64,000 nucleotides of DNA, from assembly GCF_032362555.1 (NCBI RefSeq), contig NC_083518.1:7328501-7392500 (forward strand), given 5' to 3'. Below are positions 1-64,000 of the stretch, piece by piece. The first letter of the stretch is position 1. The number at the start of each line of letters is the position of its first letter. The notes under the pieces were generated by a model. That model had not been told where the DNA came from, did no database searches, and saw nothing but the letters and a program-made list of their open reading frames with translations. A program made the translations under genes and the position numbers. This DNA is from Amyelois transitella (taxonomy: Eukaryota > Arthropoda > Insecta > Lepidoptera > Pyralidae).

Positions 1-373
1 AAAGGGGACTATTCGCACGATCGTGCGAATAATTTTCGTGCCAATCGACTACTAACCCATAGCTTTGGGATGTTACAAGTAGTTTGGAGGCATAATTGCA
101 TTTATTCAGACTGCATTTGCATTCCCCATTGATCATTCGTGAGTTTTTATGGATTCAAATTTAAAATTCCTCTCAAAAAGAAGTAACAATATTATACATA
201 GAAAGTAAGCTGGGTCACAGTCAGAGTACCCCATGCTTGACGGGCTTTTTAACTATAACTCATCAAGTTTTCAAATTAAAATTGAACTTTTCAAACTTAT
301 GTGTCTCAATCGTCATTTATATTGTGAACTTCTAAAAATCCATTTGAAATGTGTGCATAACCTTTGTCAACAG

Positions 374-3300
374 GTCTCAAAGATGTGGTACAGAAGTTCC
401 CCAGCGGAACTGTATTACAAGACTGCAGAAGACGGGAGTATCCAACAGACTAGTAAACTGCAACGGCTGTGTGACCGGGCGTTTAGCATCCTTATCGAGA
501 GAGGCCGGAGGGCGAGGCCAGAAGCCGATGAACTGCCACCTCTGAAGCCGCCAAAAGCCAAGATGTGCAAACATAGATGTAAGTAGTATTATTAAATTTT
601 TTTTTGTGAAATTCCATTTAAGTGATAGCTTTAACTTTTAACTGTTGTTATGACGCTGATATTTCGTAGTAAGAGTGTGTTTAGCCTTTCGTGGCGTGTG
701 TAGTGAAGGTCGTTCTAAGGAGGAGAGATTATCTTAACATCACTGGTGGGTGTCAAACCAATATTTATGAAATCAGTCTCCTACTACTTATCCAAAATTG
801 CAGTTATAATATTTTGTTTTACATACTATATCTTAAACAATTTAATACTAGTAGGTATTACAAATCTTTCACAGTCTTTGCGATACTTTTCATGCTGTAA
901 AAAGATTGGCACAATTTTCATGGTCAGAATACCAAGTGCCACCTTTCACAGCCAGTGTGATCACTTATTTATTACAAGACATTGGCATTTTTTAAATAGT
1001 GGAAGAAAGAAGTTCGTCTTCATCGGAAAGTGACGAGTGCTTGGACGAGGATGGCTTGCAAGGCTACACAGACAGGATCATGTTGGAACTGCAAAGGAAA
1101 CAGAGCCATCCGAGGAGGCTTCATCCTGAAATGTGGTATGTAGCCTGTTTTTGTATCTGACACAAATTCTCTCTTATCTCTGCGTGTTGCCGGTTGTACC
1201 CTCCACAGAGTTTCGGGGCCCGGGGTCCGCCAGTCTGAGTAATATTATCCGATAGGAATCTGTGCCCTTGTTTTATTTTACTACACGTTTGTGTTTGCCT
1301 TTGTTGCTATTTCTGGTTTTACATAAAGGGACTTATGGAATATCTATTTGGGTATGGAACCCAACAACATGAGAAGCGTTCAAAAGCATGCACAAGGTAT
1401 TATTAGCCTTTGACACCATGTGACTTTTGTGGTCAACCAAGTCATAACCATCATGTCACAAGTTTTTCTTTAAAATTATTTTTAACTTTTTTCTTGTGTT
1501 AACTGTATCTTTCGGTCATCACAAATCAACGTATCCCAAAGCTTAAGCCGCTGCGCAGGTTCAACAACACAGGCGAGATGAACGGCGGTCCGCTTTGCCG
1601 CTGCAGTGCGCGGGCGCGGCGGCACGGCATGCGGCACGGCGTGTACGCGGGGGAACAAACATTCCCGAAATGCGACCCGCTGAAAAGCAATATGGATAAG
1701 CTGTATCATTATAGGTGATTATGTAATTCTTTCAAACAATCAGTTATCTGCTCAAGTCTTTAAAAACACTTTTAAGAATGTTTTTTACATACTGAAAATC
1801 TTTTAACACGACGGGGCGGCATGCGACACGGCGTGTAAGCGGGAGGAACATTCCCGACATACGACCGGCTAAAAGGCAATTTGGTACAGATCTGTTTCAC
1901 TTCCTTTCCCTATACGAAACAAGGTATCACCAATTGATAAGAAAAATATATACTCATATGAAAATTATAGTGGTCATGCGCACCTCGGGCTCTTTAGTTA
2001 AGAAAAATACTTTACGGACGTGAAGTCTTGGGTGATAATAAGTTACTTAAATGAAAAATGTGTGGGCAACATAACATTTTAATCATAGTTTTACATGGAA
2101 CTCATCAATATTTTCATAACTTATGATTTGTCTAAGTTTGTCTTTTACAATGCCTTGTCATCGTTGCAATCACTTTAACATTATAATGTTATTATTGTTT
2201 CAGAATCACAGTGTCGCCACCAACAAATTTCCTCATAAAATCGCCCACAATCATCGCTCACGACGAGCACGAGTTCCTTTTCTCTGGTTTCTCGATGTTT
2301 TCACACTACAAACTGGCAAAGCTCCCTACGTGCAAGGTGATAAGGTTCAACATTGAATACACTATATTGTATGTGGAAGAACCGGCGCCGCAGAACTTTA
2401 GTGTTAGAGAGCTGGATATATTTGGTGAGTTTTATAGTTATTATGAATGATAAATATAAGTTAATACTTTTTACGTTAATTCCCAATAGATGGCACTAAC
2501 AGTTTACGGATTGTAATCTGTTATACGCCACACATGTCCAACCAATCGATACTAACGGGTACATAATACCGGATATATATCGATACTAACAGGTACATAA
2601 TACCGAATAGCTGGATCGATTTTTTATCAATACATAGGTAGCTTTTTCTGGAACTTTCCATGGGAACGTGAAAAACAGGAATTTTTGTTCGCGGACCGAG
2701 CAGCAGGCGAAAGCGAGTACTAAAGAAGTTTACTATCAACTTATTTATTTTCAGAGGAGTTCCTGTTCCACGAATTACTTGAACTGGTCGACTTGGACCT
2801 CGGAAAAGGAACAGACACAACATGTTCTCAGTTCCACTTCATGCCCAGATTCGTGCGGTACTTGTCGGAGGGGGGATGTGAGGTGTGTGTGTATTTATAC
2901 AGGGTTATTTTTAATTACCGAGAAACCTTCTAGCAGTTGAATCAGTTTATAAAACTGAACAAATTTTAGTATGTGACCAACCTCGTAATCGTGAAAAATA
3001 TATCAGCTGTTTCATACAAAAGATGAATACACAGGTACACGTGTGAAACAGCTGATTTTATTTTGCGTTCAGTTTCGTAACTTGTATCTTCCCATAATAA
3101 TTAAAGTTATTCAATATTATGCATTCATTACCTTAACTTATAACAATACAACATAAGGAACAGTTTTATTGTTTTTAGGTATTATCAATGTGCGAAGTGC
3201 TTAAGTATTTGATAGAAGAAAGCGGCCTTTTGATCCCACCAGAGATGTTGAGCGATGTTCACAGTATGGACCACTACACGTGGCAGAAGTTCGTCGACCG

Positions 3301-6300
3301 AATCAAGGGTAAGATGCCTTTATTATTTAAAAACTAGAGGCCGCCCGCGACTTCGTCCGCATGGAAACCCTATCAATCCCGCGGGAACTCTGGGATAAAA
3401 AGTAGCCTATGTGTTATTCTGGGTCTTCAGCTACCTACATACCAAATTTCATGGTAATCGGTTCAGTAGTTTTTGCGTGAAAGAGTAACAAACATCCATA
3501 CAAACTTTCGCCTTTATAATAGTAGTAGGATCTTATAATTCACATACAAATTGACCAACTGATTGGATAAGGAATGGACTCAATTTAATTTCTTAGTAAT
3601 TTTTGACATGTACTGGGTTTTGAAAATTTAAATTAAAAAATCCGTGCATACATAAATAAAACTACATTCTTAAAAATCACAAAGGAGTAGGTAGGTTTTA
3701 GTAGTATTCTATTCTTTTTTATTATATTCTATAATTTTGCTTTAATGCCTATGTAGTTTAATATAAACGGTTGCTCAGGTATGATAGTGACGTACCCCGG
3801 CAAGAAGCCGTGTTCAGTAAGAGTGGACCAACTCGACCGCAGCCCGCCTGACAAGACTAAAGCGGCGAAGGATTACTATCCAGAAATTGTACATTTCGGG
3901 ATCAGACCGCCGCAGTTAAGCTATGCTGGGAATCCGGAGTGAGTTTTATTTTTTCATTTATACAATTAATTTTGCAAATAAATTTTTTCTACTTTAACCG
4001 TATTAGGTACATATTGCGATCTGAGATCTTTTCTTTAAAACTTAGACTTTGATGAATAATTTAAATGAGACTTGCTGTCAATTTTTTACATGTTCTAACT
4101 CGCCTTGTTTTTTGATGTACTTACTAGTTATTATCCTTTTGTTTTATAAAGTGTATAGATCTATTTACAGTTAGAAATTCTAAATTAACCTTATAGAGAA
4201 GAAAGCGATTCTGTAATTTAGAATCACTGATAGGAAGTATACTTATTAAAATGACGTTTGGCTTTAGAATCTTTTACTATGATACTTAACAAACCCTCAC
4301 CACACTTTAATATTTTCTTTTAGTTCACTAGAATTACACTAACCTCTTCACTTCCAGATACCAAAAAGCGTGGCGGTATTACGTAAAATACCGCCATCTT
4401 ATAGCGAACATGGCGAAACCTTCATTCAAAGAGCGGCAGAAGTTAGCAGCAAAGGAGGCGAAACTGCAGGAAATGAGAACACAGAGCAAAATGAAGAGAG
4501 ACGTCACCGTCGCTATATCGTCTAAGGGGTTCCATACTACGGGGCTTATGTGCGATGTGGTGCAAGTGAGTGGTTTACATACAAACATACACCACCACCA
4601 CTTATATACGTTATACTGATATATCTTCGCAGAAGTCTTTGTATGGCGCGCAAATTTCTGAGCATATTAGCCTATCAGAGCGCGCCATTTGCGAGATAGG
4701 AGACATTTTGTGTTGGATTAAAAGTTTAATACTTTAGTACTTGTAATAAGGTTGTTATTTTATTGATATTTTATTTGGTTTTATTCGGCGATAGGTTGCA
4801 CTATTCTGCGCCGTCGAATATTACCTAATTTTTAAAGTGGTAGTACTGTAGGTACAAATAAACGTACCTCTTTCTCGGAGGGGTAGGCGGAAACTAAATC
4901 TTTTTACTTCTTGCGAGTCTTGTATACTTCTTTTACTAACCACACATTTCATTCATCAAGAGTCATTTCACAGATTTTTTTTGTTGATTTTATTCAACAG
5001 AGTCAATGTAGAAATAATACCCAAAGGCCAAGTTTAGCCTGGTATATGACTTATGGAATTGTGTTTCAGATATAGTGGCAGATTGCTAGCCCAATGACTA
5101 AAAGAAGAATCATAAGTTTATAACCCTTTTTCTTGACTGATAATAACTATCTGCGTGGAAAGAAAACCTCGAACATGTTATTTTTTCTTCACTCACAGCC
5201 CTAGTAATGTAGGGCTGAGAAAACCTATTCTGTCTCCCTATATATTTGACGTTGTCAACCGGTTTTATATTATAATCTGTGTCGTAATGAAGATTTATAA
5301 ATAGAATGTTATTTTCCAGCACGCGATGTTAATCCCAGTGCTGGTCCGCCATCTGCGTTTCCACAAATCGCTTGACAGCTTAGAAAACAAAATCGGTTAC
5401 GTTTTCAAACAACGGTTGCTGCTGCAGACTGCGTTAACGCATCCCTCTTATAGGGAGAACTTTGGTACGAATCCGGACCACGCCAGGAATAGTTTGACCA
5501 ATTGCGGAATAAGGCAGCCGGAGTATGGAGATAGAAGGATACATTATACTAGGAAAAAGGGTAAGTTCTATCTATATTAGTTAAGACTTCATACATATAT
5601 AGTCAGGTCTATATCCCCTGCGGGGTAGACGGAGCCAACAGACTAGAAAAGACTAAAACGCCATGTTTAGCTAGCTAGGGCATAATGATGGAATTGATAT
5701 TCAAATAGTGACAGGATGCTAGCATAGAAATGTTAGCTGGGCGAAGGCCTATATAAAGAATCACAAGTTTATTAGCCTGCCTTTTCCTTAGTCGCCTTTG
5801 ACGACATACAGGTTAAGAAAAATTTTTTCTGTATATTTTTGGAGCAATTAAGCGATTTATAAGATTTACTCAAACTACTACTATTCAATAGGAAATTTTC
5901 GACTTTTTGCAATAATCCATCAAGTTTAGTATTTCGTTTAGTACAAAGTCATTCGAATCAATAACTGCTTTTTATCGACAATTTTAGCCAAATTCGCTCA
6001 GTGATTTCGGCTGTTCTTTGCTCACTTAATTATTCTTTACATAAAAAAAGAAAGAACTATCTTTGAAGAATCTAATCTGTTGCATTAATGTTTTTTTTTA
6101 ATCTGTATACATTTGTATCGCCTTTCTCACTCTAATATGTCTTGATTGCAGGCATAGTAACCTTGATTAGCATAATGTCACGTTTCGGCAAGAACAACGA
6201 GACAGAGTCTGAGATCAAACATAACGAGCGGCTAGAATTCCTCGGGGACGCGGTGAGTAACCTTTATGCATTTACTCTATTATGCTTAAGTAATTCAGCA

Positions 6301-9300
6301 TTATGTAATAAACCCAACATTTTTTTACGTTTATTTACGTCTTAAGATACGAAGGTGCCTTTTGGTTACCGACACCAATAGAAAAAAGAATAGGACCATT
6401 CCATCATTTCCCATATATGTCGTATAAGGTGACTAAGGAATAGGCTTATAAACTTGCGATTCTTCTTTAGGCGATGGGCTAGCAACCTGTCACTATTTGA
6501 ATCTTAATTCTATTTTAAAGCCAAACAGCTGAACGTGGTCTATCAGTCTGTTCAAGACTGTTGGCTCTGTCTACCCCGCAAGGGATATATACGTGATTAT
6601 ATGTATGTATGTAGATACGAAGGTGGTATCTCCTTACACATGAACGGTTCGACGACATCATTTTTCGTCATGGAAAGTTAGGGCGACAGGAATGTTCGTT
6701 CTTGCATGGTTCTTCGACGGCAAAGTAGAAAGTCATTTTTAGCCGATGAAAAAACGGCGAAATTTCACTATTCGACCCGTATATAACTATATTTCTTTTT
6801 TCAACTTTGATTCGTGGACAGAAAATTAAAAAACAATAAAGACGAATAGTTAGAAGATGAATAGTCCTTAGAGAAATTTCCTTTATATGTTATTTGCGTG
6901 ACTGGGACATGATGACGACGTCTAATTAAGATACTCTTCAAAATTAACTAAGGGATTTATAAATAAATAAATAATTTCTTTATTTCTGTACCAACTTAGA
7001 TCAAACATATTTGTGACCGAGAACTCCTTTTAAGTAAGGAATTACCTGTGTTAAGAGATCCCGCTCTTCAATAACAACAAGTATTTAAATTTACGTTGTA
7101 CATCATTAAAGTTTAATTATTATTAATAGTACAAATGTTAACTGAGTCTAAATGTTAATTTAATTTATACGTTACTAGAGGCCGCCCGCGACTTCGTCCG
7201 CATGGAAACCCTATCAATCCCGCGGGAACTCTGGGATAAAAAGTAGCCTATGTGTTATTCTGGGTCTTCAGCTACCTACATACCAAATTTCATGGTAATC
7301 GGTTCAGTAGTTTTTGCGTGAAAGAGTAACAAACATCCATACAAACTTTCGCCTTTATAATAGTAGTAGGATATTATGGTAAACATTCCAGGTGGTGGAG
7401 TTCCTGTCGTCCATCCACCTGTTCCGCATGTTCCCGGGACTTGCTGAAGGTGGACTGGCCACCTACAGGGCTTCCATTGTACAGAATCAACATTTGGCAC
7501 AGCTGGCTAAGGTACAGCAACCCACATTAAAAACACCACTCATGACACGAAATGACGGAGATATTTGCTTATAAATGTCATTATTGTACAATAAAACGAT
7601 GTTAACATTATGCAGAATGAAATATATAAACGCGGATCTATCTTATTTAGGTATCTCTTCCAGTCAGAAAGACGGCCTCTTTGGCTCAGCGGCAGTACGC
7701 TTGTCTGTGACACCGGAGGTCCCGGGTTCGAATCCCGGTCAGGGCATGATGAAAAAAGAACTTTTTCTGATTGGCCTGGGTCTTGGATGTTTATCTATAT
7801 AAGTATTTATTATAAAATATAGTATCGTCGAGTTAGTATCTCGTAACACAAGTTTCGAACTTACTTCGAGGCTAACTCAATCAGTGTAATTTGTCCCGTA
7901 TATATTTATTTATTTATTTTATTAGTCAACCAGACGAAAACAGTGGGACCCTGGGCCCCGAATCGTTGTCGTGGGAGGGTGGGATGCAGCAAAACTGAGG
8001 AAAATGAATAAAGAAATAGAGAAGATAAGAATAATGTGTGTTTCAGAACATCGATTTGGAGCAGTTCATGCTGTACGCGCACGGCTCGGACCTGTGCCGG
8101 GAGGTGGTGATGCGGCACGCGATGGCCAACTGCTTCGAGGCGCTCATGGGCGCTTTGTTTCTGGACGCCGGGTTGCAGGTAGCACTTTGTTTTATACTAG
8201 AGGCCGCCCGCGAGTTCGTCCGCGTGGAAATACTATCAAAACGTAACAATTAGCTTTTGTCAATCAGGAATGAATCCCGTGGGAAATCCGGGATAAAGCC
8301 GTAGCTTATGTGTTATTCTGGGTCTTCAACTACCTACATACGAAATTTCATCGTAATCAGTTCATTAGTATTTGCGTGAAAGAGTAACAAACATCCAAAC
8401 ATGCTCACTTATATAATTAGTAGAATTCTTCCTCCTGGCTTTAGTCCCGATTGCATCCTCACCTGAGATTCTTCTCACCATGATCGTGATTACCTACACG
8501 AAGCGACTCAAGCATGGTTGATGCAAGTTTTACTCGATCAAACGAGTCGAGCCAGTACGAGTATAGTTTGTATTATATTTTTGTGAATTTCTTCTGTATG
8601 TATTTGGAGCAATGAAGAGATTTCTACAAACTGTAGTCAATAGGAATTTTTTTGAATTTGAATCAATTTCCTTCGCTTCATCCACATTCATAACTCTCTT
8701 CATGCAAGCTCGGCGGTTTCGGGTACTTTTCACCTGACCCTTTACCAAGACTTCCTTAATTTGATCAAGATACGTTCGTCTACGTCTTCCCACACCGACC
8801 TTTCCCTCCACACTCTCCTTGTATATCTGCTATGAATATGAATCTGTATATGAATGTACATTGCCAAAATACTGTTTGACCGAGATGTACTGTGTAGAAT
8901 TTGACCGAGCTAAATTTATATTTAGGTAGCGGACCGTGTCTTCGCCCTAGCGCTGTGGTACAAGGAATCTGATCTTCTGGAAGTGTGGTCCAAAGAGCGC
9001 GCCCATCCCCTACAAGAACAGGAACCATTGGGAGACAGGAAGTACATCAAGGACTTCGATTTCCTGCGCAAGCTCACCGAGTTTGAGGAGTCTATTGGTG
9101 AGTTATTTTTTTTTTATTAATTTAATTCATTCATATAATCACGTCTATATCCCTTGTGGGGTAGACAGAGCCAGCAATCTTGAAAGACTGACAGGCCACG
9201 TTCAGCTGTTAGGCTTAATGATGGAATTGGGAATCAGATTGTTTCTCTTTAAAGAAACTACTACACACATATACTCGTAGAAGGTCAAAAGGCGGAAGGT

Positions 9301-12300
9301 TTCTTTTTTCCTGAAAATTCTGATGCATGAACCAAATCTTAAGTTACATGACAGTTACAAAATATTCGTCCATTGGTTACCATTTTAGTTATCCATAGTT
9401 ATACAGGGCTCCTATTGAACAAATTGCATGTTATTGCCTTTTTTACCACAATTTTAAGGCAAGAAAGAAAAGTTACACATTCTGAATCTGGCGTAGGCAA
9501 CCATACTGGAGTGAACCGCGTTATTATTTTATGGACACAATTTCAATTGAAGTTTGTGTCCATGCTCTAACATTATTTTGAAAAAAAAAATATTGAATAC
9601 AAAAACACCTGTTTTGGAAGATGTAAAATTAAGTTACGTTAGGGTGATGGCTCCATTACGACAACATAATGTCGTTGGGTAATGCATTTTTGAGTTATTA
9701 CTGCAAGCTCTATTTTTTAACAGACAGGTGCCTTTTTTTAATTTATCCACTATTTAATCTGCAATATTGCGAGGTACCTTTTCTATATTTCTCGTCAAGT
9801 TTATCTAATGTTAGTATGTCTAATTTAAGTTTCTTTTTCTCTTTTCTCAGGAGTACAATTCAAACACATCCGCCTTCTAGCAAGGGCGTTCACCGACCGC
9901 TCAGTGGGGTTCACGCACCTGACCCTGGGCTCCAACCAGCGGCTGGAGTTCCTCGGAGACACCGTGCTGCAGCTGGTGGTCTCCGACCGTCTCTACAGGC
10001 ACTTCCCCGACCACCACGAGGGGCATCTGTCTGTGAGTCTGTTTGTCACCATGTATATCGGGTTCACGCACCTGACCCTGGGCTCCAACCAGCGGCTGGA
10101 GTTCCTCGGAGACACCGTGCTGCAGCTGGTGGTCTCCGACCGTCTCTACAGGCACTTCCCCGACCACCACGAGGGACATCTGTCTGTGAGTCTGTTTGTC
10201 GCGATGTATATCGGGTTCCCCACCTGACCCTGGGCTCCAACCAGCGGCTGGAGTTCCTCGGAGACACCGTGCTGCAGCTGGTGGTCTCCGACCGTCTCTA
10301 CAGGCACTTCCCCGACCACCACGAGGGGCATCTGTCTGTGAGTCTGTTTGTCGCGAGGTATATCGGGTTCCCCACCTGACCCTGGGCTCCAACCAGCGGC
10401 TGGAGTTCCTCGGAGACACCGTGCTGCAGCTGGTGGTCTCCGACCGTCTCTACAGGCACTTCCCCGACCACCACGAGGGGCATCTGTCTGTGAGTCTGTT
10501 TGTCACCATGTATATCGGGTTCACGCACCTGACCCTGGGCTCCAACCAGCGGCTGGAGTTCCTCGGAGACACCGTGCTGCAGCTGGTGGTCTCCGACCGT
10601 CTCTACAGGCACTTCCCCGACCACCACGAGGGACATCTGTCTGTGAGTCTGTTTGTCGCGATGTATATCGGGTTCCCCACCTGACCCTGGGCTCCAACCA
10701 GCGGCTGGAGTTCCTCGGAGACACCGTGCTGCAGCTGGTGGTCTCCGACCGTCTCTACAGGCACTTCCCCGACCACCACGAGGGGCATCTGTCTGTGAGT
10801 CTGTTTGTCGCGAGGTATATCGGGTTCCCCACCTGACCCTGGGCTCCAACCAGCGGCTGGAGTTCCTCGGAGACACCGTGCTGCAGCTGGTGGTCTCCGA
10901 CCGTCTCTACAGGCACTTCCCCGACCACCACGAGGGGCATCTGTCTGTGAGTCTGTTTGTCGCGATGTATATCGGGTTCCCCACCTGACCCTGGGCTCCA
11001 ACCAGCCGCTGGAGGACAGGAATTAAATTTTACTTCTAAAAATTATCGTCTCCCCAAAAAGTAAAATAACTTGACTAGTGCATATTCCCTGAACAGAGAA
11101 CTATAAACATAATCGCCAATAGATGACGTTTATGTGAACTAATTTACATACATACATATAATCATGTCTATATCCCTTGCGGTAGACAGAGCCAACAGTC
11201 TTGTAAAGACTGATAGGCCACGTTCAGCTGTTTGGCTAATTGATAGAATTGAGATTCAAATAGTGACAGGTTGCTAGCCGATCGCCTAAAAGAAGAATCT
11301 CAGTTTTATAAGCTTATCACTTTGCATACATACATACATACATATAGTCACGTCTATATCCCTTACGGGGTAGACAGAGCCAACAATCCCGAAAAGACTG
11401 AATGACCACGTTCAGCTGCTCGGCTTGATGATGGAATTGAGATCCAAATAGTGACATGTTGCTAGCACATCGCCTTAAAAAAAGGATCGCAATTTTATAA
11501 GCCTATCCCTTAGTCGCCTTTTACGACATCCATGGGAAAGAGATGGAGTGGTCCTATTCTTTTTTGTTTTGGTGCCGGGAACCACACGGCACTCATCACT
11601 TTGGCCCGCCAATAGCAGCTAGTTCAGTATGCATGGGTCGCTTCCAGCTGCTGCGCTCGTCGCTGGTCAACAACCGCACGCAGTCCTTGGTGTGCGACGA
11701 CCTCAACATGTCCGCGTACGCCATCTACAACAACCCCAAGGCGAAGCCGACCACCAAGAAACACAAGGCGGACTTGCTGGAAGCCTTCCTGGGCGCGCTG
11801 TTTATTGATAAGGTATTTATTTTATTCCTCGGCACAATTTTTTTTGAACTGTTAAATGCGATAGTAACCACAAGACTTAAAGGTTGCCTTTAAAATTAGA
11901 TGGATAGTTTATTTCATGCTGGGGATAAATCTAATTATTGATTTGTGATCAGTATAAAGATACTTTTATTTTATCCTTTTAACGTCAAAGTGCTATAAAC
12001 ATAAAATTTTTTGTTTTGGGGCTAAATTGAAAATTATATTCCATAACTAGCTGTGCCTGCGACTTCGTCCGCGTGGAATAGTTATTTTGGGCATCATTGA
12101 AGCTCTCAAGGATGGATAATTTTCCCCCTTTTTTTCACATTTTAAGAATTACGAATGAGTGTTATTAGTATTTAATTTAACATTAATTTGACATAATTTT
12201 TTTATTTATGAACCGATTGACATGTAACAAACACTAAAGCATAACTGAAGCATACCACAATATATTCGTGAAAACCGCATCCAACTCGGATCAGCCGTTT

Positions 12301-14786
12301 CTGAGATTAGCGTGAACAGACAAACAGACAAAAAAAAGTTAATTACATTTTTGGGTTCAACATCGACATTACAATAACCCCTGCTATTTTTTTTATTTTT
12401 ATTTTCAATGTACAGACAGCACTTTTCTACAATTTTATTATAGTATGTATAGATAACCACTTGCTCCGTCAGACCCCACATGTTACCCTTAGTCAAAAGA
12501 CCTAACAGTGCTGTAGGTTTAATGATGAAGTGAGAATTATTGTCAGATACATACCTCGGGCTCCTCTCCAGAGCCGTAAGGATGCAACCGGGACTACAGC
12601 CAGGAGAAAGCAGAATTATTAAATTAAAAATTAAAATTAAAAAAATTAAATTAAATTAAAATTTTGTTTATTTTCTCTCCACATAGGGGAATATAGGTAA
12701 GTACAGACTTCTGTTGTAAAACTTATAGTGGAGAGAACTGGTTTATCACCCAAAAGAATAATCCCAAGTTTATATGTAACGAAAAAAAACTTATTAATTT
12801 GTTTCAGAACTTGGAATACTGCCAGGCGTTCTGCAACGCGTGCCTGTTCCCTCGTCTGCAGGAGTTCATCATGAACCAGGACTGGAACGACCCCAAGTCC
12901 AAGCTGCAGCAGTGCTGTCTCACGCTCCGCTCCATGGAGGGCGGGGAGCCCGACATACCGCTTTACAAGTCAGTGCCGCGTGTTGAATGGCGGCTATATA
13001 ATATACATATAATTAATTTCATTTATTTCTTGACCAACTTTAGATCATTTATTGTTAGTAACACAGAAAACTTAAAACCTAATGTTAGTAAAATACAAAA
13101 CAGGACATTACACTACATTTGTACATTTTTCAGCATGATAATCATCGAGCGAGCTAATCCTTTGACGTGTAGACAATTTATATAAACTCCAAGACAGCGT
13201 CGATAAGACAGTTCTTTAAATATAACTAAATTTGAATAACATACATAAATATAATCACTTGTATATCCATTGCGGGGTAGACAGAGCAAGTCATCGAAAG
13301 ACTGAAAGGTCTATCAGTATAACTAACATTAGAATAACATCAGGTCAGAAAAAGAGTTTTCAAGTAGTGGCATGTTGTTAGACCATCGCCTAAAAAATAA
13401 TTTCATGTTTATAAGCCATTGTCTTGATTAACTTTTACAATCTGCATCGGAGCTAATGAGAAGTTGCTAGCCCATCGCCTAAAAGTCGAATCCCATATTT
13501 TCCTTGATATTGACTTTTACTACCTCTGCCTTTCAAGAAGCTTCAACTATTCTGCATGCATATAAATAAATGATTAATTAATTTTCAGAGTGATCAAGTG
13601 TCTCGGGCCAACCAACACGCGTGTTTACGAAGTGGGCGTGTACTTCCGCGGCTGCAGGCTGGCCGCGGCGCGGGGGCACTCCATACAGGAGGCGGAGATG
13701 AACGCCGCTGAAGAAGCTCTGAAGTCTGCACACGGTCAGTTGATCTTTCTCCTTTTCTAATAGAATAGAACAGATTTATTTTCAAAATTGATTTATTGGA
13801 TACTAGGTATCACTTTTTGACGTCACATCACTTTGCGCATGCACAAAGCGCATGTGTAGAAGAAGCGGCGGAACAAACTACACTGCAGCATTTTCACCGG
13901 ACGTCAATTTACAAATTTAGATCTCTTAAGTCTAAACCGTGGACGAATGTATATTGTCTACATTAAAAACATGAATTAATGGAAAACTAACTATTTCAAT
14001 ACGAATATTTCATCAAATTAATAAAGTTATACTTAATAGCTCTAGAATGTTCTTGAATAGCGGCAGACGGAAGGAAAATCAAGTTAACGCGTTATGGTCA
14101 TGTACGGGGTCGCAACCGGAACAAATGCTATGATTTATGTTATTTGTGCTATAAATTTTTGACTTATCACAAAATACTACTGCTCCAATTTCAATGCAGT
14201 TTTCTCGGATGCGTTTGCGCTTGGTCCAACTTGAAAACTGATATACTTACAATAATTTTTGCCCCACCTCTCCAAGGGGAAATATGGGTGTCAGCTTTTA
14301 TTAAAATTCAGCTTTCGTTTTTATAGCTAGTTATTATAATTACTACATACCTACGAGAATCATTCGTTTCATGTGTCTCAATTCAAAGTTTATCCAACAG
14401 AACTGTTCCCTCAACTGGACCATCAAAAGCGAGTAATCGCGAAGAGCATGCGCAAGAAGAGCCGCCGCGAGAGCCCCGCGGCCGGCCCGCGGGCGCGCGC
14501 CCTGGACGAGAGGCTCCCCCGGGCCTACAGGGCGCGCGGGCAGCCCTCCGACAGCGAGGGCAGCGTGTCGCCGTCTGTGTCCGACGAGGAGACCCAACAG
14601 AGTCCAGACGAATCGACCAAGTCCGAAGATGATTCGGGATTGGACAGCGAAACTGATAATGCCCCGGATGTGAGAGTCAGTTCTCTACTCAGCGACATGG
14701 AGAAGTTAAAAGAAGATTTGATTAGAAGGAATGAGTATGACAAGCTGAAAGAGAAGTGTAGGAAGTCTGATTCGGAGGACGAGTGA
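374..14786 (+). CDS. drosha: Drosha, ribonuclease III of the Microprocessor (5' end missing)
   Basis: Nuclear class II RNase III that, with Pasha/DGCR8, cuts primary microRNA hairpins. Exons by splice sites and phase: 374-578, 1000-1135, 1559-1714, 2204-2424, 2755-2882, 3179-3308, 3779-3938, 4358-4565, 5320-5560, 6152-6252, 7392-7511, 8047-8178, 8926-9097, 9851-10032, 11648-11812, 12808-12968, 13589-13734, 14401-14786. They sum to 3150 nt, 1049 residues plus stop, with no internal stop. The central domain keeps [10 protein letters not shown] and a Cys-x-Cys before RRHGMRH. RIIIDa carries [11 protein letters not shown] (about residue 552) and CFEALMGAL. RIIIDb carries [11 protein letters not shown] (about 732) and [11 protein letters not shown] dsRBD follows (about 866-930), then an acidic Ser-rich tail. 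Both catalytic centres look intact. The Arg/Pro-rich N-terminus lies upstream of the window. Family assignment rests on remembered Drosha sequence; I am very sure of it. Confidence 0.96.
1811..1885 (+). pseudogene. Decayed copy of Drosha exon 3 inside the following intron
   Basis: This intronic stretch aligns with the 3' part of the Drosha exon at 1559-1714 (roughly 1622-1700). It shares ggcatgcg, cacggcgtgta, aacattcccga and the following gcgac/gct/aaaa/gcaat words, with scattered substitutions and small indels. The copied frame now has a stop where the exon reads TAC-GCG, and no usable splice donor follows the homologous end. It is therefore a dead tandem duplicate of an exon. Confidence 0.75.
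2890..3070. repeat. Probable dispersed repeat with a short inverted pair
   Basis: Intronic DNA with a 13-base inverted pair (3002-3014 and 3044-3056, atcagctgtttca and its complement). A related stretch with the same 'gaccaacctc' word and a 'catacaaaag' word lies at about 31480-31590. It is probably a small non-autonomous element. Its ends are not defined. Confidence 0.4.
3334..3532 (+). repeat. Retroelement 3' tail (RTE-like), copy 1 in Drosha
   Basis: About 199 bp starting ctagaggccgcccgcgactt and ending in tagtagtaggat. It is the abundant lepidopteran 'cgcgacttcgtccgc' repeat, probably the 3' end of an RTE-type LINE or a derived SINE. By eye it is identical to the copy at 7175-7373. It lies in the intron after the exon ending at 3308. 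Confidence 0.8.
4868..5165 (+). repeat. Fragments of two interspersed repeat families
   Basis: 4868-4940 is a diverged copy of the 'tttcccggaggggtaggcagag' family. 5028-5165 is a diverged piece of the 'tctatatcccttgcggggtag' family, recognised by 'gattgctagccca' and 'aaaagaagaatc'. Both sit in the Drosha intron before the exon at 5320. Confidence 0.55.
5598..5815 (+). repeat. SINE-like repeat, 'tctatatcccttgcggggtag' family
   Basis: A near full-length copy in a Drosha intron. It runs from 'gtctatatcccctgcggggt' through 'gttagctgggcgaaggc' to 'ttagtcgcctttgacgacat'. The family is the commonest one in this window, with about 15-20 copies on both strands. Confidence 0.7.
6350..6612 (-). repeat. 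SINE-like repeat, 'tctatatcccttgcggggtag' family, reverse
   Basis: A reverse-oriented copy in a Drosha intron. It starts at 'ggtgccttttggttaccgac' and ends at 'taccccgcaagggatatata' followed by a short 'tatgtatg' run. Confidence 0.7.
7175..7373 (+). repeat. RTE-like retroelement 3' tail, copy 2 in Drosha
   Basis: Indistinguishable by eye from 3334-3532 over about 195 bp. It ends about 20 bp before the Drosha exon at 7392, so the splice acceptor of that exon lies almost immediately after the insertion. Confidence 0.8.
7671..7920 (+). repeat. tRNA-derived SINE
   Basis: The head has RNA polymerase III promoter-like boxes: an A-box-like 'tggctcagcgg' and a B-box 'ggttcgaatcc'. A conserved body containing 'ttctgattggcctgggtctt' and a tail 'gctaactcaatcagtgtaat' follow, ending in a TATT/TTTA run. 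A second copy is at 28144-28380 and a tail-only copy at 49676-49738. The head is a SINE promoter, not a functional tRNA gene. Confidence 0.85.
8198..8430 (+). repeat. Diverged RTE-like retroelement tail
   Basis: Starts 'ctagaggccgcccgcgagtt' only ~20 bases past the Drosha exon ending at 8178. It matches the 3334 and 7175 copies with substitutions and an insertion, so it is older than they are. Confidence 0.7.
8405..8525 (-). repeat. SINE fragment, 'gaggatgcaaccggga' family, reverse
   Basis: 'cctggctttagtcccgattgcatcctcac' is the reverse complement of the tail seen at 12553-12615, 44230-44310 and 48530-48595. Confidence 0.5.
8560..8830 (-). pseudogene. LINE-like coding tail (frame ...[19 protein letters not shown]...)
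   Basis: The reverse strand reads [16 protein letters not shown], then [21 protein letters not shown]. The same peptide recurs at 47496-47687. In lepidopteran genomes this wording is found at the C-terminal end of non-LTR retrotransposon frames (established only from memory). It is a 3' fragment in a Drosha intron, not a gene. Confidence 0.55.
9125..9300 (+). repeat. SINE-like repeat, 'tctatatcccttgcggggtag' family (partial)
   Basis: Recognisable from 'cacgtctatatcccttgtgg' through 'gccacgttcagctgttaggc'. It begins about 30 bases after the Drosha donor at 9098. Confidence 0.65.
9908..11014 (+). repeat. Tandem array of 152/153-bp units containing the Drosha RIIIDb-core exon
   Basis: Units start at 9908, 10061, 10214, 10366, 10518, 10671 and 10823, with a truncated eighth at 10975. 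Each complete unit holds the last ~125 bp of the Drosha exon ([18 protein letters not shown] to HHEGHLS), its donor site gtgagt, and ~27 bp of intron joined straight back into the exon. Only the first copy has the real acceptor (AG at 9849-9850). Junction variants run caccatg / gcgatg / gcgagg / caccatg / gcgatg / gcgagg / gcgatg, so the first six form two 457-bp trimers. A one-base deletion (ttcacg to ttcccc) in units 3, 4, 6, 7 and 8 puts a stop soon after the unit start when read through from the preceding unit. Copies are nearly identical, so the array is young or an assembly artefact. Confidence 0.93.
11146..11600 (+). repeat. Two adjacent SINE-like repeats, same orientation
   Basis: 11146-11315 and 11332-11600 are consecutive copies of the 'tctatatcccttgcggggtag' family, separated by a 'catacatacatacatac' run. 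The second is nearly full length, ending 'ggtgccgggaaccacacggc', and lies ~45 bp before the Drosha exon at 11648. Confidence 0.75.
12048..12340 (+). repeat. Old RTE-like retroelement tail
   Basis: Begins 'agctgtgcctgcgacttcgtccgcgtgga' and ends near 'gtgaacagacaaacagacaa'. A similar layout occurs at 30350-30660. The copy is heavily diverged. Confidence 0.55.
12553..12665 (+). repeat. SINE tail and AT-rich simple sequence
   Basis: 12553-12612 is the tail of the 'gaggatgcaaccggga' SINE family ('ctcctctccagagccgtaag', 'ggactacagccaggag'). It is followed by a run of 'aaatta' repeats. Confidence 0.55.
13240..13490 (+). repeat. Degenerate SINE-like repeat
   Basis: Recognisable words are 'gtatatccattgcggggtag', 'tgttagaccatcgcctaaaa' and a second 'gttgctagcccatcgcctaa'. 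It is an old, rearranged copy in the intron before the Drosha exon at 13589. Confidence 0.5.
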
Positions 14787-15183
14787 TGTAGCTCTTGTTT
14801 TAATTATTCAGGACTGAACGGAGATAGTGCCAGATGTAAAATCACTAAATCAGTTCTCTTCTCAGTGATATGAAGTTGAAGGAAACCCTGTAAGTAATGA
14901 ATAAGTGTAGAAACCAATTCATAAAACCAAAATAATTCTTTTTAATATGTTTCAAAATTTACTCATATCTTTCTATAAAAGAGACAACAAAATTGGCTAC
15001 TAGAGACAAAAAAATCTAATTATATCAATAAATTAAAAATTAATGTTTTAGAAGAATCATGATGTGTATATAATAATAAGTTTTAATTTCAATGCATCAA
15101 GTAAAAATACGTCGAGGGGATACATAATCTCAATACGTGATAACTTTGATGTTTGGTCAGCATACGACCAAAATTTAACACTG
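14787..15183. other. Drosha 3' flank, no gene
   Basis: AT-rich sequence after the Drosha stop. A candidate polyadenylation signal 'caataaatt' lies near 15026. 14818-14890 loosely repeats wording from the last exon ('gtgccagatgtaaaatcac', 'cagttctcttctcagtgata' against 'gataatgccccggatgtgag', 'cagttctctactcagcgaca'), which may be another decayed exon duplicate. Confidence 0.45.
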
Positions 15184-16515
15184 TACTACTCTGTCAAGAA
15201 AGTAGCAGGAAAAGATCAATAATACACAAACTGTTTGTTATTCATCCAAATTTATTTTATCACCTTCAAAATATGCTCTTTTAGAAACGATACACTTACG
15301 CCAACGAATAATCCAATCATCAAAACATTTTTTAAACGCTGTTTCCGGAATTGAGGTCAGTTCTCGCCGCGAATTCTCTTTTATGTCTTCTACCGATTGA
15401 AAACGGGTGCCACGAAGTGGTAATTTGAGTTTAGGAAAAAGAAAAAAGTCGGCTGGAGCCATATCTGGTGAATATGGTGGTTGCTCGATGGTATTTGTTG
15501 AGTGTTTGGTTAAAAATTCGTTCACAATGATGGCCTTGTGCGAAGGTGCATTATCATGGTGCAAAATCCAAGAATTTTCTTTCCACAAATCTGGCCTTTT
15601 TCGTCGGATTTGCTCTCTTAAACGCCGCATAACACTCAAATAATATTCCTTATTTACCGTTTGACCTTCCGGCAAGAATTCCGAGTGCACAACACCGCGA
15701 TAGTCAAAGAAAACAGTCAACATGACTTCGACTTTTGAACGACTTTGGCGTGGTTTTTTCGGTTTCGGTTCAGTTGGAAGGCGCCACTCCGAAGCTTGTT
15801 GCCTAGTTTGCATGTCAAACTCGTAAACCCACGTCTCGTCACCAGTAACAATGCGTTTCATGAATGTTGGGTCGGAATTGACTCGTTCTAGCATGTCCTC
15901 AGCGACTCTCATGCGATTGAGTTTTTGAAAAAAATTCAGGTCTTTTGGGACTAGCCGAGCGGCAACATGTTTCATACCCAAATTATTAGTTAAAATGGTA
16001 CGGATCGACTCATGAGATACAGAAAGTTCGGTGGCTATCTCTCTCAAAGTTGAATGAGGATTTTCAGTCACTATTTTCTTCACTTTTGCGATGTTAACTT
16101 CAGTTGCAGACGTTGATGGCCTACCAGAGCGAGGCAAATCTTCCATCACATCTCGACCGCTTTTGAACGCTTTGTACCACTCATAAGCACGAGTTTTTGA
16201 TAAAGTCGATTCACCGTAAGCCTTCTGTAACATTTTCAGTGACTCCGAATACGATATTCCATTGACAATGCAAAATTTAAGACAAACTCTTTGTTCGATG
16301 TTTTTATCCATTATGAAATTAGCAATACACACTAGATATGATATAACTAAAAATAGCACTGTATTTAATGTAAACAACAGATGCAACTCAAACTCCGCGC
16401 CAAAATGGAAAACAGTTTAAACAGTTGTGCCAATCTAACAACAAAAAAAATCAAAAATTTGAATTTGGAACCATAAATAAATAATCCATTCCCGATACTT
16501 TTCTGACTGAATGTA
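15184..16515 (-). mobile_element. Complete mariner transposon
   Basis: About 1.33 kb, the usual mariner size. The ends are imperfect inverted repeats (left 'ctctgtcaagaaagtagcagg', right complement 'ttcagtcagaaaagtatcggg'), each next to a TA dinucleotide as expected from TA target duplication. The single frame inside runs on the minus strand. It sits between the convergent 3' ends of Drosha and the CCDC142-like gene. Confidence 0.88.
15238..16311 (-). CDS. Mariner transposase, 357 residues, open
   Basis: Cut-and-paste DNA transposase. The chosen start is the ATG at 16311 (MDKNIEQR); the frame stays open 25 codons further upstream, but those residues fall in the 5' untranslated end of the element. 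A helix-turn-helix DNA-binding half covers about residues 1-110. The catalytic half shows TGDETW (first Asp), HHDNAPSH (second Asp) and SPDMAPADFFLF (third Asp). There are 34 residues between the second and third Asp, the DD34D signature of classical mariners. The WVPHEL-type linker is read as RLVPKDLN. Family members are about 345 residues. There are no stops or frameshifts, so it may still be active or have arrived recently. Subfamily not assigned. Confidence 0.92.
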   Translation of the reverse strand: MDKNIEQRVCLKFCIVNGISYSESLKMLQKAYGESTLSKTRAYEWYKAFKSGRDVMEDLPRSGRPSTSATEVNIAKVKKIVTENPHSTLREIATELSVSHESIRTILTNNLGMKHVAARLVPKDLNFFQKLNRMRVAEDMLERVNSDPTFMKRIVTGDETWVYEFDMQTRQQASEWRLPTEPKPKKPRQSRSKVEVMLTVFFDYRGVVHSEFLPEGQTVNKEYYLSVMRRLREQIRRKRPDLWKENSWILHHDNAPSHKAIIVNEFLTKHSTNTIEQPPYSPDMAPADFFLFPKLKLPLRGTRFQSVEDIKENSRRELTSIPETAFKKCFDDWIIRWRKCIVSKRAYFEGDKINLDE

Positions 16516-17354
16516 TGAATAAATCCCTGGTACCCTTAAACTTGTCTTTTTAATTATTTTGTAGCTCAGTTACATAGATGTAGTAACCGCATGCCCAAAT
16601 CTGTCAAAAAAAAAACCCTACTTTATTTTGGGAGTTCAATGGCGCGCTCTGATACTCATCCGCTGATCTTAATGCAGTGGTATATTTAGGTAGAACCATT
16701 AGATGAAAATCCCCCATGTACCTACATACGATCTCAGAGAGAACACCCTCCTAGAATTATAAGTCACATAAACGAAAAAATGTTTTTTTTTATTTATGTG
16801 AATTATAATTCTAGGAGGGCGACATTCCATACAGAAGATTACTAGCTAGTATATGCGTGAATTATGTATGACGTAAATAAAACAAGCAATATAGTACATG
16901 TGTAAATAGTTCTTTATTTGTATAGGTATTATGTATTATAGAGCAATATCATAAAGAGATAATGATTCACACCCGACTTTCATTCTTATACATTTGTGTT
17001 GTAACCATAGAAATCACAATGTTATAAACAATAGCCATATTAGACTTGAAGATCTTCACATATTTCTCTCAACTTTCTCCACTCACTACTACTACTACAT
17101 TTTCGACTATTACGGGTAGGTCCTCCTATCATCTCTTTTTTTCACATCATCAGAAATGACAATAAAAGTATTATTTATTTCCATAATAATTATTCCGAAT
17201 TCTCAAAAACACATTGACATTTCCAAGATCCATGGGACACTGGCACACTGTATTTTCTTCGTTACCAGACCAGCTTCGCATCTTACATTAGACGATTGAG
17301 CTCCTATTCCTTTATTCACCTTTTACAAGCTCCATATAAAAAATAAAACGAAGT
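16516..17354. other. Gene-free interval with a 26-bp hairpin
   Basis: Probably the 3' untranslated region of the CCDC142-like gene (minus strand). A TTTATT at about 16914 is a polyadenylation signal on that strand. 16747-16773 and 16793-16820 are near-perfect inverted arms ('ctcctagaattataa' and complement) around a T-rich loop, resembling a tiny foldback insertion. Confidence 0.5.
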
Positions 17355-20300
17355 TCAAAGTGTAAGCAAGCAACACATCGTGAAGACGAGCGGCCCCCGC
17401 AGGTTGGCGCGGAGGCTCAGCCACTGCTTCTGGTTGGGCACGTACATCTCCGCCGGCATCAGCTGCTCGGGGGACTCGTCTTCTGGAATTCAGATCGTGA
17501 AGGATATTAACCTTTATACTGTGACATTCTGGAAAACATATTATTTATGGTAACCTTTATACACTGACCTCTTCCTTAAACTCTGCACCTGAACCCCTCT
17601 ATTACATACATACATATAATCACGTCTATATCCCTTGCGAGATAGACAGTGCCTACAGTCTTTTAAAGACTGGTAGGCCACGTTCAGCTATTTGGCTTTA
17701 AGATAGGATTCAAATAGTGACAGGTTGCTAGCCCATCGCCTAAAAGAAGAATCCCAAGTTTATAAGCCTACCCCTTTTACGACATCCATGGGAAAGAAAT
17801 GGAGTGGTCCTATTCTTTTTTGTATACACACGGCACACACCCCTCTATTGATTTTCGATAAACTGACAAGATTGTGGAGGGCAGATGGGAATCGCCTGAA
17901 CACCACGAATGTAGCTTGGTTGGGAAAAGTAAGCATACATATACCTAGTCACATTTATATCCCTTGCGGGGAAGACAGAGCACAGTCTTGAAGACTGATA
18001 CGCCACGTTCAGTAGGGCTAAATTATAGAATTGAGATTCAAATAGTGACTGGTTGCTAGCCTATCGCCTAGAATAATTATTTATTTAAAGTTTGACATTA
18101 CCTTCTTTCCTGACGTGTAGACTAGCCTGCATGGTGGAGTCCTGCATCGCGAGTAAATCTCCGGGCGCGTGAAGAAGTAGCCGACCCACGCCCTCGCAAC
18201 GTCTGCAAGTATATTATTAAAACTGGTTTCGCAATTTACTTTGAAAGTGGCCAAAGGGTATTAAAGTTACAGTCATTCACACATTACTCCTCTCATATTT
18301 ATATAGAAATGCGGCTCAGGAAAGTTTAACACCTACAGCGTGAATTAAATTGTACCACTCAACAAACAACAGATTTCATATGATTTAGATAATAAAATTA
18401 AGAACGTGATAGAAAAAAAAAACTATTAAAACGGCCAGGCTTTGCAGAGCGTGTTAAACCAGTTCAGACTAAGTGCTTCAAAATAACCAAATTCTGTTGG
18501 GTATTAGTTAAAAAGGTAACTTATCAATTACCTCAAAACCTCATTCTGCAACATCTGCTTCCTAGCCGCGGCGGTCAGTTGCTTGCAGTCGTTCAGCCAT
18601 ATCCGAACTTCATTGAAATCCGCCAGTAATTGCAGCGCCGCGTCTTTACTGTACACCATTATTTTATTTACCGATACAAACATATACATCGCATCCTTAT
18701 TTTTTAGAGAGAGCAAAAAATCTAGAAAAGACTTGGGCCACGTAGCAGAATATCACGTGTCTCATACATCACGTGATTCAGATATACGATCACGTATTTC
18801 AGTCACATATTACTCATATATTTGATGTCTGTGTTTGTTACTCTCTCACGAACAATCTACTAGTCGAATTTTGATGAAATTTACTACGCGGTTAGAATAT
18901 AAGTACATATTCTGGATACTTTTTAGGAGTGTAGCTACGAGCATCACTACGTCTTATATGTAAATTCTCAGTTCTTAGACCTATAAATACGATAACTTAC
19001 CTAAATTTAACTTTGGCCACGTATATATGATGCAACCAGGATTCGCACATGATCCTGAGTACCATGTTCAGCGTTGTGATGTCTTCTGTCGCTTTTATCA
19101 CGGGTAGCAACATCTTGTCTGCAAGGATTTTTTTATATCAACATTAAATACATACTTCATACACATGTGTTAAGTGCATCAGTTTTATTGCTAACTGATG
19201 CTCTTATGGTGAGGAAACCTGCACATTCGGGCAACTGGTGGTGTTATCCTGATCTATTATGGGGTAGTATTTCTTGTACAGGTTGCGAAAGTCAGGCAGG
19301 AGTCGCTTGGAGTATAAAAAAACTATCTCTATCCCGTTTCACGTCATAATAAAATGCGAAACAACGATAGTTTTCCGTGATATAATAAAGGCGTCGCGCT
19401 TGCCATGATGTGGGAGCAGGAATCCGTAAAATGGATTTCCCCTTCCGATCCGACCGGGTTTCTCTTGACTATTTCTTCCTTCAGGAAGAAATCCGGACTT
19501 ATCTAGGAGTATGCCCCTCATACTACAACAAGACAATATAGGTATATATGTAGCTATATCAAAATAAAATAAATTAAAAACTATTTGGACATACTAATAA
19601 TTTAAGCTTTGAGTTAGAGTAGCTTCATCTAAGAAGTGGTCACCTAGAAATTCTATGGGCGGTACAAAGTTGAGTGCCAGAATTAAAAACAGTATGATAA
19701 GCCAATGTTGTGATGTAAATCAGGAGAAATGGTATGCCTAGATGGTCTGCATCGGAAAAGCGGTCACCTAGGAACTCGTGGACGTATAGAGAGTGGCGAG
19801 GCTGCGGAGGAGCGGAGACCCGCCGCCAGAGGGCGCCGCTCGGGAAGATCATCGTGAGGTGCGCCAGGCTGGTGGTGGCGCACACGCTTGACAACACGCG
19901 CACTATGTCTTCCGTGGCCTCCTGTCATGAATAATCAAATTAAAGCAAATTTTTAACTCATTATTATGGGACTTTTCCAATATACAATTATGTATAATCT
20001 CATAATCTTAACTGCAGCATTTTATTCAGACACTTAAACTTCGATTCCATCATTAAGCCATACAGCCGAACGTGGCCTTTCAGTCTTTCCAAGACTGTTG
20101 ACTCTGCCTTCCCCGCAAAGTATAAAGACTTGATTTTATGTATGTGACGTCAACTTCACAATAATCTAAACTAAGAATTAGAAATGTTGACGATAGAATA
20201 CATTTAATAAATTACCTTCAGTTTTTGAATGTTCACCTTAACTTCAGATACTAGCTTTTCTCTCATTTTGGCGCAAACATTTTCGTGGACACCGATATGA

Positions 20301-23300
20301 CCTGAAAAAAGAAAACTATTAAAAACCTATTAGTTTTCTACCAAAATTCGACTTCCAATCCTATAAACGTATAAAGAGTTAACAAATTATCTTTATCTTA
20401 AGCTTAAGAATTTGAAAAATTATCCTATTTGTATGTACTTCGTACGCGCTTATCTCCGGAATTGCTGGACAGAGTTCAAAACCTGTTGAAACCTGGGCAA
20501 CATACACGTATTACGTTAAGTACATTTTGATTCTTCTACCACCTGATATATGTATATATTACAATGGTAGACTCTGCCGATGTCGCGGGCAACAGCTAAC
20601 TTGCAGCTTAACCAAAGGAGGCTCAAGTTCACTATAGGCGACTGTAAATGTTGATTCATATTCATAGCAGATATAAAAAAACCGAAACCGCCGTGCTTGC
20701 ATGAAGAGTTATGAATGTGGATGAAGCGAAGGAAATATGCAGAGATCGTGGCAAGTGGAAAGAGGTAGTCTTTGCCTACCCCTCCGGGAAAGAGTCGTGA
20801 TTTTATGTATTTTATGTGTGTAACATTACCAGCGTCAATGGCGACACTGTGGTCAGCGAACCGCAGATTGGCGAGCTGTTCCATGCAGAGCTGCATGTCG
20901 TTGTGGGCGACGCGAAAGAAATCGTCCATGTCCCACAGGTTCGCCAGGCGGCGCGTCTCCGCCAGGCACCAGAGACGGTACGTGTGGATCGAGTGGTCTG
21001 ACAATGGAAACAACAAACATACGACAATAGGGATGATGACAAAGTGTTAAAATAATATTAATTAGGTTAAAAACATGATGGAACATACGTTACGTGATTT
21101 TTTAGTTTTAATTTTGACGCGCTATATGATTCGTATTCATTCAAAGTACGATGGAAAAGTCTATTTAAAAAATTCTAAATAAAAACAACTATGCCAGGAG
21201 TGAATACTTAAACAAAAATATGGAATAACTTTTATAAGACATATCCATAATTGCAATAATTAAGGTAGTTGCCATACAAATAAAGAAAGGTCAGCTGTGT
21301 GACTTATTCATGGAATCGAGTTTCAAAATGTGACAGATTGCTAGCCCATCATCAAAAACCAATCCCAAGTTTTTAGCCTATCCCTTGATTGATTTTTACA
21401 ATCTGCACGAGAAGAGAACTCATTAAGTGATGCCTTGTATGCCATCTTGATAAAGATTATCTCTTGCTTTACACAACATAGTGTCTTTTTAAACACCAAC
21501 CAATTTGATTTAGGTACATAGTGCAATTTTGATATGGTTAAAAATTTTTAAACTTGCTATCATCATTCTATCATCACCTAAACGTTGAATCTTGTGATTA
21601 GTGGCTCAGTCTCACCGTAAGGAATAAAGACGTGGTATGTGTGTTTTATAAAGATGGATAAAGAGAATTTACATAAAAGCAAGCCAATAATGTTTCTATC
21701 ACATCTGGTTATTTATAATCATAACTACCTATAACAACACTGTACGTGCGTATGCCCAAGTAGGCAGAGTAACCTATCATACAAATTTATTTATCGGGGA
21801 ATCCTCCAATTTGATTAGGAAGGTTCCCAGAACAGACATCTTATTTTACCGGATATTTTGGGTAAATTCTATTAATTTAAGATATTTTTTACAAATAGGG
21901 TACAATCTTAGGTCATGGTCTAAAAGCGCACCCCGGGATCTTCTCTGGAGAGATGAGGATGCAACCGGAATTGGGAAAGTGATATTGTTTAAAATAAGTT
22001 AAATTTTTGGAAACGAGAATAGTAAATACCTATACACATTTATTTTTTATTCTGGTATAACGGTATAAACGTACAAGTAGATACAGGTTATAAAGTTAAT
22101 ATTATAATCTGTCGGATTTATCATATTGTACTTATATGTAATTAAGTTATTACCCTTTTTATACAAGACGCAGGGTACTTATAGATTAGTAATTTGCCAC
22201 ACAATGAGCCTTGATAGGCATATAAACGAATTGTTTTATCAAGGATAATGTTATTTTTTCCTAGAGTTCGCGTAACGCAAGTTCAATTTATTTAAGATTA
22301 TCTTAAATAACCAAATACGAACGCGATTTTGAAAGGTCGATCTGTCAAAAAGTCTCATATATTTTTGTTATGCAATATGGGTTGGGTTTCCGACCTACTG
22401 GATTCTGTGCCCGTAATGGGTCATTTAAAGGGGGCTGTACACTATGCGATTGGCGATACGGCTGGGGGCAATAGGGCCATGAACCGGGCCACGTGGACAT
22501 CTGCCGTGATTGCGGGCGGGGCCGTAGGGTACGCGGGAGGGCCCGTTGGGATTGTAGTTGGAGCCCTTTTCACTGGTGTCGTGACTTCACAACTCAGCGT
22601 GATGGGGTGATATTTATAGTACATCAGAGGACTTTACAAAATTACAATTTTATATATATTTTTTTTTTATTAAATAAAATTTTAAGACAAAAAATTAAAA
22701 TCATTTAGACTACAACATAGAGTCACATCTATGTCCCTTGTGGGGTAGACAGAGCCAACAATCTTGAAAAGACTGAAAGGCCATGTTCAGCTGTATGACT
22801 CTATTATAATTTTATATGTACAAACAATAGTTAATAGTCTAATTGTTAAGTACTGACCTATCATATTTCTCCATATGAATATTCTAGATGCGAGAGCATG
22901 ACTGTATTAATAAATTTAATATTTAAGTATTACAAACTCTATTCAGGGTATGTAAGTCTACACCGCAAGGGATGTAGACCATCCACATCAATCGGATTTT
23001 GGTAACAGTGTTTCCCTACGCTAAAATAACTTATAAGAAGGGATCTGCTAAATAGATTTTTATGATTTTTAAGAATGAAAATCATATATAAATGTTCAAA
23101 TACTTTCGTTCTAAATAAGAAAATACGTAGGTACCTACCTAGATAAGGAAAAATTAGCCAATTCCGATCGACCACACAACACACCTATCTCTATTTTTAA
23201 TCCCAGATACGTACTATCGGCTATCGCCCCGGTCAACATATAAGTAGTCAACGTCATATTCCTCCTATTTACCTACATTGTGAAGCGATGTATAAAACCA

Positions 23301-26300
23301 CAATGATCGGATGATCCAATTTTTTTCCGATTTATATGTATAAAAACAAACATTTATATAAAGTACCGTGTGGTTCCCGACACTTTTAAAATAGGACCAC
23401 TCTTTTCCATGGATGAAAGTAGGTACCTACTATTTGAATCGCAATACCATCATAATGCTATACAGCTGAACGTGGCCTTTCAATCTATGCGAGACTGTTG
23501 GGTTTGTCGTCCCCGTAAGGGATAAATATATTATCATAGTAGAAGCTATACCATTTATTTCTTTTTATAAGTAAACCTTGTATCGATAAATTGTACCTAA
23601 TTTATTTGACTTTAGTTACTTACTATGTGGAAATTATCTCATTTTGTTAAAATATGTAAGTACCTAATTTTGCTCATGTCTATAATCTGACCAACAGCAA
23701 CAACATACATAGGAGATAAATATTTGTTGTAGGTAAGCATTTTAAATTAAAAACATGTTATATATAAAATTTAAAACATATTATTTACGTATTTTCATTG
23801 CTAAACAATTTTAATATGGTATTACGGGCACCTTTTTTATTGTAGGTTAGGTATCCATTAGATATATAAAAATATAAATGAACCAAATTAATATTCAAAG
23901 TTCGCAATTTTTTTTACTAAGAAACAGATGTATGTTTTTTACATGTAAATATGATACTTCGAATTGATCTTTATGTTAAAAAGGAATAGAGTATCTATTC
24001 ACGTGTCTTGGGGCAACTGACCTTGTCGGGTTGTTTATCGTTTCGTACCGAATCAGTATTCGCGGTAATCCCGGCCGACTCGCGCGCAGTATTGTCAGCT
24101 ACTTATTTACCTATTTACTTTACCGACTTGCTAAAGGGGAAGGTGTGTTATTTGTACGAAGGTAAGCTGTATTATTGTTAAAGTTAAATCGAAAAGTATG
24201 ACTGATTATCTTTCTGTTTACAAGTATTTCAACTTAAAAGTTTAGATTACATTCAAAACACATTGGTTGAAAAATTAAAAAAAATAACTTATCTTTTACG
24301 CTATTCCCTTCCGCTGTTTTGAGTTTTTCTAAACAATTATTCACGTGTCTTAAGTGTTCTGCTGTCTTGAGTTTTTCTTAAATAAATTAGTAAGTCCTTT
24401 TGAAATAGAAAATTTTACATACATACATAAAATCACGCCTCTTTCCCGGAGGGGTAGGCAGAGACTACCTCTTTCCACTTGCCACGATCCCTGCATACTT
24501 CCTTTGGTTCATCCACATTTATAACTCTCTTCATGCAAGCTCGGCGGTTTCGGGAACTTTAAACTATAGAAAATTTTAATGGTTACAATTACGATATTAC
24601 ATAAAAAAATAGGTATTTCTCAAAACCGTGTGCCCAAAAGAGAGAACATAAAATATGTTAATTGAACAGATTGATAGATAAGTTTTTATTTTGGGATTTG
24701 ATAAAACATCGTCTAATTTGAGCGTAGCATGGCAACACCGAACTATGTGAAACTTTACAGAGTTAAATTGATTGCGTTCGTTGCTAGTGCAATATCAGTA
24801 GTATTCCAATAAAATTAGAGACGTTTTTATATAAGACAGAATTGAGCATCAACTGAGTATATAAGACTCATAGATATATTTGTATCAAATTTAAATGTTG
24901 AATACTGTTTGAAAGAGAGGAAGTGTTAGTTAGTTTAAATCGCCTAATTCGTGTAGAAAAAAAATTGAATTTTTAAAATTTAAAGTGCAAGGCAGACATT
25001 TTTAAGTAAGTAAATCATTGCTATTATTATCTACTAACTAATAAGAAAAAAACATGTAGGATGTGTCTGGCCACCAATATATAATAAAATTATTGGTGGC
25101 AGTAAAATAATGAAGACTGGAGTACCCCCGCGGTTTCATTCGCGTGGAATGTGAAGTCCCATTTAATTTCCAATCCGCGGGAATTTCGGAAAATCCCCTC
25201 TTAGTGCGCCCCGAGACCAGGTAAGGGACCTACATGCCAAATTTCAAATAACCAGAACCTAGTGGTTTAGGCAGTGCGATGATATGTCAGGCAAGCAGCC
25301 CGTACAGCGTCTCTTTGATATAGCTTGACCTTGGTCAATATATATATATTTCTATATAGGCTTAAAAATAAATTAATTTTAGTGAGTTTATTATGGATTC
25401 TTTCATGTGTAATATATATATGAGATTGTATTTAAATATTTAGAAGTATGTTTTTAAATATTAATTGCACGCCTTTTTCCCTTACGGGTTGGACAGAGCA
25501 ATAGTCTCTATAGCCACTTATAGCTGGATAGCTTAATTAACCAAGCAAGCGAAGTTAGTGAGGTTTATCACACAGCAATCAACTTGGGGCGAAAACACAT
25601 TTGTTTTTATGTATAATATATGTTTGTAACGATTACTTTCGAACAGTTGGTCTGTTTTTGGTTAAATATAAACATATGTAGAATCTGTTATTTTTAAGTT
25701 CATGGGGATCAGAAAGTAAGCCCGATGTTTAAGTTTGTAGGGAACAACAAGTTATTGAAATTAAAATTAGCTGGCGGGATTTCAGTATACACAAATTAAA
25801 TTTTAACAAATCTATTTGTTTTCTTTAATTTCAGCAAAATCAACAACTTTGGTATGTCGTTAAAACAGAGTTTGGTCCAATGTCTGGAGGAATTAAGAAC
25901 TCTTAACCTTATTCACGAAGTGCGATCTCGACCAAGCAAGGGGAAAGCGGAGAGGGTGTTGAATCTTATATACCAGACAGGCATAAAGAATACAACCTAT
26001 ACGGACGAGGAAAAGAAGAACATAGGAAATCTATTGGCTAATGCTATCAAAGCTATCAAAGTGAACATCGTAAGTACAGCCAACGCCGACCGCACACGGC
26101 TTGAAAATGCCGTGTTGATGAAAAGATCAGCTTTACAGTTTTTGATTGACAATTACGGCAAATTTCCAGTCGGGAACTCAACCGTCGCCAAAGAGCTAGA
26201 TAAAGAAAATATCTCGGAGAGTGTGAAGATATTAAACGAAATCATTGACAAGTGGTGCGATTTAAGCGATTCAGACGAAGGTTCAAGTGATAGGGAAGCG

Positions 26301-29300
26301 GCAGGGGCGAGAATAGTACCGGCTTCACACACGTGGTGGACTGTGTGAAAAATTAACCAGGCTGTATTTAACGAGCATAAGAACATTTCAAAATGAATTT
26401 TCTATCAAATGTACTTGATTCAATCCCCGTAGTAGGTCACGTAAAAGGAGTGGTTCATTACGCAGTTGGAGATACTCAAGGTGGTAATAAAGCGATGTAC
26501 CAATCCACCAGAACAACCGCAGTCCTTGCCGGAGGAGCTGTCGGGTGTGTCGCAGGACCAGCTGGAGCTGTAGCGGGAGCTATGTCCGCTGGACTTGCCA
26601 CTGATACAATTGCTTCTATAGCTACCGATAAGCCACAAGGAATTATTGAAGGCTGTGACAATATCGGTAGTGATATAGCAGCTGGCAGAAATCCAACTTG
26701 TTCTATACTCTCTACAACTGTTCAACTTGGTTTAGATGGAGTAGGTGGCTTAGGGATGGGTGGAGTAGCAAGTGCTGCCAGTAATATTTCTGAAAAAGCT
26801 GTTGCTAAAACTCTAGAAAATATTGGTAAAAACGAAATGACAAAGATAGTGTCTAAGAAAGTGTCCGAAAAGGCAGTTCAAAAAGCTATACAACAGGCAG
26901 TTGTTCACGCTGAAGTTGCGTGTGTGACTGCTCATATTGGATTAAAAGCGAGTAAAAGAACAACTGAGGAGGAGAAACAAGAAAAACAAGAGCAAAATGA
27001 AAAGGTAAGGAAAGAAAGATATAAACGCGAACAAAGCAAAGAAAGGCAAGCCAGCGCCGGTAACCAAGGTACGAGTACCGGATCCTCGCAGCAACCAGAA
27101 GGAAACGGAAACGGAAACAACAATAATAAGAATAATAAAAATAAGCCAGACTACTTAGACATTTTCATGAAATTACTTAAAAAACTCTTAAAACGTATAT
27201 ACGGCAATGAAAGAGAATATATCTCTGGCATTTTCGAAAATCTTTCTCTGGGTCAAATAAATTATTTGAGGGGTATCATTGAAGTAACAATGAAAACCGG
27301 TACACTAGAGGAGGTGGTTGAATTAGTGATAAGAATGTTTAAAGGACATATGTCCAAAAATGTTTCATTTGAGAATTTTCTTAGTCTTTTAGAGTTTGTC
27401 CGGGCATATCTTTTGGGCGAGATAGACGTGAGAGAGACCGAGTCAACGAGGTACAACCAAGAAACACACGATCAGCGACGCGCACAAATTCTTTGTGACA
27501 TCATGGGGGAAAGAGATACAGTCGAAACACTGGTTCGTTTGTTCAGAACGCTGCAAGCTGAAATCGAAGCTGAGACTGCGGTTCCCAACAACATATCGCC
27601 CGATTTCCGTGACATATTCGCCGCGGTGTATCACTACTACAAACATAGATGTGTACCAGAGGACGGAGAACTGTCCGTCAAGGATTATTATAATTGGATT
27701 CGAAAGGCGTTGGAAAAACTTAAGAAGAAGACTAGATATAGACAAGAAGTGGAGAATCAGAGAGGTCCAGTGACGTGTCGGTATGAGTATTATGTGGAGG
27801 TGTTCGGGCGTCGGTTTAGGATTGTCGTGAAGGTGCGGGGCGGCCGCTTGCTGCTGAGCTCTGCCTTCTTTGTGAGCATCTGCTTCGAGGGAGACACAGA
27901 TGAGACCGAAAATTTAAAAATAGAAAAGAAATAAACACCCATGTACAGATACTAGTCGTTATGCATTTTCATAAGGGTTATTTGATTTTGTATTTCTTAC
28001 TTTATATTTCTTTTTCTTTTTTATATATTTATATGTGGTTATACAATTTTTTTTATGCAATTATAAGCCAATCACAGTAAAACAACCATAAAATGATATT
28101 TTATATTTGACTGCTATAGTCGTCATTCAATCTTCATTCTTTTGACGGCCTCTGTAGCGCAGCTGTAGTGCCTGTGACACCGGAGTCCTCAGTTCGAATC
28201 CCGGCCGGGGCATGATCAGAAACTGACTTTTTCTGATTGGCCTGGGTCTTGAATGATTATCTATATTAGTGTATATTATTATTATAAATAAGTAAGTAAG
28301 TAATGAGTAAGTATCTCGTTACACAAGTCTAAAACTTACTAGGAGGCTAACTCGATCTGTATAATTTGTCCCATTTATACTTTAATATAATCTAATCTAT
28401 TATAATTAATAAGATTTGTTTTTTGATTAAATACGATGTAACAAAGTATGTAATAAAGTGCATAAAATACAATCTTATTTATATTTTATGCACTTTATTA
28501 TATATACTAGCTTCCCCCCGCGACTCCGTCCGCGCGGATGTCGGTCTTCGCGTAGATGGTTTATTTCTCCATTTTATTTTCAGTCCGGTCAATTTAGACC
28601 AAAAAATAGGAATGAAGCTACATTAATTCCCATCAAGCTGAAAATGAGTATAATTGTTTAAAACACAATCAAAAGCATTATTTCAAATTCCCCATGATTA
28701 CGGTTTAAGGAAAAAAATTACCCAAGGTCAAAGGTAAGAAAATGGGATTTTCACGATTTTCTTCAAAACGGTAAGTTTTATAGGAAAATTACCTCAGACA
28801 TAGATTGTAGATCATAAAGATATCTATAAAAAGGAATCAATATTTTTTTTCAATAAAGCTACCGTTTCTGAGAAATTACGATGCAAAAAGTTGTTAGCGT
28901 CATAATATGCATAAGCACGTCTCGTATATACTTTGTGTAGCAGTAATATAAGTAAAAATATTAATTATTAATTTAGTAAAAATAATAATTAAGTATAATG
29001 AAACCCAGTCCCTTCATTTATACTGTAGTGAAACCTTGAGACAACATCTGTCTCTCTGTTTAATTGTGTACGTGGCTAGGGTCGTATAGCTGCTTTATCT
29101 CAGGATGCTCAACACATGAAATACCGTTAGTCTTTAATAATAGTAGTACTTGCGGGGATACCGTTGTCGGCTATGGACACCACGGCCTCTCATGTCCTAG
29201 GAGTGCCGGCCGTTTAGGGCGCCATGCCACCCTAAATGATATAATCCTCCGTGCTCTTGCCACCATCCATGTTCCAGCCGTTCAGGAACCAAACGGTCTG

Positions 29301-32300
29301 GCTCAGGATGATGCCAAGAGACCGGATGGTATGACTTTGGTACCCTGGAGATTGGGGCGGCCTTTGGTGTGGGATGCTACTTGTGTCGACACACTTGCGC
29401 CGTCTCATCTTCAGGTTACTAAATCTAAGGCCGTTCTGCTTCAAATGAGGCAAAAAACCTCAAAAGGCGCAAATATGTAGTTATCGGTAATATCTACACT
29501 TTTGAACCTTTTGGGGTAGAAACTCTGGGACCGGGGGGCCTATCTGCCCATCAGCTTTTCCGACAATTGTCGAAAAAGCTGATTGAGGTATCTCTTGACT
29601 GGAGGGCTGGAAATTATCTGGCTCAGAGAATCAGCATTGCCATTCGAATTGGCAATGCTGCCAGCCTTCTGGGCACATTCCAGCATGTTGATGCTATGCA
29701 AGGACTGTACAATTTATAAATTAAATTTTAGCTTGTAGTCATCTTTTTTCTTTATTTTTATAAGTAGTTTTAGTTTTAATTTGATTATTGCATTGAATTT
29801 GATAATTGTAATCTCTATTATTGTCCTAAGATGATTTTCTTCACTTAGGGTTATTCTATTTTTTTTAAATAATACATGCGAAAGTTAGTCTTGAGTGCCA
29901 CTGCGTAGTGAAAACACGTGTTTATTCTAACCTATTTCAGACTTTTTCAAGTTTAATAATAAAAATGTTAAAAAAAAACGCGCTAATAGTACACTACCTC
30001 AGAGGTGGCGTGGAAACGTGTGCATATTATGACGCTTGCAACTTTTTGCATCGTTATATCTCAGAAACGGTAGCTTTGTTGAAAAAAATTATTGATACCT
30101 TTTTTATAGATAACTTTATGATCTACAATTTATGTCTGAGGTAATTTTCGGATTTGAAAAATTTACCGTTTTAGAGAAAATTGCGATACACCCATTTTTT
30201 ACCTTTGACCGTGAGTAATTTTTTTTCCTTATACCGGAATCATGGGGAATTTTGAAATAATGCTTTTGATTGTGTTTTAAATAATTATACTCATTTTCAG
30301 CTTGATGGGAATTAATGTAGCTATGTAGTATTTTTTTCATAGTAATTAGTAGCGGCCCGCTTGTGCAGCAAACGGTTCAAGCCAAAGCCGACTTTCGGCG
30401 CTACAGGTGACGGCGCTAAATCCACTGCGGGTAACGCAACGTGTGTTCGCGGTTCTACAGAACAACGTCTATGGATAAACTGAAAAATTAAGATTTTTTT
30501 TTCTTCGTATTTTTTCGGGATAAAAAGTATCCTATTTTACGCCCAGGATAATAAGGTATAATTATACCAAGTTTAATCAAAATCGAACCGTTAGTTTTCA
30601 CGTGATGCCTGAACATACAGACAGACAGACAAAAATTTTTTTAATCACATTTTTGTGTTTGGTATCAATCCAGTAACACCCCCTGCTATTTATTTTTTCA
30701 ATATTTTCAATGTACAGAATTGACCTTTCTATAGATTTATTATATGTATAGATTTTGATACCACTTCTTTTTTCAGCTGTTTCTTGAATTCAACAATTTT
30801 TTTTGTATATTTAAAATGATTTTGATGAAATATATTACAGTTCTATATATAATTAACTTTAAAACTAGAATAACAATAATGTATTTATTTGGAAAACAAA
30901 GAAAGCTTTTCGGAAATGCGCTCTTATTGACTCAACCGCTCAAATATTTTCGCGCAGTATAAAACATTTTCCTTCTACGCAGTACATCGGTGTAACTACG
31001 TATGTCATTGTTAATTCTGTAAGTATGTCTTTTTGTGACAACTTACCGAGTCTATGCAATATCGGGATCTGTTCCACAATGGGCAGGTCCTCAATGGGCG
31101 CTCCGAGTATGAAGTCCCACGTGACCTCGCACTGGTTGTTCAAGGTCACCAGTTGTTGCAGCATCAGCGCGAAGTTAGCGCCGGACGATGTACTCTAGTA
31201 GATCATACATACAAATTATCACGTCTATATCCCTTGCGAGATGGACAGAGCTAGCAGTCTAAAAAACACTTTAAGGCCACGTTCAACTGTATGGCTTAAT
31301 CATGAAATTGAAATTCAAATAATGACAGGTTGCTAGCCCATTGCCTACAAGAATAATCTCAATATGTTTTAGCGATTCCCTTAGTCGACTCTATAAGTAC
31401 GTATAGGGCTATTTTAATTTATTCGCCACCTTTTAACAGGCGAACCAGTACAGCGAACTCAACAACTTTTACTACGGGACCAACCTCAAAATCGAAACAT
31501 AATATATCATCAATATAAGTATATCTATACTATACCTATATATCATACAAAAGGTAAATGTTGTTCACCTGTTAAACGATATAAGGTTGATAAAATCATA
31601 CTTACTTCAGTCACGTAAAGGGAAAGGTCAGGATGCATTTTCAGCGAAGTCGGCTTCAAGTTGGTGGTCAATATTGAACTGCAACCATTTAATAAATAAA
31701 TAAATTACGAATAAATCTAACAGAACGATTTTACCCTAAATTCAATAAGATTTGTGTTGTCAGATATTAAATAAATAATTTGACATTTTATAATAAACTA
31801 TATTTTACCCGCAGCTTCGCCCGCGGGAATTACCTAAGCACTATCTACAAAAGAATACAGGATTTTCGAAAACCCCGCGGCTGCTTACTTTAGTATTTAC
31901 CGGGATAAATAATATCTATTGGTTCAGTAGATAACACGCGAAGAAACAACAAAATCACGTCCATTACCCGCAGGGGATATAGATGTAATTATATGTTTGT
32001 TTGTATCTAGCTCAAGCTTTCCGGGCGTATCTAATAACAAAAAAGAACATAGCTTCTTTTCGCGCAGATGATAGAAGGCAATCAAGGAAAAGGCTCGTAA
32101 ATTTGCGTTTCTTTCTTCAAAATCTCAATCCCAATTAATGATGGAATTAAATTTTAATTTCCAATTCAATTCCATCACAAAGCCAACTAGCCGACTAAAA
32201 GAAAATAAATAGATAAAATAATTACAAATTTACCCGAAAAGTTTGTCCCACGATGTAGAAGTCACATGACAGCCTAAGGCATCGGCCAATATTCTAAGTG

Positions 32301-35300
32301 CTGACAAAACTAACTCGGGCGTATCTGAATATAAATATATAAATTAATAAATTTAGCAAAAGCAGTACGCAGGTACTATGGCGACTGGAAAGACGAAGTT
32401 TTGCCTACCTCTCCGGCAAAGAGGCAAAATAACATTTGAATATGAATTTTGTTCTTTCTCGTACAGTAAAGTTATTACAAACAAGCTAAACATACATTAA
32501 CCCTAACAAACGCATTTGTAATATGAAGTACGTACGATATATTGATCTACTTACTATTAACACTAAACGTTCCAAAAAGCCATTCTCGAAGATTCTGACT
32601 CGTATTCGGCGATCTGCAAAAATAAATAAATTATTGTATGTATACAAACGGCCTGACACGGCTTCGCTTGTGGTATATTCATAGCCTGTAACACCCGCAC
32701 TATGGTCGCAATTTTCATGTTTCGTTTAAAATTTTGCGCATCATACATATGTATGTTATTGACGCAGACTAATTTTTGCAAATATGTATATTTGATCAAA
32801 CCGGAGACGTCTTGGCGTAATATCAAGTTAAAAAACCTTTATTTACTATAGTGGATTATTTTCTATGTAGGTCAAGGTATAGTAAGCAACATAGAAAAGT
32901 ATACGTCTACATTTCGAAGGTAGACGTATACTTTTCTCTATGGCCCACCGTACAAGAGAGGAAAGGAAGAGTGTTTAATGTAATCCTTGTAACCTGTTAA
33001 CAAAAACATTTAATAATTAATTAGCTGTTGCCCGCGACTTCGTTCGCCATGAAAGCTGACCCCTGTAGTAAATGATGCCAAAATACATACATATTCGGCC
33101 AAAAGCTTTCAAGTACAGACGTTGTTCAGTTACTGTTTTATTACAATTGTATGGATCTGTAGCGGGAGCGATGATTCGGCTCGACCGCCACCAAAGGAAA
33201 GATCTTCCACCAGGCTAGGTGTTATGCCTGGGGAACCGCGCGACAGACGATGTAGAGTCGGAGGTTGTATATATAGCTTCAATCCGTGAAATCTTTGCTT
33301 GCGCGATTTAGGTTTTTCGCTGTTTATGTCTGATAGCGTCGCGTGATTCTATTTTTTATTTTTGTGACTTATGGCGTATGGATTTCGCCACATATCTACT
33401 GATTACCTGGTAGCCAAAGGAAAGGAAGACCACCAAAGCACGATATGTTCCAGACAGCTTCCCACGTCCCCCCACAATATGTTCTGATAATACTCCGTCA
33501 CTTTGTGAGCCGCTTTCTTGCTTGCCTGGATTCGACCTTTAATCAAGAAAGACAAACGATATAAGTACATAGTAGATTTTTAGATTATTTGTCAGACAGA
33601 TCCAAAAATAAATAAAAAAAATATTTGGAGCAGTCGATAAAGAAAGTTCTGTCATAATGGTCATTGGTTTAAAATACTTGTACCAATAGTGTTTCGATAG
33701 TATCAGAGAAATAGTTTTAACATTTGGTATATTTTTATAACTTATAAAGACAACCAATGGAATTTTGCTGTAAACCTCTCTATACACTATAGGTACATTT
33801 ATTTTTTACAGAAACAAATGAATAAAATTCCCGTATAATCAGGTAATTTTTTGGAGATTGCTTAAGGAAAATAAGTGCGGAGTTCTTAATCGATTTTACT
33901 TAACGTCAGTTATTTTTAAAGTTTTATCAATCGTCAAAGGGTAACAAATTAACTGATTAACTAACCTGATTTCAGTTTCCGAACACCATTCGTTCCTAAC
34001 AGATTTGGTGACATATTTGCTACTGTATCAAGAAGAATTTCTATATATTTCTCTTCGCTCTGAAGAATAGCGTTCACGTTCTCTGAAAAAATATTAAAAA
34101 TCATTTAACAAATAACTTAGAAATTTTTATTCTATTCTGTTATTAATTATTACTATCTTTTGTGAAGTGGACGCATTTTCTTTCATAAAAGTATCTACCT
34201 TTTTAACAAAATCTTTACAAGGCAATTCATCATCGTCGTCATCATCATTTCAGCCGTAGGACGTACACTGCTGAACATGGGCCTCCCTGAATGACTACGG
34301 TCCATCTCGCGGGGTCCGTCCTACTCGTCTCCACTTGAGGACTTTTTGGCCCCATGAGCAAAAGAAAAAAAAATAATAAAAAAAACAAAGGCCATCAACA
34401 AAAACAAAGGCCATAAGCCTATCGAAAAATGTGGCCTCTTTCGTTTGCTGATTGGAGCTGCTATGTCGGTTACTTTCGTTCGTCTTCTGATCGCCTTTAT
34501 TCCTGATTCGATCTCACAAAGAAACACCGAACAAAGCTCTCTCCATAGCTCGCTGAGTGACCCTGAACATATTTAGAGGGTCGGTAGTTCGGCACCGTAG
34601 GTCATCACTGGCAGTACCTACGTTAAAGACCTTAGTCTTAAGACTGAAGTATTCTTGAGCAATACACATTGCGCATCTTGCTGTACGCTTGCTGAACGCT
34701 GAACGCTGAACTTGAAGAACATTTGAGCCTAATTGAGAAGCCCCTTTTTAAAGTCAGTTGAAAACTAACCTACTCATACCTTCAGTATTGAAGACCGCGT
34801 CCAAAACGCATTCATTATTCAAAAGCGATGTGTACGCGACGTCACAGTCGGAATTCTGTCCGTTTATAACTTCGCTCAATCTTCTATTCTGTTCGTTCTT
34901 CGCTTCTACCAAGCTCTGCGCTTGCTTCATTTTAGCCTTCTTGTGCTCAACAAATGCTTCACGACGCTTCTCTACCGTCAGTTCCCGAGAAAGGGTCGAC
35001 GTTGGCGGGGTTATGTGTTTCGTCAGTGTGCTAAAGATTATATTAAAAAATATATTAAAATATAAACTCATATAAAAAAAAATTTTTCCACTTTTAAAAA
35101 TTACACAGATGCGTTAGCCCCAAAGTAAGTTTAGGACTTGCGTTATAGGACGCTGCATCAACTTTAGGATCTACTATACTATCCAATACAGTAATAGGTA
35201 CCTTGTCCTATAGATAAACCTGGAGCGGGTCAGATTTTATTACGATGCGACTCCCGTCTGACCTCAGCAATCTTGCATGAAAAACAAACCCAAGTTGAAT

Positions 35301-38300
35301 CATGGTACCAGTTGTCTTAATCTGGTTTCTTGATAATTTTTCTCCCTCACCGTAGAGCATCGGTTATCATTTTAATCAATGTTCGTAACTCAGAAAAAAT
35401 CACTGGTATATGGCCGCGGTGTGATTCTATGCTGTGTACCGGACGAAAAACCAATACTAATACTCTCGAAAATTCAATTACTTACTGATAAATTTCTAGA
35501 CTTTCTGCTGTGCTGGCGCTGGAATCCGCGTCAGAACTGTTTCCAGGCTTGTACACCTTCACGAGGCAGTTTATCAAACGGTGGCAGTTCACTTCACACC
35601 GGCTCTTGGCTAGAATCTTATATAAATATTAGTTTGATTTACTAAACGTAAGAATTTCATAAGATGAAAACCAAATATTAGCTGTAAGTAATTAATGTTA
35701 AGTTTGGTTATTTTGTAAGAACTGTGGTTAAGAAAAGATGATCTGAAAAGCAATTAGGTTTCGGGCCGAATAGGAAGAAAAAGTACTTATTATATTTATA
35801 TTCAAATTCAAATTCAATTCTTTCTGCAGGGTATTTTTGTCATGAGATATTACGCAAGCTTTTGATAACGTACACTTGATATTTTGCTTATGGTACCTAT
35901 CCGAGAAAATATACCAAATTTGATAAAATCTTATTTATTCTAACGTAGGCGAATTACACAAATATCAAAGTTACTAATCAAAAGAACGATGCCTAAAGCT
36001 TGGTATTCCTCAATTATAATTTATATTACTTAACTATATTTTATATGTGGCGACATCTCTACGCCACACGTCACAACAATAAAAAATGAAATCACGGGAT
36101 AGCGTCCCGTGATTTCAGTTTTCAGTCAAAATACAAAAGTAAAACCTACGCATAACACCTAGCCTTGCGGAAGATCTTCCCTTTGGTGGCGGTCGAGCCG
36201 AATCATCGCTCCCGCTACATATACATTAATAATGCCTACTTTAGTTGGGAATTAATACTCTAAGCTGCCGTGGTATAACTAAAATGCCGTTATCTGACAT
36301 CAGGATTTTCACCTTTTATAAGAAGAAAAAAATCCCTTTCGATCTGTATATACGACTTTTTGGTACCTTTAAGTCATAAATAGGCGTTCTCATTGATGAA
36401 TGGCATCAGTTCAAATTTTTAACCGCATTTTTGACGTTTTACTTAAAACAAGGATTTGGCAGATAACGGCATTTTAGTTATACCAGGGCAGTATGACAAA
36501 AATGAAAGATTCGTTAAAGGTTAATATGACTTAAACGATAACTCATATTAGCTTAAAATTGAAAAGACACAAATACGAGAATTAATAGTTGTTCCCTTTC
36601 CTGTCTTGGTCAAAGGTCAACCCTAGTAACCTGGCAAATAGTCGTAATTGGGCACTAAGTAAGTAACAAAATCTGGACCTGAATTACCTGGACAATTTTA
36701 GTGAGGGTGACAGTCTTGGTCTCACTGATGGTGCTGGGGTACGCGTTGCTGCACACACTGAACTTGTTCACGAAAGCTTTCGAGCTCAACCCTAGTAGGT
36801 GGTTGTAAATGCCCACTAAACTAAAATCGAAATATATACAGCTTATTTGATACAAATTCATACAAATCATTTTGTGCTTCATATGAAACTTTTATTACCT
36901 ATATCGGTAATTACAAAAAACTGTCATGTTTGCGTGCTACCGGTTGCATCTTAAAAGGATATTTATTAAAAGGATTATTACAACCAAAATAATGAAAATT
37001 TTACCAAAAAATACACTTAAAAGTCAATTTTTCCAATTAAAGCAATTCGCAGCTTAAAGGAGACAGATACATACATAAAATCACGCCTCTTTCCCGAGGG
37101 GTAGGCAGAGACTACCTCTTTCTATTCTTATAACTACATCTAAAAGAGTAATCTAATTAAAGAGAGATCGACATGTAAAAGAGACACGTTTTAATAAAAA
37201 AGAAATAGGTACCTAAAATATAACCATTTTAAAAGTACTTACCTCAAACAAGATTCAATCATCTTCCTTGAGTCATCCCTATGCAAACAGGTGTTCAATA
37301 TAGTCGTAATCAGACCGTGCATGGCTTGCAGCATCACGAACCTAACACTGCAAAGTCGGGCAAAGATGTGGTCGTGCTTGCTCTGAACCAGGGCATTCAC
37401 CTTCTTGAGCCGGGCCAAACGGGGATTGAGCTTGTAGAAAGATTTCACAATTTTCGACAAGTATTCTATTATTTGATCTAGAACCTTAAAAAATATCAGA
37501 GATGATTTTGGATTTGAGAATCGGTAAGGACTTGAGAAATACCTACGCAGTGTAGTTACCGATCAGATGCTATTAAAACCCTAATAGTACGAGATCCGGC
37601 TGCAAAATCACTACGTTCATCGCGTAGTTAATCAAACTCACATTTTAACATACATTTATGAATAGGATAATACATAGATAATAGGGTGCCAGTCAATAAG
37701 TGGCCGCAAGTAATTTTAATTAAATTAATGTTAATTAATTTTCCAAAAAAAATTTCGTTCACTTGTTTTTTAAATAAAATATCATCCACATCATAGAAAT
37801 GTATGTAAAGAATTCGAAAATCAATGGGTGCCGTTACACACTCGGCCGCAACTACTACGCAGCCAGGTGTAAACAGGTAATATTTTGGTCTATTTATACG
37901 TTCATGTCGTACACGCATGTTTTTTATATCAAATTAAAGCTAATTTTTTTTAATATGATGATATATCGCTGCCTGTGAATAAATGGCCGCAAATTAGGGT
38001 TGCTAGCTGTTAAAAACTCGAGGTATCCGAGATAAAGTGAAAGAGAGTTAGCGCGTAACGCCACTTGTTAGACAAGGATGGCGAGTACCAGCTGTGCGAG
38101 TATTTGAAGCCATTGCGCACGCGTCAATAGATTGGGTTCTCAGCCAGCGATGCAAACAGTAATACGAACGACTTTACATTTACTCCAAAATTATAATTAA
38201 GTAATTAATATTCTGCAAAAAAAAAATGAAAATAAGAAAATATTTATTTCATAATAAAACATTGTTTATTGATCAAGTAAAAATGAAAAAAGCGTACTTA

Positions 38301-39380
38301 TAAAGAATAGAATTTTTATTGCACTGTTGAGAACCCTATCTATACGCGTGCGCAATGGCTTCAAATACTCGCACAGCTGGTACTCGCCATCCTTGTCTAA
38401 CAAGTGGCGTTACGCGCTAACTCTCTTTCACTTTATCTCGGATACCTCGAGTTTTTAACAGCTAGCAACCCTAATTTGCGGCCATTTATTCACAGGCAGC
38501 GATATATCATCATATTAAAAAAAAATTAGCTTTAATTTGATATAAAAAACATGCGTGTACGACATGAACGTATAAATAGACCAAAATATTACCTGTTTAC
38601 ACCTGGCTGCGTAGTAGTTGCGGCCGAGTGTGTAACGGCACCCATTGATTTTCGAATTCTTTACATACATTTCTATGATGTGGATGATATTTTATTTAAA
38701 AAACAAGTGAACGAAATTTTTTTTGGAAAATTAATTAACATTAATTTAATTAAAATTACTTGCGGCCACTTATTGACTGGCACCCTATTATCTATGTATT
38801 ATCCTATTCATAAATGTATGTTAAAATGTAAGTTTGATTAACTACGCGATGAACGTAGTGATTTTGCAGCCGGATCTTAGACTATAAGTGAATTTATGAA
38901 GGCATACAATGACATCATTGAGTATATTACCAAAAGCTACATAGGATGAGAAGAACCCTAATTGGTAACCGGGAATTAATTTCCAACAAAGTCTCGACTT
39001 ATGTCTGATAAGTACAAGACTAATTTAAACAATGTTTGATCTTGATAAAGGTTGATTCCATAAAAGTTTTTATAAAACAGCTACATCTAATAAAGTTTTA
39101 ATAAGGCATACATAAGACATTGAAATACATTATAATGGTTATTAATGATAGATATAACATAACTTACCTGTATATTAACCAATTCCATGATATAACTCCT
39201 ATTCGACAGAGAATACACACTAGTTTTGCCAGTAGAGCCTTTCCATTTGTTGTCTGCGTCTAATATCACTTTTGTTATGGCATAACAAACCACCTCCATT
39301 TCCCGGCAATGGCTAAATAGTTCCTCTTCGTCACTGGACTCCTCGCTTATCCATTTTTTACTGACCACTTTGCTAGCCAT
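17355..39380 (-). CDS. CCDC142-like protein, 819 residues, 18 exons
   Basis: Exons (minus strand, 5' to 3'): 39380-39168, 37484-37243, 36820-36688, 35616-35486, 35030-34780, 34082-33966, 33536-33407, 32613-32555, 32324-32234, 31678-31606, 31194-31047, 20997-20830, 20301-20216, 19921-19768, 19118-19001, 18648-18532, 18202-18102, 17482-17355. They total 2460 nt with one open frame. The start [10 protein letters not shown] has an acidic stretch after it; an in-frame ATG also exists at 39473. The protein is largely helical, with a [20 protein letters not shown] coil in exon 5 and no signal peptide. The last third ([58 protein letters not shown]) resembles my memory of the conserved CCDC142 C-terminal domain, whose function is unknown. 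The exon 4 acceptor has a weak pyrimidine tract and was fixed by frame. Intron 11 is 9.8 kb and hosts other genes. Confidence 0.72.
17603..17835 (+). repeat. SINE-like repeat, nearly full length
   Basis: 'tctatatcccttgcggggtag' family, from 'cacgtctatatcccttgcga' to 'gagtggtcctattctttttt'. It lies in the last intron of the CCDC142-like gene. A partial second copy in the same orientation is at 17931-18075. Confidence 0.75.
19180..19330 (+). repeat. SINE fragment
   Basis: Contains 'aaacctgcacattcgggcaa' and 'ggcaggagtcgcttggagta', body words of the family whose fullest copy is at 48280-48595. Confidence 0.5.
20042..20142 (-). repeat. SINE-like repeat fragment, reverse
   Basis: 'tctatatcccttgcggggtag' family read on the minus strand; 'gaacgtggcctttcagtctt' is diagnostic. 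Confidence 0.6.
20690..20810 (-). repeat. LINE-tail repeat, reverse
   Basis: Reverse copy of the 'tttcccggaggggtaggcagag' family. It carries the same coding-tail wording as 8560-8830 ('atgaatgtggatgaagcgaa', 'gatcgtggcaagtggaaaga'). Confidence 0.6.
21285..21400 (+). repeat. SINE-like repeat fragment
   Basis: Words 'gtgacagattgctagcccat' and 'tagcctatcccttg' place it in the 'tctatatcccttgcggggtag' family. Confidence 0.5.
22377..22610 (+). CDS. 77-residue glycine-rich protein, truncated paralogue of the 513-residue nested protein
   Basis: Lies on the plus strand inside intron 11 of the minus-strand CCDC142-like gene. The start at 22377 gives [20 protein letters not shown], which aligns from the first residue with [20 protein letters not shown] of the protein at 26393. 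Similarity continues through GDTxGGNxAM and a Gly/Ala-rich hydrophobic stretch ([14 protein letters not shown]), then stops after about 70 residues. The frame ends at 22610, with an AATAAA near 22671. A 20-base palindrome (atttaagat/atcttaaat) lies upstream at ~22288-22308. It could be a small membrane-active peptide, a first exon of something longer, or a truncated pseudogene. Not assigned to a named family. Confidence 0.5.
   Translation: MGWVSDLLDSVPVMGHLKGAVHYAIGDTAGGNRAMNRATWTSAVIAGGAVGYAGGPVGIVVGALFTGVVTSQLSVMG
22712..22800 (+). repeat. SINE-like repeat fragment
   Basis: Short piece of the 'tctatatcccttgcggggtag' family, ~100 bp downstream of the 77-residue ORF. Confidence 0.6.
23365..23530 (-). 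repeat. SINE-like repeat, reverse, internally deleted
   Basis: Starts 'cgtgtggttcccgacacttt' and ends 'ccccgtaagggataaatata'. The central part is missing compared with 6350-6612. Confidence 0.6.
24418..24560 (+). repeat. LINE-tail repeat
   Basis: 'aatcacgcctctttcccggag' through 'catgcaagctcggcggtttc'. Same family as 8660-8830 and 47413-47700. Confidence 0.65.
25069..25300 (+). repeat. Short hairpin and RTE-like tail
   Basis: 25070-25079 and 25091-25100 form a 10-bp inverted pair (gccaccaata). From 25118 a diverged 'cccccgcggtttcattcgcg' element of the RTE-like family runs to ~25300. Confidence 0.45.
25854..26348 (+). CDS. 164-residue helical protein, first ORF of a nested two-ORF unit
   Basis: Not recognised. 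Intronless, on the plus strand within intron 11 of the minus-strand host gene. It starts [20 protein letters not shown]; a splice acceptor (tttaatttcag, ending near 25834) just upstream suggests a spliced 5' leader. The protein is charged and predominantly helical by composition, has no obvious membrane segment, and ends in an acidic Ser/Asp-rich tail ([12 protein letters not shown]). The stop is 44 nt before the ATG of the next ORF on the same strand. That spacing suggests either a dicistronic mRNA or two closely packed transcripts. Codon use and frame length make a chance ORF unlikely in such AT-rich DNA. No function can be given. Confidence 0.7.
   Translation: MSLKQSLVQCLEELRTLNLIHEVRSRPSKGKAERVLNLIYQTGIKNTTYTDEEKKNIGNLLANAIKAIKVNIVSTANADRTRLENAVLMKRSALQFLIDNYGKFPVGNSTVAKELDKENISESVKILNEIIDKWCDLSDSDEGSSDREAAGARIVPASHTWWTV
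26393..27934 (+). CDS. 513-residue protein with glycine-rich N-terminal domain, second ORF of the nested unit
   Basis: Uncharacterised. The start [20 protein letters not shown] is supported by the paralogue at 22377, which begins at the same residue. Residues 1-75 contain [10 protein letters not shown] and a Gly/Ala zipper-like hydrophobic stretch ([20 protein letters not shown]), compatible with membrane association. Residues 75-185 continue Gly/Ala-rich, then helical. About 190-260 is a Lys/Glu/Gln/Asn-rich linker ending in [14 protein letters not shown]. About 260-513 is a helical domain with a C-terminal part ([20 protein letters not shown]) that may be beta. I have a memory of similar glycine-rich N-terminal regions in unnamed proteins of other invertebrates; this is unverified. 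There are no introns. AATAAA overlaps the stop region near 27930. Confidence 0.75.
   Translation: MNFLSNVLDSIPVVGHVKGVVHYAVGDTQGGNKAMYQSTRTTAVLAGGAVGCVAGPAGAVAGAMSAGLATDTIASIATDKPQGIIEGCDNIGSDIAAGRNPTCSILSTTVQLGLDGVGGLGMGGVASAASNISEKAVAKTLENIGKNEMTKIVSKKVSEKAVQKAIQQAVVHAEVACVTAHIGLKASKRTTEEEKQEKQEQNEKVRKERYKREQSKERQASAGNQGTSTGSSQQPEGNGNGNNNNKNNKNKPDYLDIFMKLLKKLLKRIYGNEREYISGIFENLSLGQINYLRGIIEVTMKTGTLEEVVELVIRMFKGHMSKNVSFENFLSLLEFVRAYLLGEIDVRETESTRYNQETHDQRRAQILCDIMGERDTVETLVRLFRTLQAEIEAETAVPNNISPDFRDIFAAVYHYYKHRCVPEDGELSVKDYYNWIRKALEKLKKKTRYRQEVENQRGPVTCRYEYYVEVFGRRFRIVVKVRGGRLLLSSAFFVSICFEGDTDETENLKIEKK
28144..28380 (+). repeat. tRNA-derived SINE, second copy
   Basis: Same family as 7671-7920: head 'gtagcgcagctgtagtgcc', B-box 'agttcgaatcccggc', body 'ttctgattggcctgggtctt', tail 'aggctaactcgatctgtata'. 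Confidence 0.85.
28451..28500. repeat. Perfect 18-bp inverted repeat
   Basis: taataaagtgcataaaat at 28451-28468 and its exact complement at 28483-28500, with a 14-base loop. It may be the footprint of a miniature foldback insertion. Confidence 0.7.
28611..30322. mobile_element. Element with ~310-bp inverted arms enclosing a decayed nuclease-like coding region
   Basis: The left arm (about 28611-28920) is the reverse complement of the right arm (about 30016-30322) with modest divergence. Shared words are 'gctacattaattcccatcaa', 'aaacacaatcaaaagcatta', 'acctcagacata', 'aaagctaccgtttctgag' and 'gcgtcataatatgca'. Between them lie ~1.1 kb with a broken coding region (29150-29690). Total is about 1.7 kb. 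The layout fits a DNA element with long terminal inverted repeats; target duplications were not identified. It lies in intron 11 of the CCDC142-like gene. Confidence 0.75.
29150..29690 (+). pseudogene. Broken element-encoded domain (GHHGLSC..SAGR..RH..LND; RPDG..WD.T)
   Basis: One frame reads [40 protein letters not shown] and [16 protein letters not shown]. After a frameshift near 29440 a second frame continues [20 protein letters not shown] through [18 protein letters not shown]. This layout (possible zinc-binding Cys/His start, then RPDG and WD.T) is a domain I associate with mobile elements of many invertebrates. The spacing of acidic residues resembles a PD-(D/E)xK nuclease, which is inference. 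The frameshift makes it non-functional. Confidence 0.6.
30350..30690 (+). repeat. RTE-like retroelement tail, old
   Basis: Starts 'tagcggcccgcttgtgcagc', contains 'gggataaaaagtatcctatt' and ends near 'acagacagacagac'. It abuts the right inverted arm. Confidence 0.55.
31205..31395 (+). repeat. SINE-like repeat
   Basis: 'tctatatcccttgcggggtag' family ('cacgtctatatcccttgcga', 'gttgctagcccattgcctac'). It begins about 10 bp upstream (host strand) of CCDC142-like exon 11. Confidence 0.65.
31800..31945 (+). repeat. RTE-like retroelement tail fragment
   Basis: 'tacccgcagcttcgcccgcg' then 'ccgggataaataatatctat'. It is an old copy in a CCDC142-like intron. A shorter one lies at 33022-33060 ('gttgcccgcgacttcgttcg'). 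Confidence 0.5.
32890..32942. repeat. 21-bp inverted repeat (hairpin)
   Basis: catagaaaagtatacgtcta at 32890 onward is matched by its complement at 32920-32942 with one two-base bulge. Loop of 9. Confidence 0.7.
33158..33392 (+). mobile_element. Solo-LTR-like repeat (TGT...ACA)
   Basis: About 235 bp beginning tgtagcgggagcgatgattc and ending cgccaca, with an internal 'ttgtatatatag' TATA-like word. Related copies are at 36046-36219, 43954-44150 and 52418-52629. TG/CA ends and the TATA word suggest an LTR without its internal region. It ends only 14 bases beyond the exon 7 splice donor of the CCDC142-like gene. Confidence 0.6.
36046..36219 (-). mobile_element. Solo-LTR-like repeat, reverse
   Basis: Reverse copy of the 33158 repeat: starts tgtggcgacatc and ends cgctcccgctaca. 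It is flanked on both sides by 'tata', a plausible 4-bp target duplication. Internally shorter than the 33158 copy. Confidence 0.6.
37592..38877. mobile_element. 1.29-kb foldback element with ~550-bp near-identical inverted arms
   Basis: The left arm (37592-38142) and right arm (38328-38877) are nearly exact reverse complements, with a ~185-bp AT-rich loop. Outer ends read agatccggctgcaaaatcac. A chance 96-codon frame occurs in both arms (minus at 37628-37918, plus at 38551-38841) and differs by one residue, which shows how alike the arms are. No transposase is present, so it is non-autonomous. It sits in intron 1 of the CCDC142-like gene. Target duplication not clear. Confidence 0.88.
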
Positions 39381-39727
39381 ATTCGAAATATGAAATGAAA
39401 ATAATATAAATCTAAATAATCCATGTGTTAACTGCTTGGGATCATTATGACTAATGCCGCAACGTTTGAACAAAATCGATGGAAGGAGACGGCGGTACCA
39501 GGGCCTCCGGAGCGCCTAAGCGGTTGTAGGACAACTTGCAAATCGCTATAATTAAACTCTTTATGACTGTTCTATCCATGAATTGACGGTATGGAAAACT
39601 ATATCATATGGGTAGTTTTCATACAAGCACACATATTTCAATTGTATGATTGAAATATGTGTGCTTAAAGATGTTCTTGAAAACTTTTACAAACTCGTTT
39701 ACCATAAACATTTGTATTAAATTTTGC

Positions 39728-39955
39728 GGTGTGGTTCCCGGCACCAATACAAAAAAGAATAGGACCACTCCATCTCTTTCCCATGGATGTCATAAGAGGC
39801 GACTAAGGGATAGGCTTACAAACTTGGGATTCTTTTTTTAGGCGATGGGTTAGCAACCTGTCACTAGCTGAACGTGGCCATTCCGTCTTTTCAACACTGT
39901 CGGCTCTGTCTGCCCCGCAGGGGATAAAGTCGTGACCATATGTATGTATGTATTA
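39728..39955 (-). repeat. SINE-like repeat, reverse, full length
   Basis: 'tgtggttcccggcaccaata' to 'gccccgcaggggataaagtc' then 'tatgtatgtat'. One of the best-preserved copies in the window. Confidence 0.75.
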
Positions 39956-42900
39956 AATTTTATATATTATATTGCTTCAATATTTTTTTACCTTTTAATT
40001 TACCAAAACTCAGTGGTCCATTTTCAGTGTTGTTTGTAATTTATGAAAGATATGGCTAGAGTAGGTACGTTATCATTTGGAAATACATATGTTATCCTTA
40101 TTTATCATCAAAGCAAATAGGTGCCCTAGTGCATACAAAATCCTGTGAAATAACTGTGAATAAAGCTTTTTCAATTTGTTCATATTAATTATGTAGATTC
40201 GTTTTATTATAAAGTGTCCATTCTAAATTAAAAGATTAGGTTTAAGCAAAATTAAAACTTAAACTACTTTCTACGGCAGCGAGTTCAAGGGGAAGGTTTG
40301 CGTTTCATCGACTTACGTAAACTTTAATTTTGCCCAAAGATTAATAGTTTCAGGAAGTAAGTCAAGGTGACGCGAGGGAAGTTTGTTCGCAAAATATTTT
40401 GCATTTATTAAAGGAAATAATTAAATTAGAATAATAATAAATAATTAAGAATAGCTAACATCAATACAACCTACTAATAATAATAAACAAAAGTATAAAA
40501 ATCATTTTGCATCGTTATTTCGATCAGCGTTGCACAAATAAGTAAGTATTTGTTTTGTATGGTCTATTTTAACGCAATGTGTGGAACTTTGTATGTGAAT
40601 CAAAAGAATTATTTTTCTTAGAACGATTTACGTACACTTATTACGAGAAGGTTCATTTGAATAAAACAAAACATATAACTTTAACAAAATATTTATTTAT
40701 GTTCAATCCAATATTACAAGTCATGATAGGAAGAGAAATATCACAGTAAACGAAAGTAGCGTAACAACGTCATACAATTTTGTTTGCAAGCGATTTCAAT
40801 GTGTAATAAATAATACTCAAGTTATTCGCTTATAGGGCTATAATTATAACTATTTACGTGATATTGTTAAAAGCAAAAATAATAATAAAACAAAGTAAAC
40901 AAAATGTGTATTATAATGCCACAAATCACGCCTTCTACGACAATACTCAATACCCAAAGTAGCTAAAACTCAAACAAGTATCGATTAACTTTTTTGACTA
41001 CGAATTTTCCAACAGTAAGGGCATCTATATGAACAATGCACTTTATCCAGAGCTTCAAACTTGTAACATTTATAGCCTATTATGGCAATATATCGTCAAA
41101 GCCGCAACTGGTGCCAAATGCAATTGATCTGATGATTTTCTAAAGATGTTCCTATTTCGCGATTTTTAACTAATTCCGTCCGATCGCGAAGAAAGTGATT
41201 GGTCCAAATGCGAATTGGACCAATTGCGCCTAAACGTGATCACTAATGTAATTGTTACTAATAAATAAAAAAGCATCTTTAATATAAATGGTGAGCAAGT
41301 ATAAGAAGAAATCCAATCGACTATTCGAAAATATCCAAAGACGTTACTTTACCAATTTTACATCTAAATATTTTAAACAATGATAATACTTAAAACAAAA
41401 GAAGCATTTCGATTCGTGAAAAAATCTTGAAATAATTTGAAAAAGTGGTATACATACACGTAATATACCTATATAAGGTTAATAAATTTATTGCTAAAAT
41501 TATTAGTAGCCGCTTATAATAAAGTACAGAGGGTATCTAATTATAATATTTTCTAGAATAATATGAAATACGGCTTTGAAGTAAACTAGGGAAGGAAAAT
41601 TCCCTTTTGATTTTTATGCCAAAATTTTTATATTATAAAAAAAATATTCTAAATTTTCCTATTTAAAAATAAATTTTAATTTTATTTTAACTAGACACCC
41701 TTTGTAACTATTAGGTTCCTAGCGTGCCATTTGCACCGTTCATAACGTGAATTCTTCACGACACCAAGTCGCCTCCTATTTCGTCTCCCCAACCTTTATT
41801 GCGAGTTATCACGACATCCTACTCTATTTAAAACTACAAATAAAAAATGATAACATTTCTATCAGTAACACCAACTATCGCTTAGTTAAATATTGTTACT
41901 CAATTCATAACAATAACGTAAAATACGTAATCATATTAAACCCAAGTTAATTAGTATTTACATATATTTTTACTAGGTACTTATCTCAATTAACAGAAAA
42001 CCCTTGATATTTATCAACTTAAACATACCTACTTAATCCGAAAGAAATACCAGTTATGGAAGCGAAGCATAAATATATATGTAGATATAACATAATATAC
42101 TCGTATATAAATCAAGTTATGTATACTCTTTAAAATAAGACTAGCTTAAGCTGAATATTACAACTGTATAACAAGAACGTCCAGTTTGGAAGGTAAATAA
42201 AATAATCTTACACAACATCCGCATCTAAAGACAAGTAAATATAGTATTACATATCCCTAACATTTCAATTTAACTTAAACTCATTATTTTATAAGATCAC
42301 GGCAAGTCGTACAGCTGCTAGGACCAAAGGGTAAACCAAAACCAACATGTTTTGCTTGAAACCAATTTGGTATAACGTCGTTCGGAGACAAAAATATGCA
42401 GCGATACCATTTTATAAATAACTCAGTCGTTTGTTTCGCACTATAAAACATACATGATAGAAGTTTAAACATTTTTGACTAATCAATAACCAAAGGCCCC
42501 GATAGCGCTTAATTTAGTACGATAATCGCACAATATTAAATTAAACTAATTTGTATTGTCAACCTTTTTTTAAAATAACACTAACCAATCGTGGTATGAA
42601 CATACAAAGAACTTCTCCATATTGACTCGAGAAATCCAAATGCCTCTATTGATGCGTCTACTTTGTGTGAATAATTACTACGGATAATAACTGGCTATCG
42701 ATATCGACGCGCCCCCGTCACTATGGTTTTTCGGGTCGATTATTCCTACCATGTTCAAAAACAAAACACAACAGCAAAACATTAAACGAGGATATAAAAC
42801 ATAATAAATATATGCATATTTAGCACTGGATATTGCCTGTCCTATTATAAAGTTAATCATATGCTCTATGGAAAATTCACGGTATATAAAAATACAGGTT

Positions 42901-43105
42901 AATTTGCAACTTGCGTAAATCAACTTTTTTAAAAGACAATGACCAATTTTATATCACAATGTAAATTCATCGCATACAATAATACCTTAAATGCTGTTAG
43001 TATAGCCTGATATAAAGTAATGCAATAATGATATGCATGAGTTTACATCTTTACATTTTTGCTACGTTTATGAAATGTATCAAAAGCATCAGAAGGGCGG
43101 TTAGG

Positions 43106-43168
43106 AACAAAATCCAAACTAGGCCTATGAAACTATAATAGTTTCATAGGCCAAGTTTGGATTTTGTT
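43106..43168. repeat. 29-bp inverted repeat (hairpin)
   Basis: Arms 43106-43134 and 43140-43168 are complementary with one mismatch ('aacaaaatccaaactaggcc' against the complement of 'ggccaagtttggattttgtt'). The loop is only 5 bases. Confidence 0.8.
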
Positions 43169-43859
43169 ATAATGTATAAATATAGTTAGTAATGTATAAA
43201 TCATATAATTTTTATATATTTTTACATAAAATGCCACTAAAGTGAGTTTCCATAATGATTCTTTTACTGAAATAAACATATAATAATGAAATGTACCGAA
43301 AATAACATATTTGGAAATTAAAATGCGTGCAATAAAAATATTTTTTAGACTATGTGAAGTAGGTATTTTCCGTTCAAGAAGAAATCATCAGTATGGTAAG
43401 AATTTATATACAGTTTAAAATATACACAGTGTATGACTGTATAATACAATCTATACCAATAGTATAACGAGGTAAAGCTTGCAACTTTGATTTTTTGTTT
43501 GTAAGGACTGAGTATCTTCAGAAACACTGCACTGATCCTTAGAATCCTTTCACCGTTAAAAAGGTACATTGTCTACCTGTGTTATATATGTACCACGGGC
43601 GAAGCAAAATACATTAAAAAATGCAAAACATGAAGATTATTATTATTAAAGTAAAAAATTATACTACAAAAAATTTCAGAATTATATTTCCGTGGTAATT
43701 TTCAGTTTGTGTACCTATAACATAAACAGGAGTTCTAAGCATAGCCTGTCGATAAATATTGATGCATCTCTTAATCCTCACTCCCAAGTTTTGAGCAAAA
43801 GTAAAATTAATGCCAACCATAGCAATAGGAATAATATGATACAATAGAAAGCCATATAA

Positions 43860-44320
43860 AGAGCGTCGATGGTCGAATCGGTAGGGTGCCCGGTCATAAT
43901 ACGTGATTCGCATAAAGGTTCAAAGTTCAAAAGATTATTATCGAAATTATATTTGTGGCGACATTACTAACTTCACACACCACCTGTCACAGCGAAGAAT
44001 GTGACGCGCTCAGCCAATAGCAGCAAAAGGAAATTTAAATCGCCCAAGATTTCACGGATTGGAGCATAAGTATAACCTCCGACTCAACATCGTCGGAGCC
44101 GCGATTTCCCAGAAATCACACCTGGCCTGGCGGAAGATCTTCGCTTCATTACTTTAAATAAAGGTTGCAGAGGTCAGATCTGAGTCACTTCGTGTAAAAA
44201 GCTGACTCACCAGAATCCAGAACAAAGGTGTGTCGAGGCTCCTCTCTAGAGTGGTGAGGATGTAACCGGGTCTATAACCAGAAGGAAGAAGAATAGAAAG
44301 ACTTATTGAACTTGAACTTG
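43860..44320 (-). repeat. Composite of SINE head, solo-LTR fragment and SINE tail
   Basis: 43860-43925 is a tRNA-like head ('gtcgatggtcgaatcggtag', also at 60910). 43954-44150 is a 3'-truncated reverse copy of the solo-LTR-like repeat (starts tgtggcgacatt). 44160-44310 is the SINE body and tail with 'gaggatgtaaccgggtctat'. The LTR-like piece seems to have inserted into the SINE. Confidence 0.6.
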
Positions 44321-45484
44321 ACTATAGAAATTATGTGGAGTCGCCTTCAATCGCAAGTAGTGTTCTGCGCAGTTGTAAAGCTATCAGACGAATCGTATAA
44401 TTAAGATGCAATATGAAAGATGTTACGATGCCATAAGATTCAGTTGCGACGACACATTCACCAGTACTTTACCACTTCTACTGTCTTAAATTATTCAGAT
44501 ATCTAAAATAATGTCGTTAGAATTTTTACAATTGTCTACGTTAAGTTACAGCTCGCAATTCAGGAGTAAGGGTGCGTATTCACGCACACTTTTAAATGAC
44601 AACCAATCAGATCGCTACTTTCTTTACAAGCGTTATCTGATTGCAGTGTTGCCAACCCCAATTTAGAGAAAATTTAAGTCTGCTATAGAAACAGTAATGA
44701 AAGTAATACAAAAAAGCACAATAAAGTAAATCAATATAAATTGAGGTATCAGAACTGCAATTATAGATTAAAACTACACTAGGGTTGGCTACACAGCCTT
44801 TCTGATCGCCTTCTAATAACTTCAATTTTATAATGCGCCCTACTATGCATACCTATGTATGCAATAATTATAATTCTGATTCTTTTCAATATTATTCACA
44901 AAATTTTAATTCGGATATCATTGAAATGTTCACTTCTGCTAACACGAAACATGCTTAGCTCTAATACCAAACTTAACAATGTTAAATATTGCTCTGTTAC
45001 ATTATACCTAGACAAGAATTTAAATGAATGCAAAAACAGAACAAAAACATCAACATTTGAATTTATTCGCTCTGAATTTGCGTTAATTTAAAAGCTTATA
45101 GATAGGTAGTTAAGAATCATTGCGGTAAACTAACCCTAAATATAAGCTCATAAAAAATTGCCCATGAATATAAACAAAACATTGAGCCGCTTGTAATATA
45201 ATTACAATTAAAACCAGTTCAATTTTATAACAGTAAACATAGATAGACAGATAGTACATGAGAATTATATGTCACTATTTGAATCTCAATTCCATCATTA
45301 AGCCATAAAGTTGAACGTTAAGTTAATAAAACACCGACATATTACGTTATAGTCAAAGTAAAATAAACTATAAGTACAAAACTTCAAAGCTTATTTAGTT
45401 GTATAATTTACCGCAGTGAGTCTCCGCTTAAGCCAAGTATTTACATGAAACGAATTTAAGTGAACACATGAGCACTATCGAAAC

Positions 45485-49544
<4,060 letters not shown>

Positions 49545-49707
49545 TTCCATACACATGAGTCCAAGAATAATTTATAATCATTTCACATCAAATAATTCGA
49601 TTGAATAGTGTAATGAGCTGGAGTTGGCTTTGGCATGAAATCTAATTTTTACTAAAAGTCAAATTGCAGCGACTGAAGCTAACTCAATCAGTGTAATTTG
49701 TCCCGTA

Positions 49708-49738
<31 letters not shown>

Positions 49739-50731
49739 CTGGACTGGAGTCGATTGAGTCAGTGTCAGTGGACTGGCTTGAATCTTTTGGGCTGGACTCT
49801 TAGCTGGACTTGGACTAAAAGGAAGGCTGGACTGGACTCATTGTTGTAATTTTGACATTGACATCTTCAAGATGTTTTAACTATAACGGTACCCGTAGAT
49901 AATACGGATACGCAGCCAAAACATGCTTTGACTGTAGGATTGTGAGCCTAAACACAGATTTAAAAACATTACTTGGCTGAACCTGAACATCTATTAACAA
50001 TTATTACATATTTCTTAACCTTATCCAAGGAGATTATAGTCCTATCTTCAGATCCGAAATAAAAGACAGAGAGAAAGATGGTTAAAGAGAGAACCATTAT
50101 ACTTTGTCAACATTAGTAAATCTTTCCCACGACGTAAAAGCATCATACTAATCACTTAAACTGTCAAACTAAATTTGAATTCAACAAATTGGATGAAAAA
50201 ATATTTCACATAATACATACATACATAAAATCACGCCTTTTTCCCGAAGGGCTAGGCAGAGACTACATATTTCCACTAGCCACGATCTCTGCATAATAAT
50301 CACGTTAATAAAGATAAATAAAGAGCTCCCAAATTAACTGAACATGTGGATAATATAACAAAAAGGGCAAACAGTGGTTTTGTGTGCATTTCAAGTGGAT
50401 AGATTTTTCCGCTAAGTGCACAGTTTTGTCTGCTATCCTAGTTAAGAACCACGAGTCTAAACTTGGCCCTCTGGTAACGTCTCTGAAACATTTCTACCTT
50501 TGTATGTAACAGAAAATGCTGGTGCCGTATGCTTTCAAAAGTTAATTAATACTGTCAATGTCAAAATTGTCAAACTATTGTAAGTTCGGCAAATTCGGCA
50601 ATTTGCGTTTGCGATTTCGTTTCGTCGCCTTTGACGGATTTAATTCAAACACAGATTCCATTTATTTATTACTTAGCTTTTAAGAAATTAAGAAATAATT
50701 TATATTAACCTGCCTTATAGAATCATTATAC
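49545..50731. promoter_or_regulatory. Head-to-head interval between TMEM185 and NAE1
   Basis: Holds the divergent upstream regions of both genes. It also contains a tail-only tRNA-SINE ending in a 28-A run (49711-49738), a 'ctggactgg'-rich stretch (49739-49840) and a LINE-tail repeat (50214-50296). No TATA box or initiator can be fixed from sequence alone. Confidence 0.4.
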
Positions 50732-52342
50732 ATGATGGCGTCACCATCTCCCAAATCGCCAGAGCAAAGCGAGAAGAATAAACAATATGATCGTCAACTC
50801 CGCTTGTGGGGTGATCACGGACAGTCTGCACTTGAAAATTCTCATGTTTGCTTGATAAATGCAACGGCATTAGGTACAGAGATCCTTAAATCTATCGTTT
50901 TACCCGGCGTCGGTGCAATCACAATTGTAGATGATTCTACAGTAAGTGAAGAAGATATTGGTTCCAACTTTTTCTTAGAACACTCAAGCAAAGGTTTGAA
51001 CAGGGGCTCGGAATCTCTTCGGCTTTTGCTGGAACTTAATTCATCTGTACAAGGTCATGCCGTACAAGAACCTCCAGATCAAATACTCAAGGACAATGCT
51101 GATTTCTTCAAAACTTTTAGTGTAGTGATAGGAACAGCTCTTGGAGAGAAGACCATCCGAGATTTATCACAACATTTGTGGGATATCAATGTGCCTTTCA
51201 TATTATGTCGGTCTGTGGGCTTTTTGGGGTCATTTAGAATTCAAATTAAAGAGCATGCAGTTGTAGAGAGTCACCCTGACAATGAACAACCAGACTTGCG
51301 TTTAGATGTACCTTTTCAGTCACTGTCAGATTACTTAAATAGTTTTGATATTGATACTGTTGATTTGAAAGATCATGGCCATATACCTTGGATTGTAATT
51401 TTACACAAAGCAGTCCAAAAATGGCAATTAAGGAATCCAAAATGCTGGCCCATGAGTAGAAAAGAAAAGGCTGAAATTAAAACTATAATAGAAGAATTCA
51501 TAAGGAAGGATGAAAATGGTATACCTATAAATGAAGAAAACTTTGATGAGGCGCTGAAGGCTGTGAACACTGCTTTAGTCCCAACCTTTTTACCTGTTAA
51601 AATTCAGGAACTTTTATATAGCAGTGCTGCTACTAACTTGACTAAAGAAAGTGCTCCATTCTGGATAATTTGTTCAGCTTTGCGAAGCTTTATTGAAGCT
51701 GAAGGAAAGGGCAAGTTACCAGTGAGAGGAGTGTTACCAGATATGACTGCCTCCACTGAACATTACATCAAACTCCAAAACATCTACCGAGCTCAAGCCG
51801 CAATGGATGCTGAAGTAGTTTATAGGAAAGTACAGCAAATAGTGTCTCAACTACACTGTGATAGTATCAGCGAGAATGAAGTCAAACTGTTTTGCAGGCA
51901 CGCCAATGATTTGCATTTGATAAAGGGCTCCAATATTGCTACGGAGTACCAGTTAGGGGGCTCAGTTTCAGCTTACATCGCAAGATATCTGGAGGAGCCT
52001 GATGTCATGATGGTTCATTATGTGATGCTCAGAGCAGCAGAAGCTTTCCACTCCGAACATTGTAGGCCTCCCGGAGACTGGGAACCTGAAGCTGACATAG
52101 CTAAACTGAAGTCATGCGTGTCTAAACTACTTAGTGACATCTCCTGCAATCCTTTTCCAAAAGATGATCATATTCATGAAATGTGTCGGTACGGAGGTGC
52201 AGAAATACATAGTGTGGCTGCATTTTTAGGTGGCTGTGTTGCTCACGAGGCTATCAAAATAGTAACAAGACAGTATAAGCCAGTGAACAATACATTTATT
52301 TATGATGGGGCATCAACAAATACAGCTACTTTTACTTTCTGA
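50732..52342 (+). CDS. NAE1: NEDD8-activating enzyme E1 regulatory subunit (NAE1/APP-BP1), 536 residues, intronless
   Basis: Partner of UBA3 in the E1 that activates NEDD8 for cullin neddylation. It forms the inactive adenylation half. The hallmark KQYDRQLRLWG is near residues 17-27, followed by LINATALGTEILKSIVLPGV and ITIVDDSTV (degenerate nucleotide-binding fold). The middle, with FWIICSALRSFI and GVLPDMTA, is typical of APP-BP1, and the C-terminus has HSVAAFLGGCVAHEAIKI. There is no catalytic Cys domain, as expected. The length equals the family norm (about 535). Start: two ATGs in a row at 50732. The frame has no introns, unlike most neighbours. An AATAAA lies ~15 bases after the stop (about 52359). 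Confidence 0.97.
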   Translation: MMASPSPKSPEQSEKNKQYDRQLRLWGDHGQSALENSHVCLINATALGTEILKSIVLPGVGAITIVDDSTVSEEDIGSNFFLEHSSKGLNRGSESLRLLLELNSSVQGHAVQEPPDQILKDNADFFKTFSVVIGTALGEKTIRDLSQHLWDINVPFILCRSVGFLGSFRIQIKEHAVVESHPDNEQPDLRLDVPFQSLSDYLNSFDIDTVDLKDHGHIPWIVILHKAVQKWQLRNPKCWPMSRKEKAEIKTIIEEFIRKDENGIPINEENFDEALKAVNTALVPTFLPVKIQELLYSSAATNLTKESAPFWIICSALRSFIEAEGKGKLPVRGVLPDMTASTEHYIKLQNIYRAQAAMDAEVVYRKVQQIVSQLHCDSISENEVKLFCRHANDLHLIKGSNIATEYQLGGSVSAYIARYLEEPDVMMVHYVMLRAAEAFHSEHCRPPGDWEPEADIAKLKSCVSKLLSDISCNPFPKDDHIHEMCRYGGAEIHSVAAFLGGCVAHEAIKIVTRQYKPVNNTFIYDGASTNTATFTF

Positions 52343-52417
52343 ATGCTTAAATTTGAATAAAACATGTGATTTGGTAATATTGCTTGTGGCCTTTCTTTTT
52401 GTAACACCTGAACCAAT

Positions 52418-52629
52418 TGTAGTGGGAGCAATTATTCGGGCTTGACCACCACCAAAGCGAAGAGCTTCCGCCAGGCTTTGTGTTATGCCTTGGGAACCGC
52501 GGCTCCGACGTTGTGTCGGAGATTGTATATATGCTCCAATTCGTGAAATCTTTGCTTGCGCGATTTAAGACTATTCGTTATTTTTGACTGATAGCGTCAC
52601 GTAACTTGTGGCGAAAAAAACTCGCCACA
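52418..52629 (+). mobile_element. Solo-LTR-like repeat
   Basis: Starts tgtagtgggagcaattattc and ends ctcgccaca. It is the second plus-strand copy of the 33158 family, with the 'ttgtatatatgctcc' TATA-like word. It lies just downstream of NAE1. Confidence 0.6.
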
Positions 52630-52954
52630 TTATTATATTGACTCGCCAACAAGGACCAGCAGAAACAAATTTATGGGGAGACAATAAACCAAAGGTCATA
52701 AAACTGATTTCTTTTTTTATTAATAAGAAATCTTTAATACTTATGATCTCCAAACTGCTCCAATACTCATCTGTCCTATCACGGGTCTTTTGGAAGAAAT
52801 TTCTATTGAAATAAGTAGCACCTTTGTACTTTTTCTGTATTACTGGTCCTATAATATTTTTGTGTACATAAATTAATCTCTGTCCTGGGTGCTGGAAAGT
52901 GAAAGTAACTGACGCTTTCCCTTTCATCACACTGCTTCTAAGAATCCTTTTCAT
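52571..52954 (-). CDS. Unassigned 127-codon ORF running into the LTR-like repeat
   Basis: The frame begins MKRILRSSVMKGKASVTFTF and its last ~20 codons lie inside the repeat at 52418-52629. About 107 codons are unique sequence. I do not recognise the protein. It is between NAE1 and NAA30 with no clear promoter. It may be a chance ORF, or a gene whose 3' end was replaced by the insertion. Confidence 0.25.
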   Translation of the reverse strand: MKRILRSSVMKGKASVTFTFQHPGQRLIYVHKNIIGPVIQKKYKGATYFNRNFFQKTRDRTDEYWSSLEIISIKDFLLIKKEISFMTFGLLSPHKFVSAGPCWRVNIIMWRVFFATSYVTLSVKNNE

Positions 52955-54063
52955 AGATACTACAAATATGGTCCGTATTTAACTGTATCGTTCTGATCAG
53001 TTCTGAGTGAGACTTGTTTCAATATCCATACTGATATTACTAAGAGAAAAGTTTTGTGCTAGATTTGTTTTTACGAATTAATTTCTGGAACGATCCTGAT
53101 GATTTGGTACAGAGGAAAACCTTCTGGAGTAACATTATACGCAACTTAATTTACGAGAACATGCATACCCTGGTAGGTAGTAAGTTTTATAACGAAATAA
53201 TTTCATGGATATCAGTCCCGTGATTTTGATTCGGATTTATAATATTAGTACTTATAGATAAGTTTTAACTGTTTATTTTGACTGTATAAGCCTTTTTTTG
53301 GACAAATTCTCTGCCAAATTACATTACTAAATCATTATAGGCTAGATAGATAGACTCGCGAACTAATTCAAATCAAACAATTCGCATATATGTACTTAAG
53401 CATGGAAACCTACCACATTTTTTAAAATGTTATTCCCGTTATCTAAATTAGCCACTGAAGCATTTATGATGTCTAAGTCTAGTAGAGTCACATACAAGAC
53501 TGGGCAAGAAGTTGAAAGTAAACTACATTATAAATTCTTCAAGTTGTGTATTTTTAGTATGGATATTAAACCATATACATCCTTATGAATGAGATGAGAT
53601 AAAAGCAATAAGGGAAAATATTTTTTCATTTACAATTTTCAACACATAAATTAGATAAAATAAAACATATCACATGACTAAAATAATTGAAAACAAACTA
53701 TATATTTGGTTAAAATCCACATGGCCCTGGTTTAACCATGACAACAGTATGGTCATCTTTATTAAATTTATTCATGGTATTACATCAAACATTGGTATTG
53801 CGTTTTTAAAATCAAATCAAAAAGAGCTTACATACAATTTTTGACTTGAAGACATAATAGAATGAGAAGTTTATATTAAAAAACAAATAGAACAGGGCAA
53901 ACAAAGTTACTTTTTATAGAACCATTAGCTGACATTTTAAAGGCAATACCACATGACCGTATATGTGTATTTCATCAGCATACCATTATGCATGCTGAGA
54001 CAGCTATAGGCCCCGGAAGTAAAACACAACATTGAAAATTTCACATTTGTTACCTACAAATTT
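52955..54063. other. Gene-free interval
   Basis: AT-rich with no coding support. The part next to 54064 is probably the 3' untranslated region of NAA30. Confidence 0.4.
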
Positions 54064-55634
54064 TCACCTAAGCCACAACTTCAGTCGTAATGCATCTACA
54101 CCATTCAGATAATATCGAAATAAACGCTTATCCCTCACAAAGCCCAGATTTTCATACAGCTTCAATGCTGGTTTGTTCGTTATTTCTGTTTCTAATACAA
54201 CTTCATCCGCATTATCGTCTATCATTGCCTGGAAATAAAATACAAATAGTATAAATTTCCTGAGAATTCCAATTGGTAAAATACTCAAGTTGAATGACTC
54301 TTGTGAATTTTATATGAGGTGTCTAAAAAAGACAAAATTACCAGACAGGGTTCAGTCAACTAATGTGAACAACTTACTTAACCACTAGTTTAGTAGTAGT
54401 ATAGACTTACATACATATAATCGCGTCTTTATGCCTTGCGGTGTAAACAGAGCCAACAATCTTGAAAATACTGATAGGCCACATTCAACTGTTTGGCTTA
54501 ATGATAGAATTGACAGGTTACTAACCTGTTGCCTAAAAGAAGAATCCCAAATTAATGAGCCTATCCCTTAGTCGCCTTTTACGACATCCATGGGAAAGAG
54601 GTGGTGGAGGTTGTCCTATTCTTTTTTCTATTGGTGCTAAGAACCACACAGCACCAGTATAAGCTTATTACATTTAATGCAAGTTTGTATAATGAATAAT
54701 GATTGAGAGATTATTTTTAATTAGAAATACATGCTATATATCTTTTTAATTCTAATAAGAATCTTACTACATACTCTAATGAGCATTAATGAATAAGCAC
54801 ATTATGAATTATGTAATAGATTAATTTACTTATACCATATACTTTTTTCAAGCAGACAGACACTATAAGATGTACTTTTTGTAACAGACACTGCAGCTTT
54901 CACTTTCATTAATTTTACTACAAAAGTATAAGAAAAGTATTCACCTGAATAGCTTTCTGTACCAGCCGGGAGCCAATACCTTTTTTCCTATATTTCTTGT
55001 CAACCGCCAACATAGCAATGTAGCCTCTCTTCACAACATTGCGGTGTGTATCTAACTTACATACAATGGCACCAATGCACACCCCTTCGTGGGTTGCCAA
55101 GAAGCAAAGCTTAGGCCAATTATGTATAAAATATCTATATGTATAGATTGAGTATGGTTCTGAGAGATCTTTCTGTATGAGACGCATTATTTCTGGCATC
55201 TGCAGTTCCGACTCATAGGAAATAATTTTAATTTCACCCTGTGCCTTATCTTGATCAGCAGGACCACTCTCAATATTCTCCCCAACATTACATCTGACTA
55301 TGTTAGGAGTCGAATTGTTCTCTGTCACTTGCTCATCATTACACTGTATACTATTTACATCTATTGCGACTACACTTGCGTCTTGTGCTGCAGACTTATC
55401 ATTTCCAATGCTGGGACTCTCGTCTTTCGAGTGGTCACTCGTCCCATTAGTTAGGTTACTATTTATGTTGTTTATATGAAGTGTATTAACTAACGTTTCG
55501 CTTAATTCCTGATCCAATATACTTATATCGTCAGTCATTTCCGAAGGATCTTTGGCCTTTTTGCTTTTGTTTTTTATATTCGTATTCATTTGATTGCACA
55601 TAGTACTCTGATCCTCACTCGCTACTTGATTCAT
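54064..55634 (-). CDS. NAA30: N-alpha-acetyltransferase 30, catalytic subunit of NatC
   Basis: Exons 55634-54945 and 54228-54064 total 855 nt, 284 residues. NatC acetylates protein N-termini starting Met-Leu/Ile/Phe/Trp. Residues 1-135 are low-complexity, Ser/Asn/Asp-rich and probably disordered. From about 136 the GNAT domain follows the human protein almost word for word: [53 protein letters not shown]. The acetyl-CoA loop RKKGIGS is at about 216-222. The second exon gives [20 protein letters not shown] and ends LRLKLWLR. The intron contains a SINE-like repeat (54413-54655). The start is the first ATG of the frame; TAA or TGA codons close it upstream. Confidence 0.97.
54413..54655 (+). repeat. 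SINE-like repeat in the NAA30 intron
   Basis: 'tctatatcccttgcggggtag' family, nearly full length, from 'tcgcgtctttatgccttgcg' to 'ggtgctaagaaccacacagc'. Confidence 0.7.
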
Positions 55635-56367
55635 GATGGCGTTATTCTATCTATAATATTTACACATTCACACGATTATAAGCTCATTTAAATTCCACAA
55701 ACTCTTACGACGGTACATGCATCTTTTCCTTGTCAAAATTGAACAAGAATATCCCCGACATCTTGCGAAGTTTAGGCAGCGAGCGATACCTTGATCGACG
55801 ATTACGAACCTCGAAATGTGATGTGAAAGAAGATGATTGCGTTCTTAAAGTAGATAAGACTTTAAACAGAAAAAATGATTTCGTGTAAGAACTGTACGTA
55901 AATAGATTTGGAAAATTCAGGATTTCAGGAAAAGTCAAAAGAGTCTTCCACTATCACATTCTAAGATCGCAGTGTTGCCATATGTTTATTTAATAATTTA
56001 CACTAAAGTCGTATTCGATATCGCCATGACTTTGATAGAACTTTTTTATACTTATTTAAAAAACAGATATGGCGTGTCTGGCTTGCCAAAATTAGGACTC
56101 ACGAGTCAAAGATGGATGTAAATATCCTCTTTTGCTTGTATTGCAATGAAAAAAGCTGTCATTGTCAAACCGTTTAAATAATTAATGATTTTATTTTTTG
56201 TTCGTGTTTTCTTCGTTGGTCATCGTCTGTCAATGGGTACCGACTGACTGATCAACTTATTTATTATTTATAGCCATATTAAAGATGAGGTGACGTGGAT
56301 ATTAATAAATAATTAAACACTTATGCATTCCAATGAATAAAGATTCAAACTAACAAAAAACACTAGA
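55635..56367. promoter_or_regulatory. Head-to-head interval between NAA30 and ADPGK
   Basis: A 733-bp spacer between divergent start codons. A 77-codon minus-strand frame (55705-55938) has no recognisable content. It likely holds both promoters; no element can be pinpointed. Confidence 0.4.
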
Positions 56368-58262
56368 ATGCCCAGCCATTCGGTAAAGTTGGGTTCAGTT
56401 TTATCTTTTTGTGTCATTCTTTATGCGATTTACTATCGTAAAAGTGACGTCGGAGATCAGCGACTGCTGCCGGTAAAAGACCATCTGTTAGATTTAGAGA
56501 GTCGTAATCAAGTTGGTATTGGAATTCGACAGCCAAAAGTGGCCCTCGGTTATGGGGCATGCCATGACCTATTTGTTAACGCCACACTATTACTAGACTA
56601 CAAAGATCTAAGAGGGAGCCCAGAACATTTTAATGAAATCGCTAATAAGGAAGAATTTATAAAAAGTTTTTCATATTTTTTTAAACATGGAGCAGCAGCA
56701 GAGTGAGTAATTTTATTGACACATAATATTTTATAGTTGTTTCACATAAATTTTATACTCAATATGTTTTGAATAAATTACAGGAGATTCATGTCCAATT
56801 CAAAACTATATGATAATCTAATAGAAGAAGCCTTGAAACTACCAGATACTAGATGGGCCTTAGGAGGCAATGCCCCTCTCATGGCCAGAAGATTTTTTAA
56901 AGAAGGATGGAAGGTATTATTTGCTGCAAAGATGAGTGAAAAGCTCAAATCATACATTCCAGATGGTATTGAAATAGTTGGTGACTCAGAGGGTGAAGAA
57001 GTGAAAGATGACATTCACATGATATTAGAGTACAAAGCTGATGAGAAGTTTGGAGTTTACTCAGCTCCTAGAGCGAACAGATACATCCTGCATAATGATG
57101 AAAATAACCCATTACTAAGTTCCTTGGAGAAATTTGGTGAACAATTACCTAAATTTAGTCCTAATTTACTAGTCATTAGTGGTTTACAAATGATGGATAA
57201 TTACCCATTTAAGAAAGATGATGTTATAGGTTTGTAGCCAATTTAAAGTCCATTTCAGCTGTATTCCAAAGCAATATTGAAAGATAATAAAGTGTGTTCA
57301 GCAGGCCTCTGTGCAACTGGGAATATGCAAACATGAGAGAGAGAATATATACAAGATAAAGTGTCCTGCCCTCAGTGAATAATATAAGTATTGTAAAATA
57401 ATAAATAGTATTTTATAAGTAGGTACCTTATCTCTCATTGAAGACTTGTACAAAAAAACTGAAAGATTTGTAAATTTCTTTGTTTAAAACTTTTTCCTTT
57501 AACATTCTTGGTTCCTTTAAAGTCTTCCTCCTTGGTTCCTTTTTAATCTCTACAATAATCTTTATTCCAGATTTGAGGGCTGAAAGACTTACATTGGTTA
57601 AGGAACAAATATTATCTCAGCCTCTGACGACCCTTGCACACTTTGAGATGGCCAGCTATGTGGATTTAGATCTGCTGCAACACCTCACTACAAAAATTTT
57701 GCCACATGTAGATTCTGTAGGGATGAATGAGCAAGAACTTGACAATTTATGCAATGTTTTAGAACATGGCAAAGTAAGTGTGGTAGCAGATTCCAATCCC
57801 AGGGTAGCTACCGCTTTGGATCAAATGCGCAAAATCTTTCACCTTGTTAGACAGAAGAACAAAGAGCATGGCAGCAGCAGAAAGTTGACTCGCATCCATG
57901 TTCACACATTAGCATATCAAGCTATACTCACTGTGAAAAACTCCCAGTGGAAGAGGACTGAAGCAGCCGCTGCAAAAGCCTCTTTGACGGCCCATAGATA
58001 TGTTTGTGACAGCCAAAATGTTGAAATAGAGAAAACTAAGCTATTGCTTGATGACAGTTTTTCAACTACTACAGATAATAATAACATTAGTAGAGTATTT
58101 TTTGAGCCAACTAAACCAGTGTCTTGTTGGGATGAAGTTATTGATGAGGTAAATGTAGACTTGTGTGTGGCTCCGGTGTTAATTTGCACAGAAGCACAGT
58201 TGACTGCAGGGGCAGGAGATAACATCTCTGCTGCAGGATTAGTGTTACAAGTGGAGAAATGA
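56368..58262 (+). CDS. ADPGK: ADP-dependent glucokinase, 490 residues
   Basis: Phosphorylates glucose using ADP instead of ATP. Exons 56368-56702, 56784-57229, 57571-58262 total 1473 nt in one frame. An N-terminal hydrophobic segment (about residues 8-24, LGSVLSFCVILYAIYY) fits the known ER location of the animal enzyme. Ribokinase-like features: LGGNAPLMARRF, ILEYKADEKFG, ANRYILHNDENNP, LVISGLQMMD, MNEQELDNLC, TRIHVHTLAYQA, and the catalytic loop GAGDNISAAG at 474-483 with Asp477 as the presumed base. Length matches the family (about 500). The weak point is the second donor (ATAG|gtttgt), fixed by frame. No operon-like linkage; the start ATG lies 733 bp from NAA30's. Confidence 0.96.
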
Positions 58263-59561
58263 AGCAATACTTGTGACAGTTTTTATATTTCGATCAATTT
58301 ATATAATATAAATAAATGATTTCACTTTATGATAATGTAATGGTAATTCAATAATAAATCATAATAGAAATTGCAGCTTACAATAATGTGCCATTTAATT
58401 TATTCAGTATTTTTAGCTTTGTTTTGTTACCTTATAACTATTGCTATAAAAGTTGGATCTTATGTATATTTCACCAGAAAATAACAAGAACCGCAAGTTT
58501 ATAAAATTTTCTAGTATGTTAGAGATTAATTGAATTATTTTACTTCCACGTTTCCATAAATTGATAACCTTACGGAACTTGCGCGCAAAATCATAAGCTA
58601 TATAATAGCGAAACAACATGATGTTGAATAAGTGACATGTTCCTTCTCTTTCCTCTTCTCCGCGATTGATCACTATGGAGCATAAACAAATCAATTGCTT
58701 GTGTTTTGTTATTAATGTTGCTAATGTTTTGAAACTTTAAAACTATTTAATTTGTTAAGTTTACTAAAGTAGAGTCTAAGACTCAAAGTAGACCCTTAAT
58801 GAGCGACATAACTACCACTGTCAAAATAGAACAATCAGGGCTGTGTGTCATTTGCCATATTTAAAAGAAACTTAAAATTATAAGTTCATCTGTAATTGGT
58901 TGAACTGTTTAGTATCTTACAAATAGAATTTTATAAATTTACCATTAGTTGACAAATTTGTAAAAATGTGGAGATAAGATAATACTATTCATCTCTCTTT
59001 TATTTTATGGACAATTATTTATTTAATTCATATTTCATGCACTAATCTTCATTCCACTGATCAAAGTTATCTAAACAATTTTTTGTCTTATGGTAAACTA
59101 GCATTTTTTATGTGCATTTGTTATTACTTTAACGGAAGGAAGTTAAACCTACTTATTTTTTGACTTATTGATATTATTGGTGGCGGTATTTGTGGTGTGA
59201 ACATATTTACTGTTGAGGCTCTTTACATTCCTATGTAATTGTTTTATTATTTATGATCTGAAGTGTTGTTGAATAGATTTCAATAAAATAATCAATTAAT
59301 GATGAATTTTTATTGCTTTGAAAGTTCTATATCATACGAGCATGCTGGAGTAGTGGTAGATTAAAACAAAAATTTAACAAATTGCAGGTATAAGTTTTCC
59401 CAAAAATATCATACCTTAAATCTAATAAAATGACATTATACATATCAAAACATTAAAGTATATCACCTTAATTTTATGAATGAAAAAAGAAAATACCTAT
59501 GTAGTATAAACATTTACATCTAGATTCAGTCTTAAGTAAAAAGGGCCCTACAATATAATAA
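58263..59561. other. Gene-free interval between convergent ADPGK and C1D
   Basis: AT-rich, with no repeat family recognised and no supported ORF. It holds both 3' untranslated regions; 'ataaataaatgattt' at ~58305 is a likely ADPGK polyadenylation signal. Confidence 0.45.
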
Positions 59562-59996
59562 TTAGCCATCACTATCATCAAATTTTATCTTCTTATTCTG
59601 TGGTTTTGCCACTGCTTTGTATGGATCATAAAGTCCACTTCTAACAAACCGTTTTGCTGCTTCTATATCAACAGTGGGCCTTTTTTCCCGATCTTTAATT
59701 TCCTGCCATTTAACCATGACAGATTTGATTCTCTGCAATTCGTCTTTGATGGGATGTTTCATTGGATCTTCTCCTTGTATTCTTAAATGTACCCAATGCA
59801 AAGAGTTTAGGGTGAATGCCAAGAACAGGTCTAGTTCTATTTGAGCGGGAAGAGAAAGTCGATCATACTGTTGTTTTAAGGGTAGAAGTTGATCCAATAC
59901 CTTCTGAACTTCAATCAAATTTTCTTTAAGGTTTTCACATTTACCTACAAACTCCTCATCTTTAGCGAGTTCACCATATTCCAAGTCCCAATTCAT
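59562..59996 (-). CDS. C1D: C1D nuclear RNA-binding protein (exosome cofactor), 144 residues, intronless
   Basis: C1D/Rrp47 family proteins bind RNA and help Rrp6 and the nuclear exosome mature rRNA and other small RNAs. The Sas10/Utp3/C1D domain covers about residues 20-100 (LIEVQKVLDQLLPLKQQYDR, LDLFLAFTLNSLHWVHLRIQ, HPIKDELQRIKSVMVKWQEI). The C-terminal half is basic and ends KKIKFDDSDG. Length matches human C1D (141). A single exon with the first ATG of the frame at 59996. Divergent from the ZAD gene, ~400 bp away. Confidence 0.93.
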   Translation of the reverse strand: MNWDLEYGELAKDEEFVGKCENLKENLIEVQKVLDQLLPLKQQYDRLSLPAQIELDLFLAFTLNSLHWVHLRIQGEDPMKHPIKDELQRIKSVMVKWQEIKDREKRPTVDIEAAKRFVRSGLYDPYKAVAKPQNKKIKFDDSDG

Positions 59997-60398
59997 TTTA
60001 GATTATTTGAGACTTATGTCAGATACAGTATAATTCACTATGAGTTACTATAATTTACAAAGTTGATTGTACAAACAGATAACTTTCAGGTAAATCACGA
60101 TTTAATTACTCGTTTTGTAGTGATTTCATATTTCTAACCTAACTTACCTTTGTCAGTTGCCTTGCTTTTGTTTGTTCCTTTTCTTGTCTTGATCAAAACC
60201 TGAAAGCAGTGACAGTGACATATCAGTGCTGACATTGATAGATCATGCTGAATGAGATGCTGGTAGAGTAGTAAAAAAAAATTTTTGGTGTAATGTAAAT
60301 AACAAAATTTTACATAATTTCTCAATTTACTTATTATTTTTGTATCTTCAGAAAAGAGGGAAGACACAAAGAGGACTTGCTTTGTGCTATGCATCAGA
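59997..60398. promoter_or_regulatory. Head-to-head interval between C1D and the ZAD gene
   Basis: A 402-bp spacer. A splice acceptor-like 'ttttgtatcttcag' ends near 60351, suggesting that the ZAD mRNA may have an upstream untranslated exon here. Confidence 0.35.
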
Positions 60399-60852
60399 AT
60401 GTTTTCCACTGGCTGTAGAATCTGTCTGACAACGGGTGTGCCGTTGATGATCATCGGAGGCTACCTAAGGTTGGTGTATGAGAAGATCACCAGTACCGTA
60501 GTAAGTACAACTGAACTCAGAGAAGTACAACCATTAACGGCGGCTCATTATATTGGCTGAGAATATGATAATTACTTACATTCGTTTCGCATTTATTAAA
60601 ACTAAAAATTTTGGTGATAAGTTGAGAGTAACCAAATAAGTTAAAAATGTCAGAACCAGATATGTACTAACGGAAAAAAACATTTTTTACTTTACAAACA
60701 CGTTTCTAATATTTCAGCTTGACACAGCTAACCCGAGGCGTGTAGCAGTGTGTTTTGAATGCTACCATGAGCTTGATAACTGCCACGAATTGATATTAAC
60801 AGCTGCCAGAGCAGAGAATTTGCTCAAACTTATAATGGATAGACTTTCTGAG
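60399..60852 (+). CDS. ZAD (zinc-finger-associated domain) protein, first two coding exons
   Basis: Exons 60399-60500 and 60718-60852 encode 79 residues ending in an open phase-0 donor (GAG|gtaata). MFSTGCRICL gives Cys6 and Cys9; VAVCFECYHEL gives Cys46 and Cys49. The two CxxC pairs separated by ~36 residues, followed by a helix (ENLLKLIMDRLSE), are the ZAD signature, a zinc-bound dimerisation module found mainly in insect C2H2 transcription factors. Upstream in-frame codons are open, so an earlier start or exon is possible. The rest of the gene, expected to carry C2H2 fingers, is not found in the next 2.8 kb, which is filled with repeats. It may be truncated, or continue with exons I cannot detect. 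Confidence 0.6.
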
Positions 60853-63675
60853 GTAATATGAATGTTATTAGTGTACTGAAGCCATGTACTGTACTTTTAG
60901 CATACTGAAGAGCATCAGTGGTCAAATCGGTAAGGTGCCCGGTTAAAATGCATGATACTCACAAAGGCACAGGTTAGAATCCTATCAATCAAAAATAGCC
61001 ATATAAATGACTATTTTTAAAGTTACAAATATTAGTTTGAATACTAACCAATGCTTTTCAGTGAGGTAAAACATCATGAAGACACCTGCACATTCAGAGT
61101 GGTGAGGATGCAAACTGGACTAATGCTAGAAGGATGATTAGTGTACTGAAGCCCAGAAGCTGTTGGCTACCAGTGTAAGTGCAACATGAGCACTGCAAAG
61201 ATGAGATACCAGACTTTTTTAATGGGATTGAGTTGGGCTTGATTGGAGCATTATCTTTGTATTTCGAAGACATATTTGGAAATGAGAAAAAGTACAATAA
61301 AATTACATAGGATAATGATGACATCTGCAGAAGTTATTTACCTGTGTTGCAGATGTCAACACCCAACTCGAGAAAACATTTATATAATGTGTTTCCTTAA
61401 TCTTAGCACCTAATTAATTTTATTACAATAAAAAAGGAAAGAAAAAGGTTTGATGTTTACTTTATTGTGTGCAAGTGTGTTTTGTGGGGCTTGTATGTGT
61501 GAGTGTAAGTAAAGAGAGAAACAATGTAAGGTGAATATTGTGGATTTGAAACATCTGTTCACGGGGATATTTAATATAATGTAAGACTTTCCATATTATT
61601 GTGATAATTGCATGAGCCATTCAATGCATGTAACCTTACCTTGTATGATGTAAGGGGATATATAATAAGTTGTTTTTTAAAAATATTATAAATACCTATA
61701 CCTACAAAGTATTGTATTGAATATATTGAGCAGGTAAGGTAGACTTTGTCTGTCATAGGGTAGTTGTGAATGTTTATATAGAACAGTTTGAAGAATGTTA
61801 ACCTGTCAAATCGTAAGTTCTCTGCATAACAAATATAGTTAATTTGTAGGAAAGCAAACTGGATTTTTGGGAATTACTTTAAGAAGAGCTCTCTAAGATC
61901 TCTCTAGCTTGAACATGTGGGTTTAAGCAGAACTACCCCAGGTTACGATTTCATATGACAGACTAGACTGAGCAAGGGCATAAAAGTAATTTTCATTTTG
62001 AAGAAATAACAGTTTCAGCATGCTCTTGTACATCGTACCATTCACGTCCATTGACGAGTAACTCATTGTAATCAGCATAGGTTATAATTTTACAATTAGG
62101 CAAAGACATTTGGCAGAGGTTGTTCACATATATGAGAAATAAGGTAGGTCCTAGCACACTACCTTGGGGAACTCCATAATTCACAGACTTCTTTGCTTGT
62201 GATTCCGTCTAAAATGACATAATGGAAACGGTTATTGAGATAACTTCGAAATATGTCCAGTGCAACCCCACTTATACACATACACTTAAGTTTATTAAGT
62301 AGGATCAGAACAACTACAGTATCAAAAGCCTTAGTAAAGTCTAAATATATACCAATCTTTTTCTTTTTTTCAGTTTACTATCATCCTGTATAGATCTATA
62401 TTAAGAAATATTGTCTTTGTCACCACTCCCGAATATGGGTTGAACAATGGCTTTCTTACATAAATACACTAGGGAAAACTCCTGAAACAAGTGCCAAATT
62501 AAAAATGTGATTCAAAATAATAAGTGAATAATATTTACACGATTTTATTATTAGCCAAGATGATTTATTACACCTACATGCATTAAATCACGCGTTTCCT
62601 GGGAGGGGTAGGCACAGACCACATCTTTCCCCTTGCCACAATCCCTTCATAGATGGAAGGTCCTATTATCTATTACAGATACAGTCAACACCTATCAAAA
62701 TGGAATGAAGTACAAGAAACTACACCATCATAGATAACGGTAGGGTCTTAAGACTCGTGCAGAGGTACTTACTTACCACTCAACTCTGAGACAGCTATGT
62801 GGAAGGTAATAGACATGGCTGTTGAGTTTGAACACACAAGATGCATTGTGTTCATGGACCGAATCTCTGCAGACTATATATGAAATATGTAAGTCCATGA
62901 ATTTTCGTATCTTTAGCGGATTATGCACCGATACCTTCAAGTTACTTGAAGATAGTGTTGCTTTAGAAGAAGTGGACTCAGTTGAATACAGTGGGGATGT
63001 GGAAGTGGGCGAGTAGGATCTTATTATGATCTCAAGACAGCAAGTGGTTTGAAAACAGAAGAACTGTCTATAAGAGAGGTAGTGACAACATACCTGAATG
63101 TCTTGACAAAGATGAAAATGTAGTGCTCCAATCAGAGACCAAACAATTATTGATTCTATTGGGCAGAGATAGTGAAAAATGATGAAATATCTAGTTCTTT
63201 GTATAAATAAATGGAATAGGTACTAAAGATTTTAATTACTTTTATTCATCTTTTACACGTCAGGCCTTTATTTGTTAGCGGACAGACAAATACTGGGGTT
63301 TATATTAAATAAAACTAATCAATGGACATTTCAGTGGGCCATTTTAAAAAGGTATCTTTTCCATAGGGGCCTTCGGACTGTAAGTAGGCTCTGAATAAAA
63401 GGTATAAGGCCCAAAATGGTTTCCTTAAAAATTTATTGACATTTGAAGTATAAACCCCTTTTTTTAGATAGGTAATCAAATAAATTACGATCGATATATG
63501 GACATAATATATTTATTGAGATGAGAGAAGAAAAACATTTATTCTGCTTTTGTTAGTAATTCAATGTACTTTAACATTTTACGTTCTAGTTATCATAACT
63601 TGTTCAATACATTTTATATTATGTTTATTTTCTATAGATAAGAATACATGAATAACTTTAGCCAAAAAGACTATA
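60853..63675. other. Repeat-rich interval
   Basis: 60905-61130 contains a tRNA-like SINE head ('atcagtggtcaaatcggtaa') and tail ('gtggtgaggatgcaaactgg'). 61993-62385 is a broken reverse transcriptase. 62577-62652 is a LINE-tail repeat. A 64-codon frame at 62822-63016 has no recognisable content. The rest is AT-rich. Confidence 0.5.
61993..62385 (-). pseudogene. Non-LTR reverse transcriptase fragment
   Basis: The minus strand reads IYLDFTKAFDTV (motif A region), then, after a frameshift near 62185, NYGVPQGSVLGPTLFLIYVN and ITYADYNELLVNG. The catalytic YADD is YADY here. LINE-type (CR1/Jockey-like) core, clearly dead. Confidence 0.8.
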
Positions 63676-64000
63676 TCAATCATCCAAGTATTCGAAAGGC
63701 TCTGGTGGCTCAGGTTCTTTTTCTTCCTCTGTCTTGGGTCCAAAGGCTGCAACAGGCTCAACAAGTACTTGCTCGATATCTCCAGAGTGGTTCAACATTA
63801 CAATTCCACCAATCGTAATGTCTTTCAATGGTGTAAATCCTGAACCTTCCACAATAGTGAGCCCCTTCAGTTGCTGTCTCATTACTCGAGCTGGATTATT
63901 CAAAATTTCAAATGTTGGTTCAGGTTCCTTCTTTTCCTTTGTTTCTTTCTCATCTCCATCTTTTTCCTCCTTCTTCCCATCTTTAGATGAGCCTGAATCT
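63676..64000 (-). CDS. PSMD1: 26S proteasome regulatory subunit RPN2/PSMD1, C-terminal exon (partial)
   Basis: The frame is open from the window edge to the stop at 63676-63678. It starts in a Lys/Glu-rich linker ([19 protein letters not shown]), then [50 protein letters not shown] and the terminal [12 protein letters not shown]. This matches the end of PSMD1, the large base subunit of the 19S particle; its acidic Phe-Glu-Tyr tail is known to bind the ubiquitin receptor ADRM1/Rpn13. The remaining ~850 residues lie beyond the window. Confidence 0.95.

Follow-up and report, generated by a model that had tools for sequence, protein, structure and literature searches.

A tandem array of an exon end and its splice donor in the Drosha gene of Amyelois transitella

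In Amyelois transitella, the exon that encodes the core of the second RNase III domain (RIIIDb) of Drosha is followed by a tandem array in which the end of that exon is repeated together with its splice donor. We favor, with a probability of roughly 0.6, the reading that this array is a young, exon-derived minisatellite that is nearly silent, with minor leakage to an isoform carrying 51 additional residues and to nonsense transcripts. Seven identical, regularly spaced donors before one acceptor constitute a natural experiment on spliceosome choice among equal sites, in a gene for which tight constraint on output is to be expected. Any use of donor 2 would yield a Drosha in which the RIIIDb metal-binding motif occurs twice; if only donor 1 is used, the array would show how well exon definition shields an essential gene from local repeat expansion.

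The array and the exon that it copies

Tandem Repeats Finder located the array at 9907-11014 with periods of 152 (7.3 copies, score 2105), 305 (score 2105) and 457 (2.4 copies, score 2165), and the runner-up tandem array within the window, by which we mean the whole 64-kb stretch of DNA analyzed, scored only 527. The top repeat score among 20 first-order Markov resamples of the window was 70, compared with 2165 for the array, which rules out a chance origin. The copies lie head to tail and the unit is tens to hundreds of bases long (period 152, 7.3 copies), which is the form of an intronic minisatellite or variable number tandem repeat (VNTR).

The array consists of seven complete units and one partial unit (Table 1), with unit starts spaced by 153, 152, 152, 153, 152, 152 and 152 nt. 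One unit comprises the last 126 nt (42 codons) of the native Drosha exon and 27 nt of the intron that follows. Because unit 1 is itself the original end of the exon, six complete copies and one partial copy are additional. The complete units 2 to 7 are 96.7-98.7% identical to unit 1. A one-base deletion is present in units 3, 4, 6, 7 and 8, and apart from changes at the junctions the exon-derived part contains two changes, of which that in units 2 and 5 is synonymous and that in unit 8 is a replacement. An exact 457-nt periodicity, 589 nt long, starts at 9916. The preliminary description had placed seven complete units and one partial unit of 152/153 bp at 9908-11014 in a 457-bp higher-order (trimer) arrangement; its counts, spacing and periods stand and the trimer is borne out by the exact periodicity, but the start lies at 9907.

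Table 1. Coordinates of the array, the surrounding Drosha exons and other features of the window (caret, splice point)
Feature	Position	Strand	Remarks
Upstream Drosha exon	8926-9097	+	Between the two RNase III domains; acceptor tatatttag; donor GTGAGT; phase 1; collinear with human Drosha
Native Drosha exon (182 nt)	9851-10032	+	RIIIDb signature; last 126 nt in unit 1; acceptor ttttctcag; donor TCT^GTGAGT; PDB and Pfam matches of joined exons
Unit 1	9907-10059	+	Native exon end 9907-10032 plus 27 nt of intron
Unit 2	10060-10212	+	In frame with unit 1; donor after 10185; synonymous G>A
Unit 3	10213-10364	+	One-base deletion at start; TGA 10225-10227; extra donor-like GAG^GTATAT at 10358
Unit 4	10365-10516	+	One-base deletion; A-type end
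Unit 5	10517-10669	+	Full length (153 nt); same as unit 2
Unit 6	10670-10821	+	Same as unit 3; extra donor-like site at 10815
Unit 7	10822-10973	+	B-type end; last complete donor, after 10946
Unit 8 (partial)	10974-11014	+	Ends at CTGGAG; one G>C change
Interspersed repeat	11145-11592	+	Tandem pair 11145-11511 (188-bp period) plus tail; between array and next exon; ends 55 nt before exon
Next Drosha exon	11648-11812	+	LLRSSLVNN...ALFIDK; acceptor is the expected partner of the seven donors
Mariner-type transposase frame	15238-16416	-	Apparently intact; Transposase_1, HTH_48, DDE_3; just downstream of Drosha
Open frame, 182 aa (stop to stop)	25800-26348	+	No Pfam match; adjacent to next
Open frame, 517 aa (stop to stop)	26381-27934	+	No Pfam match
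Inverted repeat, two arms	37592-38142, 38328-38877		
ThiF-family frame	50699-52342		547 aa; Pfam
GNAT acetyltransferase	54918-55646		Pfam
ADP-dependent phosphofructokinase/glucokinase, piece	56341-56706		Pfam
ADP-dependent phosphofructokinase/glucokinase, piece	57474-58262		Pfam
Sas10/Utp3/C1D protein	59562-60002		Pfam

The three Drosha exons of Table 1 were assigned from frame and splice sites. Joined through donor 1, they encode a product that matches human Drosha (9asm chain A, E 1.1e-69) and the Pfam family Ribonuclease_3 (PF00636, E 8.1e-23; 81.6 bits, cut-off 27), in agreement with the earlier assignment of the gene to Drosha and of the unit to RIIIDb. A longer hand-joined peptide, for which splice sites were checked for three exons and the remaining joints were picked by eye, aligned over 403 of 405 residues with 6v5b chain A (E 4.9e-163); the alignment spans RIIIDa, RIIIDb and the dsRBD, and its gaps measure only one or two residues. 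Thus, two RNase III domains and a dsRBD lie collinear with a solved Drosha structure. To judge from the sequence, Drosha looks intact over the part covered, from RIIIDa to near the C-terminus, with unit 1 as its apparent working exon end.

The repeated unit includes the glutamate of the motif NQRLEFLGD, which by hand count along the 9asm alignment aligns with human E1147, given an isoform offset that we take to be 37. E1147 and D1151 are described as metal-binding residues of Drosha, and E1147K as dominant-negative (PMC13049099, in part). The portion of PMC6124762 covered here gives one Drosha homologue per pest, the fall armyworm among them, leaves other isoforms possible and makes no mention of a Drosha insertion of the 51-residue type.

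Origin and age of the array

The junctions between units fall into three types, A (caccatg...ttcacgcacc), B (cgcgatg...ttccccacc) and C (cgcgagg...ttccccacc), which, read along the array, run A, B, C, A, B, C, B. Ten variable columns were found, of which columns 1, 4 and 6 were omitted as aligner placement of the one-base deletion; five of the other seven lie in a 22-column stretch at the duplication junction (post hoc binomial test, p 0.001), a clustering that would fit error-prone junction formation. Together, the 457-nt periodicity and the junction variants point to a stepwise and recent expansion. In the simplest history that we can draw, a 153-nt stretch reaching from inside the RIIIDb exon across its donor would have been duplicated in tandem (A), probably by slippage, template switching or unequal exchange, and this step would have been followed by single-unit copies (B), a point change (C) and finally a three-unit duplication of 457 nt. 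The 589 paired sites at the 457-nt offset show zero mismatches. Given a mutation rate near 2.9e-9 per site per generation, a hand calculation from this figure places the last step less than about 0.9 million generations ago, unless gene conversion homogenized the array.

The exact repeat also bears on the copy number, which rests on one assembled sequence. Rather unlikely, in our estimate, is an assembly artifact or inflated copy number, in which the genuine array is shorter, with perhaps four units and the partial one, and the assembler doubled it across the exact 457-nt repeat. Just such an exact periodicity over 589 nt would result from a local assembly duplication, and it is for this repeat that inflation is most credible. 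However, the A, B and C junctions and the G>A change of unit 2 mark distinct units, which would be hard to derive from a single-copy exon by error alone.

Amplification driven by a hairpin is unsupported, as the unit, compared with its shuffles, folds no better when taken as DNA (z 0.23) and has only a slight advantage when taken as RNA (z -1.02). Three units together do fold better as RNA than shuffles (z -3.42, with 0 of 100 as good), which in our reading may simply reflect the repetition of a unit that is partly self-complementary. Two post hoc observations at the end of the array were given no weight: the array ends at the foot of a CTCCA/TGGAG hairpin, and the G>C change in unit 8 converts CCAGCGGCTGG to its own reverse complement.

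Seven donors and their predicted products

The preliminary description had assigned a splice donor to each unit, and indeed the seven complete units share an identical TCT^GTGAGT donor. The seven donor 9-mers (TCTGTGAGT) are spaced by 153, 152, 152, 153, 152 and 152 nt, and each has a computed U1 pairing of -5.0 kcal/mol, compared with -8.7 for the donor of the upstream exon and -5.7 for that of the next exon. The extra donor-like sites of units 3 and 6, which arise from a T>G change, score -5.8, better than the repeated donor. Among 121 GTs scored in 9851-11700, five non-authentic ones beat -5.0, the best at -6.2. Since these five GTs, not known as donors, outscore the repeated donor, the U1-pairing measure ranks sites poorly.

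The anatomy of the array, which repeats exon 3' ends without an acceptor, means that any competition would fall among donors. With donor 1, where the exon ends at 10032, the product is the normal protein and is collinear with human Drosha. Donor 2 (10185) adds 153 nt, that is, 51 residues that are in frame and free of stops and that place a second RIIIDb core at the insertion point HLS^LLRSS; this is the open frame claimed earlier for a unit 2 of 153 nt and 51 codons. Donors 3 to 7 (10337, 10489, 10642, 10794 and 10946) all read into the TGA of unit 3, which lies 110, 262, 415, 567 and 719 nt, respectively, upstream of the resulting exon junction, and for this reason their transcripts would be candidates for nonsense-mediated decay. 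The earlier claim that later units carry a one-base deletion and bring in a stop thus holds for the stop, but not for unit 5, which lacks the deletion. Exon lengths would be 182, 335, 487, 639, 792, 944 and 1096 nt for donors 1 to 7, with introns of 1615 down to 701 nt; the exons of 639-1096 nt that donors 4 to 7 would require are long for internal exons.

In a nearly silent minisatellite, unit 1 would stay the working exon end, with ordinary Drosha made from donor 1, and the six extra donors would be identical decoys within the intron. Exon definition, acting on an exon of normal length, should hold donor 1 in use; any use of donor 2 would insert the 51 residues, and any use of donors 3 to 7 should turn the transcript into a decay target. 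Near silence is to be expected because exon definition should favor donor 1 and because an essential enzyme should not tolerate wholesale diversion of its transcripts. Counting against donor 1, the intron-proximal of several equal donors is often preferred, which would favor the later units. In a human-cell reporter with two competing donors, 27 of 32 elements tested in the interval between them suppressed the proximal donor (PMC1877881, in part), so that donor choice there depended on the intervening sequence.

We regard as improbable the alternative that the array is functional, with seven competing donors that tune Drosha output and a copy number that sets the Drosha level; the Drosha made from donor 2 would then contain its RIIIDb core twice and be altered or dominant-negative in its action, and transcripts from the later donors would go to nonsense decay. 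The open 51-residue insertion from donor 2, the stop reached by the five later donors and the identity of all seven donors are consistent with such a role, as are the presence in the unit of the residue aligned to human E1147, whose change to lysine is called dominant-negative (PMC13049099, in part), and the correlation of the length of an intronic VNTR in ABCA7 with exon skipping (PMC5954066, in part). Against this, the observations give neither array-driven regulation nor a functional 51-residue isoform any positive support, and the units are too uniform to reveal selection. The GC content of the array, at 62%, is like that of an exon and unlike the 33% and 40% of the flanking intron, so the array might be recognized as one long exon; in that case nonsense transcripts would be frequent, and Drosha output would be held down by the array. 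Still more speculative, and quite improbable, is a donor array tunable by copy number, with duplicated-core Drosha from donor 2 and a nonsense brake from the other donors, in which changes in array size would alter microRNA processing between individuals or populations.

On the acceptor side, the pyrimidine fraction over 17 nt is 0.59 at 11648, 1.0 at 9851 and 0.53 at 8926, and the acceptor at 11648 is weak, though not uniquely so within the Drosha gene. Four other AGs occur in the 34 nt before it (11614-11647), and the use of any of them shifts the frame. Each unit contains an AG (tctctacag^GCAC) with a pyrimidine fraction of 0.71. It falls mid-codon (TAC AG^G), the donor lies between codons, and joining the two shifts the frame.

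Each Dscam exon has its own two splice sites. An array of alternative exons of the Dscam type, with each unit a separate exon, is hardly credible here: repeated exon sequence with donors and the higher pyrimidine fraction of the unit AG than of the authentic acceptor at 11648 would speak for it, but the units begin 56 nt downstream of the acceptor at 9851, which no copy contains, the unit AG is out of phase with the donor, and the copies repeat the same coding sequence. As no unit carries the acceptor of the exon, the array is one of alternative donors and not of alternative exons, and mutually exclusive exons were rejected. Dscam and Drosha share tandem coding copies inside one gene, but the Dscam copies are mutually exclusive, separate exons (PMC1397879, in part), whereas the Drosha units lack an acceptor and are nearly identical.

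Related systems and neighboring sequence

The Drosha array is a variant of known intragenic tandem repeats that touch splicing. Like the ABCA7 VNTR (PMC5954066, in part), it is a tandem repeat in an intron of a single gene with a potential copy-number-dependent effect on splicing; unlike that VNTR, its units each copy the adjacent exon end with a functional-looking donor, and the splicing effect is here only potential. It also resembles intron gain by tandem duplication, as described for a potato RdRp gene (PMC4974935, in part) and in a Drosophila survey (PMC2891723, in part), in being a within-gene duplication that copies splice signals. In those cases the duplicated segment includes either an AGGT-type proto-splice site or an acceptor together with its tract, and a new intron results, whereas the Drosha array has a donor without the acceptor of the exon, offers alternative donors, and comprises seven copies with a three-unit higher-order period. 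Intron gain by the route of Rogers was rejected, as that route requires a duplicated AGGT that supplies both a GT and an AG site, whereas the donor here is TCT^GTGAGT and AGGT appears only in units 3 and 6 through the junction T>G change.

No report of a Drosha exon array was found among the best-ranked literature matches, as judged by titles and the starts of abstracts. When the 60-aa exon peptide was searched against viral contigs, 8 stretches matched the pattern and 0 were confirmed, and a 24-nt donor probe matched nothing in those contigs. Against genome contigs, the peptide matched at least 595 stretches, of which at least 264 were confirmed; the 80 kept are bacterial by title, are presumed to be ordinary RNase III and did not enter the further analysis. 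Because the collections searched hold viruses, bacteria and archaea, the absence of an insect relative says little.

Minus the array copies and the interspersed repeat, the intron would measure an estimated 0.2 kb (27, 130 and 55 nt), which implies that both insertions together lengthened it several-fold. The family of the interspersed repeat is abundant in the window in both orientations, with copies near 5590, 6355-6613, 9118, 17602, 17934, 31204, 39725-39953 and 54405, among others.

Rfam, at gathering scores, gave 0 matches in the whole window. Around the mariner-type frame, a quick check of 14901-16800 revealed no clear terminal inverted repeats. The two arms of the inverted repeat listed in Table 1 are each ∼550 bp long, 99.1% identical and ∼185 bp apart, and each holds a nearly identical open frame of 101 aa, the minus-strand frame being without a Pfam match.
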